Source of the DNA: Candidatus Poribacteria bacterium
Lineage (GTDB): Bacteria > Poribacteria > WGA-4E > WGA-3G
Reading direction: 5' to 3'
Assembly: GCA_026702755.1 (NCBI GenBank)
Contig: JAPPBX010000011.1
Span: 1 to 49,528 of the forward strand
Length of the DNA stretch: 49,528 nucleotides
Under the pieces are notes generated by a model, which saw only the letters and a program-made list of their open reading frames with translations, made no database searches and had not been told where the DNA came from. The translations under genes and the position numbers were made by a program. Position 1 is the stretch's first letter, and every line of letters begins with the position of its first letter. This document shows positions 1 through 49,528 of the stretch, piece by piece.

Positions 1-235
1 CACACACATTAAAACTGTCTTTCGATAGAATATTAATGATTTATGAAACACCCTCTATTAACTACCCCCGACCAAAGAAAGTGGCTTGTAATAAGCATGA
101 AAGTAACGCATACATTGACACTAACAATCCAAATTATTTTACCATATCATTAAAGAAAAAAATAGCAAAAGCGGAATCAGGACATCTGTCGGTCATCAAC
201 TGTTTATACATCTTTTGGTTTTATAGAATTGATTA
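1..235. other. AT-rich intergenic stretch
   Basis: No gene is supported here. The segment is AT-rich and carries only a weak 66-codon plus-strand reading frame with no Shine-Dalgarno sequence and no recognisable domain. It is probably the far side of the terminator of the solute-binding lipoprotein gene. Confidence 0.5.
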
Positions 236-284
236 AATAAAAACAAGAGCCTTGCCATCAACGAAGACCGATGACAAGGCTCTG
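236..284 (-). terminator. Rho-independent terminator of the solute-binding gene
   Basis: A 9-bp perfect stem (AGAGCCTTG at 247-255 with CAAGGCTCT at 276-284), extended after one mismatch by CATC/GATG, is followed on the minus strand by the T-rich run TTGTTTTTATTT. It lies 23 bases past the stop codon of the minus-strand gene, as expected for an intrinsic terminator. Confidence 0.9.
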
Positions 285-307
285 TTTATATTCATCCAAT
301 GGTGAGG

Positions 308-2545
308 TTATTCAAAAAGCTGAAGTGCCCCGTCCTTGACCATAAGTACAGTCGCGTCATATACTGCCTCGCCATTGGGGTCAAACGAGAAATTCCCTAA
401 AATCGTTGGGAAATCCATCGTCTGCGCCAAGGCATCTCGGATCGCAGCGGGATCTATCGATTGTGCGTCCGCAATCGCGTCGGCGAGAATGTAGAGCGTC
501 GCATACGACAGCGCCGCCCACGGTCCAGGTTCATAACCGTATTCCGCATGATAGTGCTGGACGAAGGCTTGGCTGCTGGGTATGGTAGACAGACCCGTCC
601 ATGCCGTAAACGCTATTGCACCCTCGGCGGCATCGCCCACCTGTTGGAGTTCTATTGCAGTCAGATCAGGAACAATCAGTTGAATAGTGTCAGGGATACC
701 GAGCTCACCCGCTTGAATGATAACCTGCACCATCTCTACTGACAAGGCAGAGACAAAGAGGGCATCAGGCTGCGGATCCAAGCTCATGATGTTGGTTAAC
801 TGCTCAGAAAAATCGGTCTCTCCCTTTTCAAAGGTTTCCTCGGTCAAAATCTTGACACCGCTCGCCTCAAGTGCTTTCTTTATCTCATCGTTGCTACTTT
901 TGGCGTAGGTATCCGCGGCATCGTATATCAGTGCCACTTTCTCATAACCGAGTTTCTCATGAGTCGTCTTCACACCACTCGGATTCATTATGTCTACGGC
1001 AATACCGGCGCGGAAGACATAATCCCCAATCGAACTCAAACCTGCAGCGGTAGAAACCGAACTAAAAGCGACCACTCCCGCCTCTTGCGCAATCGGAAAA
1101 GCGTCTTCAAGGTAATCTGAGATAGCGATTCCGACAATGGCAGGGACGCCCTGATCCACCAATCCTTGTACAGCTGCGATTGCCCCCGCTTCGGAACTAT
1201 GATCATCGGCAGGGACGAACATGATGTTCGCATCGCTGAGCATATTAATCTCTTTTTGCGCCAACTCAAAGCCGCGTTTCATTGGAAGTCCATACGGTTC
1301 GGCATCTTCCCCTGTCAAGGATACGACAAGACCGATCGGAATCGTCGGACCAGCAGTCATTTGAGGTGTTACCGCTTCAAGGGGCTGAAGTTTCCCACCT
1401 TTCACGACATGCACAACCCGTTCTCTAACCCGATCATACATCGCCTCTCCGTTGGGATCAAACGAGAAATTTCCTAAAATCGTCGGAAGATCCATTGTCT
1501 GTGCCAAAGCATCCCGAATCGCAGCGGAATCTGTCGACTGGGCATTCATAATGGCGTTAGCGAGAATATGAAGCGTCGCATACGCCTGTGCCGCCCACGG
1601 TCCAGGTTCATGACCGTATGCCGCCTGATACTTCTGGACGAAGGCTTGGTTTCCGGGAGCGTCAGATCCAACAGACCATCCAGAAAAAGTTATCGCCCCC
1701 TCGGCGGCTTTGCCCGCTGCTTGTATCTCCTTTGAAGTCAAATCAGGGACAATAAAGTGAATGGAGTCGGGAATACCGATCTCGCGCCCTTGAACAATAA
1801 TCTGCACCATCTCTGTTGCCAGCGCAGAGATAAAGACCGCATCAGGTGCCATCTCCATTATATTGGTGAGTTGCGCAGAAAAATCGGTATCGTGGGTTTG
1901 GAAGGTTTCCTGGGTCAGAATATCCACACCGCCTGCCGCAAGTGCTTGCATTATCACCTCATTGCTACTTGTGGAGTAGGTATCAGCGGCATCGTGTATC
2001 GTCGCAACTTTTGTATACTTGAGATTTGCCTGCGTCGTCATCAGACCAACCGGATTCAGTATATCTACTGCGAGACCGGCGCGGAAGATATAATCACCAA
2101 GACTGCTTAAACCGGCAGCGGAGGAGATCGGACTAAAAGCGACAACTCCCGCCTCTTGCGCAATCGGAAAAGCCTGTTCGAGATGTGTTGAGATACCAAT
2201 ACCGACGATAGCGGGTACACCTTGATCTACCAATGCCTGAACGGCAGCCTCTGCACCTTCTACGGTGCTTTTAGCGTCCTCGGTGACGAACGTGATGTTC
2301 GCATCGCTGAGCATATTAATCTCTTCTCTTGCTAACTCAAGCCCACGTTGCATTGGTAGCCCATACGGTTCGGCGTTATCCCCTGTCAGAGCTACAGCAA
2401 CACCAATGGTAATCCCTTCAGTCATCATCGGAGAGGTTTCAGCATCAGGCACTATCTTAGCGACCTTTTCGCAACCGGAAAGCCCCACAACTAAGGCAAC
2501 AATCGCGAAAACAAACGCGAATGTTACGATTCTTCTTACGTTCAT
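308..2545 (-). CDS. Lipoprotein with two fused Leu/Ile/Val-type solute-binding domains
   Basis: Residues 1-25 form a lipoprotein signal with lipobox L22-S-G-C25, so the product should be anchored on the outside of a membrane. Two complete periplasmic-binding-protein type I domains (Peripla_BP_6 style, as in LivJ-type amino-acid receptors) follow: about 45-395 and 402-745. Both begin with a [VA]xLTGxxAEPYGLP motif and share APIAQEAGVVAFS-like, FRAG and GNFSFDPNGEA segments. The usual family length is about 380 residues, so this is an in-frame tandem duplication; the halves remain clearly alike at DNA level. AAGGAG at 2553-2558 supports this ATG. No ABC permease or ATPase is adjacent, so a sensor or orphan receptor role is possible. 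Ligand unknown. Confidence 0.9.
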   Translation of the reverse strand: MNVRRIVTFAFVFAIVALVVGLSGCEKVAKIVPDAETSPMMTEGITIGVAVALTGDNAEPYGLPMQRGLELAREEINMLSDANITFVTEDAKSTVEGAEAAVQALVDQGVPAIVGIGISTHLEQAFPIAQEAGVVAFSPISSAAGLSSLGDYIFRAGLAVDILNPVGLMTTQANLKYTKVATIHDAADTYSTSSNEVIMQALAAGGVDILTQETFQTHDTDFSAQLTNIMEMAPDAVFISALATEMVQIIVQGREIGIPDSIHFIVPDLTSKEIQAAGKAAEGAITFSGWSVGSDAPGNQAFVQKYQAAYGHEPGPWAAQAYATLHILANAIMNAQSTDSAAIRDALAQTMDLPTILGNFSFDPNGEAMYDRVRERVVHVVKGGKLQPLEAVTPQMTAGPTIPIGLVVSLTGEDAEPYGLPMKRGFELAQKEINMLSDANIMFVPADDHSSEAGAIAAVQGLVDQGVPAIVGIAISDYLEDAFPIAQEAGVVAFSSVSTAAGLSSIGDYVFRAGIAVDIMNPSGVKTTHEKLGYEKVALIYDAADTYAKSSNDEIKKALEASGVKILTEETFEKGETDFSEQLTNIMSLDPQPDALFVSALSVEMVQVIIQAGELGIPDTIQLIVPDLTAIELQQVGDAAEGAIAFTAWTGLSTIPSSQAFVQHYHAEYGYEPGPWAALSYATLYILADAIADAQSIDPAAIRDALAQTMDFPTILGNFSFDPNGEAVYDATVLMVKDGALQLFE

Positions 2546-3078
2546 GTTAAATCTCCTTTATTTTTATTAAATGAAAAGTTCGGGCAGGGCAATCAAAACA
2601 AATAACAAAAACGCCACCACCCTCAACCAGATTTATTGTCTTCAGAAAAAAGAAATTTTGTATTAAGCCCCATTGACACCCAAAAACCGATTTGGGGTTA
2701 AGTATCCTAAGACAACGTTCTGGTGTAAAAACAAAATCTGTACCAACCATTATTTTTTGGTTGGAAGTTGGTGTCAACTCAAAAAACGAAGGATATAGTT
2801 TTCGGTTTCAGTTATCGTTAACCTAAGTTGCTACTAATAGATTTTGCACATTTCAGAAATGTTTTTCAAACCTTCCCACACCCCAGAGAGGTGGTATGTC
2901 TATAGAAAACGACGCATTTACGTGATTGCACTCCAGCGGAGTGCTATTGCTTCGCAGTGAGAATCAATAGGTATAACTTGCGTTATCGTTAGCAGAGCGT
3001 GTAGAGTTTAATTGTCAGAATTAAGATTTTCAGGATTGTAAGGATGAACGGGGTTGAAAACAGGCGAGATTAGAAACT
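2546..3078. other. Intergenic region with palindromic repeats
   Basis: No protein gene is convincing here. The stretch holds the candidate promoter at 2749-2777, an 8-to-15-base style palindrome CACTCCAGCGGAGTG at 2929-2943, and a TGTCTATAGA word at 2898-2907. The same palindrome and word recur together at 20161-20328, so this is one copy of a dispersed composite repeat. A heptad-like run (AGTTTTC, GGTTTC, AGTTATC) near 2797-2816 resembles the arms of the foldback elements found elsewhere in the window. Confidence 0.6.
2749..2777 (-). promoter_or_regulatory. Candidate sigma70-type promoter for the solute-binding gene
   Basis: On the minus strand a TTGACA -35 box (2777-2772) is followed by a 17-base spacer and an AATAAT -10 box (2754-2749), five of six consensus bases. 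It would give a leader of about 200 bases before the ATG at 2545. A CCAACC/GGTTGG inverted repeat overlaps the -10 region and could be an operator or simple hairpin. Confidence 0.5.
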
Positions 3079-4020
3079 TTACCTACCGGGACTCGAAATG
3101 CATACGTCCAACACTTCTGCAGTTTTTTCATCAACAATAACAGTTACGAGATTCCCGCGACTGTGATTAGAAAAATTGACCACCCACGCGAATCCTTGGA
3201 ACGATGGATATGCGTGAACACCGTTTTGACGGGTTAAAGCATTTTTGACACGCGCATCCGATTTTGCGATGCGAAGTACTGCGTCCTTCCTTTGCTCGGA
3301 CGAAGCCTTCTGGGTCTTCAGCAAATCCAATATCCGCTTACCCTTATCTACCGCTCGCGGCAACGCTTTTGGGTTTTGCTGCGCCAGATTTCGGAGTAGC
3401 GATGCCTGTTGACGATATGCGTCACTGTGCTTTTGATAGTTCTTGAGTCCGTAGGCAACTGGAATCCGTTCATATTGCGCTGCACACATCCCCGCTGCAT
3501 CCGCTTCAAGGTGAAGTACCCTTACATAATCGCCACTCCGTTCCGCCAACTCCCGCTGTTTCCTGAAGAAGGTCGGATAGATGCCATACTCGTAAAACCG
3601 ATCCGGATAGCGCGGTAACCATACTGCAATAAACTTCGCGATATTCTCGCGCTCGGCATCCAGTCCTGAAAAGACATCGCGGTTAGAACCCTTTTTCACA
3701 AATTTCTGCCAAGCAATTTCGGCGCGAGTGCAGTGATATTGGTGCTGTTTCTGAATCTCACGCGCTTCTTTTTTCGCCCGTGCTGCCCACTTCTCGTACC
3801 CGTGCCTTTTGTAGTAGTCGTATGCGATCTCGTTCATGGGAACAGAAATACGTATGAGACATTCTGCTGCGGCTTCGTGCCAGAGCGCGAGCTTTCCAAA
3901 GTCACCAGACTGCTCGCAGCGTTTGATAAAAACCTCGGCGGTGGCTGTACCTTCTCGGATCGCCACCGATGGCTGCACGGTAAAAAAGAAAACAGAAAGA
4001 AGTAATAAGGCACGAATCAA
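3079..4020 (-). CDS. Secreted hypothetical protein with PepSY-like tail
   Basis: The product (313 residues) opens with a signal peptide (hydrophobic residues about 3-20, likely cleavage near A20). The middle is helical and rich in charged residues and Tyr, with no recognised family. The last 45 residues (FAWVVNFSNHSRGNLVTVIV then DEKTAEVLDV) resemble the beta strands of a PepSY-type module, which is a weak guess. The start codon is TTG, supported by GGGAG eight bases upstream; there is no better ATG before the signal peptide. It follows the aldose epimerase gene by 47 bases on the same strand and may be co-transcribed. Function unknown. Confidence 0.7.
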   Translation of the reverse strand: MIRALLLLSVFFFTVQPSVAIREGTATAEVFIKRCEQSGDFGKLALWHEAAAECLIRISVPMNEIAYDYYKRHGYEKWAARAKKEAREIQKQHQYHCTRAEIAWQKFVKKGSNRDVFSGLDAERENIAKFIAVWLPRYPDRFYEYGIYPTFFRKQRELAERSGDYVRVLHLEADAAGMCAAQYERIPVAYGLKNYQKHSDAYRQQASLLRNLAQQNPKALPRAVDKGKRILDLLKTQKASSEQRKDAVLRIAKSDARVKNALTRQNGVHAYPSFQGFAWVVNFSNHSRGNLVTVIVDEKTAEVLDVCISSPGR

Positions 4021-4067
4021 AGCGTGTTCTCCCTATTTGATGATAGAAACCAAGCGGCGTCTGCCTA

Positions 4068-5063
4068 CTACTGTAACATAAAACGAACAGTCCCTGAAAA
4101 CGTCTCATCAGGTGCCAGCACAATCACGCCTGCGGGAATTCCACGTGTCTCCAAGTTAATAGCATCTGTCGGGCAGGTGTAAGGTTCAAAACAGATGGCA
4201 TCCCTGTCGGGCGGTGTATAGACAACTAATTCGCGAAATTGCGCGTCCGATTCCATTACCATGCCGTATCCCGTATCCTTATTCTCAATAAGGCACCGAC
4301 TTACACCGTCAACCAATTGAACGTCCGTGAAGACATGGTCAAGCTTCAGTTTCGCGAAGGGTTGCCCATTCCGCAGGTCAAGTGTGTCAGCAACATCATG
4401 CTGAACACCCGTTGGCACGAGGACCTCGTCCAATTCCCAATACTTAGCAGCAGGAACGGTAATCACCGCTTCAGCCGCATTCGCTTCGGTGCCAAGATCC
4501 ACGCTGAAATAAGGGTGGATACCGAAACCCATAGGCATATTCCGATCGCCTGTATTTTTGATAGCAATCCCCATCGTCAACACAGCATCCTTGAGTGTAT
4601 AGGTAATCTCAATTCTAAAAGGGAACGGATACTGACGACTGACATCGGGAAAATCTCGCGAATTGAGCGAGCACACCAAAGTCGCCCCATCCTCATCAGC
4701 AACATGGCTTTCGACCTGATACGGTTGATTCAACAGCAATCCATGGATTGTTGTTGGGGATTCCGGTGGTTTGTCAAACCGATAGGTTTCTCCCTCAAAT
4801 TGCCACGTGCCGTTCCGAATTCGATTGGGGAAAGGGAACAGAATCGGATTGCCGTAAGCGGTTGGGCGTTCCTCCAGCGTGGCGAGATCCGGCGGTGCGT
4901 CTATCAGGTTCAACCACGTGTCTCCATCTGCCACCCTGAACGCGTAGCAGTTGTTGCCGAGTGCAGGCACAATCTCGGCGACGGCTTTTCCATCCTGCTG
5001 AATGTAGTAAACTTGAAAGCTTTCAACCGTCTTTGCCGCTACTGAATATGCTTTATTCGCCAT
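4068..5063 (-). CDS. galM: Aldose 1-epimerase (galactose mutarotase family)
   Basis: A 331-residue cytosolic enzyme of the mutarotase fold that interconverts alpha and beta anomers of hexoses. Seen directly: the NPILFPFPNRI strand-loop, the catalytic-type histidine segment IHGLLLN, the second histidine in FGIHPYFS, and the acid-bearing CFEPYTCPTDAIN motif near the C-terminus, all in the usual order. The reading frame extends upstream through a hydrophobic stretch and a palindromic repeat, but AAGGGG just before ATG 5061-5063 and the start of family similarity (MANKAYSV) favour this start. It lies between a ThuA-like gene and a secreted hypothetical, fitting a sugar-processing group. The exact sugar is not determinable. 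Confidence 0.85.
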   Translation of the reverse strand: MANKAYSVAAKTVESFQVYYIQQDGKAVAEIVPALGNNCYAFRVADGDTWLNLIDAPPDLATLEERPTAYGNPILFPFPNRIRNGTWQFEGETYRFDKPPESPTTIHGLLLNQPYQVESHVADEDGATLVCSLNSRDFPDVSRQYPFPFRIEITYTLKDAVLTMGIAIKNTGDRNMPMGFGIHPYFSVDLGTEANAAEAVITVPAAKYWELDEVLVPTGVQHDVADTLDLRNGQPFAKLKLDHVFTDVQLVDGVSRCLIENKDTGYGMVMESDAQFRELVVYTPPDRDAICFEPYTCPTDAINLETRGIPAGVIVLAPDETFSGTVRFMLQ

Positions 5064-5215
5064 CGTTTCCCCTTTATCTGCATTTATAAGTATCGTTGAA
5101 AGTAAGAAAAAAACACAACCAATTCCAATGCGGAGTGCATGCCTCCAAGTTCTTTTATAGTAAAATCCGAAAATATGTTTACAGTTCGTCAGGAAACAAG
5201 CATCCCACCACCGCT

Positions 5216-5236
5216 GGCGAGGATTGTATCCTCGCC
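5216..5236. repeat. GGCGAGG palindromic intergenic repeat
   Basis: GGCGAGGAT and ATCCTCGCC face each other around a 3-base loop. Near-identical copies occur at 20530-20550 and 41526-41545 and a sister form at 13595-13615, always outside genes. A second short stem (GCAAG/CTTGC) lies nearby. Probably a dispersed REP-like hairpin rather than a gene-specific terminator. Confidence 0.7.
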
Positions 5237-5311
5237 CTTGCGTCAGAGGCTTTTTGAACAGCAAGTTTTGGCTTGCAAGCTGCGCCAAAATGTTAGTCAT
5301 CGTTCTCTCCA

Positions 5312-5926
5312 TTATGCTTTGGCGCACCAGTGGATACCGCGCCGCAACACCTCTCGGAAGTTCGGATTCGAGAAAGTAACATCATCGTGTCCGCTCTGGA
5401 GGCAAAAGACACGGGAGTTTCCATATTCACGCGCCCAACCGAGGACATCCATACTGTTTGGATGATCAACCGTCAACAGGATCGAACTATCACCACCAGC
5501 GGATGCCATGGTATAGGTTTCGTCTCCCATCTCCCATTCGGTAAATCCTTCCGTAATTGGATGGGTCGCATCAGCAACCTGCACTTGTAGCGTTTGACGA
5601 GGATAATATCCGAACTCGCCGCGATCACCAATTCCGCACATTTCGGAATAGGCAACCCATTCTGGAAACGCCAAGATAGCGTGATGCAGAATTACCATGC
5701 CTTGTCCACGCTTTGTTAAACCGAGAATAGCCTCTGCTTGCGCATCTGTCGGATACGGACGGTGAAAGTTGTAAAAGACAACAGTGTCGTAGTCCTGCTG
5801 GTCAGGGTCGTCCACAAAATCGTCCAGATCTTCTCGGAGGAATTGAACACCTTCCATACTCTCAAACACTGCGTCAAACTGTCTCTCCTGAAATCCGTGT
5901 TCACCGGTTACGACTGCAATTAGCAT
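5312..5926 (-). CDS. ThuA-like domain protein
   Basis: A 204-residue protein with the ThuA (trehalose-utilisation) fold, related to class I glutamine amidotransferases. Visible features: N-terminal beta strand with VVTGEHGF, the DTVVFYNF strand, the VILHHAIL segment with the paired histidines typical of the family, and the late SGHDD segment. These proteins are linked to sugar catabolism in many bacteria, but the reaction is generally not established. The ATG at 5924-5926 has AAAGGAG a few bases upstream; longer in-frame starts run into the exporter gene and a repeat and are rejected. Its neighbour downstream is an aldose epimerase, which supports a carbohydrate role. Confidence 0.8.
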   Translation of the reverse strand: MLIAVVTGEHGFQERQFDAVFESMEGVQFLREDLDDFVDDPDQQDYDTVVFYNFHRPYPTDAQAEAILGLTKRGQGMVILHHAILAFPEWVAYSEMCGIGDRGEFGYYPRQTLQVQVADATHPITEGFTEWEMGDETYTMASAGGDSSILLTVDHPNSMDVLGWAREYGNSRVFCLQSGHDDVTFSNPNFREVLRRGIHWCAKA

Positions 5927-5950
5927 GATTTTTCTCCTTTCAAGTAATGT

Positions 5951-5981
5951 GGGGGTAGGCACAAGACCCGCCCCTACAGTG
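5951..5981. repeat. GTAGGGG inverted repeat
   Basis: GGGGGTAGGCAC faces GCCCCTACAGTGG across a short loop between the exporter permease and the ThuA-like gene. It belongs to the same family as the tandem array at 28879-28994 (shared ACTGTAGGGG and GTGCCTACCC words). Confidence 0.6.
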
Positions 5982-6030
5982 GATTTTTTTAGGATAGAAT
6001 TATTGCATGGAAATCCATAGAAAGAAATCT

Positions 6031-7362
6031 TTAATATCGCGCCCACTGCCATAATTGTCCCAAGGTCGGGCGTTTCCCGTACATTAGAATCCCAATCCGA
6101 TAGATTTTCCCGCTGATAAGTGTAACAAGCAAAACAGTGGCACACATCAATACGATATTCAGCAAAATTTCCCATAAAGGTGGCATCAGCACATTGATAC
6201 GCATGAACATAAGTATTGGCGAGAAAAACGGAACGTGTGAGAGTAGTACACTGAGTGTCGAATCGGGGATTCTAAACAATTGGAACATCAGTACGAATGG
6301 AACAACAATGAGCATCGTGAGGGGCACGCCTGTTTGTTGCGCTTCCTCTTCGCTGCTGCAAATCGCACCAACAACAGCATACAGGGTCGAATACATGAAG
6401 AAACCAATAATGAAATAAATAAAGAAATAGGTAAGCACCTCGCCACTACTCGCTTTGATAGTCCCAATTACTTGGACAAACTGTATCGGTAGGCTATCAA
6501 TGCCAAAGATGCCGAGTATCGGCTTTATGTTCATAACCAATAACACGCCAAATATCACCCAGATAGCAAACATTGTCAAACAGACAGAGCAAACCCCAAC
6601 GAGTTTGCCGAGGAGTAGTTGATGCGGTTTTACCGATGAAATGATTACCTCAACAATTCGGGTTGTTTTTTCTTCAAGCACACTCCGCATGATGGAGTTG
6701 GCGTAGATGAGAACGAACATATAAAGCACAAAAACGAGGATGTATCCGAGTCCGAGCCGCGCCCCCGTCTCTATAGCACTTTCAACTTTAGCACCACCGT
6801 CTTTCCCTTTGCTACTTTTAACAGCATAAGCGTTGAATCCAACGGAGCGCATAAGTCTACTAACTTCGCGCCGAGAATAACCGCTCTCGGCAAACCGCTT
6901 GTCCCGGACGATGTCTGAAATAATACGGCGGAGCGCGTTCTGTATATTAAAATTTGTTGCTGTTCTGGCGTAGAAACGGACCTGGCCGTTCTCAAAAACA
7001 TCCTTCGGGATTTCAAGATAGGCGTAGAGATTTTTTGTCCTGACGCGTTCTTGGAGGGCAGTTTTTTCGCCTTCTGTGGTAGCGGTTTCCTCACGCAGCT
7101 GATAAACGAGTTCACCCTTATGCTGAAAGGTTCGATGTTTAGCGATAGCCTCCTGCATCTGCTCAAAGATTTCACCCGTCTCATCAATGACCGCAAGTTT
7201 TCTCATCTCTTCGGTTTTGTCTTCCATGATTGCGAGAAAACTGGACAATAATACCAATCCACACATCAACACCGGCATGAGAAACAAAGACGCAATGAAT
7301 CCCTTAGATTTAACGCGCGTCATATATTCACGTTTGATAACGGTGACAACCTTACTCAGCAT
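6031..7362 (-). CDS. ABC-2 type transporter permease (NatB/YhaP-like)
   Basis: A 443-residue integral membrane subunit. One transmembrane helix lies near residues 22-45 (ASLFLMPVLMCGLVLLS), followed by a soluble extracytoplasmic domain of about 160 residues and then five or six helices, the layout of NatB/YhaP-like exporters. It pairs with the ATPase gene just upstream, whose stop codon it overlaps by 11 bases, so translation is coupled. The chosen ATG (7360-7362, MLSKVV) has GGAGG about 11 bases upstream; longer in-frame starts lie inside the ATPase gene. Substrate unknown; in this family sodium, drugs or lipophilic compounds have been proposed, which cannot be decided here. Confidence 0.85.
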   Translation of the reverse strand: MLSKVVTVIKREYMTRVKSKGFIASLFLMPVLMCGLVLLSSFLAIMEDKTEEMRKLAVIDETGEIFEQMQEAIAKHRTFQHKGELVYQLREETATTEGEKTALQERVRTKNLYAYLEIPKDVFENGQVRFYARTATNFNIQNALRRIISDIVRDKRFAESGYSRREVSRLMRSVGFNAYAVKSSKGKDGGAKVESAIETGARLGLGYILVFVLYMFVLIYANSIMRSVLEEKTTRIVEVIISSVKPHQLLLGKLVGVCSVCLTMFAIWVIFGVLLVMNIKPILGIFGIDSLPIQFVQVIGTIKASSGEVLTYFFIYFIIGFFMYSTLYAVVGAICSSEEEAQQTGVPLTMLIVVPFVLMFQLFRIPDSTLSVLLSHVPFFSPILMFMRINVLMPPLWEILLNIVLMCATVLLVTLISGKIYRIGILMYGKRPTLGQLWQWARY

Positions 7363-8275
7363 CCTGTACTGTTCCTCCATGTGCTTCAACACTTTGGACA
7401 AAAATCTCGTGTAGCGTTGGCTCCATCAATTCAAACCGTGTCACATCAACACCTTTTTCAACCAGTTCTTGGAGAAATGGACGATAGTCCTCTGGGTTCC
7501 TTAATTTGATCTCAGCATACTGCCCGAAGTTGTTGACACCTTGAATGTAAGCGGAATTGCGAATCGGTTCAAGACTCCCGATATATTCAATCTCAACGGA
7601 ATTCTTGCCGAATCCACGCTTCACAGCACGGAGCTCACCTTCAAGCAATACCTTGCCTTGATGAATGAGGCAGATGCGATCACAGAGTTTCTCTACCTGT
7701 TCCATCACATGGGTTGAGAAGATAATCGTACTGCCGTCCTCACGCAGTTCAAGCATCAAATCTTTAAGGAGTGTCATGTTAATCGGGTCCAGCCCGGAAA
7801 AGGGTTCATCAAGAATAATCAACTCCGGTTTGTGAATGACCGTCGTAATGAACTGAATTTTCTGTGCCATCCCCTTAGAAAGTTCATCAATCCGCTTGTT
7901 GCTCCATTCCGATAGCTGCATCTTCTCCAACCACCGCTCAATTTCGCCGAGTGCTTGCTGCTTGTATAAGCCCTTTAATTCAGCAATGAAAAGGATAACA
8001 TCCCGCACCTTCATTTTGCGGTACAAGCCGCGTTCTTCTGGCAGATACCCAATCTGGTCCAAAAAATCTCGGACCTGCCGATTGCCACTGAACGTAATAC
8101 TGCCCGCATCCGGCGCAATAATGTCCATTATCATGCGGAGTGTGGTCGTTTTTCCGGCACCGTTGGGTCCCAAGAGTCCGTATACGCTCCCCTTTTCAAT
8201 ACTGAAAGAAATATCCGACACCGCTGTAAAATCGCCGAACTTTTTATGGACATTCTCAAGGTGGAGGAGATTCAT
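7352..8275 (-). CDS. ABC transporter ATPase (NatA/YhaQ-like)
   Basis: A 307-residue nucleotide-binding subunit. It shows Walker A GPNGAGKTT, a Q-loop region, the signature LSKGMAQ (a variant of LSGGQ), Walker B IILDEPFSGLD and the switch histidine in FSTHVM, then a C-terminal DUF4162-like accessory domain of about 80 residues. It energises the permease encoded by the next, overlapping gene. The ATG at 8273-8275 is preferred because similarity begins at NLLHLENVHKKFG and GGTGA lies eight bases upstream; an in-frame TTG five codons earlier is the alternative. Confidence 0.9.
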   Translation of the reverse strand: MNLLHLENVHKKFGDFTAVSDISFSIEKGSVYGLLGPNGAGKTTTLRMIMDIIAPDAGSITFSGNRQVRDFLDQIGYLPEERGLYRKMKVRDVILFIAELKGLYKQQALGEIERWLEKMQLSEWSNKRIDELSKGMAQKIQFITTVIHKPELIILDEPFSGLDPINMTLLKDLMLELREDGSTIIFSTHVMEQVEKLCDRICLIHQGKVLLEGELRAVKRGFGKNSVEIEYIGSLEPIRNSAYIQGVNNFGQYAEIKLRNPEDYRPFLQELVEKGVDVTRFELMEPTLHEIFVQSVEAHGGTVQDAE

Positions 8276-8300
8276 CGTTTTTATCACCAAATATGTTTAC

Positions 8301-8317
8301 GGCACACGGAGTGTGCC
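8301..8317. repeat. Short perfect hairpin between hydrolase and ABC genes
   Basis: GGCACAC and GTGTGCC form a 7-bp stem with a GGA loop, flanked by CTAC words. It sits in the short gap after the serine hydrolase gene's stop (reading leftward). No T-run follows on the minus strand, so it is listed as a repeat rather than a terminator. Confidence 0.55.
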
Positions 8318-8332
8318 TACTACCTTGCAGAT

Positions 8333-9517
8333 CTAATCGGTAATCGCTTGATAGGTGAGGACACGGAATTGCGCATGGAATGGGGAATCGCCAATCAATT
8401 GCGTCATCAAGATGCCGATTAATTCTTCCGCGGGATCAATCCAAAACGTAGTGCTTGCGAGTCCACCCCAACTGTAAGCCCCCAAGGAACCGAGGCTATG
8501 TGTATCAGCAACATCAGTAACAACAGCAAACCCAAGACCGAAACCACACCCTGTTCTCTCAAGCGGTTGCCAACCGTCAGAGATATGATTCATCCTAATG
8601 AGTTCGACCGTTTTTCTTCCGAGGAGTCGCACGCCATCAAGTTCCCCGTCATTCAGCAACATTTGGCAGAAACGGAGGTAATCCGCAGCGGTCGATTGTA
8701 ATCCGGCACCACCGGAGTGGAAAAAACTCAGCGGTCCGCTTGAAACCGGTGCATTCTCTATTACCTGAATACCACCGTCTTCCGTAGGTTCATACAACGT
8801 CGCATATCGCTCAGCCTTGTCGTTTGGCACCGAGAAAGCAGTATCAACCATACCCAAAGGCTCACAAATTTGGGTTTTCAAAAACGCTTCAAACGGCATA
8901 CCAGAGACGACCTCTACAAGGTAGCCGAGCACATCGGTAGACATACCGTAGTTCCACCCATCACCCGGTTGGTGAAGGAGCGGGATATTTCCGAGTTCTC
9001 GCGCCATCTGTGCGAGGTCTCCACCGTAGAAATTCGCATCCCTATACCGCTCATTAATCGGGTGCTCCCAGTCCCCGCCGTAGATAAGTCCAGCAGTGTG
9101 TGTGAGCAGATGCTTTACCGTCATCTCGCGTTCAGCATCAACGATAGCATCACCATCCGCAGTATAAACCTGCATGTCCTTAAAGGCTGGAATCAATTCG
9201 GAGACGGGTGTGCCGAGTTGAAAATGCCCTTCCTCATAGAGCATCATCACAGCAATGCTGGTAATCGGCTTCGTCATTGAATAGATGCGGAAGATGGTAT
9301 CAAACGCTACGGGTTTCGCAGTAGCGACATCCTGCGTCCCGAACTTCTCAAAATGGACGAGCCTCCCTTCACGCGCGATCATCGTTAATGCACAGGGTAT
9401 TTTACCATCGTCAATCCAGCCTTGCATGACCGGAGCAATACGTCCTAAACGCGAGGTTGACATGCCTACATCCTCAGGCACTGCCCGCGGTAATCCTTCA
9501 TATCCATGTCTTGCCAT
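8333..9517 (-). CDS. Serine hydrolase, class C beta-lactamase/esterase VIII family (copy A1)
   Basis: A 394-residue protein of the penicillin-binding-protein fold. The nucleophile motif S80-M-T-K83, the Y190-G-M-S193 motif, and the late YSWGG segment (350-352) match family VIII esterases and class C beta-lactamase relatives. There is no signal peptide, so it should be cytosolic, unlike its secreted neighbour. Start ATG has GGAG upstream. It is the downstream-most of four tandem paralogues arranged A-B-A-B and is closest to the copy at 10896-12080. Such proteins usually cleave esters or small beta-lactam-like amides; the natural substrate is unknown. Confidence 0.88.
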   Translation of the reverse strand: MARHGYEGLPRAVPEDVGMSTSRLGRIAPVMQGWIDDGKIPCALTMIAREGRLVHFEKFGTQDVATAKPVAFDTIFRIYSMTKPITSIAVMMLYEEGHFQLGTPVSELIPAFKDMQVYTADGDAIVDAEREMTVKHLLTHTAGLIYGGDWEHPINERYRDANFYGGDLAQMARELGNIPLLHQPGDGWNYGMSTDVLGYLVEVVSGMPFEAFLKTQICEPLGMVDTAFSVPNDKAERYATLYEPTEDGGIQVIENAPVSSGPLSFFHSGGAGLQSTAADYLRFCQMLLNDGELDGVRLLGRKTVELIRMNHISDGWQPLERTGCGFGLGFAVVTDVADTHSLGSLGAYSWGGLASTTFWIDPAEELIGILMTQLIGDSPFHAQFRVLTYQAITD

Positions 9518-9542
9518 AAAGATCTCCTCTAAGATGGGTGTC

Positions 9543-9656
9543 GGCTTTCAACGCAACCCTTTCAGCGGTCAGTAAAGAGATAGTTCAGCATGTAAGATAA
9601 ACCCAACTGCCATAAGATACTTTTGCTGACTGCTGATGGCTGACTGCCGACTGCTA
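9543..9656. repeat. Heptad foldback element between hydrolase copies
   Basis: The left arm carries degenerate 7-bp units (GGCTTTC, CCCTTTC, AGCGGTC, AGTAAAG). The right arm has the complementary form in phase (TGCTGAC, TGCTGAT, GGCTGAC, TGCCGAC). The right arm ends one base before the stop codon of the secreted hydrolase gene. It is one of about ten such elements in the window. Confidence 0.7.
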
Positions 9657-10862
9657 TTATTCCGTAAGTGCCTGATAGGTCAGCACTTTAAATTGTTGTT
9701 GGAAAGGGTAACGGTTATTGAGAAGCTGCGTCATTAGCACAGCAACCAATTCCTCTTTTGGATCAATCCAGAAGGTGGTAGCCGCAGCACCGCCCCAACT
9801 GAAATTCCCAACAGACTCCAAGATGTTCGGAGGGTTTCTATCTGTAACAATCGCAAAACCGAGTCCAAACCGATTGTTGTGATGCGGATACCGCATCAAT
9901 TCAACCGTCTTTTTGCCCAATATACGGACACCATCGAGTTCACCACCGTTGAGTAGCATCTGAGAAAACCGCATATAATCTGCAGCGGTTGAAACGAGTC
10001 CGCCACCGCCCGATGGGAAAAAGGTGAATTCATCAATCGCAATCGCTGCGCGTTTAGTCCGCTCAAGTCCATTCTCTTTAGTAGGTCTATAGAGTGCAGC
10101 AAGCCTGTTCCGCTTCTCTGACGGCACCGAAAATGCGGTGTCTACCATGCCAAGAGGTTCAAAGAGGCGTATTCGGAGAAATTCTTCAAACGGCATGCCA
10201 GATACAACCTCTACAAGGTAGCCTAGCACATCAGTAGAGACACCGTAAGTCCACTTCTCACCCGGTTCATGAACGAGTGGAATTTTGCCGAGTTTCACAA
10301 CCATATCCGCCAAAGTTGAGCTGGGTTCAAGGATCTTTGCCTCCTTATAGCGGGCATCGACAGGTTTATTGCCCCAACCGTAGGTAAACCCCGCAGTATG
10401 CATGAGGAGGTGTTTGACGGTTATTTTTCTTTTCGCATCCAAGATTTCAGTCTGGTCCTCATTGTAAACCTTCATGTCCTTAAATTCAGGAATAAACCTG
10501 GAGACAGGTGTGCCGAGTTGAAAATGCCCCTCCTCATAGAGCATCATTACTGCAACACTCGTAATCGGTTTCGACATCGAGTAAATGCGGAATATCGTGT
10601 CTGCTTCAACCGGTTCGTTATTCTCAACATCTCGCATGCCGATGGTTTCAAAATGGACAATCTTCCCGCGTCTCGCCACAACCGTTAGGAACCCCGGTAG
10701 TTGCCCCTTATCGACGTAACCCTGCATGACAGGGCGGATACGCTCAAGTCGTTCGGCAGAGACACCGACTGCCTCTGGCACCGCCATCGGTAGTCCCTGT
10801 CCCAAAGCGAGTGTGGTAACACCGAAAAGCAGTAAATATATGTTAGCCAATAATTTTCTCAA
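9657..10862 (-). CDS. Secreted serine hydrolase, class C beta-lactamase/esterase VIII family (copy B1)
   Basis: A 401-residue member of the same family as its neighbours but with a signal peptide (residues 1-22, hydrophobic YLLLFGVTTLALG). Catalytic-type motifs are S95-M-S-K98, a YGVS segment in place of YxN, and a late FSWGG segment. The start is TTG with AGGAG six bases before it; the secreted paralogue at 12207-13523 uses the same TTG and the same Shine-Dalgarno spacing, which supports this unusual start. It lies 33 bases downstream of copy A2, so the genes are probably one transcript. Periplasmic or secreted esterase/peptidase activity is inferred. Confidence 0.88.
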   Translation of the reverse strand: MRKLLANIYLLLFGVTTLALGQGLPMAVPEAVGVSAERLERIRPVMQGYVDKGQLPGFLTVVARRGKIVHFETIGMRDVENNEPVEADTIFRIYSMSKPITSVAVMMLYEEGHFQLGTPVSRFIPEFKDMKVYNEDQTEILDAKRKITVKHLLMHTAGFTYGWGNKPVDARYKEAKILEPSSTLADMVVKLGKIPLVHEPGEKWTYGVSTDVLGYLVEVVSGMPFEEFLRIRLFEPLGMVDTAFSVPSEKRNRLAALYRPTKENGLERTKRAAIAIDEFTFFPSGGGGLVSTAADYMRFSQMLLNGGELDGVRILGKKTVELMRYPHHNNRFGLGFAIVTDRNPPNILESVGNFSWGGAAATTFWIDPKEELVAVLMTQLLNNRYPFQQQFKVLTYQALTE

Positions 10863-10895
10863 TCCGTTCTCCTCCTTTCTAAGCCGATTAATTTC

Positions 10896-12080
10896 TCAAC
10901 CAACAATTGACTGATAAGTTAGTACACGGAATTGGGCGTGGAATGGTGAATCGGCACCGACCAATTGGGTCATAAAAATACCAATCAACGCCTCCACAGG
11001 ATCAATCCAAAACGTGGTACTTGCCATGCCGCCCCAACTGCAAGGACCGACAGAACCGAGCGTGTGCGTTTCAGCGACATCTGTGACTACGGCGAACCCA
11101 AGCCCGAAACCCGTTCCCGTTCTCCCAGGTGCTAACCAATCTGCTGGAACGTGGCTCATCTTGATGAGTTCAGCAGTTTTTCTCCCGAGCAACCGCACGC
11201 CATCGAGTTCACCACCGTTGAGCAACATTTGGCAGAAGCGGAGATAATCCGCAGCGGTCGATTGTAACCCTCCACCACCAGAGTGGAAAAAACTCAGCGG
11301 TCCAGTCGCAGCATGGATATTCTCAATCTCCTGAAGCGCACCGTCCTCCCCGAATTCATATACCTTTGAATATCGGTCAGCATCTTCAACCCGCACCGAA
11401 AAACCTGTGTCGTTCATACCTAATGGATTAAAAATACGGGTTTTCAAAAACGTCTCAAACGGCATACCGGATACGACACCTACAAGGTAGCCGAGCACAT
11501 CGGTAGACATGCCATACTTCCATGCAGTACCTGGCTGGTGAAGGAGCGGAATACCTCCGAGCTTTTGTATCATGTTTGCGAGGTTGCCACCGTAGAGATC
11601 CGCATCCTCATATCGCTGATCAATCGGGTGATCCTCCCTATCGCTTTCATAGATAAGTCCAGTAGTATGTGTAAGCAGATGTTTTATCGTCACCTCGCGT
11701 TCCGCATCAACAACAGCACTGCCATCTTCAGTGTAAACCTTCATGTCCTTGAAAGCCGGAACAAATTCGGAGACGGGTGTGTTGAGTTGAAAATGCCCTT
11801 CCTCGTAGAGCATCATCACTGCGACACTCGTAATCGGCTTTGTCATTGAGTAGAGGCGAAAGATGGAGTTGAATTCTATCGGTTTGGCGGCAGCGATATC
11901 CTGCATGCCGAACTTCTCAAAATGGACGAGCCTGCCCCCACGCGCGATCATCGTCAATGCACAAGGGATTTTGCCGTTGTCAACATAGCCTTGCATGACA
12001 GGGGCAATGCGCGCCAACCGCGCGGTTGACATGCCCATATCTTCAGGGACAGCCCGCGGCAATCCTTCATCTATTGTCAT
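10896..12080 (-). CDS. Serine hydrolase, class C beta-lactamase/esterase VIII family (copy A2)
   Basis: A 394-residue non-secreted paralogue, visibly closest to the copy at 8333-9517 in protein and DNA (for example shared GLPRAVPEDxGMST and LLGRKT segments). It has the SMTK nucleophile motif, YGMS motif and the CSWGG segment. The ATG at 12078-12080 has AGGAG six bases upstream; an in-frame TTG one codon earlier is less likely. Together with copy B2 upstream it forms one of two B-A gene pairs that appear to have arisen by duplication of a two-gene unit. Confidence 0.88.
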   Translation of the reverse strand: MTIDEGLPRAVPEDMGMSTARLARIAPVMQGYVDNGKIPCALTMIARGGRLVHFEKFGMQDIAAAKPIEFNSIFRLYSMTKPITSVAVMMLYEEGHFQLNTPVSEFVPAFKDMKVYTEDGSAVVDAEREVTIKHLLTHTTGLIYESDREDHPIDQRYEDADLYGGNLANMIQKLGGIPLLHQPGTAWKYGMSTDVLGYLVGVVSGMPFETFLKTRIFNPLGMNDTGFSVRVEDADRYSKVYEFGEDGALQEIENIHAATGPLSFFHSGGGGLQSTAADYLRFCQMLLNGGELDGVRLLGRKTAELIKMSHVPADWLAPGRTGTGFGLGFAVVTDVAETHTLGSVGPCSWGGMASTTFWIDPVEALIGIFMTQLVGADSPFHAQFRVLTYQSIVG

Positions 12081-12098
12081 CAAAATCTCCTATAATGT

Positions 12099-12206
12099 GG
12101 CTATCAGCCATCAGCAGTCAGTAGTCAGTGGAGTAACTGTCAGTTTCCATCAAATATCAGCAAAGACGGGGTCTGACTAAACCAAACACTTCTTTACTGA
12201 TAACTA
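12099..12206. repeat. Heptad foldback element, second hydrolase pair
   Basis: The left arm has phased units GGCTATC, AGCCATC, AGCAGTC, AGTAGTC. A weaker right arm (TTTACTGATAAC) ends at the stop codon of the copy B2 gene. It occupies the same B-to-A gap as the element at 9543-9656, although the two have diverged in sequence. Confidence 0.65.
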
Positions 12207-13523
12207 TTATTCAGTCAGTGCCTGATAAGTTAGCACCTTAAATTGATCGTGGGAAGAGGACACGTCACTAATCTGCGTCATGAGCAAACCGATCAACTCC
12301 TTTTCAGGGTCAATCCAGAAGATGGTACCGGCAGCACCGCCCCAACTGTAACTTCCTATCGACTCCGGCGTGTCTTTTGGTTCTTTATCATCGGTGTCTC
12401 CCGATTCCTTATCATTTACGATGGAAAAACCGAGTCCAAACCAACCATCGTGATGCGGATAGCGCATCAGTTCAACCGTTTTCTTCCCCAATATACGGAC
12501 ACCGTCGAGTTCGCCACCGTTGAGCAACATCTGAGAAAAGCGCATATAGTCTGGAGCAGTGGAGACGAGTCCGCCACCACCCCCTGGAAAGAAACGGATC
12601 TCACCACTCGCGAGTTGTGGATCCTTATCAACACGTTCCAGCCTCATTTTTTGCTCTTTATCCCCTTTCATCTCCTTCTTCTCTATAGCATCGTCCTTCT
12701 TTTTTTCTTTCTCTTTATCCCCTTTCATCGCCCCTTCTTTGTTAAGTTCATAGAGTGCGGCAAACCTGTCCAACTTCTCTACAGGCACTGAAAATGCGGT
12801 GTCTACCATACCGAGCGGTCTAAAGAGCCGCGTTTGGAGGAACTCTTCAAACGGCATCCCCGAAACCACCTCCACGAGGTAGCCGAGTAGATCGGTAGAT
12901 ACGCCATAAGTCCACGCTTCACCCGGTTCGTGGACTAACGGAACAGTACTCAATTTTTTTGCCATATCCGCCAACGTCGTGCCGGGTGCAAAAATGTTCG
13001 CCTCCTGAAAGCGTTTATCGGCGGGTTCACCGCCCCAGCCGTATATTATCCCTGCGGTATGCGTGAGCAGGTGTTTAATCGTTACCTCTTTTGTCGCATC
13101 CGAGATTTCGTTCTGATCCTCGTTGTAGACCTTCATGTTTTTAAATTCAGGGATGAACTCAGATACCGGCGTGTCCAGTTGAAAATGCCCCTCCTCATAG
13201 AGCATCATCACAGCAACACTCGTAATCGGTTTCGACATGGAGTGGATACGAAATATTGTGTCTGCTTCAACAGGCTTGTTATTTTCAATATCTCCCATAC
13301 CGATGGTTTCAAAATGAACAATCTTCCCGCGTCTCGCCACGACCGTCAGGAACCCCGCTATACGTCCGTCATCGACATAACCCTGCATCACAGGACGGAT
13401 GCGTTCAAGGCGTTCGGCAGAGACACCGACCTCTTCCGGTACTGCCATTGGAAGACCTTGCCCGAAAGCAAGTGTAGTAACACAAAAAAGCAGTAAATAT
13501 ATGTAGGTTAATAATTTCCGCAA
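12207..13523 (-). CDS. Secreted serine hydrolase with charged insert (copy B2)
   Basis: A 438-residue secreted paralogue of copy B1: signal peptide (hydrophobic YLLLFCVTTLAFG), SMSK nucleophile motif, YGVS motif and YSWGG segment. Relative to B1 it carries a Lys/Glu/Asp-rich insert of roughly 30 residues around the MKGDKE repeats, which probably forms a surface loop, and a second acidic insert (DKESGDTDDKEPKD) further on. The start is TTG with AAGGAG six bases upstream, as in B1; the reading frame extends upstream but without a signal peptide or ribosome site. It is the first gene of the four-gene hydrolase run. Confidence 0.87.
   Translation of the reverse strand: MRKLLTYIYLLLFCVTTLAFGQGLPMAVPEEVGVSAERLERIRPVMQGYVDDGRIAGFLTVVARRGKIVHFETIGMGDIENNKPVEADTIFRIHSMSKPITSVAVMMLYEEGHFQLDTPVSEFIPEFKNMKVYNEDQNEISDATKEVTIKHLLTHTAGIIYGWGGEPADKRFQEANIFAPGTTLADMAKKLSTVPLVHEPGEAWTYGVSTDLLGYLVEVVSGMPFEEFLQTRLFRPLGMVDTAFSVPVEKLDRFAALYELNKEGAMKGDKEKEKKKDDAIEKKEMKGDKEQKMRLERVDKDPQLASGEIRFFPGGGGGLVSTAPDYMRFSQMLLNGGELDGVRILGKKTVELMRYPHHDGWFGLGFSIVNDKESGDTDDKEPKDTPESIGSYSWGGAAGTIFWIDPEKELIGLLMTQISDVSSSHDQFKVLTYQALTE
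12654..12729. repeat. Pair of 19-bp direct repeats inside copy B2
   Basis: CTCTTTATCCCCTTTCATC occurs exactly at 12654-12672 and 12711-12729. The 57-base period is 19 codons, so the reading frame is preserved and the encoded MKGDKE motif is duplicated. The whole patch is pyrimidine-rich on the plus strand, typical of slippage or unequal-crossover growth. Confidence 0.85.
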
Positions 13524-13594
13524 TCCGTTCTCCTTTTTTAAACTATATGTAACCTTAAATTGCAGATGTCGCTCCGCTGCGGTTTGTGTTGGTA

Positions 13595-13615
13595 GGCGAG
13601 GTTTCAAACCTCGCC
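13595..13615. repeat. GGCGAGG palindrome upstream of the hydrolase run
   Basis: GGCGAGGTTT and AAACCTCGCC form a 10-bp stem around one base. A second stem, GCGAGCACAGCTCGC, is at 13715-13729. Both are joined to a GGTAGG word on one side, as are the related hairpins at 17129-17150 and 30022-30049, marking one dispersed family. Nothing else was recognised in the 286-base gap between the hydrolase run and the LamG gene. Confidence 0.7.
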
Positions 13616-13809
13616 AGCAGCGAAAAGGAGGTGCTTGCTATTTCTCTAAAGATTTTGCTGCTATGATTCGGTTGGATGAAGATTAAATAAATATTTCGGT
13701 AATTGTTACAAATCGCGAGCACAGCTCGCTCCTACCAAGAGACTGTTGATGCATTACCGATTTAAATAATTAAACTTCATGAAACCGAATCTACCGGTTC
13801 TGAAAAGAC

Positions 13810-14616
13810 TTACGGTACCCGTTTAAGGTATCCCCAGCGCGTTGAGAGTTTCCCACCGGGTTCGACGCTGAGAATTTGCGCTAACCCGACATCCATCGCC
13901 TCTTGAATTTCATCTTCAGTTCGTGCGACATTGGAGATGCGTATCTCATCAATGACACCTTTCAATCCATTTGCGTTATTGAGATTCGGTACCCCGATTG
14001 TAATTGGATCCGCGCTCTGAAATGTTTGTGCGTTAGGCGCCTCGGTCTCCAATTCGCCATCAACGTAAACGCGTCCCATCTTGCCATCGTAGGTAAAGGC
14101 GAGGTGATGCCATTTATTGTCGGTGATATCGGTCGTCCCATCTATACTGAAGGCGCATCCACCATTTGCCCCGATCTGTGCATGCAGAACGCTCTTATCC
14201 ACATGAACCCAAATACCGTAGTTTCGATTAGTGCAACCCGCCTGCTGTTTGCAGACCATACCTTGCCACTTACCTGTAGCATCTTCCACTTTAACCCACG
14301 CTTCAATACTGAGCGTCTCTAATTCCAAATTTTTTGTAGAGTCCACAACAACGTAGCCGCCAGCATCGCCAGGGAACTCCAATCCTGCCCCGAATTTCGC
14401 TTTGACCCATTTCGGACTTCCTGCGAATTTGCCATCGTGCCCGTTGCCAGAAGCGTCTTCCGCGATCTTTCCGGCACCTTCTTCAAAGAGCCAGACAGCA
14501 ACCGTATTTTCATCAACCGCTGCGTGTGTAGATGCACAGATAAACAGAGTCAAAACCGCTATTACAATAAAAATATACTTGATGCTATAGCAAAATTTTG
14601 TACCTATGGTGCACAT
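13810..14616 (-). CDS. Secreted LamG/concanavalin A-like lectin domain protein
   Basis: A 268-residue protein: signal peptide with a hydrophobic core at about 14-28, then a single LamG-like jelly-roll domain (about 35-235) recognisable from VAVWLFEEGAG, the LSIEAWVKV strand, NKWHHLAFTYDG and VYVDGE, and the closing GVIDEIRISNVART strand. Such domains bind glycans or proteins at the cell surface. After the domain comes a short tail ending in GKLSTRWGYLKR, which closely matches the C-terminus of the lamin-tail protein at 17615-19837 (GKLATQWGVLKQ). ATG is supported by AAAGGAGGAG. It is divergent from the Gfo/Idh/MocA gene. Confidence 0.88.
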   Translation of the reverse strand: MCTIGTKFCYSIKYIFIVIAVLTLFICASTHAAVDENTVAVWLFEEGAGKIAEDASGNGHDGKFAGSPKWVKAKFGAGLEFPGDAGGYVVVDSTKNLELETLSIEAWVKVEDATGKWQGMVCKQQAGCTNRNYGIWVHVDKSVLHAQIGANGGCAFSIDGTTDITDNKWHHLAFTYDGKMGRVYVDGELETEAPNAQTFQSADPITIGVPNLNNANGLKGVIDEIRISNVARTEDEIQEAMDVGLAQILSVEPGGKLSTRWGYLKRVP

Positions 14617-14640
14617 AGTTATCTCCTCCTTTATTGCGGT

Positions 14641-14669
14641 ATCCTACCAAAAAATGAATGTTAAGTCAA
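14641..14669 (-). promoter_or_regulatory. Candidate promoter of the LamG gene
   Basis: On the minus strand TTGACT (14669-14664) and TAGGAT (14646-14641) are separated by 17 bases. Transcription would begin near 14634, giving a short leader that contains the AAAGGAGGAG ribosome site of the LamG gene. Confidence 0.55.
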
Positions 14670-14908
14670 GGACTTTGGCGAGGTATTCAACCGTCAACTA
14701 TCAACAGTCAGGAGTTAGCCGCACACCGTCGGTGTGGTTACAGATTTATGGTTCAGACCCCAGGCCTGGTAGGGTTTTTGCTGGGTGTTTCTGCGGATTT
14801 CTTCACAGTTTCCCAACCGCACCATACTTAAAAAAGAAGATTCAAACGTTCAGACAATCCGATAATTTATTTAAAACTAAATCGCTCTGCTCATCAAAGA
14901 TAAAAATG

Positions 14909-14937
14909 TTGACACGAGATTATGCATCGCATATAAT
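14909..14937 (+). promoter_or_regulatory. Consensus sigma70-type promoter of the Gfo/Idh/MocA-SDR genes
   Basis: A perfect TTGACA (14909-14914) and a perfect TATAAT (14932-14937) are separated by exactly 17 bases. It points toward the oxidoreductase gene, with an expected leader of about 65 bases. It is the strongest promoter-like signal seen in the window. The rest of the 390-base divergent region shows no further site that can be named. Confidence 0.88.
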
Positions 14938-15007
14938 TTCGCATGTCCACTCGTAGGCATGCAGTGAACGTGTGCGAACGACAAGCGAGATACACAAGGA
15001 GGCTGAT

Positions 15008-16180
15008 ATGGCAGAACGAATTAAAATGGGATTAGTCGGATGCGGTGGTATGTCAGGTGCTCACATGGGCGGGTATCGCCAACTCTGGTCCAAAGGCATC
15101 AAGGATTATGAAATCGTGGCGGCGTGCGACATCGCCGAAGAACGCGCTGAGGAGCGTGCAAATCAGGCACAAGAGTTCCAAGGTGGCACGAAGCCAGCCG
15201 TCTATGCAGAACTCGACGAGATGCTGGCGAAACATCCCGATCTGGAGTGTGTTGACATCTGCGCACTTCACAGTGCGCACCACACACTCGCCGTGCCTGC
15301 ACTGGAGGCAGGGAAGCACGTTATCATCGAAAAGCCGTTCGGTATCACAATGCGGGCATGCAAACTGATGATGGAAGCAGCAGCTCGAAACGACAAGATT
15401 ATCTCCGTCGCCGAAAACTATCGTCTGGCACGTATCCAACGCACACGCAGCTGGGCAATCGCTCAAGGACGTATCGGCGACCCTCGTATGTTCTTCTGGA
15501 TAGAGGTCAACGAAGGCTTAGGGAAATGGGGTTGGCGTAACTTCAAAATGGACGCAGGCGGCGGTTGGGCATTAGATGGCGGCGTGCATTTCACCGATCT
15601 GATGCGCTACATTCTCGGCATGGAAGCCGAAGAGGTCTATGCCATCAACAAGGCTTACGAACCTTTCCGATACGACAATCCGGCAGAAAGAGAAGGCGGT
15701 TATGCCGTTGATGTCGAGGATGCCATGATCGCTACCATCAAGTTTGAACAGGGTGTTACGGCGCAGTGGACCTGGGTCGGTTCAGCCCCCGGGCGAGGCT
15801 TCGGTCAACATACCGTTTACGGCAGCGAAGGCGCGCTTGACTGGAATCAAGGATTGGTGCCCCGCGGCGGTGAACCGATTTCCAACGAAGACCTGATGAA
15901 AGAATTCACCGATAGCCTCAGCGATTCGGAACGGGAATACTACTTCCCGGGCGGCGTAGAAGATACTGTCGCGATTGAACTGAAATATTTCGCCGATGCA
16001 ATTCGGACAGGTGGTAAACCGGAAGTAGACGATGTCGAAGGCATGCGATCAGAAGCCATCTGCATGGCAGTCTATGAATCCGGATGGTTCGGTCGCCCAG
16101 TAACAATAGAGGAAATCGAAAACTGCGAATTGGAAGGCTACCAGAAGGAAATTAACGATAAGCTGGGCATTGGAACATAG
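15008..16180 (+). CDS. Gfo/Idh/MocA family NAD(P)-dependent oxidoreductase
   Basis: A 390-residue cytosolic dehydrogenase. The N-terminal Rossmann fold shows GLVGCGGMSGAH; the family EKPFG motif follows at the end of the nucleotide domain (IIEKPFGIT); the second domain includes GGGWALDGGVHFTDLMRYIL, where the histidine is the usual catalytic-site residue. Members oxidise or reduce sugars, inositols and related polyols. AAGGAGG lies five bases before ATG 15008-15010; an in-frame start 12 codons earlier lacks this. It is followed by an SDR gene on the same strand, suggesting a two-step oxidation of one carbohydrate-like substrate. Confidence 0.92.
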   Translation: MAERIKMGLVGCGGMSGAHMGGYRQLWSKGIKDYEIVAACDIAEERAEERANQAQEFQGGTKPAVYAELDEMLAKHPDLECVDICALHSAHHTLAVPALEAGKHVIIEKPFGITMRACKLMMEAAARNDKIISVAENYRLARIQRTRSWAIAQGRIGDPRMFFWIEVNEGLGKWGWRNFKMDAGGGWALDGGVHFTDLMRYILGMEAEEVYAINKAYEPFRYDNPAEREGGYAVDVEDAMIATIKFEQGVTAQWTWVGSAPGRGFGQHTVYGSEGALDWNQGLVPRGGEPISNEDLMKEFTDSLSDSEREYYFPGGVEDTVAIELKYFADAIRTGGKPEVDDVEGMRSEAICMAVYESGWFGRPVTIEEIENCELEGYQKEINDKLGIGT

Positions 16181-16198
16181 ATACATACCTGACAAAAG

Positions 16199-16247
16199 GT
16201 TGGAAGATTGGAAGGTGGGAAGGCAGGAAAGCCCGAAAACCTTCCAG
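16199..16247. repeat. Octad (TGGAAGRT) foldback element
   Basis: GTTGGAAGATTGGAAGG and the following GGGAAGG/GGAAAG words face an ACCTTCCAGTC arm. This is a short member of the 8-bp-phased family whose best copies are at 23351-23428 and 33397-33478. It separates the oxidoreductase and SDR genes. Confidence 0.6.
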
Positions 16248-16267
16248 TCTTATGATGGATTAGAATT

Positions 16268-17068
16268 ATGAATCGATTGGAAGGGAAGGCTGCGATCGTT
16301 ACAGGTGCCGGAAAAAAAGGGGAAGTTGACGGTACCGGCTACGCAACATCAATGCTTTTCGCGAGAGAAGGCGCGAAAGTGCTGTTAGCGGACATCTCCC
16401 CTGAGAACGCCAACGCAACACTCGCAGAAATCCAGGCAGAGGGTGGCGAAGCATCGGTATTCATCGGTGACCTCTCCACAGAGGCAGCCTGCGCTGGAAT
16501 GGTAGAAGCTGCCGTCGAACGTTTTGGTAAAGTGAACGTCCTCTTCAACAACGTTGGACTCGGCGGTTCCGGGACGGTCACACAGGTAGACGAAGAAAAG
16601 TGGGACAGGGTGATGGATGTCAACCTCAAGAGCATGGTCATGGCGTGCAAACACGCCGTACCTCGGATGGCTGAGGCAGGCGGTGGCTCAATCATCAACG
16701 TCTCATCAATCGACGCGCTGCGTGCAGGCTCATCTCGGAATCTGCCCTACGCCGCTGCGAAGGGCGGGATGATTTCCGCAACAACAGTGATGGCGGTTCA
16801 TCATGGACGCGACAACATTCGGGTAAATTGTATCGCGCCTGGGCACCTCTACGCTTCGTTTCCGGCACCGTATCTGAGCGAAGCAGAGCGGGAGCGACGC
16901 CGTCTCATCGGGCCGCTCGGTACAGAGGGAACCGCATGGGATGTCGCTTGGGCAACCGTTTTTCTCGCCAGTGACGAATCGAAATGGATCTCCGGTGTCA
17001 CTATTCCGATTGATGCAGGTCTACTCGCCGCAACACCACTCGCCGTTGTACATCAGCTCGATGAATAG
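16268..17068 (+). CDS. Short-chain dehydrogenase/reductase (SDR)
   Basis: A 266-residue classical-type SDR using NAD(P)H. Seen: N-terminal nucleotide motif beginning TGAG (12-15), NNVG (94-97), Asn119 in DVNL, Ser146/147 in NVSSID, and the catalytic YxxxK as Y161-A-A-A-K165, followed by NCIAPG. The glycine-rich loop is longer than usual (TGAGKKGEVDGTG instead of TGxxxGxG), an insertion of about five residues next to the cofactor. It probably shares the promoter of the preceding Gfo/Idh/MocA gene; only a weak GGAT precedes its ATG. Substrate unknown, probably a sugar or polyol. Confidence 0.9.
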   Translation: MNRLEGKAAIVTGAGKKGEVDGTGYATSMLFAREGAKVLLADISPENANATLAEIQAEGGEASVFIGDLSTEAACAGMVEAAVERFGKVNVLFNNVGLGGSGTVTQVDEEKWDRVMDVNLKSMVMACKHAVPRMAEAGGGSIINVSSIDALRAGSSRNLPYAAAKGGMISATTVMAVHHGRDNIRVNCIAPGHLYASFPAPYLSEAERERRRLIGPLGTEGTAWDVAWATVFLASDESKWISGVTIPIDAGLLAATPLAVVHQLDE

Positions 17069-17128
17069 GCGTAGCCCACCATAACCGTCAATTTTAGAAA
17101 AACAACCGTCTCGGGACCAGGACCGGTA

Positions 17129-17150
17129 GGTTCGGTTTCCTAACCGAACC
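17129..17150. repeat. GGTTCGGTT palindromic repeat
   Basis: GGTTCGGTT and AACCGAACC form a 9-bp stem with a TCCT loop, preceded by GGTAGG-like bases. It is a member of the hairpin family at 13595-13615 and 30022-30049. It follows the SDR stop codon but has no T-run. Confidence 0.7.
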
Positions 17151-17189
17151 ATAGGTGTCAATTTAAGGATTTTTTGTAGGAACGTCTCT

Positions 17190-17447
17190 ACAAATGCCGC
17201 CCCTACGGGGCTTTATTTTTTTTGATTCCCATTTCTACACAGATACCATCCCTACGGGATTCAAGAGGGTTTTGAACGCTTCAAAGTCTTTGTGTAAAAC
17301 TCGGTCTGGTAGGCACTGTTTCCAACTGCGCCGGGTTTTAGCCATAAACTTTGTCCACACCAGAACGCCTCTTTAGTCCCGTAGGGACGACATCTGTGTA
17401 GCAGCGTTAAAACCAAAGGAGCTAAGCCCCGTAGGGGCGGCATTTGT
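17190..17447. mobile_element. MITE-like foldback element of about 258 bp
   Basis: The ends are a 24-bp perfect inverted repeat (17190-17213 with 17424-17447). Inside, CTACACAGAT (17235-17244) pairs with ATCTGTGTAG (17392-17401) and TCCCTACGGGA (17249-17259) with TCCCGTAGGGA (17377-17387), and weaker pairing continues toward the centre. Two short opposite reading frames begin MPPLRG simply because the arms mirror each other. No transposase is encoded and no clear target duplication is visible at the edges. A non-autonomous element or large hairpin repeat is the best reading. Confidence 0.75.
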
Positions 17448-17532
17448 GGAAAGGCTGTTCCAAAATCCCTCGAAAAATCCCTAAATTGACCCCTATGATA
17501 CAGTTAGGAAACCGCACCCACCGAATCCAGCA

Positions 17533-17576
17533 AAACAAAAAAGAAAACGGGCAATGCCCTATTGGGCACTGCCCGT
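17533..17576 (-). terminator. Rho-independent terminator of the lamin-tail protein gene
   Basis: A 13-bp stem with one mismatch (17547-17559 with 17564-17576) and a 4-base loop is followed on the minus strand by TTTTCTTTTTTGTTTT. It lies about 40 bases beyond the stop codon of the 740-residue gene. Confidence 0.92.
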
Positions 17577-17614
17577 TGTTATCTCAGGGATTATTAAGTG
17601 TTACTCTTCATGGA

Positions 17615-19837
17615 TTAGTCACGTGATTGTTTCAATACGCCCCACTGCGTAGCAAGCTTACCTTTAGCGGAAACAAACCCTTTCAAGCGGACTGTCGCCA
17701 ACGTCTGATGCTCACCCGCGAAGGATACGTCTTCAATCTGGTAATAATAGACGACATTCGGTTTCGCCGTGGTGTCCGTCCAAGTGTAGGTAGTACTTTC
17801 CGCTTTTGTACCAGCTCCCGGAATCAGCTGCGCGTTGACGACCTTGAATTCACCCGTCTTCGTTTGACTCCGCAGGATATTGAACCCTGCATTGTCCACC
17901 TCAGATTGGGTCGTCCACTGGATGACAATTGCGCCGCTCTCGGTGCGTTCCGGACGGAAGTGTGAGAGTTCAACAGGGAGGGCGTGTCCTGCTCGGAAGC
18001 CGGGGCTACCGTAATCGGATACACTGCCGTACCAAGTTTCAAGGCTTCTTCCGTTTCTGGTCACTCTTTTTCTCGATATCCACGAGAAATCGGTGTCTGC
18101 TGCGCGGATCCATCCATCTTGCCGGGTGCCATCGCGTTCTGTGCCTCTGCGATACCGACGGAGAATCGAGGTGCGATCATCGTCTTCTGTCCAACCGTCA
18201 GGTAATGTCCACGCCGGTTCATCGGCGGTCCGGATTCTCCCATCAAGGTTGCCAACTTCATCGGAGTCGTTCCCCCTTCCATCGACGAGCTTGATATGGA
18301 ATCCCTCAGTCGGGTTCAAGAAGGGATCTCGCCCAGAGTTCATCCCAAATTCAGCACGGAGTTCTGAGTAGACGCTGAAGACGCGGGTAAGTACGAAGTG
18401 ATTACTATCAGAATTTCTGCCACTCGATGAGACAATTAGCACTGACTGATTCGGGGAGATAGTTTTTACGTCACCGCTATCCTTAAAATTAATTGTTCCG
18501 GACCGGGGTTCTTCACTTGAGCGAGGATCGTTGTAGTTTTTAATAATCAGCTCCCATCCGGTATCAGCATCTAATGCAACGGCTTCGGTCTCAGAACTAT
18601 TGAAAAGTTCAATCCATTGGATGTCACGTGTGCCACCAGCAGTAGCGAACATGATCTCACTAATCGTCACTTTACCACCGGTAAGTTCTCTGACACTTCC
18701 GCGTCTTGGTGCAGTTCCTGTTCCTGGGGGCGTACCGGTTGCAGCAATTTGGAAGGTATGTGCCGGGGAAGGCGTTGCTGCGTTTGGCACCCCGCCCGCG
18801 TCTGCTACAGCCCCCGCCTTGATCTGCACGGTCACCGTTGTAGCACCGGAATCAGGAATGAGCGTTGCGACGTAACTGCTCGTAGCAGGGATCGGGCTGA
18901 GCACACCGATCGAGGCACCGATGACGCTAATCTCACTGGCAATTAGCGTCGCCCCCGCCTGCAGGGGCTCATCGAAGGCGATAGTTACGCTATACACACC
19001 GCCTCCCACGGGTATCGGTGTAATCCTCGCGACAGGTCCGGTTGTATCAACGGTAAACGTGCCTTTTGAAAAGATATACGCCCCGGTAGCAGAAGGTTCC
19101 ACCGTTACCTGCGTTACACCGGCACCGGGATGAATTGTCACCGTCCAAACCCTTTTTGCGGCATCAGATGTGATACCGTTCGTTGGGATAAATCCGTCAG
19201 TAACTTTGATATCAGCTTCTGTCAGTGTAATTGCAGTCGTTGAGGTGAGCGTCACCGTAAACGGAGCATTGCCCCCAATAGATTTATCAGGAGACAGCGT
19301 GAGTGGGGGTGCCGCACTCCGAATTATTTCGACTTCTAGTGGAGTCGCCGCGTCACTTGGGGTCGCGTTAACACTATCTCTTACCTGTTGTGGGCTAAGA
19401 ATAGTGTTGGCGGCTGCCGCTGGTATTCGTATAATGACACTATTGACCCTACCTCCGGCAGTGATTGTTGTCGTGTACACACTGCCTGCAGCGTTGGAAT
19501 GAACCGCATCCGCTGCTGCTCCGCGTTGAACAGAATTCTCATTCACATCAAAAGCAAACAATTCAATATCAGTAGCATCAAAGCCAGTTACTGGAGTCGG
19601 CATAGGCGGATTGCTGCCATCCCCAAACGTAATGGTTAACTCAAAAGAAACAGATTCGGCTCTGATGCCGTATACTTGGATACCTTCTGTGTCCGCGGTA
19701 TCTGGGTCAGCTGTTAACTCATCTGGCACTGACAGGACTGGTGTCACAGCTTCAGTTGCGGGTGTTGCAACGAAGGCAAGCCCAGCAACGAATAACACCA
19801 CCAAAACCAACGGATATCTCAATTTATTAAAGAACAT
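17615..19837 (-). CDS. Secreted Ig-like / lamin-tail domain surface protein
   Basis: A 740-residue extracellular protein. Signal peptide about 1-30; then beta-rich Thr/Val/Ala repeats to about 365, reminiscent of bacterial Ig-like domains (repeats near VTIAFDEPLQAG, TATGAYIFSKGTFTVDTTGP); a Pro/Gly/Thr linker; a lamin-tail domain from about 395 (VTISEIMFA, IQWIELFN, FHIKLVDGRGN); a fibronectin-like segment from LPVELSHFRPE (about 630); and a C-terminal GKLATQWGVLKQ. The layout resembles surface proteins whose last module is a secretion or sorting signal. ATG is preceded by AAGGAGG. It is transcribed alone, with its own terminator. Confidence 0.85.
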   Translation of the reverse strand: MFFNKLRYPLVLVVLFVAGLAFVATPATEAVTPVLSVPDELTADPDTADTEGIQVYGIRAESVSFELTITFGDGSNPPMPTPVTGFDATDIELFAFDVNENSVQRGAAADAVHSNAAGSVYTTTITAGGRVNSVIIRIPAAAANTILSPQQVRDSVNATPSDAATPLEVEIIRSAAPPLTLSPDKSIGGNAPFTVTLTSTTAITLTEADIKVTDGFIPTNGITSDAAKRVWTVTIHPGAGVTQVTVEPSATGAYIFSKGTFTVDTTGPVARITPIPVGGGVYSVTIAFDEPLQAGATLIASEISVIGASIGVLSPIPATSSYVATLIPDSGATTVTVQIKAGAVADAGGVPNAATPSPAHTFQIAATGTPPGTGTAPRRGSVRELTGGKVTISEIMFATAGGTRDIQWIELFNSSETEAVALDADTGWELIIKNYNDPRSSEEPRSGTINFKDSGDVKTISPNQSVLIVSSSGRNSDSNHFVLTRVFSVYSELRAEFGMNSGRDPFLNPTEGFHIKLVDGRGNDSDEVGNLDGRIRTADEPAWTLPDGWTEDDDRTSILRRYRRGTERDGTRQDGWIRAADTDFSWISRKRVTRNGRSLETWYGSVSDYGSPGFRAGHALPVELSHFRPERTESGAIVIQWTTQSEVDNAGFNILRSQTKTGEFKVVNAQLIPGAGTKAESTTYTWTDTTAKPNVVYYYQIEDVSFAGEHQTLATVRLKGFVSAKGKLATQWGVLKQSRD

Positions 19838-20603
19838 TCGTCATCTTCCTCCTTCAGACAAATTCAAGCTCAGGAATATATTTTAACTTTTGATCTGGCC
19901 GACCTTTTTTCTTAGATGTAACTTTCAAAAAATGCCCAAGCAAAACACCGCGAATTTTTAAAATTTTCTTCCTAACAAAATAACGTCATTTTCCTCAAGG
20001 ACGTTACAAAAAAGTGCTATAAACAAACGGGGATAAAGCGGAAGATCGAGCGTGGTGTGTCTTGTCTGAATTACGCGTTACTGCAGGTTTCACAGAGGTT
20101 GCGGATTCTAAGGGTGTATAAATATTTTGGCAGCGTCCCCGAGAGGTACCCTAAGACATAGCACTCCGCTGGAGTGCTGTGTTTTTGGCATTCCGATGCC
20201 TGTCTATAGACATATCACGCCTCTGGCGTGAGGAGACCCTTGACCTGTCAAGAGGGATTCCTCTTTGCTCCAGCGGAGCAATATATCTATAGACAAGAAA
20301 CGGAACCCTCTCACACTCCAGCGGAGTGCTATGTCAGAACCACGTAGAAGATGCTTTGATCTATTTGGTGTCAAAAACCTCACACACCCTCAATCGAATT
20401 TCACGGACTCTATAAACACAACATCCCTAATGGGGCCAAGCTCCAAGCATCAACAAGTGCCTGTTGTATAGGGTAGGAGAAGATAGTTTAGTTCGGTATT
20501 AATTCGGGAGAGTCCATAAAAAATCACGAGGCGAGGATACAATCCTCGCCAGCAGGCATTTGGGAGACCTCTGCATCCCTACGGATTTCAGAGGAAATAG
20601 ACA
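19838..20603. other. Intergenic region with clustered palindromes
   Basis: No protein gene is supported. Between 20161 and 20328 there are five palindromes: GCACTCCGCTGGAGTGC (20161-20177), TGTCTATAGACA (20201-20212), CACGCCTCTGGCGTG (20217-20231), GCTCCAGCGGAGC (20267-20279) and CACTCCAGCGGAGTG (20314-20328). A GGCGAGG hairpin follows at 20530-20550, and a stem CCTCTG/CAGAGG with inner ATCC/GGAT at 20568-20594. The last lies just past the stop of the PCP_red gene but lacks a T-run. The left part, up to about 20050, is AT-rich and probably holds the promoter of the lamin-tail gene, not resolvable by eye. Confidence 0.6.
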
Positions 20604-21134
20604 TTAGAACTGGGCGGGGAAGTTTCCACGGGCGGCATCCATGATTTCGCCTGTAATCTCGTCATGTCCGTTTTCTTTCGCAAAACTCTCAATCCCCATC
20701 TTCGCCATAGGACGAACAAACGCCGGAATCCGTTCCAAACGTTCAAGTGCCTCCGCCGACCAGACGGGACCCGTTGGTTCGGTCGGTTCAGAAGTTTCCT
20801 GAAACGCCTCGGAGATAACGCCAGTAAAGGGGCACTTACCACCCTCAGCGGTTTCACCTGAACCCGTCTCTGGAGAAACCTCATTAGGCATCACATTGTC
20901 TTTCGCTGTTTCCAGCTGTGAACGCACCAGCTGCATCGGCTGCGCTGCTTCGTTGTTACCACCGAGTTTGAGATCCAAAGACTTCAGCATCTGGGTCTCC
21001 GACGGATTGAGGTACATGGCGATCTCTGTGAAGCAGTCAGGGCATTCAAAAAGTGCTGTCACAGAGCCTTGTTCCGGACGGGTAACGTCTTTAAACTTCA
21101 TCGCCGTATCACAGTCTATGCACAGGAACTTCAT
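20604..21134 (-). CDS. Zinc-ribbon protein with C-terminal PCP_red domain
   Basis: A 176-residue soluble protein. The N-terminus has a zinc-ribbon pattern with C5-x2-C8 and C31-x2-C34. The last 50 residues (WSAEALERLERIPAFVRPMA onward, ending ITGEIMDAARGNF) match the PCP_red module known from the C-terminus of the BchB/ChlB subunit of dark-operative protochlorophyllide reductase. The middle is a low-complexity Pro/Glu/Thr linker. Start ATG 21132-21134 has AAAGGAG; a longer frame overlaps the ATPase gene and is rejected. It is the last gene of the PQQ-propeller/Mrp operon. No photosynthesis gene is nearby, so the role is probably metal or Fe-S related, an inference from the Mrp neighbour. Confidence 0.8.
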   Translation of the reverse strand: MKFLCIDCDTAMKFKDVTRPEQGSVTALFECPDCFTEIAMYLNPSETQMLKSLDLKLGGNNEAAQPMQLVRSQLETAKDNVMPNEVSPETGSGETAEGGKCPFTGVISEAFQETSEPTEPTGPVWSAEALERLERIPAFVRPMAKMGIESFAKENGHDEITGEIMDAARGNFPAQF

Positions 21135-21144
21135 TTTTTCTCCT

Positions 21145-22026
21145 TTAGTTCTCAAAAAACGCTTGAATCTTTTCACCAACTTGCATGAGTGCTGCGCTTG
21201 CTGGCGTATCTGGATATTCGTCAATATAAGGGGTTCCGGTGTCACTACAACGTGCAAGTCTCGGATCAAAAGGGATACTACCGAGGATGACCTGTTGGAA
21301 CGCAGCGTCCAGTGTCTCATCAGCGGAAAAGAGCGGCTCCTCTTCGCCGCAGTGTTGACAGACATAGAAAGCCATATTCTCGACAACACCGATGATTGGG
21401 ACCTTGAGCACATCTCTCGCCAAGGTTATCGATTTTTTGACGACCAGCTGCGATACCTCAGACGGAATTGTCACAACGACTACACCACCGAGGTTCGGGA
21501 TGAGCTCCGCCACATTTGGAAGTCGATCACTGCCGGGTGGCAGATCAAGCAGGAGGTAATCCAACTCGCCCCATTCGGTGTCAGCGATAAACTCTCGGAG
21601 CGCGCCGACCTCCATTGTGCTACGCCATGTGAACGCGTCCTTTTGGGTATACGCGTTCCAGAGCACCGGCGCATCGTCTTCCGCCAAGAGTAAGTCCATA
21701 GAGATAAGCTTGGTGCCGAGTACCGTAACCGCAGGCTTAACACCAGCAGATATGTACTCCAGCGTCGCGTTTCGGACTCCCATCATCTTGGCAAGCGTCG
21801 GTCCGTTGATGTCAGCGTCCACAACCCCGACAGTGTTACCTTTCAGCGTGAGGGCAGTAGCGAGATTAGCCGTGAGGACACTCTTGCCGACCCCACCTTT
21901 CCCACTCATAACGGCAACAGTATGTTTGACGGAGGCAAGCCGTTTCTGAACCCGGTCCGCTTGCGCTGTGACCTGCCCAATAATGTTGGAGCCAGCATCG
22001 TTCGGCAGTTCTTTGTAAGTTTTCAT
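21145..22026 (-). CDS. mrp: Mrp/NBP35-type P-loop ATPase (Fe-S carrier family)
   Basis: A 293-residue cytosolic ATPase of the MinD/Mrp group, which carries and transfers iron-sulfur clusters. The deviant Walker A GKGGVGKS (about 42-49), DADINGPTLAKMMG, and the switch LLLDLPPGSDR are all present, and a CxxC (CQHC) in the second half is where family members bind a bridging cluster. The ATG overlaps the stop of the PQQ-propeller gene (ATGA), so translation is coupled; the PCP_red gene starts 10 bases after its stop. Family identity is firm; its client proteins are not known. Confidence 0.9.
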   Translation of the reverse strand: MKTYKELPNDAGSNIIGQVTAQADRVQKRLASVKHTVAVMSGKGGVGKSVLTANLATALTLKGNTVGVVDADINGPTLAKMMGVRNATLEYISAGVKPAVTVLGTKLISMDLLLAEDDAPVLWNAYTQKDAFTWRSTMEVGALREFIADTEWGELDYLLLDLPPGSDRLPNVAELIPNLGGVVVVTIPSEVSQLVVKKSITLARDVLKVPIIGVVENMAFYVCQHCGEEEPLFSADETLDAAFQQVILGSIPFDPRLARCSDTGTPYIDEYPDTPASAALMQVGEKIQAFFEN

Positions 22027-23291
22027 TTCTTGCCGATCGCATAGAGTGCTTGGTAGCTGCGCAAATAGAGTACCCCGTTTGAGATAGCAGGAGATGCAGC
22101 GATGACCTCCCCTAACGAATTGCTGGCGACGATTTCAAACGCACGTCCCGTTTTTACAACGTTGACAATGCCGTCACGAGACGTTAGATAGATGTGTCCG
22201 TTCGCATACACAGGCGAGGCACGATGTCGGTGTCGATGCGTCCGCTCGCGATAGAGTTGTTCTCCAGTCTCGGCATCAAGACATATCAGATCACCCCGCT
22301 CTCGACAGAGATAAACCAAGCCATCCTGAATAACCGGGGAGGGAACATCCGGTGTCCCCTGTCGAAGTTTCCAAAGTTGCCATTTGCTATCAGTTATATC
22401 GCCTTTTGCAGCGGGATCAATGCCCAAAACAGGTCCGTTTTTCGCCGACGGAACGACGATAAGCCCCTCTGTCGCAACCGGAGAAGCGACGAACCGAAGG
22501 GACGGATTATACCCCATCACCGGATTCAAACCGCCACATCGCCAGATTTCGCTACCATCTTCAAGACTGTGGGCAGTGACATAATCCGCACCGTGGACAA
22601 CAAGGTATTCACGTTCCGCATCGCGATAGAGAATCGGAGAGGTATAAGCCTGTTCACATTCATCGGTCGCATCACTTTCGCGCTTATGTTTCCAAATCTC
22701 TTTGCCCGTCATTTTGTCGAGAGCCAGCACAAGCCATGCATTACTATGGATGAGGTGAATGTAAAGTCGGTCCTTGTCAACCAGCGGTGTCGTAGACATA
22801 ACGAAATAGAGGTTGAAGCTACCGTAACGCTCAGCGAGATTGGTATGCCAGACCTGATTTCCATCGAAATCGTAGCAGACAAGGTCCCCAGTTCCAAGGA
22901 ATGCCCAGACATGCTCCCCATCAGTTACTGGCGAGGGTGCAGCAGAATTGCCTTCACCGCCGCGGACGCTTCGGTTACCATGCCCTACAGTCTGTTTCCA
23001 AAGTTCTTCACCCTCAGTGCTAATGCACATCAGAACGAGGGCATTCCCCTCAGCCGAAGTGAGAAAAATCTTGTCTTCCCAGATAACAGGGGTAGAGGCA
23101 GCCTCACCGGGGAGCGGTAAACGCCACTTAACATTTTCAGTTTGACTCCACTGGATAGGTACATCGGTCTCGTGGCTGATGCCGTCGTTGTTTGGGCCGC
23201 GCCACTGGTGCCAATTTTCAGCAGACAAAGACCCCACAAGGATAAACACCCCAAGTAGCAGTGTTAGTGTATTTCTTAGTATATATTTCAT
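22023..23291 (-). CDS. Secreted PQQ-type beta-propeller protein
   Basis: A 422-residue exported protein: signal peptide (hydrophobic TLTLLLGVFILVGSLSA), then the QWRGPNNDGIS segment typical of planctomycete-like PQQ propellers, followed by repeated blades each ending in W-x-T/W-x-H or LDxxTGxxxW-type tryptophan docking motifs (for example LDKMTGKEIWKH, LDAETGEQLY). Similar folds occur in BamB and quinoprotein dehydrogenases; the catalytic residues of the latter are not evident, so a binding or scaffolding role is as likely. AGGAGGG lies six bases before the ATG at 23289-23291. It is first in an operon with the Mrp ATPase and PCP_red protein. Confidence 0.85.
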   Translation of the reverse strand: MKYILRNTLTLLLGVFILVGSLSAENWHQWRGPNNDGISHETDVPIQWSQTENVKWRLPLPGEAASTPVIWEDKIFLTSAEGNALVLMCISTEGEELWKQTVGHGNRSVRGGEGNSAAPSPVTDGEHVWAFLGTGDLVCYDFDGNQVWHTNLAERYGSFNLYFVMSTTPLVDKDRLYIHLIHSNAWLVLALDKMTGKEIWKHKRESDATDECEQAYTSPILYRDAEREYLVVHGADYVTAHSLEDGSEIWRCGGLNPVMGYNPSLRFVASPVATEGLIVVPSAKNGPVLGIDPAAKGDITDSKWQLWKLRQGTPDVPSPVIQDGLVYLCRERGDLICLDAETGEQLYRERTHRHRHRASPVYANGHIYLTSRDGIVNVVKTGRAFEIVASNSLGEVIAASPAISNGVLYLRSYQALYAIGKK

Positions 23292-23330
23292 GGTGATCCC
23301 TCCTCGATAAAATCTACTCAAATACGGAAT

Positions 23331-23455
23331 CGCTTTCGGCTTTCAGCGTTTGGTTGGAAGATTGGAAGACTGGAAGATTCTTTTTTCCCTTCCTCCCTTC
23401 TATCCTTCCCACCTTCCATTCCAATTTCTTGCTGACTGCTGATTGCTGACCGCCG
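23331..23455. repeat. Nested octad-in-heptad foldback element
   Basis: Outer arms are 7-bp-phased (CGCTTTCGGCTTTCAGCG on the left; TGCTGAC, TGCTGAT, TGCTGAC on the right). Inside lie 8-bp-phased TGGAAGAT/TGGAAGAC units facing CCTTCC-rich DNA (23351-23428). One foldback family therefore appears to be inserted in the other. Confidence 0.7.
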
Positions 23456-23466
23456 CCTGTTATCCT

Positions 23467-23895
23467 TCAACGGTTCTCATCCGTCCACAATCCTCGATCA
23501 TGTCCATTCCACTCGTAAGGAACTATTTTCGACAAGTCGCCGACGCTATATTCCAAAAATTCATGTCCCGCCTCTACAACATACCCTTCGTTTGTGAAAA
23601 TAGGAAACTCCAGTTCGGCAAGAGAATCAAAAGGTTCGATTTCCAGCCATACATCAAGCTTACCTTCCACCGTCTTATAAAACAAATCCGCGGAATGGCT
23701 TTCACGTTTCAGAATCATGATAGTCCCGGACTGCTGAACCTCACCATTAGATGAACGCACCTTCACGCCAACGACAAGATTATTCGGCGGGGGCGGATCT
23801 GACTGCACCTTAAACCATAAACCTCGATGTGAACCTTCTGCAACGCCCTCATTTGGACCGAGAATTTGGAATGTGACCGCTGGAATATCACTCAT
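23467..23895 (-). CDS. Hypothetical protein
   Basis: A 142-residue protein without signal peptide or membrane segment, acidic, and probably all-beta (alternating hydrophobic strands such as LVVGVKVRSS and TIMILKRES). No family is recognised. AGAGG precedes its ATG. It lies 45 bases downstream of the restriction endonuclease gene on the same strand, so it may be carried with the restriction-modification genes, but nothing in the sequence ties it to DNA. Confidence 0.6.
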   Translation of the reverse strand: MSDIPAVTFQILGPNEGVAEGSHRGLWFKVQSDPPPPNNLVVGVKVRSSNGEVQQSGTIMILKRESHSADLFYKTVEGKLDVWLEIEPFDSLAELEFPIFTNEGYVVEAGHEFLEYSVGDLSKIVPYEWNGHDRGLWTDENR

Positions 23896-23940
23896 TATTT
23901 ACCTCTCCGTTTTAATTACTCAATCAACAATTGCAGCTAT

Positions 23941-24504
23941 CTAAACATCAATACCAAAAATGAGGACAGGGATATCAATATCAGCGACTCCCCGCTGTTC
24001 TAAATCCCACACGAATTGCTCAAAATATGAGACACCGGTAGACATATCATCAGCAAAAGATTTCACTGGGACAATCTCAACGCCAGCATCAATGTAGCCC
24101 AAGTTGCGAAAAATAGTCATTTTTGCACACACATTGTAGACCATAAATGCGTATTTTCCAAACTGAACCTCCACTCCAAGACGTTCTTTCAGAAAGTCCA
24201 TTTCTCGGTATGCCGGACGCATTTGTTTAGGTGAATATCCAGAACTGTAGTAGTCTGTTGAATAGTGACACGTTACACGTTTCTTCTGCCATCCTTTGGA
24301 TCCAAAACCTTGGGCAAAAGAGCGATTAAGGTCGGGAGGACTATACAACTTTTTGCCCGGCATCGTGAGTTCTTTGCTTTCTTTAATTTTGTAGAGCGAG
24401 GCATCAACAACAGCAATAATATCCTTCACCTCTTGTAACAGGTACGGGTGTGTCTTTTGAATGGAATACCCATTGTTGAATGAGTACTCGGCAGCAATAA
24501 TCAT
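23941..24504 (-). CDS. Type II restriction endonuclease, BglII/BstYI-like
   Basis: A 187-residue protein. It shows D103-x8-E112-V-Q114 (in MDFLKERLGVEVQFGK). This matches the spacing and the unusual E-x-Q in place of E-x-K in the BglII active site (D84, E93, Q95) as I recall it, and the length is in the right range. It lies 20 bases downstream of a DNA methyltransferase gene on the same strand, the standard layout of a type II system. By family, recognition of a GATC-centred site such as AGATCT or RGATCY is likely, but this is inference. The ribosome site is weak (GAGAAAG), which may keep expression low relative to the methylase. Confidence 0.75.
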   Translation of the reverse strand: MIIAAEYSFNNGYSIQKTHPYLLQEVKDIIAVVDASLYKIKESKELTMPGKKLYSPPDLNRSFAQGFGSKGWQKKRVTCHYSTDYYSSGYSPKQMRPAYREMDFLKERLGVEVQFGKYAFMVYNVCAKMTIFRNLGYIDAGVEIVPVKSFADDMSTGVSYFEQFVWDLEQRGVADIDIPVLIFGIDV

Positions 24505-24524
24505 GATTATTCGACTTTCTCAAT

Positions 24525-25508
24525 CTATTTCCATTCCAAAGGCATCTGTGCCGCACTTTCTTTTTCCGTTGGTTTGTGAATAGGTTTTCCCAAGGGGCGA
24601 AGAGGTAATGTTCCCTGTGCAAATTTCTGTAGTCTCTCACGAGTAATAGCCACATACTTTGAATCTTGTTCAGCAGCGATCGCTTTTCGATTATACTGCA
24701 AGGCAGCAATGATAGTTGATCCAACACCACAATATGGGTCTAAAACAATCCCTTCAGGTTCTGTAAGTGCTAAGACGCATCGCTGGACCAACTCGACGGG
24801 AAACTGGCAAGGGTGCTCGGTTTTCTCTGGATGGTTCGCTTTTACGTTTGGAATATCCCAAACTTCATCTTCCCAATCCTGTTTAACCACATCCCAAATA
24901 TCAGACGGATTTTTGCCAAGCGGGTTTCCTGAAAGTTGACCGCGTTTCGGCCCTTTGAAATGTCGCTTGCCTGGGTATTTTGCGGGAACGCGTACCGGAT
25001 CAAGATTGAAAACATATTCGTCATTCTTCGTAAACCACAAAATAGTTTCATATCGACCTGAGAACCGCTTTGTGCAGTGCAATCCGTGATTAAACCGCCA
25101 GATGATGCGATTCCGCAATTTTAATCCAAAACGTTTGAAAATCTCATAAAAGTAAATATCAAGCGGAAATACCTCCCCCTTCTGGACGTAATTTCCAACC
25201 TGCCAACAGAGACTTCCAGTCGCAGCAAGCACTCGTTCTATTTCCGCAATTACAGGCTCCATATCTTTTAGATATGACGCTAAGGATGTTTTTTTCTCGT
25301 ATTTTTTGCCTATGTTGTACGGGGGAGATGTGATGACTAAATCCACCGAACTTGACGGAACGCCCTTTAGCAGCTCGCTACAATCCCCATTAAACAGGAC
25401 AACGTCCACATCGGTGTTATAGGTATTTGAAACCGTAATCTGACGTGGTGTGTCGAAAATACCCGTCTCAACTTCAACTGTTTCAACGTGAGAATCTTGG
25501 GATCCCAT
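24525..25508 (-). CDS. Beta-class type II DNA methyltransferase
   Basis: A 327-residue S-adenosylmethionine-dependent methylase. The catalytic motif TSPPYN comes near residue 60 and the AdoMet-binding motif DPYCGVGSTIIAA near 265, the order that defines the beta class. SPPY is most common in N4-cytosine methylases, which agrees with known partners of BglII-like nucleases, though N6-adenine activity is not excluded. GGGAG precedes the ATG. An 8-bp palindrome GGGATCCC (25499-25506) covers the first codons and contains an RGATCY-type site that may be a target of the system itself. Cognate nuclease gene follows 20 bases later. Confidence 0.9.
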   Translation of the reverse strand: MGSQDSHVETVEVETGIFDTPRQITVSNTYNTDVDVVLFNGDCSELLKGVPSSSVDLVITSPPYNIGKKYEKKTSLASYLKDMEPVIAEIERVLAATGSLCWQVGNYVQKGEVFPLDIYFYEIFKRFGLKLRNRIIWRFNHGLHCTKRFSGRYETILWFTKNDEYVFNLDPVRVPAKYPGKRHFKGPKRGQLSGNPLGKNPSDIWDVVKQDWEDEVWDIPNVKANHPEKTEHPCQFPVELVQRCVLALTEPEGIVLDPYCGVGSTIIAALQYNRKAIAAEQDSKYVAITRERLQKFAQGTLPLRPLGKPIHKPTEKESAAQMPLEWK

Positions 25509-25519
25509 GTAAATCTCCC

Positions 25520-25565
25520 AAAACAGAAAAAGAGAGTCGCCAGTTATGGAGGTTGGTGACTCTCT
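25520..25565 (-). terminator. Rho-independent terminator upstream of the methylase gene
   Basis: AGAGAGTCGCCA (25531-25542) pairs with TGGTGACTCTCT (25554-25565) with one non-Watson-Crick position, and TTTTTCTGTTTT follows on the minus strand. It closes the small gene at 25578 and separates it from the restriction-modification pair, implying that the methylase has its own promoter or relies on readthrough. Confidence 0.88.
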
Positions 25566-25577
25566 GGAGTCATAACA

Positions 25578-25790
25578 CTATTTTTCGGATGGCTTTTTTC
25601 GCGATGCCGGTGGTGGTTCCGTGAATGGTTCGCCTCGCGCCTCGGCTTGCTTTCTACGTTGATCCCAATCTTCGATCTCTTTGTAGACCTCATCTTTCGC
25701 CTTAACGATAAGTCGTTCTTCTCTCTTGAGGGTATCTCTGATACGTTGAAACATGATGTCTATTCCTTGATCGTTTGTCTTTGTTTTCAT
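25578..25790 (-). CDS. Small charged hypothetical protein
   Basis: About 70 residues, very rich in Lys, Glu and Arg, with a predicted helix or coiled coil (RDTLKREERLIVKAKDEVYK) and a Pro-rich tail (EPPPASRKKPSEK). No family is recognised and no DNA-binding motif is visible. The start is uncertain: ATG at 25788-25790 has no clear ribosome site, while ATG at 25754-25756 has AAGGA nine bases upstream and would give about 58 residues. It ends at a strong terminator. Confidence 0.55.
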   Translation of the reverse strand: MKTKTNDQGIDIMFQRIRDTLKREERLIVKAKDEVYKEIEDWDQRRKQAEARGEPFTEPPPASRKKPSEK

Positions 25791-25924
25791 CTTGCACAAG
25801 GAGTCTTCTTTTGGACTTTTTCTTTTCGGACCTTCACGTAGCAGATATACAAAAGGATACCATATCCTACACAAAAATTCAAGGAAAATTACTCAATATA
25901 GATTAACAAGTGATTTAGAGAATA

Positions 25925-27832
25925 TCAGTCCTGATTCGGCTGCTGATAATATTCACCAAGCACCTCATTGGCGAGACTTCTGCCATCCTCAATGACCCGT
26001 GCGGCGAAATCGAGCGTAACTTGGGTGATATTGTTCTCCTGTGCGCGCTGTTCAATCCGGGTTTGGGTGATATTCCGCATGAACCCAGCAGGAACTAAAT
26101 TCAAACGTTCGATCGCCTCTTCTGTCCACTGTACGGGGCTTTCAAAACCTTGAACGGCTTCAGCGTTTTGGGAGTCAGGAGCCTGTGCCTGCACCTCCCT
26201 AAGTTCCGGTGCATCTTCACGAACCGCAGCCGCTTCACCCATGCTGTCGTTGATAATCTCTGTTGCGAAGGCATTCGTGATAGTGCCAATCTTTTGGGAA
26301 CGTGCGGACTTCTCAATTCGTGCCTTGACGTTTCGACGCATATAACCGCGCGGAACACGCCGCAGTGCCTTTTTGGATTCCTCTGACCATTGGAGTCGCA
26401 CCCCGTCGAATGTCTCTTCTTCTTCCGCACCGCCTTCGTCTACAGCGATGTGATCCAACGAATTTTTATCCACCATCTGGAACCGTTCCGGCTCCGAACT
26501 ACAGACGGGACACTGAACAGGCTGCTGATTGTGTGCGGCATAACCACACTCGCCGCAGATGTATGTTTGTACGGCATCTGACTCCAGCACCTTCTGCTCC
26601 GCGATCTCTTTCGCGACGCGCGTCAGCTTTTCAGAAGCACGTTGCGGCATAATCGCTTCCATCGCCATGTCAATGACGCTCTCTGTAATGACGGAATGAC
26701 CACGCTCAATCGCAAACCGATGAACGGCTGTCTTGGCGATACCGCGCACGAGAGGCGGGGCTTTTTCCATTCTATCCAACGCTTCCTGAGTCCAGACAAG
26801 TGTCTCTTCTGCCTTTACATCAATCTGTGGGAAGTAACGCTGGCTCGATAAGAGAACATTGCAAGGGGCAAGGCGCAACAGGTTCTCGGCAGTGCTACCG
26901 ATGTCCGTATCCTGTTCACTGTGAACGCCAATTCTGCCTAAAACGAGGAGCCAAGGATTTGTTTTTCGGGTGTATTGTAGGATCTTTTCATAGCCTTTTC
27001 CATCGAGCAGTGTAATTTTTAGTGCGTAGTCGTGTTCCTCTTTGGCAATAGAGCGTGCAACCTCTAAGTGTGATTGATAAATTTTCGCCAATCCTGTGTC
27101 AATCACTTCCTCGTGGAGCTGTTCCTGCTCTTTAAATCTGAAGGTCCTCGCGGCGCGTTCTGTCAGCACATTCACAACGGAATTGAAGACAATGTAGTGG
27201 AGATACGGATCGTAGACCCCGACGGCTTCGACCTGTTTGTTGAACTTACGTCCGAGTTGGATCGCCGTTTTCAACCCGGAAAAAGATTCAGGACTTCCAT
27301 CAATTCCGACGAGGATATTTCCGTCATGTTCCTCAATCGGATCGAGGTCTCGGACGACGAGCGTATCCGTATGGATACGACGGACAACGCGTTCACAGAC
27401 ACCACCGATGAGGCTATCCTTGACAGCACCCATGCCGAGTGCCCCCATAATCACCAGATCGTAGTCGTTTTCCTCAATATCCTCAACGAGTTTTATGTAG
27501 TGCTTGCCCTCCGGCATTTTCGCTTCAAACGGGATGTTAAACTCGGTGCACTTCTCCTTCATAACCTCCAGATAGGAATCGGAGATCAGTTGCAGTCCCA
27601 TCGTAATAAGGGTATCGTGGATGCGGCGTTGCTTTTCAAGTTCGACCTCATCCTGATACTCCTCTGGTAGGGTGTATTCCATCTGCTTAAAGCGGACATC
27701 GTGCATCTTTGCGGCATAGACGTGCGAACCGACCAATTGGGACCCGAACTGCCTCGCGAACGCGACCGCTAAGGCGATACTCGCATCCGAGTAGTCCGAA
27801 TTGTCAACGGGTACATAAATCTTTTTGATCAT
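25925..27832 (-). CDS. Dual universal stress protein fused to PCP_red and rubredoxin-like domains
   Basis: A 635-residue cytosolic protein. USP domain 1 (about 1-165) has the ATP-type loop GALGMGAVKDSLIGG; USP domain 2 (170-330) has LGRIGVHSEQDTDIGSTAE. Then come a PCP_red-like module at about 346-392 (WTQEALDRMEKAPPLVRG), a four-cysteine rubredoxin-like zinc or iron site at about 426-450 (CGECGYAAHN, CPVC), and two further PCP_red-like modules at about 481-525 and 567-612, each opening with W[ST]EE. AAGGA precedes ATG. The PCP_red module is shared with the protein at 20604-21134. A redox- or metal-linked stress sensor is a reasonable guess only. Confidence 0.82.
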   Translation of the reverse strand: MIKKIYVPVDNSDYSDASIALAVAFARQFGSQLVGSHVYAAKMHDVRFKQMEYTLPEEYQDEVELEKQRRIHDTLITMGLQLISDSYLEVMKEKCTEFNIPFEAKMPEGKHYIKLVEDIEENDYDLVIMGALGMGAVKDSLIGGVCERVVRRIHTDTLVVRDLDPIEEHDGNILVGIDGSPESFSGLKTAIQLGRKFNKQVEAVGVYDPYLHYIVFNSVVNVLTERAARTFRFKEQEQLHEEVIDTGLAKIYQSHLEVARSIAKEEHDYALKITLLDGKGYEKILQYTRKTNPWLLVLGRIGVHSEQDTDIGSTAENLLRLAPCNVLLSSQRYFPQIDVKAEETLVWTQEALDRMEKAPPLVRGIAKTAVHRFAIERGHSVITESVIDMAMEAIMPQRASEKLTRVAKEIAEQKVLESDAVQTYICGECGYAAHNQQPVQCPVCSSEPERFQMVDKNSLDHIAVDEGGAEEEETFDGVRLQWSEESKKALRRVPRGYMRRNVKARIEKSARSQKIGTITNAFATEIINDSMGEAAAVREDAPELREVQAQAPDSQNAEAVQGFESPVQWTEEAIERLNLVPAGFMRNITQTRIEQRAQENNITQVTLDFAARVIEDGRSLANEVLGEYYQQPNQD

Positions 27833-27959
27833 TTTTTAATTTTCCTTGCGTGAGAACAACGTAGGTTTCGTATTTCACGCGCCTTCCCCAAGAGTCGCCC
27901 TCCGCTACGTTACGGGCTACGGTTTCGGTCTTTCGGGTTAGGGCACCCAACCTTTATCT

Positions 27960-28229
27960 CTACAGTTCATCCTGTTCATCCGGTTTGTAGCGAACCCCCA
28001 GAAAACCGCCAAGTATATGCGCAATCAGTGTCGCTGGCCATAAGTAAACCATTGCTGTTTGCCAGCCCCAGCCGAGCACAAAACGCCGCACAACGATGTT
28101 AATAACGATCGGAATATAGAGGCACCTACTCCACGGACGGCTGAATCTCTTAAACCGCCCACGAAAAAACCCGAATGCGAAGTGAATCACAAAAGCCACG
28201 ACGGAGATTAAGAGGTTCGGATCTTTCAT
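27960..28229 (-). CDS. Small membrane protein of the oxidase cluster
   Basis: An 89-residue protein with about three hydrophobic segments (LLISVVAFVIHFAFGFF; CLYIPIVINIVV; MVYLWPATLIAHILGGFLGV) and an acidic C-terminus. Its ATG overlaps the stop of the SCO gene by four bases (ATGA), so it is translationally coupled to it. No family is recognised. It is the last gene of the heme-copper oxidase run and could be an assembly or accessory subunit. Confidence 0.65.
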   Translation of the reverse strand: MKDPNLLISVVAFVIHFAFGFFRGRFKRFSRPWSRCLYIPIVINIVVRRFVLGWGWQTAMVYLWPATLIAHILGGFLGVRYKPDEQDEL

Positions 28230-28864
28230 TGCTTGAGAAGCGCGTTAACATCCCGCCGTAGACGCAGCAGCGCGGGTTTACTCCGACTATCGTAGTAACC
28301 GTAGATGTTTCCATCCGGTGCAACAAGAACAAACCGTGTGCTATGAAGTAATTCAGTACCTTTGTGTCCCGCGGCTAAACTGAACCCCTCTTCAGCTAAC
28401 TGATAGATATGCCCCTTGTCCCCAGTAAGAAAGTGCCAACGTCTTTCGTCAGCACCATAAGCCTTCGCATAGCGTGAAAGTACAGCCGACGTATCCCGTT
28501 CCGGATCCACAGAAAAAGAAACGAAATAGACCGGATCTGCGACAAATTCGGATTGAAGGCGTGCCATCTCCTGCGTCATCGCCGGACAAATCGTCGGGCA
28601 GTTAGTAAAGATAAAGTCCGCCACCCAGATTTTGCCCTTCATATCCGACAGTCCTAACATCTGTCCCCGCTGGTCAGTTAGACTGAAATCCGGCACACTG
28701 ACAACGGCACTTTTAGAAACTGGCACCTCCGATTTGGTGTCAAACACCGACCATAAATTGATACCCGCGATGCCAACAATGATAACACCCAGCACCACCC
28801 AAATCAGAGTGCTTTTATCAAGTCGCCGTTCAGCCTTGTTAGAACTGTCGTTCTGTGCTTCCAT
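28226..28864 (-). CDS. SCO1/SenC-type copper chaperone
   Basis: A 212-residue membrane-anchored thioredoxin-fold protein: cytoplasmic start, transmembrane helix at about 20-38, then the periplasmic domain. The copper ligands of the family are present: C89-P-T-I-C93 and His174 in ELLHSTRFVL. SCO proteins deliver copper to the CuA centre of cytochrome c oxidase subunit II, here encoded upstream as ctaC. It lies after ctaF, separated from it by a tandem palindromic array. Confidence 0.92.
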   Translation of the reverse strand: MEAQNDSSNKAERRLDKSTLIWVVLGVIIVGIAGINLWSVFDTKSEVPVSKSAVVSVPDFSLTDQRGQMLGLSDMKGKIWVADFIFTNCPTICPAMTQEMARLQSEFVADPVYFVSFSVDPERDTSAVLSRYAKAYGADERRWHFLTGDKGHIYQLAEEGFSLAAGHKGTELLHSTRFVLVAPDGNIYGYYDSRSKPALLRLRRDVNALLKQ

Positions 28865-28878
28865 GTTTGCGAACCTAC

Positions 28879-28994
28879 ACTGTAGGGGTAGTGCCTCGTG
28901 CCTACCCTTACTGTAGGGGTAATGCCTCGTGCTTACCCTTTGTAATGCCTCGTGCCTACCCTTACTGTAGGGGTAATGCCTCGTGCTTACCCTT
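28879..28994. repeat. Tandem array of a 31-bp palindromic unit
   Basis: The unit ACTGTAGGGGTAATGCCTCG followed by TGCTTACCCTT is repeated nearly four times; the third copy lacks its first eight bases. Each unit is itself a hairpin (GGGTA/TACCC). It fills the gap between ctaF and the SCO gene. A single diverged copy is at 5951-5981. Confidence 0.85.
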
Positions 28995-28995
28995 T

Positions 28996-29331
28996 TTAGT
29001 GAACCGACGTATCAACAACTTCTGCCGGTTTCTCTATCCCTTCGTGCCGCGTATCTGATGTGAGGTCGGGCATCAGCGCAAACACGAGAAGAACACAGAT
29101 AAGAAAAGGCGTTATCACAATAATCGCCAACGTTTTCCTTTCAAACTTTAGATGCATGAAATAGTTAGCGACCAAGATAGCTTTCCCACAAGCAAGACCG
29201 ATTAGGAGTATCGCTTTCAAGACGGTCGAGTAGTCCGGTATCGCCACAGCAATCTCAACAATGGTTAGCCCTGCAAGCCACCAAAAAATATTCATATATT
29301 TTGGATGCTCTTTGTGCCCGTTTCCTGCCAT
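28996..29331 (-). CDS. ctaF: Cytochrome c oxidase subunit IV, prokaryotic type
   Basis: A 111-residue membrane protein with three hydrophobic helices and the subunit IV signature LACGKAILVANYFMHLKFE. It belongs to the aa3 oxidase encoded upstream. The start at ATG 29329-29331 is chosen because AGGAGG lies eight bases before it, while an ATG two codons earlier is only two bases from that site. Its gene begins 12 bases after the ctaE stop. Confidence 0.88.
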   Translation of the reverse strand: MAGNGHKEHPKYMNIFWWLAGLTIVEIAVAIPDYSTVLKAILLIGLACGKAILVANYFMHLKFERKTLAIIVITPFLICVLLVFALMPDLTSDTRHEGIEKPAEVVDTSVH

Positions 29332-29343
29332 TTTCATATCCTC

Positions 29344-29994
29344 CTACAGTAGATAGATGAAGGTGAAGACCATAATCCAGATAAGGTCAACGAAATGCCA
29401 ATAGAGTCCAACGATCTCTACCTCATGGTTAAACTCAGCCGTATATCTACCACGCAAGCCATGTATTAAGATAACAATGAGATAGATAACACCACCGGTC
29501 ACGTGCATCCCGTGGAAACCTGTGATGGCATAGAACATGGGACCAAAAAGCGTCGAACCGCTAATCGCTGCACCTGATAACCCGTGGTCGGGAATACCGG
29601 TAAGCGTCAATCCGTGGGTAATCAGATGATACCATTCATAAGCCTGCAATCCAAGGAAAATGACTCCCCCAGCAATTGTCAACCCTAAAAACGTGCACAT
29701 GCGTGAAACATTGCCGTTTTGAATCGATTCCAGTGCTTTCACCATCGTGACGCTACTGCATATCAACAGGAACGTCATTGCTGCGGTTAGGTTGATGCCG
29801 AGAATCTCGTCTGGCGGCACCCAACCGATTACACCTGCCCCTGCCCGGACAGCAGCATAAGCCGCCAACAACGCCCCAAACGACATGGTATCCCCGACGA
29901 GGAAAATCCACATGCCAAGCTTACCGAGACTGTCTGGCGTAAGCGAAGGTTCATATACATCTTCAATATGATCCGAAGTGGTAGCGTGTTCCAC
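29344..29994 (-). CDS. ctaE: Cytochrome c oxidase subunit III
   Basis: A 216-residue subunit with five or six helices. Family features include LGMWIFLVGDTMSFGALLAAY at the start of the first helix, FHGMHVTGGVIYL, and the terminal VGLYWHFVDLIWIMVFTF. It stabilises the catalytic subunit and holds lipid near the proton path. The start codon is GTG with AGGAG ten bases upstream. A second, diverged subunit III-like gene lies at 30401-31003, so two related subunits are made from this cluster. Confidence 0.93.
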   Translation of the reverse strand: MEHATTSDHIEDVYEPSLTPDSLGKLGMWIFLVGDTMSFGALLAAYAAVRAGAGVIGWVPPDEILGINLTAAMTFLLICSSVTMVKALESIQNGNVSRMCTFLGLTIAGGVIFLGLQAYEWYHLITHGLTLTGIPDHGLSGAAISGSTLFGPMFYAITGFHGMHVTGGVIYLIVILIHGLRGRYTAEFNHEVEIVGLYWHFVDLIWIMVFTFIYLL

Positions 29995-30021
29995 TATATT
30001 TAAACTCCTTTCTGTCTACAA

Positions 30022-30049
30022 GTAGGTGCGGTTTGAAACCGCACTTACC
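30022..30049. repeat. GTAGGTGCGG palindromic repeat
   Basis: GTAGGTGCGGTTT faces AAACCGCACTTAC almost without a loop. It is a member of the hairpin family at 13595-13615 and 17129-17150, positioned just upstream of the ctaE ribosome site. Confidence 0.7.
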
Positions 30050-30070
30050 GATGAAGTGCGTAAGTTCTAT

Positions 30071-30173
30071 TAGTTATCAGTTTGCCTCGCAGTGAGAGCT
30101 ATCGGTTAAGGTGATTTCTGATGCGTAGAAATTCTTTCTTTAACTGACCACCGATAACCGATAACCGATAACC
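30071..30173. repeat. Heptad foldback element overlapping a gene end
   Basis: The left arm has AGTTATC and CTATCGG-type units with a TGCCTCGCAGTGAGAG core also seen at 46409-46430. The right arm is CCGATAA repeated three times in perfect 7-bp phase, ending at 30173. The stop codon and last 25 or so codons of the small protein gene at 30099 lie within it. Confidence 0.75.
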
Positions 30174-30371
30174 ATTCCATTGTAAAAAAATCGTACCGCC
30201 GATGATACCGAAAACAGTAAAGGGCATCGCTATCATAAACAGGATACTCCAATTAAAACCTTTACCGATCGGGTCATCAAGTGTTTTACAAGCGGGACAC
30301 GCTTCAAGATATGTCGGTACCATGAGCATGACAAATATCAAAACGAAAGCCCACCAAAAAAATCTATACAT
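30099..30371 (-). CDS. Small CPAC membrane protein of the oxidase cluster
   Basis: A 90-residue protein: hydrophobic start (FFWWAFVLIFVMLMV), a CPAC motif near residue 24-27 (a possible metal or disulfide site facing outside), a GFNWSILFMIAMPF helix and a second helix (FGIIGGTIFL). Similar small CPxC proteins are found beside cox genes in other phyla, from memory. The chosen ATG (30369-30371) has AAGGA nine bases upstream. The last 25 residues (after FLQWN) are encoded by a heptad repeat element, so the original protein probably ended near residue 65. A copper-handling or assembly role is inferred from position. Confidence 0.7.
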   Translation of the reverse strand: MYRFFWWAFVLIFVMLMVPTYLEACPACKTLDDPIGKGFNWSILFMIAMPFTVFGIIGGTIFLQWNGYRLSVIGGQLKKEFLRIRNHLNR

Positions 30372-30400
30372 CCCAACAGTTCCTTCCACAATTTTCAGGT

Positions 30401-31003
30401 TCACGAGAGATACACTAAAACGTAGAGAATTGGCCAGAGCGCGACAACAAAAATCCAATAGATTGTACAGGTATCAACGCCGACGTAACGCGCAGCGGAG
30501 AAACGTCCTTTCAACGCCATCCCAAAAACGATGAACAACCATATAACAGCACTCAACACATGAACCGCATGGCACCCAATCAGTACGTAAAAGATGCCAC
30601 CGTAGACCCCAGACTGAAGCGTAAGCCCCTTACGAATCAGCTGCACCCACTCGCTCCCCTGTATTCCAAGGAAGAGAAGTCCAAGGACCCCCGTGAGCAG
30701 AAGCCATTTGTGGAGCTGCTTCACCAAATCCTTCTGAATCGCACGGCGCGCTTGAAACATCGTGTAACCGCTCAATAGCAGCAGTGCCGTATTGATGCCA
30801 GTCACTGCACGCGGCAACTCAATCCCGATATGTGATGGCGGGGGCCAAGTAACGTTTCCAACCCGAAACACGAGAAATGTCCCGATCAAACCTGAAAATA
30901 GCATCGTCTCCGCACCGAGTAAGATTAAGATTCCCAAGCGTGCGTTGCTCAAAGGTGATCGGGTGGACTCGTGTATTTCAGAGTTATTCTGGGTTTCCAT
31001 CAT
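30401..31003 (-). CDS. Second cytochrome c oxidase subunit III-like protein
   Basis: A 200-residue subunit III relative with about five helices: RLGILILLGAETMLFSGLIG aligned to the first conserved helix, then IGCHAVHVLSAVIWL (matching FHGMHVTGG of ctaE) and the terminal CTIYWIFVVALWPILYVLVY. The conserved glutamate of the first helix is present (GAETM). Its ATG overlaps the stop of the preceding small gene (ATGA). Having two subunit III genes in one cluster is seen in some phyla; whether both assemble into the same oxidase is open. Confidence 0.88.
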   Translation of the reverse strand: MMETQNNSEIHESTRSPLSNARLGILILLGAETMLFSGLIGTFLVFRVGNVTWPPPSHIGIELPRAVTGINTALLLLSGYTMFQARRAIQKDLVKQLHKWLLLTGVLGLLFLGIQGSEWVQLIRKGLTLQSGVYGGIFYVLIGCHAVHVLSAVIWLFIVFGMALKGRFSAARYVGVDTCTIYWIFVVALWPILYVLVYLS

Positions 31004-31242
31004 TGACGCTTTCTGTTTCTCAAAATCCGAAGAACAATCTCAACGACCGCCACGATAATTAGTAACAATCCGATAATACCCAAAACAGGGACGATAAGAC
31101 TGCCGACAACACTCTCAACAGACTTAGGTGCTTTGCTGCCTGTAACAATCGCTGCCGTTACGATGGCAAACAATCCGGCAAACAGTAGACACAAGACAAG
31201 TCCAAGACGGCGATTTCGCTTACGATCCTCCAGCGTATTCAT
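31000..31242 (-). CDS. Small two-helix membrane protein
   Basis: An 80-residue protein with two hydrophobic helices (LGLVLCLLFAGLFAIVTAAIV and LIVPVLGIIGLLLIIVAVVE) framed by Arg/Lys-rich ends. No family is recognised. GGAG lies five bases before its ATG, and its stop overlaps the start of the second subunit III gene, so it is part of the oxidase operon. Confidence 0.7.
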   Translation of the reverse strand: MNTLEDRKRNRRLGLVLCLLFAGLFAIVTAAIVTGSKAPKSVESVVGSLIVPVLGIIGLLLIIVAVVEIVLRILRNRKRQ

Positions 31243-31333
31243 GAACGCTCCAATGGGTCGGGTCCAAAACGGTTCCGACCGTAAGTTCCTCTAAGACAAC
31301 CCAATTCGACAAATGCCCAAATAGCACCAATCC

Positions 31334-32257
31334 CTAAATTTTATCCAACGCCATGGTAATGAACACCAACGGCAAATAAAGCAACGAAGCGTATAAGAGA
31401 TAGCGTGCCGCCTTCACCGAGCGCGCACGAGCCAAATAGATACCGACTGCCAAAAACCCTGCACCTGCCAGCAGTGCTGTAAAGAAATAGATACTACCGG
31501 CAATGTTATACAGTGCAGGCAACAAGCCAACCCCAAGGAGTGCGACGCAATTAATCACAATTTGACGACATGTACTCGCACCGTCTGGATGAATAACCGG
31601 TAACAGACGGAAACCCGCTTTCGCGTAATCTTCGCGATAGATATAGGCTATTGCGAGTGAGTGAGGTATCTGCCACAAAAAGAGTATCGTAAATAACACC
31701 CACGCTTCACCTGTCAGCGAACCTCTTGCCGCAACCCATCCAACGACAGGTGGAAGCGCCCCCGGCACCGCACCGATGAGGGTACACAACGAAGTCTTCC
31801 GCTTAAGCGGCGTATAGAGAAACAGATAACTGACGACTATCAGCGAAATAACAAACCCGCTTAGCACATTGACCATAAACGTCAGATACAACATTCCGCC
31901 CCCTGTAAGCACAGCACCAACGAGGAGTGCCTCCAACGGATTCATTCTGCCATCAGGCAAGGGTCTTTCCTGCGTCCGTTTCATCTGTGCGTCTACATCG
32001 CGTTCCAAGTATTGGTTGAGACCTAATACACCCGCTGCTGTCAACCCCGCGCCGATAAGTGTATGCAGGCATCGGAGCCAATCCACGGTCTGGGCACCGA
32101 GATAAAAACCCGCCGCAGTTGTAATGAGTATCATCACAACCAATCGCGGTTTGACAAGTTCGACATAATCAGCAGCGCGATGCACAAAAACCGTCTGCTT
32201 CGACGGTGGGTTTACCGCGTCTGTGTTGTCTGGTAAGGTTGCAGTTGTTGAACGCAT
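31334..32257 (-). CDS. ctaB: Protoheme IX farnesyltransferase (heme O synthase)
   Basis: A 307-residue polytopic prenyltransferase that converts heme B to heme O with farnesyl diphosphate. The first Asp-rich motif is NQYLERDVDAQMKRTQERPL and the second conserved stretch YTPLKRKTSLCTLIGAVPGA; about eight or nine helices are visible. With CtaA upstream it supplies heme A for the aa3 oxidase. No clear Shine-Dalgarno precedes the ATG (TGTAAAAA only). Confidence 0.95.
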   Translation of the reverse strand: MRSTTATLPDNTDAVNPPSKQTVFVHRAADYVELVKPRLVVMILITTAAGFYLGAQTVDWLRCLHTLIGAGLTAAGVLGLNQYLERDVDAQMKRTQERPLPDGRMNPLEALLVGAVLTGGGMLYLTFMVNVLSGFVISLIVVSYLFLYTPLKRKTSLCTLIGAVPGALPPVVGWVAARGSLTGEAWVLFTILFLWQIPHSLAIAYIYREDYAKAGFRLLPVIHPDGASTCRQIVINCVALLGVGLLPALYNIAGSIYFFTALLAGAGFLAVGIYLARARSVKAARYLLYASLLYLPLVFITMALDKI

Positions 32258-32382
32258 TTTTTACACTATTAAATCTGGTGACCGTTCCATTGGTTCGTAG
32301 TAGGGTAATTTATTGCCCACTGTATGCACCTTCAGAACGTGCGATGAATCGCACTACTACAAACGTCCTCAGGGTGCCTGTC

Positions 32383-33468
32383 TCATTCTGTGACTAACAC
32401 ATCACTCACGGGTGCCTCAACAGCTACCGATGCATCAGTAAACCGGTAGATTTTTAAAGTAAGCACAAAACTACTTACTAACATGAGGGCACCGACCGCA
32501 ACGTGCGCTGTGGTAATTGTCACTGTGAGCGCGGTTGCGAATGTTTCTCCGAAAGCGGTCAGTTTCGCGAAAAACGCCCCTGTGCCGAGCATCAACTGAA
32601 CAGCAAGCAGCCCCAACAACAAGAATGCCGTTGACGGAGCAATCCTCTGTGTTTCATCGTCTGTCCCAAGGATACGTCTCGCCAACAAAAAGATATGCAG
32701 CGCAACCAAAAAGGCAAAAAGAAGATGCGCATCAAGCCTACTGCCGGTATGCCGTAAAATCGCGCCAAAGATGAGCTGCAGATAAATAAGACACGTCGTA
32801 ATCAGACTTAACCGCCGCAGCTTCTGTGCTTCAAGATGGCTATCGGCTTTCGGCTTTCGGCTACCATCGTTGTAGTTGTTAGAAACGATTTCGGACTCCA
32901 CAAAACCTTCTTGCTGATGGCTGACGGCTGACGACTGACTCCCGTTTTGCCACCAATCACGAGAGGTGAACCAAGCAATCCCACAGAGCAGTGCAAAAAA
33001 CGCCTGCGCCAGACAGGCATGCACGATCGCGAAGTTGCGGTTAATCTGCGTAACCCGAAGTCCACCAAGAACACCCTGAACAATAACAGCGACAAGTGCA
33101 ATGAGTCCAAGCCATTTCAACCACTTACGGGAATCTCTCACCAAAGCGAAGATAAAGAGACCGACTGTCAAGAGTCCAACAAGAGATCCCATAAGCCGAT
33201 GGCTATGCTCATATAGGATACCGCCTACCATCTCCGACAACGGATAGAGAAACATGTTATACCCGAAGGTCGTTGGCCAATCGGGCACAGCCAATCCGGA
33301 CTCCGTACTCGTGACAATTCCACCGATGACAATCAACAAGAATGTCACACCTGCAGTGAGGCGTGCCGTTCTGTGCAGCCATGGGCTATAATTGGGTGGA
33401 AGGTTGGAAGATTGGAAGATGGGGTGTCCCCCCTTCTTCTCTTCCATCCTTCCAATCTTCTCTTCCAT
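32383..33468 (-). CDS. ctaA: Heme A synthase with repeat-derived insert and N-terminus
   Basis: A 361-residue polytopic enzyme (eight expected helices) converting heme O to heme A. Typical features: GGIVTSTESGLAVPDWP at the first helix, the heme-ligand histidines in YEHSHRLMGS, and the second-half ILRHTGSRLDAHLLFA and TITTAHVAVGALML. Two oddities: residues 1-24 are encoded by an octad repeat element, and residues about 177-210, in the loop between the two halves, come from a 102-bp heptad element. The family core otherwise starts near residue 30, and no other start codon is available in frame. AGAGG lies 11 bases before ATG. It begins 17 bases after the ctaD stop. Confidence 0.92.
   Translation of the reverse strand: MEEKIGRMEEKKGGHPIFQSSNLPPNYSPWLHRTARLTAGVTFLLIVIGGIVTSTESGLAVPDWPTTFGYNMFLYPLSEMVGGILYEHSHRLMGSLVGLLTVGLFIFALVRDSRKWLKWLGLIALVAVIVQGVLGGLRVTQINRNFAIVHACLAQAFFALLCGIAWFTSRDWWQNGSQSSAVSHQQEGFVESEIVSNNYNDGSRKPKADSHLEAQKLRRLSLITTCLIYLQLIFGAILRHTGSRLDAHLLFAFLVALHIFLLARRILGTDDETQRIAPSTAFLLLGLLAVQLMLGTGAFFAKLTAFGETFATALTVTITTAHVAVGALMLVSSFVLTLKIYRFTDASVAVEAPVSDVLVTE
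32838..32939. repeat. Heptad foldback element inserted in ctaA
   Basis: GGCTATC, GGCTTTC, GGCTTTC, GGCTACC in 7-bp phase (32838-32865) face TGCTGAT, GGCTGAC, GGCTGAC, GACTGAC (32912-32939). The 102-bp length is a multiple of three and leaves the ctaA frame open. Confidence 0.85.
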
Positions 33469-33478
33469 CCTTCCATCT
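33397..33478. repeat. Octad foldback element forming the start of ctaA
   Basis: TGGAAGGT, TGGAAGAT, TGGAAGAT in 8-bp phase (33398-33421) face CTTCCATCCTTCCAATCTTC and a second CTTCCATCCTTCCATC run. The ctaA start codon and first 24 codons lie inside, reading as MEEKIGRMEEKK. Confidence 0.8.
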
Positions 33479-33485
33479 ACCTCTG

Positions 33486-35306
33486 TTAATCGCCGCTTGT
33501 CGCGGGGGCGTGTTCAGGTTCTGCCTGCGGAATCCAATCCGATTCCTCACCAGGTACACTATATTCATAAGGACCCCGGTAAACAGTCGGGATTTGACCG
33601 AAATTGCCGTGCGGCACCGGTGTAGGTGCCTCCCACTCCAACGTATTTACATGCCAAGGGTTTTTCTCGGCGACTTTGCCGCGGTACATACTCCAGAAGA
33701 AGTTAAAGACCAGTATCAATTGTGCGAAGCCGAGGGTAAACGCACTCATCGTAATAAAGATGTTCATACCCTCAAACTGCTGCAAAAATTCATACTGCAT
33801 CGGGTTGGAGATTCGCCGCATGTGTCCGCCTACACCGAGAATATGCATCGGGAAGAAGGTGCAGTTGAAAGCGATGAACGTCAACCAAAAATGAATCTTC
33901 GAGAGTACATCGTTCATGTGGCGACCATACATCTTCGGAAACCAGAAGATGATGCCACCGAACATAGCGAACAGACTTCCACCGAACACAACATAGTGGA
34001 TGTGTGCGACAATGTAATAGGTATCGTGGATGAAGATGTCCACCGGCGTATTTGCCATATAGATACCGCTGAGTCCACCAATCACAAACATCGAAACAAA
34101 AGCAATCGCGTGAAGCATCGGCGTTGTAAATCGGATTGAACCGCGGAACATTGTCCCAAGCCAGTTAAACGTCTTGATGGCTGATGGCACCGCAATGAGC
34201 ATCGTTGTCGTCATGAATATAGAACCGAGACCGGGCTGCATGCCACTCTGGAACATGTGGTGTCCCCAGACGATCCAACCCAAAAACGCGATGGCGATCA
34301 TGGCGTAAACCATAGAACGGTATCCGAAGATCGGTTTCCGTGAAAAGACAGCCACCAATTCGGAGGCAATGCCCATCCCCGGCAAGATAAGGATATAGAC
34401 TTCAGGGTGTCCAAAGAACCAGAAGAGATGTTGCCACAAGAGCGGATCACCGCCACCTTCCGCCGTAGCGGTAAAGAAAGTTGTTCCCGCAAGCCTATCA
34501 AAGATGAGAAGCGCGAGTGCCGAAGAAAGCACAGGGAACGCAAGTAGCAAGAGAATCGCAACAATGAAAAGCGACCAAATGACTAACGGCAGTCGGAAAA
34601 ACGTCATTCCGGGCGCACGCATATTGATAATCGTGGTGATATAGTTAATAGACCCCACCAAGGAGGAAAATCCTTGAATCAGCAGACTAATTGCCCAAAG
34701 GTTTTGCCCCCAGTCAACACCTGTCCACTGCGGGTCAGAAGAGAGAGGCGCGTAGCCTGTCCATCCAGCAGCTGCGTGTCCGCCGGGGACAAAGAACCCG
34801 ACTGTCATGATAATCGCAGCGAGGACTGCAAGCCAAAAGGAGAGCATGTTCAGGATAGGAAACGCCATGTCCCGTGTACCGATCATCAACGGAATTAGGA
34901 AATTTCCGAAGGCACCCACCAAGATAGGGACCACGACGAAGAACACCATAATAGTGGCATGCATCGTGAACAGCATGTTGTAAAATGCTGGCTCGACGAC
35001 CCCACTCGGCATATTGACTTCAAGCCATTCCTCTTTTTCAGATTCATAAATCCGTTCCCACATCCTATCAGCACCGGTGACAACTTCACCTTCGTCCAGA
35101 TACTGTTGCGATGCGCCGATGATGGGTAATGGTCTTTCGGGATAGGCGAGTTGCCATCTAAAGAGGAGCGCAAGCCCGCCACCGAGGAAGAGCATAATCA
35201 GTCCGTAGATGAGGAACTGCTTACCGATCATCTTGTGGTCAAGTGAAAAGATGTATTTGCGAATAAAACTTTCTTCATGATGTGACGAATGTTCGTTATC
35301 GTGCAT
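33486..35306 (-). CDS. ctaD: Cytochrome c oxidase subunit I (A1-type heme-copper oxidase)
   Basis: A 606-residue catalytic subunit with 12 or more helices that reduces oxygen and pumps protons. Visible: low-spin heme histidine in MHATIMVFFVVVP, GNFLIPLMIGTRDMAFP with the D-channel Asn and Asp, FWFFGHPEVYILILPG with the CuB histidine, Tyr and the Glu that defines A1-type enzymes, WGHHMFQSGM with the other CuB histidines, and HDTYYIVAHIHYVVFGGS with the heme a3 and a ligands. ATG 35304-35306 has AAGGAGG nine bases upstream. It begins 20 bases after the ctaC stop. Confidence 0.97.
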   Translation of the reverse strand: MHDNEHSSHHEESFIRKYIFSLDHKMIGKQFLIYGLIMLFLGGGLALLFRWQLAYPERPLPIIGASQQYLDEGEVVTGADRMWERIYESEKEEWLEVNMPSGVVEPAFYNMLFTMHATIMVFFVVVPILVGAFGNFLIPLMIGTRDMAFPILNMLSFWLAVLAAIIMTVGFFVPGGHAAAGWTGYAPLSSDPQWTGVDWGQNLWAISLLIQGFSSLVGSINYITTIINMRAPGMTFFRLPLVIWSLFIVAILLLLAFPVLSSALALLIFDRLAGTTFFTATAEGGGDPLLWQHLFWFFGHPEVYILILPGMGIASELVAVFSRKPIFGYRSMVYAMIAIAFLGWIVWGHHMFQSGMQPGLGSIFMTTTMLIAVPSAIKTFNWLGTMFRGSIRFTTPMLHAIAFVSMFVIGGLSGIYMANTPVDIFIHDTYYIVAHIHYVVFGGSLFAMFGGIIFWFPKMYGRHMNDVLSKIHFWLTFIAFNCTFFPMHILGVGGHMRRISNPMQYEFLQQFEGMNIFITMSAFTLGFAQLILVFNFFWSMYRGKVAEKNPWHVNTLEWEAPTPVPHGNFGQIPTVYRGPYEYSVPGEESDWIPQAEPEHAPATSGD

Positions 35307-35326
35307 TGTTATAGTCCTCCTTCCGC

Positions 35327-35992
35327 CTACTGAGGCCATCTTTCTTGTACCCAGGCATCATAGTCATCTTGGGCATGCACATTGAGGAACCCGAGCATTC
35401 CGGAGTGTCCAAATCCACACAATTCGGCACACGGAATTTCATAACGACCTGCCTTTGTTGCCTCAAACCAGACATCGATAAATCGGTTGGGCAAAGCATC
35501 CTGTTTGAGCCGTAACTGTGGCACGAAGAAACTGTGGATGACATCCTCAGCGGTTAAGCGGATATGCACGACCGCGTTGATCGGCACATGCAATTCGTTT
35601 TCTAAGTCCAAGTCATCATCTGTCCCGAACTCGTTATCGGGACCGGGATACGTCATATCCCAGTTAAACTGCTTTCCACTGACCTGGACAACAACATCTG
35701 GATTCTCAGGAAATTGTGTAGGCGACTTAATATTATTCCACTGCGGGTAACTGAACATCGCGAGCACAAAGACAATCACCGTTGTAACGGCTGTCCAAAC
35801 AATTTCCAGCGTTGTGCTTCCTTCAATGTAAGCCGCTCTCTTGCCTTCCTGATGCCGATATTTAATCAAGAAAACAATGAGGGTTCCCATTACAAGGACG
35901 AACACAATAAGGGTAAGCCAATAGATAGCGTGAAAGAGGTTATCAACGCCTTGCCCAAACGTTGATACGTTCTCTGGTAGCCATTGAAGCAT
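35327..35992 (-). CDS. ctaC: Cytochrome c oxidase subunit II
   Basis: A 221-residue subunit with two transmembrane helices (about 22-43 and 63-83) and a periplasmic cupredoxin domain. All CuA ligands are present: H153, C188, E190, C192, H196 and M199 (CAELCGFGHSGM). There is no cleavable signal and no fused heme c domain, so the enzyme is aa3-type and must take electrons from a separate cytochrome c or copper protein, several of which are encoded upstream. AAGGAGG five bases before ATG. First gene of the core oxidase set. Confidence 0.96.
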   Translation of the reverse strand: MLQWLPENVSTFGQGVDNLFHAIYWLTLIVFVLVMGTLIVFLIKYRHQEGKRAAYIEGSTTLEIVWTAVTTVIVFVLAMFSYPQWNNIKSPTQFPENPDVVVQVSGKQFNWDMTYPGPDNEFGTDDDLDLENELHVPINAVVHIRLTAEDVIHSFFVPQLRLKQDALPNRFIDVWFEATKAGRYEIPCAELCGFGHSGMLGFLNVHAQDDYDAWVQERWPQ

Positions 35993-36064
35993 CCAGTCCT
36001 CCTTAATAATGCGCTCCGCTTGTTGAAAAGCGAAAGGCGCGTAAGATTTTCGTTCCTAACAAGT

Positions 36065-36835
36065 CTAATTCGTTTGTGCAGACGCTGTGAAAGTTGCCGC
36101 CACGTAAGTCAATACACAAAATAGACCGGTAATCAGCATCGAGAGTGTCCACGGGGGTCCCTCGCCAACTGCTGTAGCTGTGTTAAGATAGAGACTCTGC
36201 CGAAAAGCAGCGAGTCCGTATGTTAACGGATTCAGTTTCATTGTCCATGCTAACCAACCAGGTACGCCTATACTCGGAAAAAACGCACCGGAGAGAAGCC
36301 AAATCGGAATCAACAGGAGATTCATAATCGCATGAAACCCCTGGGTTGAATCCATCCGCCACGCGATGAGTAGTCCGAGATTTGTCAAGCCAAACGCCAA
36401 AAGTGCCATCACACCGAGCGTGAGAAAGAGCGATGCTACACTGAATCGAATGCCGGTCATCGGTGCGAGGAGTAACAACAACACGCCTTGTAAAAGTGCT
36501 AACGTGGTTCCACCTAACGCTTGCGCGAGCACAAGCTGCCACCTCGGTACAGGCGCGACGAGTACGCCTTGCAAGAAACCTTCACGCCGGTCGTTCACCA
36601 CAGAAATTGTAGCGAAAATAGACGTAAAAAGCAAGACTAAAACGACGATACCGGGATAAAAATACGCAATATAACTAAGTCCATCTACCTCACCAGAAGG
36701 TTGAAAAGAGGCACTCAAACCACTTCCGATGAGAAGCCAAAATACTAAAGGTTGTGCGATAGCACTGAAAAGCCGACTTCGCTGACGATAAAACCTGATG
36801 ATTTCGCGCCACCAAATCGTTGCAATCGGTCTCAT
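36065..36835 (-). CDS. ABC-2 type transporter permease (DrrB-like)
   Basis: A 256-residue permease with six hydrophobic helices and the ABC-2 signature region (DRREGFLQGVLVAPVPRWQL; LLIPIWLLSGAFFP; NPLTYGLAAFRQ). It pairs with the ATPase upstream to form an exporter. A heptad foldback element fills the 96-base gap between the two genes and abuts the ATG, leaving no Shine-Dalgarno sequence. The position inside a respiratory cluster suggests export connected with oxidase maturation (heme, copper or lipid), but this is inference. Confidence 0.85.
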   Translation of the reverse strand: MRPIATIWWREIIRFYRQRSRLFSAIAQPLVFWLLIGSGLSASFQPSGEVDGLSYIAYFYPGIVVLVLLFTSIFATISVVNDRREGFLQGVLVAPVPRWQLVLAQALGGTTLALLQGVLLLLLAPMTGIRFSVASLFLTLGVMALLAFGLTNLGLLIAWRMDSTQGFHAIMNLLLIPIWLLSGAFFPSIGVPGWLAWTMKLNPLTYGLAAFRQSLYLNTATAVGEGPPWTLSMLITGLFCVLTYVAATFTASAQTN

Positions 36836-36836
36836 T

Positions 36837-36926
36837 AGCAGTCAGCAATCAGCAGTCAGCAGTCAGCAAAGAGGCGTTCAGTGTTGAAGAGCCTTCTTTC
36901 AACTGATGGCTGACAGCCGATAGCCA
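36837..36926. repeat. Heptad foldback element (clearest copy)
   Basis: AGCAGTC, AGCAATC, AGCAGTC, AGCAGTC, AGCAAAG follow one another exactly every 7 bases (36837-36871). A complementary arm AACTGAT, GGCTGAC, AGCCGAT ends at 36926. The centre has AAGAG/CTTCTTT-type pairing. It sits exactly between the ABC ATPase stop and the permease start. Confidence 0.88.
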
Positions 36927-36931
36927 TTCCT

Positions 36932-37906
36932 CTATACGAATGGGTTTCCTGTCAACTTTACGAATACGTCCTCTAACGTCGGTTTCCCGAACCGCACCGA
37001 TTGAATCTCATTTGGAAACGCCGCAACCACATCCCGGGCGAACTGATGCCCACGTTTACATTCAATGCGTAACCAATTATCCATTAAGACTGTCGAAACG
37101 CCGAACCGATCAGCAATAGCGGCATCAAGTGTCCCGCTGTTTGTGCTCTCTATGAGGACAACATCGCCACCGACCTGTGCCTTGAGTTCATTCGGTGTTC
37201 CGAGAGCGACCAACTTGCCTGTATCCAGAATACCTACCCTGTCGCATGCTTCGGCATCATCCAGTAAATGCGTTGTGAGTAGAACAAGAATATTTCCCGT
37301 CCGTGCGAGCACCTCAAGAGTGTCATTGAGTTGCCGACGCACTACTACATCCAATCCGCTCGTCGGCTCATCAAGGAGCAGAATGCGAGGCGAATGCAGC
37401 ACGGCTTTCGCAATTTCAACGCGTCTTTGCAAACCGCCAGATAGAATTTCCACACGTTCGGTTGCTCTGTCCGCGAGCCCAAAATGCTCAAGCAGTTCCG
37501 AAATTCGGGAGCGCAGCGTTTTACCAGCGAGACCATAAAGATGTCCCTGGTGTCGTAAATTCTCAACGACCGTGAGTTTCGCATCCAACCCTGGCTGTTG
37601 AAAAACAACACCCAAGAGGTGCCGAATCGCTTTTACCTCGGTCGCTAAATCGTGTCCGAGGATACGAACGCTGCCAGATGTTACCGGCATCAGCGTAGAC
37701 AGGATACGAAAAAGTGTTGTTTTGCCACTCCCATTCGGTCCGAGGAGTCCAAAAATCTCACCGCATGACACATCAAAACTGACATTGTCGAGTGCGCGCC
37801 GTGTTCGATAGGCGTGCGAAAGATTCTCTATCTTAATTCGACTGTCAGTTGTCAGTTGTCGGAAACCTTCAGTAGTTACGGAATTCAAAATCTCTGTGTC
37901 TACCAC
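36932..37906 (-). CDS. ABC transporter ATPase (DrrA/CcmA-like)
   Basis: A 324-residue ATPase: Walker A GPNGSGKTT, Q-loop VFQQPG, signature LSGGLQRR, Walker B LLLDEPTSGLD, switch LTTHLL, and a C-terminal extension ending in PTLEDVFVKLTG as in DrrA-type exporters. The start codon is GTG with GAGGG seven bases upstream. The first 22 residues, including RQLTTDSR, are encoded by a heptad foldback element; the family core starts at about residue 24 (IKIENLSHAY) and no later start codon is available before Walker A. It lies between the cupredoxin-like gene and its permease. Confidence 0.9.
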   Translation of the reverse strand: MVDTEILNSVTTEGFRQLTTDSRIKIENLSHAYRTRRALDNVSFDVSCGEIFGLLGPNGSGKTTLFRILSTLMPVTSGSVRILGHDLATEVKAIRHLLGVVFQQPGLDAKLTVVENLRHQGHLYGLAGKTLRSRISELLEHFGLADRATERVEILSGGLQRRVEIAKAVLHSPRILLLDEPTSGLDVVVRRQLNDTLEVLARTGNILVLLTTHLLDDAEACDRVGILDTGKLVALGTPNELKAQVGGDVVLIESTNSGTLDAAIADRFGVSTVLMDNWLRIECKRGHQFARDVVAAFPNEIQSVRFGKPTLEDVFVKLTGNPFV

Positions 37907-37945
37907 AAGGAAACCCTCTTGCTGACCGCTGACCGCTGATGGCTA
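37840..37945. repeat. Heptad foldback element at the ABC ATPase start
   Basis: GACTGTC, AGTTGTC, AGTTGTC, GGAAACC (from 37840) face TGCTGAC, CGCTGAC, CGCTGAT, GGCTAC (to 37945). It contains the GTG start of the ATPase gene and runs into the stop codon of the cupredoxin-like gene. Confidence 0.82.
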
Positions 37946-38719
37946 CTTCAGTTTCAATGTGAAATCTTGCGTGACAGTGCCGCCAGCTGCTACAGTAACA
38001 GCGACAGGTGCCTCGTTGTTAGTACCACATGCTTCATGCCAATAGCCGAGTTTGTAGTCGCCTGCTGGGACATCTTCAAGCGTGAACTCACCTTTTTCGT
38101 TCGTCACGGCAAAATAGGGATGCGGTACGTAGGCAATCCAAGCCGACATCCATCCGTGAATGTCGCATTTGACTGAGACGGGACCCTCCGCCTTCTTCAC
38201 CGCTTTGAGGGGCATTCTTCGGCGGTTTTTCGACTGCGGTTTGTTAACTGGATTGCTACTGAAGATATGGACATTGTGCATAATCTTATCCGAATTCAGC
38301 ATCGTCAACCGAGCACCGACTGGAACGATCTGCACATGTGGTGTGAATTTGCAACCATCCTGATCAATTTCCGGTTTGGCTGCTTTGTCAAAATCTTTAC
38401 CTTCCGAAATGTCAATTAGATAGACAATCGTATTTTTTAGAACGTTGCCTTCACCGACGACCAGTGATTCATCAAATTTTTCGTCAGCACCACAAACCTT
38501 CTCGTCTTTGGTGATTTCCAGTGCTTTCTTTTCAGGCACGTCCCCTTCAAACTTGACTACGCCGCTAATTGTGCCGCCATTGTTAACAGCCTTAGCTTTA
38601 TACGCTTTAGGAAACACCAACATTTCCATGTCTCCTGAACCGGAGTCAGCCGCGAAGGCACCACCGGCATAGCAACACGCGAGAAATACCGTGAAACTTG
38701 TCAACAAATAGGTTTTCAT
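37943..38719 (-). CDS. Periplasmic cupredoxin-like protein (methylamine-utilisation/MauL style)
   Basis: A 258-residue exported protein: signal peptide to about A24, then a beta-sandwich with type I copper-like ligands: H148 in MHNVH, C185, H188 and M191 in CDIHGWM, plus H128 upstream. The C-terminal 55 residues (GEFTLEDVPAGDYKLGYWHE) form a carboxypeptidase regulatory-like strand module. It is a paralogue of the protein at 45159-45908. Position suggests a soluble or tethered electron carrier or copper carrier for the oxidases. AAAGGAG precedes ATG. Stop codon lies in a repeat element. Confidence 0.82.
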   Translation of the reverse strand: MKTYLLTSFTVFLACCYAGGAFAADSGSGDMEMLVFPKAYKAKAVNNGGTISGVVKFEGDVPEKKALEITKDEKVCGADEKFDESLVVGEGNVLKNTIVYLIDISEGKDFDKAAKPEIDQDGCKFTPHVQIVPVGARLTMLNSDKIMHNVHIFSSNPVNKPQSKNRRRMPLKAVKKAEGPVSVKCDIHGWMSAWIAYVPHPYFAVTNEKGEFTLEDVPAGDYKLGYWHEACGTNNEAPVAVTVAAGGTVTQDFTLKLK

Positions 38720-38734
38720 TTTTTCTCCTTTAAT

Positions 38735-38820
38735 AGTTATCAGTTATCGGTTGTCAGTTTTCAGTTAAAGAGCCTTTCGATTTAGCTTAGGTATCTTTTG
38801 AACTGAGTGCTGATAACTGA
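38735..38820. repeat. Heptad foldback element
   Basis: AGTTATC, AGTTATC, GGTTGTC, AGTTTTC, AGTTAAA in exact 7-bp phase (38735-38769) face AACTGA, GTGCTGA, TAACTGA ending at 38820. It lies just upstream of the cupredoxin-like gene's ribosome site. Confidence 0.85.
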
Positions 38821-38903
38821 AGATAATAGATCTTTATAATCAATGATACACCATCAATCGGCGCGCTTCCAAAGCGCGCCTACCAGCAGGTGTTTCTATA
38901 TTT

Positions 38904-40622
38904 TTATACTTCTTCCGAATTTCTCCGCTGTACGACTGCCCTTAAACCGAAAAGCAAGCCGAGAGAGAGAATTGCAATCAAAGGCGGATAAACGAACCGT
39001 CTTGAAGATGGAACAGGTTCAAGGACAAAAGTATACCAGCTTGTCATCACCCGTTTTGTGTCAACATCACCGTTCGCGCCATCCCATGCAGAGAAAGCGA
39101 TTGGGACAAAGACATCGGGTTCAAGCTGCAAATCCTTCTTATCATCGGTCTTTAAGGCACGTTTCACCCACAATTTGTATTGTCCATCTGTGTAGGCACT
39201 CTGTACTTGGAGTTCGCCTTGTGCTTCTTGAACTTCGGCATTGTTGATTCCCTTAGCAGTCAACTCTGTCACCTGCTCAGGTGCGGAGGCTTTCCAATGC
39301 CACAGATAGACCGGTAACCTACCACCCCATAAGAAATAGGGTTTCGGTGCGGTCGGACCTTGCGGCACCTTCACCGGAAATTGAATCGCCAATGCGTCCT
39401 CAAGGGTTTTCCCGGTTTCTTCATCCGTTTCGTCGCCAACCGTGTGTGTGCGGTCATCCCACGTAAAGAGGAACGCGACCTCTGTGTCATTGTAAAACGA
39501 TTTGACATTTACGGAATCAATTGTCGGGTTAAACTGGCGAGGCTCAATGACGACCTGTCCGACAAGGGGGAAATACCGAGATTGAAGCGTTTCCCATGCA
39601 GCATCATCCATTGGCGGTAACGCACCTTGAACGTATTGTGCTCGGAGCACGTTATTCCCAATTGCCGATTCAGGACGTTTCTCAGGCGAAAGAGATTTCA
39701 CGTAGTTCGCTAAATGCCAACTCTTTTCATAAACAACCTTCATCGCATCATCATACATCTGTTTTTCTGCAGCTGTAAGTTCTGTACCTTCTGCAAGATT
39801 GAGCGCCATGTCAACAGCAGCATCGTATTTCTCGTAAAGCTGCGCGGATTCCTCTTCCTCAGCCTCCGTCATTTCATCTTTGTTGTCTAATTCGATCATG
39901 CGACTGGATTCCTCAGATGTCAGTCCGAAGCCTGGAAAGGTATCGCCTTCAAAAGCTGGCATAGGTGAACCGGCAATTCCGCCGATGAAGCGCTTGAAGA
40001 TGTCTTCGACATCAGCGCCGCCTCGGTAATTCCAACCCTGTGCCAGATTTGCCGGCCACGTCTGGAATCCCCACTCATCGGTCAGGTCCGGTGCAGAGGT
40101 GCCATCCCCTCTTCCGATGTTTCCATGGCATTCCACACAACCGAGTTCGATGTAAAGTTCTTTTCCGGTTTCCACGCTCTGCTCAGAGTAAGAAATTTTC
40201 CCAGACAGGTTAATCTGCTTTGGCGGTGCTTCAGCTTCCTTAAAGCCATCGTAGAAAGTTTTGATGTAGGCGACTACTTCCCAACGATCATTCGCACTTA
40301 AGGCAGTTTCCCATCCCGGCATAGATGAACCGGGCATCCCTTCGGTGATAATGTCAAATAGGTCTTGATCTGTTGGGAGTTCTCCAGCTTCCGTAGACCG
40401 GATTTTATACAAACCGCGTGTGAAATCCCTCGGTTTCGGAAGAAGGTTCTCAGCCGCGGAACCGTCGCCTCTACCTTCAGTACCGTGGCAGTGCGCGCAG
40501 CTATTCTCGTAAACCGCTTTTCCTTTTTCGGACGCTTCGGGAGCGTTTTGCGCGCGTCCCAACGTAAGAACACATAGTATTCCTAAAACCAGCATCAGGA
40601 GGACTACATTCTTTTTTCTCAT
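38904..40622 (-). CDS. Diheme cytochrome c fused to ethylbenzene-dehydrogenase gamma-like domain
   Basis: A 572-residue exported, membrane-anchored protein. Signal or anchor helix at 5-22; heme c motif C42-A-H-C-H46 and a second C162-V-E-C-H166; an acidic helical linker; then a region (about 345-540) resembling the heme b-binding gamma subunit of type II DMSO-reductase-family enzymes (EbdC, NxrC), with VVIEPRQFNPTIDSVNVKSF, EVAFLFTWDD and YLWHWKA; last, one helix (IAILSLGLLFGLRAV). No molybdenum enzyme gene is seen nearby. ATG lies one base after the preceding stop, with GGGGAGG nine bases upstream. Confidence 0.82.
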   Translation of the reverse strand: MRKKNVVLLMLVLGILCVLTLGRAQNAPEASEKGKAVYENSCAHCHGTEGRGDGSAAENLLPKPRDFTRGLYKIRSTEAGELPTDQDLFDIITEGMPGSSMPGWETALSANDRWEVVAYIKTFYDGFKEAEAPPKQINLSGKISYSEQSVETGKELYIELGCVECHGNIGRGDGTSAPDLTDEWGFQTWPANLAQGWNYRGGADVEDIFKRFIGGIAGSPMPAFEGDTFPGFGLTSEESSRMIELDNKDEMTEAEEEESAQLYEKYDAAVDMALNLAEGTELTAAEKQMYDDAMKVVYEKSWHLANYVKSLSPEKRPESAIGNNVLRAQYVQGALPPMDDAAWETLQSRYFPLVGQVVIEPRQFNPTIDSVNVKSFYNDTEVAFLFTWDDRTHTVGDETDEETGKTLEDALAIQFPVKVPQGPTAPKPYFLWGGRLPVYLWHWKASAPEQVTELTAKGINNAEVQEAQGELQVQSAYTDGQYKLWVKRALKTDDKKDLQLEPDVFVPIAFSAWDGANGDVDTKRVMTSWYTFVLEPVPSSRRFVYPPLIAILSLGLLFGLRAVVQRRNSEEV

Positions 40623-40623
40623 C

Positions 40624-41400
40624 TTAGTGTGCCTCCCCAAAGGTACGGAATTGATAACCGGTGTAGTCAGACAGAAAAAGGATGACATCCCAAATTTCGT
40701 CTTTTGTTAAGGAGTCTTCCCAGATAGGCATTGCCGAATCCCACGGCGTTCCCGATGCAGGTAATCCCGGGCCGCCTTTTGCTATTCGCCAAAAGAAGAA
40801 AGATTCTTGGAAGTTCGGAATAATTCCCGGGTCTTGGAAATTAGCAGGGAGCGGCTGGAGATATGGTGCGAAATGTCCTTGCCCATCAAGATGATCTCCA
40901 TGGCACGGAAAGCAATTCTGATGATAGACACGTCTACCGTTTTCAACATGCGCTTTGAACGCTTCCGGATCATCTTTTTCGTAATGCCGGAAGGGGTTCA
41001 CGACATCTTGCATCGTGCCAATGACCTCATCTTTATAAGTCAATTCAAGCGGCGGCGAAGGGTGCGCGTCACGCGGGCTTCCAGGGGGGTTTGCCCGCTG
41101 GGCAATAATCGAATAGGTATAACCGAGCAGAAAAAGCGGAATCAACACAGCGATAACGCGGCGGCGGACACGGCGATTGTTATCAACGAGCGTTTCACGG
41201 ATGGGGCGCAGAAACTCGCGAAACAGTGAATCCTCAACAGAGATATGCACCAAGACAGCGAGTAGAATCAACCCCATATACATCGCAATCACGCTTGCCG
41301 GTATCGGCACTGAGATGATATTCCCAATAATAAATCGCAGGAAGATCCAAGAACCGACCAGAATTATGAGACATATTGTGAAGAGCGACAATCTTTTCAT
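40624..41400 (-). CDS. Membrane-anchored monoheme cytochrome c
   Basis: A 258-residue protein with three helices (about 6-28, 36-53, 83-100), a Pro-rich linker and a C-terminal cytochrome c domain with C163-F-P-C-H167. A probable Met ligand lies in AMPIWEDSLT. It likely passes electrons at the membrane surface between the CydA-like subunit or bc-type complex and downstream oxidases. No Shine-Dalgarno is obvious before ATG. It is followed almost without gap by the diheme fusion gene. Confidence 0.85.
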   Translation of the reverse strand: MKRLSLFTICLIILVGSWIFLRFIIGNIISVPIPASVIAMYMGLILLAVLVHISVEDSLFREFLRPIRETLVDNNRRVRRRVIAVLIPLFLLGYTYSIIAQRANPPGSPRDAHPSPPLELTYKDEVIGTMQDVVNPFRHYEKDDPEAFKAHVENGRRVYHQNCFPCHGDHLDGQGHFAPYLQPLPANFQDPGIIPNFQESFFFWRIAKGGPGLPASGTPWDSAMPIWEDSLTKDEIWDVILFLSDYTGYQFRTFGEAH

Positions 41401-41525
41401 ATTTTTAATTATTAAGTTTCTGCTCTGCCTTCCACTTCGTTTCAGGCAGGCTTTTGGTTAATTCAAGACTGGATTTGAGACTTTTCAAGCAATTAAAAGA
41501 AAATCCTTTACTTGGATATTACCGC

Positions 41526-41545
41526 GCGAGGATGCAATCTTCGCC
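41526..41545. repeat. GCGAGG palindromic repeat
   Basis: GCGAGGATGCAATCTTCGCC is an imperfect member of the GGCGAGG hairpin family, in the 191-base gap between two cytochrome genes. Nothing else was recognised in that gap. Confidence 0.6.
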
Positions 41546-41591
41546 AACGACGGTATGGGCTCATGTTCACCATAGCACCCTGTGTTGTGTG

Positions 41592-43100
41592 TTATTCCGC
41601 GGGAGTCTCACCTGTCTCTGCTGGCACTGCTTCCGCTGTCGCGCCAGTGAGCGTGCTTAAGAAAGAGAGCAAATTGCTCATATCTAATACCGATAACAGC
41701 AGTGGGAAGTTTTCCGGCATCGGTGATGTAACCAGCAACTTCTTGCCGGAGGCACGGGTAAAGGTAACTTCCTCAAGATCAAATGTATCAAATGCCTCCT
41801 CACTTCCATCGACGATTAAGACGATTTCGTCGTCGTCCATTGTGCCTGAAACATACTCGCCAACAATTTCATCACCATCAAAAGTGACAACCGTCATCAT
41901 ACTTTTGACATCCGTTTTGGAGAACGTCTTATCTTCACCGTTAACTTTAAGTGTCACAGTCTCCGCGGTTTCTGAAACGATTGTCCCACTGACCGGGGCA
42001 TCGGCATCTGTAGGTGTTAGTGTCAACGTAAAATAGCCGTTCGCCTGCAGATCTGTGAGTTCTTCAATCGGTTCCTCATCAAGATCACTCAGTAAGATAG
42101 TGTGTTCCTCTTCCACGCCATCCGCAGTTTTGGTTCGGACGACTATTTTTTCTTCATCTTGCGAGACGAGTGTCCCTTGGTAAGTTACTCCGTTGGCACG
42201 GACGGTCACGGCACCGTAACCGCTCACAATTTGTGCACTCGGCATCAGGATTGACTCTTCAAGATACCGCATGTCGTTAAAGGCAGCAATTTCAGAAAGG
42301 TCCGGTGCGGTGACCACTTCAAAGTCCGCACTCGTTTCCCCAGCTGCTGGACTTTCTACACCCTGTACGACATGGCAAGCGTTACACGCAGCACTCACAA
42401 AAACCTTCTTACCGAGTTCCGGATCGCCAGTGAGCAAGGGTGGAAGTGCTTCAGCGACTACCGCTGCATCTTTCCGATCTATAGGTTCCTCAAACGGAGT
42501 CGGATCAATTTCGCCGCCTTGACTCTCAAGGTAAGCGATAACCGCTTGAATCTCCACGTGAGAAAGCGCAATCGGGGCTTTCCATATCTCTGGCATAATC
42601 TTACCGTAGCCAGGGATGAGGTGGTTCGCCGGGAAATACAGAGATTCAATTAAATACGTTCTCGCATCCATACCGGGGATGCGGCTTGCGGCGTTAACAC
42701 CTATGTCTGTCAAGTCAGGACACCTTCCTGGCGGAGCAGAGGTATCCACTGTATGACACGCGCTACATTGCCCCTTGCCGTTAAACACCAAAGCACCTTG
42801 CTCAGCGACTGCCTCTGGGTCACTCCAATCAAGCTCAGTTAGACTCACTGCTGTCGAACTTTCCGGGACAAGACTCGCAACAAAGGCGTAAAACCATATC
42901 ACGGCGAGTGAGAACGTCAACAACTTCATGACGTTTGACCATAAAACGATGTTTATGACGACCGAGATGAGAAACCAGACTGACCACGGTAGTAAGTTTT
43001 CCGAGGCAATCGGAAACGCAGATGCCCCAGCAATATAGGCGATGAAACTCACCACCATTAAAATTAGACTCGCAATTTTTATGAGCGTATTTCTTGACAT
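41592..43100 (-). CDS. Diheme cytochrome c with inserted beta modules
   Basis: A 502-residue membrane protein: three N-terminal helices (8-28, 38-54, 57-77), first cytochrome c domain with C112-S-A-C-H116, and a second starting at C239-N-A-C-H243. The second domain is interrupted: between PSAQIVSGYG (about 288-296) and the Met-ligand segment SPMPENFPLLLS (M461) lie about 160 residues containing three similar beta units (YQGTLVSQDEEKIVV; VSGTIVSETAETVTL; IVGEYVSGTMDDDEIVL). The C-terminus is acidic. ATG 43098-43100 has AGAGG five bases upstream. It follows the CydA-like gene and may be its electron-donor subunit. Confidence 0.82.
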   Translation of the reverse strand: MSRNTLIKIASLILMVVSFIAYIAGASAFPIASENLLPWSVWFLISVVINIVLWSNVMKLLTFSLAVIWFYAFVASLVPESSTAVSLTELDWSDPEAVAEQGALVFNGKGQCSACHTVDTSAPPGRCPDLTDIGVNAASRIPGMDARTYLIESLYFPANHLIPGYGKIMPEIWKAPIALSHVEIQAVIAYLESQGGEIDPTPFEEPIDRKDAAVVAEALPPLLTGDPELGKKVFVSAACNACHVVQGVESPAAGETSADFEVVTAPDLSEIAAFNDMRYLEESILMPSAQIVSGYGAVTVRANGVTYQGTLVSQDEEKIVVRTKTADGVEEEHTILLSDLDEEPIEELTDLQANGYFTLTLTPTDADAPVSGTIVSETAETVTLKVNGEDKTFSKTDVKSMMTVVTFDGDEIVGEYVSGTMDDDEIVLIVDGSEEAFDTFDLEEVTFTRASGKKLLVTSPMPENFPLLLSVLDMSNLLSFLSTLTGATAEAVPAETGETPAE

Positions 43101-43168
43101 TTTTGCCTCTTTCAAAAATCCCAATTCTTCAAGACAGAATCGCTTTGGTCCCGATTCATTCTTTCACG

Positions 43169-45064
43169 CTAATCATCACTCTCCACAGCAATCTCTCCCT
43201 CTACAGGAGCAACTGCCGCTTGCTTCTTCTTTTCGCCCCACAAACCGAGCCAGAAAATAAACCCAACGAGTGCGAAGAAGGCCACCATGATGATCGCTAC
43301 CATGTTCACTGCTTCGCTGAGAAGCGGCGTAAATGCATCCGGCGATGTATCTTGCATAACCCCGAAGATATGCCACGCCTCTCGAAGTCCTGAGCGCGCA
43401 TATCCCATCAATCCCATCAGGGACGTAAACGTAATTGCCACCAGAATTAACACGTATTGTGAGCGATCCGTCATCTCGCCCCATTTAATGGTACCAGACG
43501 TTGTCGCCTTGCGGTACATGAAAATATCAACGATAGTGACAACTGCCATCACCGCAAGCGCAACCAAAACTTGATATGGGGTCAGGATATTGACACGCAA
43601 ATCTGTCGGAACGGTAAATCCGACGATGCCGATAACTACGATTGAGACTGTCGCAAGGAAAAAGATCGCAGAGATGGCAACGTTGCCAACCTTTTTCCAA
43701 CTTGCCGTAGGTATCTTTCCTGAACGCCGATAAAATAGGAAACTCAAAAAAGTCGTGAGAATAATGATGTTAACAGCCGTATTTTTGGCAGTCATCAAGC
43801 CAAATAATCCGAGGTGTGGATGGTTTGCACCGCCCATCGCACTCAGCTCACTGGCACTTGAGATTTTAGAGAGCGTCCGCGGGGTCATCCAGATGGCGAC
43901 ACAGATAATAATGACCGTAATCATATACGGACGGTATCGCGCATAGACCTCCGCCCCTTCAATGCGCCCCATACCCGACCAGAGGTAGTAGTTCGCACCA
44001 ATAAATAGAACACCAATCATTACCGCCTGAATAATGAACAGCCAAGAAAAGAGACTACCCATCATGTTGATGCCCATTGTGTTATTGAACATATAGATTT
44101 CTCTACCGAGCCAATAACCCAGGAACGGCAGCGGTATCAGTCCGCAGAGTGCGATGAAGTTTCCGGTATAGCCCATCCAATCGTAGTGTGCTTTGTCCTC
44201 TTTCGTCTTTGCGACGAGGAATCGGAACGCGGCATAAGCCGCCACAATCGAACCGCCGAAGGCGATGTTTCCAACGAGACGGTGGATATTAACAGGCATC
44301 CACGTAAAATTGTTGACAGCATCCCAAAGCGTGCCCATGAACTCGCCTGTTGTCTCGTTGTGGAGTGGCACCATTGTGTGGCTTGTAACACCCTCCATAG
44401 CGGTTTCAGGTGTGAGTTCTGGATCAGCAGCCAATCTCTCTTCAATCCAAGACTTCCGCCGTCCTTCAGATAGCACGCCATATTGCGTTGCCGGACTCGT
44501 TTGGTAACTCAACCATGAATTAGAGACGAACATAATTGCCGTCCCCCACACATTTAATAAAACACCGAGGAAGAGATGCCACCCTTTATGGCGGCCTTGC
44601 ATCTTATCCCATCCGTAGGAGTAGAGGTAAAGCGTAAAGGTCTCACCGAAGAACAGAACAACGTAAAAAATCATCGTCGGTCCGAATATTCCGCTGAGCT
44701 TGGTCATGACCTTTGGATAACACCAGATGAGGATGAAGACGAGCACACCACCGAGCAGGGCTGTCGTCGAAAACGCACCCATACAGAGTTTAATGAACTC
44801 CTGCGCCATCCGGTCATATCGCATGTCCTTGGTCTTCCAGCCGATAAATTCGATGATAACAGCGAACATCGGAACACCGAGAATAAAGGATCCGAATAAC
44901 AGGTGCAGCTGCGCAGCAATCCATGCTGCATTCCGACTGCCGATCTTCGGGAAGGGGCGATATTCTGCCTCGGTTGCATCTTGTGCAAACACCGGTGCAA
45001 CTGCTAAAAAGGCATAAGCAAGCAGCACACAACCGAGTATGAGATAGACTCTCTTTTTAGACAT
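43169..45064 (-). CDS. CydA-like subunit of a cytochrome bd-superfamily complex
   Basis: A 631-residue polytopic protein with about 14 helices, after an N-terminal signal-like helix. It aligns by eye with E. coli CydA: H54 in LHLLFG (heme b595-type ligand), FFGETFTLYLYSYGWDKM with E141 at the CydA Glu107 position, SNSWLSYQ matching ANGWMQ, H261 in MPVNIHRLVG (b558-type ligand), and LGREIYM. The CydA Glu99 position is Phe, and no Q-loop is found between the sixth and seventh core helices, so quinol binding as in canonical bd oxidase is doubtful. No CydB gene is present; cytochrome c genes flank it. No Shine-Dalgarno: a heptad element abuts the start. Confidence 0.8.
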   Translation of the reverse strand: MSKKRVYLILGCVLLAYAFLAVAPVFAQDATEAEYRPFPKIGSRNAAWIAAQLHLLFGSFILGVPMFAVIIEFIGWKTKDMRYDRMAQEFIKLCMGAFSTTALLGGVLVFILIWCYPKVMTKLSGIFGPTMIFYVVLFFGETFTLYLYSYGWDKMQGRHKGWHLFLGVLLNVWGTAIMFVSNSWLSYQTSPATQYGVLSEGRRKSWIEERLAADPELTPETAMEGVTSHTMVPLHNETTGEFMGTLWDAVNNFTWMPVNIHRLVGNIAFGGSIVAAYAAFRFLVAKTKEDKAHYDWMGYTGNFIALCGLIPLPFLGYWLGREIYMFNNTMGINMMGSLFSWLFIIQAVMIGVLFIGANYYLWSGMGRIEGAEVYARYRPYMITVIIICVAIWMTPRTLSKISSASELSAMGGANHPHLGLFGLMTAKNTAVNIIILTTFLSFLFYRRSGKIPTASWKKVGNVAISAIFFLATVSIVVIGIVGFTVPTDLRVNILTPYQVLVALAVMAVVTIVDIFMYRKATTSGTIKWGEMTDRSQYVLILVAITFTSLMGLMGYARSGLREAWHIFGVMQDTSPDAFTPLLSEAVNMVAIIMVAFFALVGFIFWLGLWGEKKKQAAVAPVEGEIAVESDD

Positions 45065-45071
45065 TTTTTAT

Positions 45072-45156
45072 GGCTTTCGGCTGTCAGCCATCGGCTTTCG
45101 GTTTCCGTCAGCAAGAGAGTTTCTTACTGACTGCCGAAAACTGACTGCTGACCGCT
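45072..45156. repeat. Heptad foldback element
   Basis: GGCTTTC, GGCTGTC, AGCCATC, GGCTTTC, GGTTTCC in 7-bp phase (from 45072) face ACTGAC, TGCCGAA, AACTGAC, TGCTGAC (to 45156), around an AAGAGAGTTTCTT core. It fills the gap between the cupredoxin-like gene and the CydA-like gene. Confidence 0.87.
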
Positions 45157-45158
45157 AT

Positions 45159-45908
45159 TTATTTCGCGCGTTTCTTAAAGTCAGCACTCGTGAAGTTTAC
45201 GGCAATATCACCACTTGCTGGTACTTCAACCGTTTTGTTTGCTGAACCGAGTTCTTCATGCCATGCGACGACGCGTGCCCTACCCGCTGGCACATCAGCG
45301 ATCGAATAACTACCGGCATCTGCGGATTTTTCATAGTCATCTGAACTGATCCAGGCACCATCAGCGTCTTTGTAACCGGTGACCGTGAAAAAGTTGTTAG
45401 GAACAGCGACGATGTAACCGGTCATCCAATCATGAATATCGCATGTGAATTTAATCTCTTCAACCTTTTCGATTTTGTGCGGGAGAATTTTGCCAGGCTG
45501 CGGAATCTGATAGTTTATCGCGTCATTCTTTTTCGCATGAGAATGGACGTTGTGTGCAATCGGATCGCTGGAGGTAATATCAACGGTAGAACCAACAACA
45601 ACAGCGAGAACGTGCGGGTAGTAAGCGCATGCCTTTTGGTCCATAACTGGGTTTTTCTCTGGAACAGTAGGTTTTGCCCCACGGACGCGGGCGTAAATTA
45701 CAACGTTCTTGATGCCTTTGCCCTTTGAGACAACGAGTGCTTCGGACTTTGTACCTGTTACAGCGTCAACGCAATGTTGATCTTTGGTCGCAGTCAGGGC
45801 AGGACGTGCTGGCGCATCACCATCATACATTACAGTCCCGGTGATAGTGCCTGCAAACGCAACACTCGTCAACATCCCAAAGACAAGCAAAGCAACTACG
45901 ATTTTCAT
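45159..45908 (-). CDS. Periplasmic cupredoxin-like protein, second copy
   Basis: A 249-residue exported protein with signal peptide to about A19 and the same copper-type ligand set as the protein at 37943-38719: H119 (AHNVH), C156, H159 and M162 (CDIHDWM), with H99 upstream. The C-terminal part carries a carboxypeptidase-regulatory-like module (SYSIADVPAGRARVVAWHE). It has a good ribosome site (GAGGAG). Placed between a small cytochrome c and the CydA-like subunit, it is a candidate electron or copper carrier for that complex. Confidence 0.82.
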   Translation of the reverse strand: MKIVVALLVFGMLTSVAFAGTITGTVMYDGDAPARPALTATKDQHCVDAVTGTKSEALVVSKGKGIKNVVIYARVRGAKPTVPEKNPVMDQKACAYYPHVLAVVVGSTVDITSSDPIAHNVHSHAKKNDAINYQIPQPGKILPHKIEKVEEIKFTCDIHDWMTGYIVAVPNNFFTVTGYKDADGAWISSDDYEKSADAGSYSIADVPAGRARVVAWHEELGSANKTVEVPASGDIAVNFTSADFKKRAK

Positions 45909-46024
45909 GATTTTTCTCCTCTATAGTTTAAATTTAACCTGCAATATATTAACACCACAGGGTTCCAAAATGCAAATAAAAAACCTAAAATTTTAACCAA
46001 GTTTTCTAAAAACTTATTTTCGGG

Positions 46025-46381
46025 TTACCGACGAAACGTCTCCTTAATATAGTCAAGAATCTCCCGCTGTTCCTCATCATTGAGATAGTAATAGAACGCT
46101 GGCATATCGTTTTTCCCAGCGTTGATGCTATCCAGCAATTGCTCATCGCTGTGCATCTCCCACAGGCTGTTGTCTGTTAAGTCTGCGGGATCCAATTTTT
46201 TGAAACGTCCGATCCGTCCGTTGCCTTCCCCGTTGTTCCCATGGCACCCCGCGCAGTATCGGGCATACTTGTATTCAACCTGCGACTGATATTTCGTACT
46301 CGGGTCAACCTGTCTTGCCAACCAAATTAACCCATTGAGCCACACAAGAATCATGACAACAACGACGATAAGGTGTCTCAT
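46025..46381 (-). CDS. Small membrane-anchored cytochrome c
   Basis: A 118-residue protein: N-terminal anchor helix (4-22), then a single cytochrome c domain with C43-A-G-C-H47 and a Met ligand in NDMPAFYYYL. It resembles cytochrome c partners in oxidase or bc-type clusters. It lies between the octaheme cytochrome and the cupredoxin-like gene. The ATG has no Shine-Dalgarno; a heptad foldback element ends a few bases upstream. Confidence 0.88.
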   Translation of the reverse strand: MRHLIVVVVMILVWLNGLIWLARQVDPSTKYQSQVEYKYARYCAGCHGNNGEGNGRIGRFKKLDPADLTDNSLWEMHSDEQLLDSINAGKNDMPAFYYYLNDEEQREILDYIKETFRR

Positions 46382-46388
46382 ATTTTAT

Positions 46389-46528
46389 GGTTATCGGTTC
46401 TCAGTTATCAGTCTGCCTCGCAGTGAGAGTTAAGAGGTGCTTTTGTAACAATCCATCTAAACTTGGCGTACGTCAAGCAGTGGTGAATTGTTACAGGGAG
46501 GCACCTTAACTGATTACTGACTAATACT
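46389..46528. repeat. Heptad foldback element with long core
   Basis: GGTTATC, GGTTCTC, AGTTATC (from 46389) face AACTGATTACTGACTAA (to about 46527). The core holds AAGAGGTGC/GGCACCTT and TGTAACAAT/ATTGTTACA pairings, and a GCCTCGCAGTGAGAG word shared with 30085-30098. It includes the stop codon of the octaheme cytochrome gene. Confidence 0.78.
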
Positions 46529-49528
46529 AATGAGGTAATCTCGCACAAGTCGAATCTGTTTCTCAGCATCATCGTCAGCATAGCCTTCAAGCGGTACATG
46601 TTGTCCACCAATGAGGGGCCACGCCTGAGGCATCGCTGTTCCAGGTTGGAACGACTGCGGATCCTTCATCCAATCAATAAGCCAATCAGCCTTGAGACGT
46701 TCTTTCGCCAGGGCAAGATCTGGTCGCCCAGCTTTGTCGCTGCCTTCAGGGATAACTTCACCCTGCGATGGATGGCAGGAGATACACTGAAGCGCGTCAA
46801 AAATCTGCTTACCGACTCGCAACTCAGCACGCGTCGGTGTCGGCATTTCAAGCGTCTCATAAGGGAAGGGTTCATCGTCAAGCGCAGAGAAGTACTCGAC
46901 AAACGTTGTCGCTTCGTCATCCGATAGACCAAATGTTGGCATTCGGACTTTGAGCCCGTAACGAATCTCTGACGGCTCCTTGAGGAACGCAAATAACCAG
47001 TCCGGATAAACTCTCGCACCCTCAGCTTTCAACGTCGGCGGTGCAAACTGCTTGGCAACCATCTCACCCAACCCTTCGTGTGCGATGATAACATCCTGAT
47101 AATCGCCGCCCGCGCCCTCAATTTCGTGGCACCCAGCGCAATTATACTTTTTCACCAACCGTCTGCCCGCATCAATACGGTCCAATTTCTCGGATCGGTT
47201 ATGGATATAACTGAGCGGATACTTCTCAGGTTGGAAACTCTTCAAAAGCACAGCCAATGCTTTCGCCTCTTCGTCGTTAATCTGGAAGACAGGCATACGA
47301 GAGACAATGCGTCGGGTCTGGTAACGCCGTGGATTGGTTACCTTACCAAGGGTCCATCCGGTCCAACTATGTTCAACATCTACCGTATCACCAAAGTCAA
47401 GTTCATCAGCGAGTTTCGCACCGAATTCGCCGAGATCGGCACCGACTTTTGATTCATTTTCAAATCCAGGGATTTCATGGCAACCGAAACATCCGTAGGT
47501 CCTGACGAGTGCCTCACCCTCTGCTACGTCCACTTCACCGATGGATTCACCAGACGCGTTGGGGGTTGCCTGCTGTAGACTCATCAAGTACGCGACGACA
47601 TCGTCAACTTCGTTATCATTCAATCGCAAACTCGGCATACTCGTATCTGGATCATAAGCTTTCGGATCGCGAATCCACTGGCGGAGGTAATTCGGCGTAA
47701 CCTTTTCGCCAACGCTGTCCAGTGCCGGAGCAAAATCGCTTCCTAAACCACCAACAGCATGACACGTGAGACAGCCAACAGTTTTAACAGTCTCTTCACC
47801 TGCTTCAATGGCGCGTTGAGATTCGGAATAGGTTGCACTGACCTCATCGAGATTCGCATCACTCATTTGGGCAAGGTAAGCTGCGATAGATTTCACCTCA
47901 TCAACAATGCGAATAACATAACTGTCAGGATACGGATATTCCGTGCCGTCATCCGTTTTGACGATAATACCATTCGCTGTTTTGGTGACAACACCGGTAC
48001 GTTGCCCACCGTTCTTGAGGTAAACGACTTGCGTCATGCCATCGGCAGGGAAGAAGTTTGGCATCGTCGTATTCGGCAGATACGCCTCAGGTTTCTTAAG
48101 CCAACTTTCGAGCCAAGCCGTATCTTTTATCTTGCTACCGACTTTCGCGAGCGACGGACCGACTTTGGCGAGGTCTTCAATGGCACTATAGCCTTCTACA
48201 GCATGGCATCCGTGACAGCCGAGGTCTTCAAAGAGTGCCAATCCTTTTGTGAGATTAGGGGCATAGTCCTGAGGTTCATCTGTTTCAGGATTCACACCGT
48301 AATCCAACATCACCACACCATCGTGACAGCGGCGGCAGTTAGATTCCATATATCCTTTTGTCTCTTCAGAGGTTCTGCCGGTATGCTCATCCAAACCAAG
48401 GACAGGGGTGAGCCAATACTCAGCATGCGTCAAGGCGTGGGCAGATTTCGCTGTGAGAGCCTGCCCTTGTCCACCGTGGCAAGGCGTGCACCCAAATCTA
48501 TCAACAGGGTGTTTCTCAAGAAGAACATCTCGATGCGGATGCGTCTGGAGGACTGAATGGTAGCCGGTCTCATAAGAGATCTCTACTTCGCCGAAGACAT
48601 CAACATCACTGAAAGTAAGGGTGCCGTTCTCTTCTAATGTATATTCGTCTGCTTCTGCCTCAAATCCATCAATTATAATATTCTCACTCCCTACTTTAAC
48701 ACTCGCATGCTTGAGACGATGGACAACCGGATTTTCGCCATCACCTTCTACCTCAAATATCTCTTGGGCGGATTGCTCATAGCCGCTCCTATCAACAGAG
48801 AAGTGACACGTCGCACACCTGTCTGCAGTATGGCTAAAGTCTTCAAGATAGTATTGCGTGATCGTTCGCGTTTCACGGAAGGGGTTTTCTAATAGGCTAC
48901 CGAGGAAGGTTCGCTTGATACCACCCACTGAATGGAGTTTTTCCTCAAGACGTGCAACTTCGTCATACTTTGCTTTGTCGGCTTGCAGAGATTGAAGCGA
49001 CGCTTGGGCAGCGGTAATGCCATCAGTGATTTCTGTATCTGCCGTGTTATATTTCTGGGCGATGAGGTAGGTACTGAGGGCACTTTGTGCGTCTCCATTG
49101 GCTTGATAAAATTGCGCCAAAGCTTTGTTCGCGTCTGCAAAGGCGGCTTCCGCTTTCAAAACGGCTTCGGTCAGTTCACTCTCAATCTGGGATTCAAAAT
49201 CCGCTAATTTCTTCTGCCATTTGTCAACAGTCGCATTGTGTCTACCCTTCGCTTCGTGGAGGCTATGCTGATATTTATAATTAATCGCATCCGATTCGCT
49301 CTGCCGAAACTTACGTTCCTGCAGTGCTTCGTCCAAAGCAACTTGGGCGTTCCTGACTTCTTTCGTTAACCTTCCGAGTTCCCTGGGGTCAGGTTCTTGA
49401 GGTGTCGGGAGTTCAGGCAGAACTAACCTCGCGTTCTCCAATTCCGCGTGTGTCTTTTCATATTCATATTGATAAAATTGCTGCTGGATCTGCTTCCATG
49501 GGCGGCGGGTAATCATCTCACTCCAGAA
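46514..49528 (-). CDS. Octaheme cytochrome c (5' end outside window)
   Basis: At least 1004 residues are encoded; the frame is open through the window edge, and the in-frame ATG at 49514-49516 is probably internal, since the sequence continues upstream as FWSE and a membrane anchor is expected. Charged helices and a coiled coil fill the first 200 residues, followed by eight CxxCH motifs: CATCH, CTPCH, CRRCH, CHGCH, CLTCH, CFGCH, CAGCH, CISCH. One cytochrome module carries a beta hairpin insert (VVYLKNGGQRTGVV) after its MPNFF Met-ligand segment. The last residues (ISISQ) come from a repeat element. Likely a large electron conduit for a bc-type or alternative complex III encoded further right. 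Confidence 0.88.
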   Translation of the reverse strand, partial: FWSEMITRRPWKQIQQQFYQYEYEKTHAELENARLVLPELPTPQEPDPRELGRLTKEVRNAQVALDEALQERKFRQSESDAINYKYQHSLHEAKGRHNATVDKWQKKLADFESQIESELTEAVLKAEAAFADANKALAQFYQANGDAQSALSTYLIAQKYNTADTEITDGITAAQASLQSLQADKAKYDEVARLEEKLHSVGGIKRTFLGSLLENPFRETRTITQYYLEDFSHTADRCATCHFSVDRSGYEQSAQEIFEVEGDGENPVVHRLKHASVKVGSENIIIDGFEAEADEYTLEENGTLTFSDVDVFGEVEISYETGYHSVLQTHPHRDVLLEKHPVDRFGCTPCHGGQGQALTAKSAHALTHAEYWLTPVLGLDEHTGRTSEETKGYMESNCRRCHDGVVMLDYGVNPETDEPQDYAPNLTKGLALFEDLGCHGCHAVEGYSAIEDLAKVGPSLAKVGSKIKDTAWLESWLKKPEAYLPNTTMPNFFPADGMTQVVYLKNGGQRTGVVTKTANGIIVKTDDGTEYPYPDSYVIRIVDEVKSIAAYLAQMSDANLDEVSATYSESQRAIEAGEETVKTVGCLTCHAVGGLGSDFAPALDSVGEKVTPNYLRQWIRDPKAYDPDTSMPSLRLNDNEVDDVVAYLMSLQQATPNASGESIGEVDVAEGEALVRTYGCFGCHEIPGFENESKVGADLGEFGAKLADELDFGDTVDVEHSWTGWTLGKVTNPRRYQTRRIVSRMPVFQINDEEAKALAVLLKSFQPEKYPLSYIHNRSEKLDRIDAGRRLVKKYNCAGCHEIEGAGGDYQDVIIAHEGLGEMVAKQFAPPTLKAEGARVYPDWLFAFLKEPSEIRYGLKVRMPTFGLSDDEATTFVEYFSALDDEPFPYETLEMPTPTRAELRVGKQIFDALQCISCHPSQGEVIPEGSDKAGRPDLALAKERLKADWLIDWMKDPQSFQPGTAMPQAWPLIGGQHVPLEGYADDDAEKQIRLVRDYLISISQ

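Follow-up and report, generated by a model that had tools for sequence, protein, structure and literature searches.

We have analyzed a stretch of 49,528 nucleotides (hereafter the window) from the genome of a Candidatus Poribacteria bacterium, a sponge symbiont. A single uninterrupted frame with an ATG start, located at 25925–27832 of the minus strand, codes there for a protein of 635 amino acids. The frame, Pfam, a genome scan and the homologues agree on two universal stress protein (USP) domains, a PCP_red module, a four-cysteine site and two more PCP_red modules, in that order, and we refer to the protein as USP-PCP3. On one side of it, also on the minus strand, we found the genes for a zinc-ribbon protein with a CPFTG motif and a PCP_red domain (ZnR-PCP, 20604–21134, from Pfam and alignment), a P-loop ATPase of the Mrp/ApbC/NUBPL type (21145–22026, profile matches) and a PQQ/BamB-like beta-propeller protein (22023–23321, Pfam). 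In a flank search of the best 80 loci, the beta-propeller was beside USP-PCP3 only in Poribacteria. Between USP-PCP3 and these genes, a BglII-like restriction endonuclease and an N4/N6 DNA methylase are encoded at 23941–25508. The same restriction-modification genes were found at locus L034, and a remnant of the methylase at L033, but they are missing from several sister loci, which suggests that the cluster acquired this module by insertion.

On the other side, the minus strand codes for a SCO1/SenC protein (28226–28864, Pfam) and, by profile matches, for cytochrome c oxidase subunits IV (COX4_pro, 28996–29337) and III (29344–29994), a second COX3-family subunit (30401–31003), the heme O synthase CtaB (31334–32257), a member of the heme A synthase family CtaA (32383–33468), subunit I (CoxA, 33486–35339, with 623 bits for TIGR02891, under its cut-off of 670.75) and subunit II (CoxB, 35327–35992). 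Further along the same strand, four genes identified by profiles stand side by side at 38904–45064. They code for an EB_dh domain (DMSO reductase type II gamma or NxrC-like heme b domain) fused to a cytochrome c (38904–40688), a membrane-bound c-type cytochrome (40624–41400), another c-type cytochrome (41592–43124) and a membrane protein similar to subunit I of bd-like oxidases (CydA-like, 43169–45064). Judging by the description in passages of PMC6606698, these are the same kinds of genes as in the cluster of bd-like_3, two cytochromes c and alt-NxrC that is conserved in Nitrospira, Nitrospina and anammox bacteria, with a role to be determined; an apparent difference is the link of the window-type cluster to PCP_red proteins and, at many loci, to an aa3 oxidase. 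Upstream of the CydA-like gene there is a multi-domain c-type cytochrome of 1000 amino acids (46514–49516) with FixO-like and MtrC-like stretches. Two similar-looking secreted proteins (37943–38719 and 45159–45908) flank the EB_dh and CydA-like genes, both with a possible blue-copper-like H..C..H pattern detected by eye. In a first Poribacteria genome paper (PMC3909097) we found neither oxidases nor cytochromes nor universal stress proteins treated.

Domains and conserved inserts of USP-PCP3

The Pfam profile Usp (PF00582) matched two stretches of the protein with 123.4 bits (curated cut-off 24) and PCP_red (PF08369) matched three, with 98.1 bits (curated cut-off 32.5). Taken singly in the whole-genome scan, the PCP_red copies had 46.8, 35.1 and 36.8 bits, so that all three repeats are assigned to this family above its cut-off. 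The first-pass annotation would have been refuted by a failure of this assignment, which did not happen; the architecture that it proposed is confirmed, with both profiles and folds for its USP and PCP_red parts. The coordinates that follow are all on the minus strand. The two USP domains, delimited by Pfam and alignment, cover residues 1–161 (27350–27832) and 171–330 (26843–27322). The ATP-binding motif of USPs is G-2x-G-9x-G-(S/T). USP2 of the window protein fits it exactly (G299, G302, G312 and S313); the exact pattern matches this domain in 16 of 32 homologues, and the four residues are invariant in all 32 with a spacing that varies. In USP1 (motif glycines G130, G133 and G143) a relaxed pattern was found in 32 of 32, the window protein ending with G144 and not with S or T. 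Behind the USP half, PCP_red module 1 spans residues 347–389 (26666–26794; Pfam, genome scan and fold), module 2 is located at 26267–26389 (genome scan and hhalign) and module 3 at 26006–26128 (genome scan, hhalign and fold). Between the first two modules, alignment and phmmer revealed a four-cysteine site of the rubrerythrin-type rubredoxin-like kind (26471–26566), with two CxxC pairs (C426, C429, C441 and C444) that do not vary among the 32 homologues aligned. The cysteines agree with the earlier description of this site as rubredoxin-like; with RUBY_RBDX, Pfam gave 18.9 bits, under the curated cut-off of 26.5.

A model of the full-length protein was of low confidence (pLDDT 71.5, pTM 0.49), poorest around parts of the helical inserts described below, and a structure search with it told us little about tail and inserts. 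For the tail, a separate model was made. The best solved match of the USP half (residues 1–333) was the tandem USP TTHA0350 (3ab7_B, Z 24.5, rmsd 2.4 Å over 235 aligned residues), with Z 24.4 for its ATP-bound entry 3ab8. Two USP domains in tandem are common to USP-PCP3, TTHA0350, Rv2623 and UspE, but in USP-PCP3 the inserts carry most of the invariant positions and a tail of PCP_red modules and four cysteines is added. The separate model of the tail (from 31 sequences, pLDDT 79.2, pTM 0.37) resembled the NMR structure of the PCP_red domain of BchB (2kru, Z 9.3, rmsd 3.7 Å, 63 aligned), Asr4154 of Nostoc (2l09, Z 8.7, rmsd 1.9 Å, 62 aligned) and the PCP_red end of a chain of the complex of dark-operative protochlorophyllide reductase (DPOR; 2ynm_D, rmsd 1.0 Å over 50 residues, Z 6.9). 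With BchB/ChlB of DPOR, where PCP_red is C-terminal (2kru, 2ynm, 2xdq), USP-PCP3 has in common the sequence and fold of this domain, but it lacks the Oxidored_nitro part and has three PCP_red copies and other N-terminal domains. Asr4154, a small stand-alone PCP_red protein, has the same fold but is a single unfused chain of 62 residues.

The domains had been interpreted as a redox or metal sensor. In the form considered here, the USP pair would read ATP, the rubredoxin-like site would read redox state and the PCP_red contacts would signal to respiratory or Fe-S proteins, the whole acting as a redox, oxygen or energy sensor with no cofactor building. We regard this as possible but rather doubtful: the tandem-USP fold, the conserved ATP-motif glycines, the four invariant cysteines and the lack of an enzyme domain among the Pfam profile matches all fit a sensor, but those same matches include no DNA-binding, kinase or receiver domain and the lasting partners of the gene are a radical-SAM enzyme and the Mrp-type ATPase (next section), not signalling genes.

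Conservation in USP-PCP3 is highest neither in PCP_red nor around the cysteines but in two helical inserts, pseudo-symmetric to each other, that the USP domains contain and in which 63 of 107 positions were invariant over 32 sequences: 32 of 54 in the insert of USP1 (residues 37–90, 27563–27724) and 31 of 53 in that of USP2 (residues 206–258, 27059–27217). The mean frequency of the top residue was 0.90 and 0.92 in the inserts versus 0.68–0.76 in the PCP_red modules of the same 32 sequences. The two USP halves could be aligned gap-free across the inserts (hhalign probability 98.7), and invariant pairs are found across this internal repeat (Y39/Y207, H44/H212, F48/F216, L55/L223, Q68/Q236, H72/H240, I76/I244, G79/G247, L80/L248 and I83/I251). 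The inserts were modelled as long helices (62–97, 209–230 and 233–267), with low confidence at 41–43 and 215–228, and contain six invariant histidines (37, 44 and 72 in USP1; 212, 240 and 255 in USP2) plus many invariant acids. Such residues might form a metal centre supplied by the appended rubredoxin-like site, as part of a rubrerythrin-like protection against peroxide or oxygen. The closest solved relative of the four-cysteine site is indeed the rubredoxin end of a Pyrococcus rubrerythrin (phmmer, E 1.2e-5), and residues 393–453 are similar to the part of rubrerythrin made up of its last helix and its rubredoxin, with the same cysteine spacing and preceding helix. We nevertheless consider this role highly improbable: in contrast to rubrerythrin, USP-PCP3 has no match to the ferritin-like diiron domain (Rubrerythrin PF02915 and Ferritin PF00210, Pfam, E up to 1), and E237, of an ExxH-like pattern in USP2, is replaced in a homologue from genome G045 that is also devoid of the rubredoxin-like part. 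This replacement weakens the candidate diiron site E237-x-x-H240.

The homologue just mentioned comes from a genome of the same class as that of the window, of another order and family. It is a tandem USP that has no PCP_red and no match to the four-cysteine profile, and it is 46% identical over the USP part. It retains all six insert histidines, and its gene directly adjoins those of a radical-SAM/SPASM protein with PCP_red (rSAM-PCP, see below) and of CydA-like and EB_dh proteins. Judging from these sequences, the USP inserts, rather than the tail, look like the functional core of USP-PCP3, to which the PCP_red tail seems to have been joined as an adaptor.

Distribution and gene neighbourhoods

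USP-PCP3 was found full length or nearly so in 33 of 40 genomes searched (that of the window included); one further genome had a fragment, and a 35th match was to the rubredoxin end of a rubrerythrin. The architecture was kept over at least 627 residues, at 76–97% identity, in 32 of the 39 relatives searched. Scanning a genome collection, we obtained 542 candidate stretches, of which 491 were relatives, and the taxon counts and loci reported here rest on the best 80 of these 491, with taxa as given in the record titles. They comprised 53 from Candidatus (or uncultured) Poribacteria, including the closest ones at 96% identity, which places the window in this group, and 27 from seven other phyla, 52–58% identical and with the architecture kept: 15 from Rokuibacteriota/Rokubacteria, 4 from Methylomirabilota, 4 from Rhodothermales/Rhodothermaceae/Bacteroidota and one each from Acidobacteria, Calditrichia, Planctomycetota and TA06. 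Full-length USP-PCP3 spans at least eight bacterial phyla, and its retention in both sets of relatives indicates that the architecture is beyond chance. The remark of the first-pass annotation that this architecture was not recognised is fair for the literature searched, which covered few subscription papers and in which we found no published account of USP-PCP3, but the family is common in genomes. The domains were already known, and the 491 relatives lead us to reject a unique fusion.

In a spread sample of Bacteroidota, full-length USP-PCP3 was found in 6 of 247 genomes, with a gap in scores from 999–1075 bits to 47; as many as 187 of the 247 matched the USP-PCP3 model, nearly all through USP stretches only. 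The insert-bearing USP core was present in 17 of 199 genomes of the Acidobacteria sample. One genome of this sample (G462) has an open frame of 428 amino acids that contains the USP insert core and may be another short form without the PCP_red tail. A tblastn search of plasmids with the complete protein gave 94 records, none covering 80% of it, and the matches listed all start at residue 1 and end by residue 376, i.e., in the USP part; the half containing the PCP_red modules and the four cysteines had no match among plasmids.

The first-pass annotation saw no photosynthesis genes, and we found no DPOR partner in the whole genome: Oxidored_nitro (nitrogenase-like BchN/BchB) had 0 matches in the genome of the window, and 1 of 12 genomes had any match. 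The other PCP_red copies of this genome are found in ZnR-PCP, in a radical-SAM protein and in a protein of 137 amino acids, none of them BchB-like, and on both counts a photosynthesis remnant was rejected. The radical-SAM protein, encoded on contig C31, is rSAM-PCP, a radical-SAM/SPASM protein with a C-terminal PCP_red. It had 318 bits with TIGR04545 (AhbD heme b synthase), 304 with NirJ2 and 265 with TIGR04053, all below cut-off, and the 500-bit cut-off of TIGR04545 was reached by the rSAM partner in 0 of 17 genomes. Radical SAM and SPASM are thus common to this partner and AhbD/NirJ, but PCP_red is added at its C-terminus. According to passages of PMC7242693, AhbD and NirJ act on the propionate side chains of tetrapyrroles. 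The 137-aa protein (8412–8825 of locus L027) adjoins rSAM-PCP and is conserved in Poribacteria; its PCP_red match is weak (28.7 bits, under cut-off), and it is a possible further member of the group. PCP_red proteins were present in 70 of 84 genomes of a phylum sample, and each of the 18 non-Poribacterial genomes tested had such proteins in addition to USP-PCP3.

In sister Poribacterial genera the genes form one row, colinear downstream of the COX operon: cox genes, CtaA, CtaB, SCO1, USP-PCP3, beta-propeller, Mrp, ZnR-PCP, a CopD-like membrane protein, rSAM-PCP and a small PCP_red protein. In the genus of the window the rSAM part is located away from the USP-PCP3 locus. Counting in the fetched flanks only, where many loci are cut by contig ends and several of these lie less than 2 kb from the gene, Mrp was found at 46 of 53 Poribacterial and 21 of 27 other loci, and a CxxC..CxxC PCP_red protein (ZnR-PCP) at 46 of 53 and 8 of 27. 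A pairing with the genes for Mrp and the zinc-ribbon protein (20604–22026), as had been suggested, is therefore borne out as a conserved gene order. The same 27 non-Poribacterial loci had an rSAM core (21), rSAM-PCP (17), the EB_dh cytochrome (16), CtaB (14) and CoxA (12). The cysteines and the CPF(TG) motif of ZnR-PCP were kept in 18 aligned sequences, the CxxxCxxC and SPASM cysteines of rSAM-PCP in 21, and in Mrp the P-loop was present in 67 of 67, with the CxxC detected by regex in 54 of 67. At one locus, that of Planctomycetota (L137), no partner gene was found within 10 kb on each side. This isolated gene, and the wide occurrence of USP-family matches seen in Bacteroidota, would be expected of an ordinary accessory stress protein with a neighbourhood inherited without functional meaning. 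Such an explanation appears very unlikely: the synteny is seen again in different phyla, between proteins about 53% identical, and the inserts are almost frozen.

The bd-like complex and the heme routes

Five loci from Rhodothermales/Bacteroidota and Calditrichia (L132, L134, L136, L138 and L141) have USP-PCP3 clusters without cox genes, in the row CydA-like, cytochrome c, cytochrome c, EB_dh, rSAM-PCP, USP-PCP3, Mrp and ZnR-PCP. The CydA-like gene was detected in 23 of 26 genomes with PCP_red proteins (7 of 8 Poribacterial, 16 of 18 others) and in 0 of 14 without them, a co-occurrence with few independent gains and losses since relatedness lowers the number of independent events. The Poribacterial exception (G008, 91% complete) is without CydA-like, USP-PCP3 and CtaA. 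CtaA, the heme A synthase, was present in 6 of 13 genomes without PCP_red proteins, which indicates that the bd-like complex, and not the aa3 oxidase, tracks the PCP_red module, and which weakens the idea that the module is needed for heme A or COX. This lasting genetic link to rSAM-PCP and to the bd-like cytochrome complex is the strongest signal in the data; the sensor reading misses it, and it points to the maturation of a cofactor or complex no less than to sensing.

The route to heme b was also considered. HemH was found in 16 of 17 genomes and a ChdC-family match likewise in 16 of 17. Ordinary heme b can thus probably be made without the module, and the proposal that rSAM-PCP supplies heme b is weakened. 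The Poribacterial ChdC-family matches are weak and partial (about 60–67 bits), and on these matches a ChdC-family route to heme b is likely in Poribacteria. One could also imagine a tetrapyrrole enzyme complex in which PCP_red would hold the tetrapyrrole. A modified heme, produced by rSAM-PCP and destined for the bd-like or EB_dh subunit, would have USP-PCP3 as its carrier. The characterised relatives of PCP_red and AhbD/NirJ do act on tetrapyrroles, and CtaA and CtaB are neighbours at part of the loci, but passages of PMC5443842 place the Pchlide site of DPOR at the ChlB/ChlN interface, which leaves tetrapyrrole binding by PCP_red itself putative, and SPASM enzymes also modify peptides, as the names of the matched families tell. 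We find this complex unlikely.

A possible maturation module

The full-length protein occurs in at least eight phyla beside shared respiratory genes, which argues for a helper in building or controlling a respiratory complex. Our preferred, tentative reading is that USP-PCP3 is a scaffold or cofactor chaperone within a PCP_red-tagged module that matures or controls the bd-like CydA/cytochrome c/EB_dh complex. USP-PCP3 would be a soluble, probably ATP-binding tandem USP, acting together with the rSAM/SPASM-PCP_red enzyme (of the AhbD/NirJ class, tetrapyrrole side chains), the Mrp-type ATPase and ZnR-PCP, and the module would mature or supply the co-encoded membrane complex, often at an aa3 oxidase locus. 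ATP may be bound by both USP halves. The invariant inserts, which correspond to each other through the internal two-fold of the tandem, could form a ligand site (metal, heme or tetrapyrrole) or a partner site, the rubredoxin-like site could provide one-electron redox control and the PCP_red modules might hold a tetrapyrrole or partner proteins. By analogy, Mrp might serve ZnR-PCP as BchL serves BchNB. PCP_red recurs on proteins with characterised relatives that handle tetrapyrroles (BchB, AhbD/NirJ), beside P-loop ATPases.

In favour of maturation we have counted the full-length relatives in seven other phyla, the further PCP_red proteins in all 18 non-Poribacterial genomes, the cluster described in Nitrospira, Nitrospina and anammox bacteria, the conserved gene order, the co-occurrence with CydA-like, the conservation of the inserts, the AhbD/NirJ scores of the rSAM partner and the short form of G045. 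Against it we have counted HemH and ChdC in 16 of 17 genomes, CtaA in 6 of 13, the 6 of 247 Bacteroidota, L137 without partners, the Mrp CxxC in 54 of 67, the few independent gains and losses and the low confidence of the full model. If maturation is correct, PCP_red gains a role outside chlorophyll making, a widespread USP family gains a testable first function, and the bd-like/alt-NxrC complex, whose role in nitrite oxidisers passages of PMC6606698 leave undetermined, gains its missing biogenesis factors. The nearly frozen USP inserts predict a precise ligand or partner site, open to mutagenesis.

A broader proposal, which we consider doubtful, is that of a so far undescribed maturation system common to several phyla. 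PCP_red would be the tag that unites otherwise unrelated members, namely a tandem USP, a radical-SAM/SPASM enzyme, a zinc-ribbon protein, its Mrp-type ATPase and one more small protein, and the system would make a modified tetrapyrrole or metal cofactor and insert it into the bd-like CydA/alt-NxrC complex. The USP inserts would then represent a new two-fold-symmetric, histidine-rich site. As a separate observation on PCP_red proteins, two Rokubacterial genomes have open frames of 275–288 amino acids with three PCP_red matches (G095:C137:6690-7373 and G098:C80:9123-9833).

Follow-up and report, generated by a model that had tools for sequence, protein, structure and literature searches.

The window, the 49,528 nucleotides of contig C11, comes from a 5.84 Mb metagenome-assembled genome (MAG) of sponge-associated Poribacteria. 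It carries a gene for a cytochrome bd-like membrane subunit among genes for cytochromes c and cupredoxin-like proteins (Table 1). Five cytochrome c proteins, with 8, 1, 2, 1, and 2 CxxCH motifs, and two cupredoxin-like proteins sharing a CDIHxWM copper motif were found, matching the set of neighbors listed in an earlier reading of this DNA made from the sequence only. Relatives of the octaheme cytochrome c are mostly 1036-1065 aa long with an N-terminal transmembrane (TM) segment, and the protein resembles the multiheme subunit of anammox Rieske/b complexes (PMC12954380). On the downstream side of the module, the second cupredoxin gene is followed by an ABC transporter and then by an aa3-type oxidase; most Poribacteria loci likewise have the transporter pair between coxB and the second cupredoxin. 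CoxB (subunit II) retains the CuA motif CAELCGFGHSGM; CoxC, CoxD, CtaA, CtaB, and SCO were named by sequence rather than by family search. No alpha, beta, or gamma subunit of nitrite oxidoreductase (NXR) and no TorD-like chaperone is encoded in the window.

Table 1. Features of the window around the bd-like gene.
Feature	Position	Strand	Remarks
aa3-type cytochrome c oxidase and assembly genes: SCO, CoxD, CoxC (two), CtaB, CtaA, CoxA, CoxB	28226..35992	minus	
ABC-2 type transporter pair (ATPase and permease)	36065..37906	minus	named from sequence
Second cupredoxin-like protein	37943..38719	minus	CDIHGWM motif
Two cytochrome c domains, EB_dh heme b domain, and C-terminal TM segment ("alternative NxrC"/EbdC-like; c/EB_dh)	38904..40688	minus	true start likely about 20 residues inside this listed ORF
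Membrane-anchored monoheme cytochrome c (c258)	40624..41400	minus	in L066, L069, and L070, one ORF with the next gene
Membrane-anchored diheme cytochrome c (c510)	41592..43124	minus	directly downstream of the bd-like gene; conserved partner
bd-like (OR-N type) subunit	43169..45064	minus	631 aa, intact ORF, signal-peptide-like N-terminus
Cupredoxin-like protein	45159..45908	minus	CDIHDWM motif, upstream histidines; C-terminal CarboxypepD_reg match below the Pfam cut-off
Small monoheme cytochrome c	46025..46381	minus	118 aa
Octaheme cytochrome c	46514..49516	minus	8 CxxCH motifs; cut by the contig end

The product of the bd-like gene is a subunit I of the cytochrome bd superfamily that has neither a CydB partner nor a Q-loop. 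Pfam Cyt_bd_oxida_I matched residues 44-324 of the protein (E=1.5e-17), and none of the NCBIfam models did. An AlphaFold2 model built with 35 homologues reached a pLDDT of 82 and a pTM of 0.81, and its matches in the PDB at E<=0.001 were ten chains, all of them cytochrome bd subunit I. Full-length superpositions, with an rmsd of 11-21 Å and TM-scores of 0.32-0.41 over the query, were used for fold identity only. The protein thus has the features that define the superfamily, namely, the CydA N-terminal core, the equivalents of H19 and H186, and the subunit I fold.

Residues were compared by profile-profile alignment, with 35 bd-like homologues on one side and ten canonical CydA proteins on the other; the E. 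coli CydA sequence used was 100% identical to database records. The alignment was strong over residues 43-289 (probability 98.9%, E=1.5e-17). H54 corresponds to E. coli H19 (kept in 33 of 33 rows; two partial rows lack the position), H261 to H186 (35/35 rows), E141 to E107 (34 of 35 rows), H163 to H126, and N182/W184 to N148/W150. The sequence-only reading was therefore right about the CydA-type heme ligands, the Glu107 equivalent, and the NSW motif. It had also placed a Phe at the Glu99 position, and this needs correction: the site is Tyr134, a Tyr in each of the 34 rows covering it, and Phe133 is only a variable neighbor. Tyr134 stands seven residues before E141, the same spacing as in the genome's own CydA (EGFAFFLE). 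Residues conserved across phyla in the bd-like protein are H54, Y134, E141, H163, H261, H293, R561, W564, and H565.

The profile alignment stops after TM5, at E. coli residue 214, and K252 and E257 of the quinol loop, invariant in the ten canonical CydA proteins, have no counterpart in the bd-like profile. The Q-loop is thus missing, as had been proposed. A periplasmic loop at residues 190-254 was considered as a hidden Q-loop and rejected: it lies between TM4 and TM5, away from where a quinol loop sits, and most homologues have a shorter version of it. Aligned separately, the C-terminal parts pair R561-x-x-W564 with R448QPW451, in a weak match that starts at R561 (probability 30-78%, single-comparison E of 5.5e-4 to 1.9e-5, depending on the slice). 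Gap-free extension of this match would place Glu445, the b595 ligand, on Ser558. No acidic residue is conserved between positions 514 and 571 of the bd-like profile, and the invariant residues near Ser558 are R557, R561, W564, and H565. The C-terminal mapping, including that of Glu445 to Ser558, is suggestive, not firm. Both Glu99 and Glu445 are invariant in the ten quinol oxidases and belong to the oxygen-reducing site. The region of M393, the second heme b558 ligand, is not alignable by profile; the invariant M335 and H293 are candidates only.

Scanning of genomes for the bd-like protein identified 76 loci. Most were from Poribacteria (74-98% identity) and one was from Latescibacterota (59%); MAGs of SAR324, Nitrospinia, Scalindua, Nitrospirae, Desulfuromonadales, alphaproteobacteria, and others followed at 41-48%. 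The plasmid records searched held no full-length homologue. In nearly every sufficiently long locus, the genes for the diheme cytochrome c (c510), the monoheme cytochrome c (c258), and c/EB_dh come next after the bd-like gene in the same orientation, and MAGs from Poribacteria, Latescibacterota, SAR324, Nitrospinia, Scalindua, alpha- and deltaproteobacteria, and other groups share this order. In three loci from three lineages (L066, L069, and L070), c258 and c/EB_dh form one ORF with three CxxCH motifs, a fusion that supports a physical complex.

In the phylogenetic tree, a branch with support of 100 splits the ten quinol oxidases from the bd-like rows, and the Poribacteria and Latescibacterota proteins form a clade (support 99). 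In the tandem loci L061, L064, and L072, one copy falls within the Scalindua/Troglogloeales clade and the second elsewhere in the tree. A 523-aa bd-like relative in a Nitrospinia genome (L114, G087) has a very long branch, and its placement is unsure. By sequence and gene context, the window protein belongs to the published OR-N ("bd-like oxidase") family, an assignment anchored on Nitrospinia and Scalindua homologues rather than on named OR-N reference sequences. It groups with bd-like proteins of Nitrospinota, anammox bacteria, and Nitrospirota, outside the quinol oxidases, and it is encoded in an operon with cytochrome c subunits and an alternative NxrC (EB_dh plus heme c). The CydA-like core, the absence of the quinol site, and the association with cytochrome c are all shared with OR-N, a family known chiefly from nitrite oxidizers and anammox bacteria, described by Murali et al. 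2021 and likely cytochrome-c oxidizing according to PMC10839748 and PMC12342949, which relay that work. These appear to be the surveys of cytochrome c-associated subfamilies that the sequence-only reading mentioned. Its central proposal, exchange of electrons with c-type hemes instead of quinol, is the best reading of the data because the protein lies outside the quinol oxidases in the tree, lacks the quinol loop, and is encoded in a conserved cytochrome c operon. The findings it named as fatal to that proposal, a cydB gene or Q-loop in close homologues or a place within the quinol oxidases, were looked for and did not turn up.

Contig C11 ends inside the octaheme gene. In a chromosome-level relative (L005), the genes, whose families were confirmed by family search, run in the order Rieske, cytochrome b6, subunit IV, octaheme cytochrome c, small cytochrome c, cupredoxin, and module. 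Genes for subunit IV, cytochrome b6, and Rieske lie on the minus strand of contig C61 of our genome (C61:234-2598, within locus L088, G000:C61:1-12000), and their order and strand fit a continuation of C11. Since C11 breaks off within the octaheme gene and the C61 genes stand in the expected order, the two contigs are probably adjacent.

Contig C61 also carries a canonical cydA side by side with the only cydB of the genome, and no cydB was found near any bd-like locus scanned, in line with the reported absence of CydB. The separate cydAB pair indicates that the quinol bd oxidase of this genome is encoded there and not by the gene in the window. A diverged canonical quinol oxidase with its CydB encoded elsewhere could draw on the N-terminal CydA homology and on the existence of the C61 cydB, but that gene adjoins a full-length cydA of its own, the quinol loop is absent, and the tree separation has support of 100. 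This reading is already contradicted, and we give it next to no probability.

Genome content was assessed through family searches. The aa3 locus holds the only COX1 of the genome, and the module holds its only EB_dh gene. Counting full-strength matches only, the bd-like gene is present, as a single copy in each, in 67 of the 70 genomes of the close Poribacteria families f1-f3 and in G007, a genome of the same class; the raw tally of 69/85 includes weak matches to canonical CydA, and the true bd-like gene occurs in 68 genomes. A bc-type cytochrome b is encoded in every f1-f3 genome, in most of them with one copy ~6-8 kb from the bd-like gene, which rules out the module as a substitute for a missing complex III. 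Alternative complex III (ACIII), sought via its NrfD-family subunit, gave no match in families f1-f3. The curated cut-off of TIGR03479 is too strict for NXR, and scores were therefore calibrated on Scalindua, Nitrospinia, and G007, where NxrA-like proteins scored 210-281 bits. The genome under study has no NXR-like alpha subunit (best match, 63 bits), and families f1-f3 gave no match to a type II molybdenum enzyme at NXR strength. MAG incompleteness limits what an absence from a single genome means; the pattern across 70 genomes is independent of any one of them. A formate-dehydrogenase-like frame with one in-frame TGA (G000:C96:134219-135634) is repeated in many Poribacteria genomes, and the TGA is possibly a selenocysteine codon.

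The sequence-only reading suggested that the combination of copper proteins with an EbdC-like fusion might be a new arrangement. It is not: a 2013 paper (PMC3578206) reported for Nitrospina, Nitrospira, and Kuenenia a Q-loop-free bd-like protein together with two cupredoxins, mono- and diheme cytochromes c, and an alternative NxrC that combines heme c with a heme b domain, and the gene order recurs in many phyla. The NXR-associated clusters of Nitrospina gracilis, Nitrospira defluvii, and Kuenenia (PMC3578206, PMC8026999) share the bd-like protein without Q-loop, the EB_dh plus heme c NxrC, the cytochromes c, and the two cupredoxins with the Poribacteria locus, which differs in lacking NXR and in having an adjoining aa3 oxidase. 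A similar grouping of Rieske/cytochrome b, bd-like protein, several cytochromes c, and alternative NxrC is found in the complex III_1/bd-like/alt_nxrC_1 region of N. moscoviensis, a species that carries four bd-like genes but lacks a canonical heme-copper oxidase, whereas the Poribacteria genome has one bd-like gene and aa3; a III-IV supercomplex has been proposed for N. moscoviensis (PMC6606698). Anammox Rieske/cytochrome b complexes (Kuenenia Kustd1480-1485, PMC12954380) have the b6-like cytochrome b, the subunit IV-like protein, and a large multiheme cytochrome c in common with the upstream genes, and the Scalindua locus L075 keeps the same order from Rieske through c/EB_dh, bd-like module included. 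An NAD(P) oxidoreductase subunit is present in Kuenenia and in L075, where its gene lies between cytochrome b6 and subunit IV (L075:3422-5125), but absent from the Poribacteria loci L005 and L088. The bd-like protein with a periplasmic cytochrome b also recalls TO_1 of Ca. Manganitrophus and other Nitrospirota (PMC9040806), a likeness drawn at the level of the system rather than gene by gene; the TO_1 hosts are autotrophic Nitrospirota.

What is new is the NXR-free, single-copy setting kept across the close Poribacteria genomes. The bd-like proteins of nitrite oxidizers and anammox bacteria are mostly treated as companions of nitrite oxidoreductase; in these Poribacteria, the module is instead linked to an aa3 oxidase and a Rieske/cytochrome b complex. 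Its retention as a single copy without NXR suggests that the alternative NxrC is a component of the bd-like complex and not of NXR. The locus also supplies residue-level predictions concerning Y134, H565, and the absence of E445.

We propose, at a probability of about 0.58, that the bd-like module takes electrons from cytochrome c to reduce O2, the inferred substrate, as part of a respiratory assembly of the III-IV type. The OR-N-type core would sit in the membrane with the TM diheme cytochrome c, the TM monoheme cytochrome c, and the c/EB_dh heme b protein as partners. The complex of Rieske protein, cytochrome b6, and subunit IV, whose genes lie immediately upstream, would oxidize quinol, and the bd-like complex would work beside the downstream aa3 oxidase. 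The single four-protein complex is deduced from gene order and fusions, and the direction of electron flow, the identity of the hemes, O2 as acceptor, and any charge separation are put forward in the same conditional sense. The bd fold, the conservation of H54, E141, H163, and H261, the strongly supported branch, and the kept module order speak for this reading, as do the Rieske-b6-subunit IV-octaheme genes upstream, aa3 with CuA downstream, the single COX1, single EB_dh gene, and separate cydAB of the genome, and the literature on Nitrospira (PMC6606698) and OR-N (PMC10839748). Several points count against O2 reduction. Loss of the two glutamates, Glu99 to Tyr134 and, by the tentative C-terminal alignment, Glu445 to Ser558 with no conserved acid nearby, argues for a remodeled or non-oxidase site. 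The cited literature reports no enzyme activity for OR-N. With aa3 and canonical bd oxidases already present, Poribacteria do not need a third O2 reductase. In Scalindua, too, the module sits beside Rieske/b, and O2 consumption there was attributed to a cbb3 oxidase and flavodiiron proteins (PMC13253579). The terminal oxidase proposed in PMC12342949 is an OR-N1/OR-N2 pair (CydAA'), whereas this genome has one full-length bd-like copy; the pair was proposed for Nitrospirales terminal oxidases and not shown as a requirement for every member of the family.

The main rival to the O2 reductase is a relay without oxidase activity, passing electrons between the Rieske/b complex, a periplasmic cytochrome c/cupredoxin pool, and aa3, or back to quinone. 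We consider it rather unlikely, though it accounts for the changed Glu99 and Glu445 positions, for the aa3 oxidase next door, and for the Scalindua gene order beside the Rieske/b complex, and it recalls both the alternative-complex-III-like role proposed in PMC3578206 and the unknown electron transport module listed for Kuenenia (PMC7438415). Against it, the bd-core residues H54, E141, and H163 are kept across phyla, a quinol:cytochrome c reductase is already encoded upstream, and O2-respiring Nitrospira that lack canonical heme-copper oxidases express bd-like genes, the Rieske/cytochrome b complex being co-transcribed with these and with cytochromes c (PMC6606698). A narrower version, which we find doubtful, is that the module of Poribacteria and their Latescibacterota relative, set in an NXR-free Rieske/b-octaheme-aa3 assembly, no longer carries out bd-type O2 reduction; Tyr134 and His565 would replace Glu99 and Glu445, giving a different heme site in a III-IV coupling unit.

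A cytochrome c-fed NO reductase or O2 scavenger, mainly protective and not energy-conserving, seems improbable. Canonical bd oxidases do act on NO and peroxide (PMC10839748, PMC12342949), and several phyla have a gene for a universal-stress-protein fusion close to the module, but the synteny is with complexes III and IV, not with nitrogen-oxide enzymes. Less credible still is a membrane anchor or electron outlet of an NXR-like molybdenum enzyme. Such a link has been published for Nitrospina, Nitrospira, and Kuenenia (PMC3578206), and in G007, NxrA-like alpha and NxrB-like beta genes and a type II chaperone gene adjoin two c/EB_dh genes, a bd-like gene, and two cytochromes c. The module is nonetheless kept in 67 of 70 close Poribacteria genomes, and the genome under study has neither an NXR-like alpha subunit nor a second EB_dh gene.

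Three further features of the window lie outside the module, all on the minus strand. At 25925-27832, a universal stress protein domain is joined to three stretches of PCP_red (protochlorophyllide reductase 57 kD); relatives of this fusion lie near bd-like modules in L060, L061, L065, L066, L069, L072, L075, L076, L078, and G007. Four tandem paralogues at 8333-13607 resemble serine beta-lactamase-type hydrolases, and one protein at 308-2545 consists of two similar halves, both like branched-chain amino acid binding proteins.
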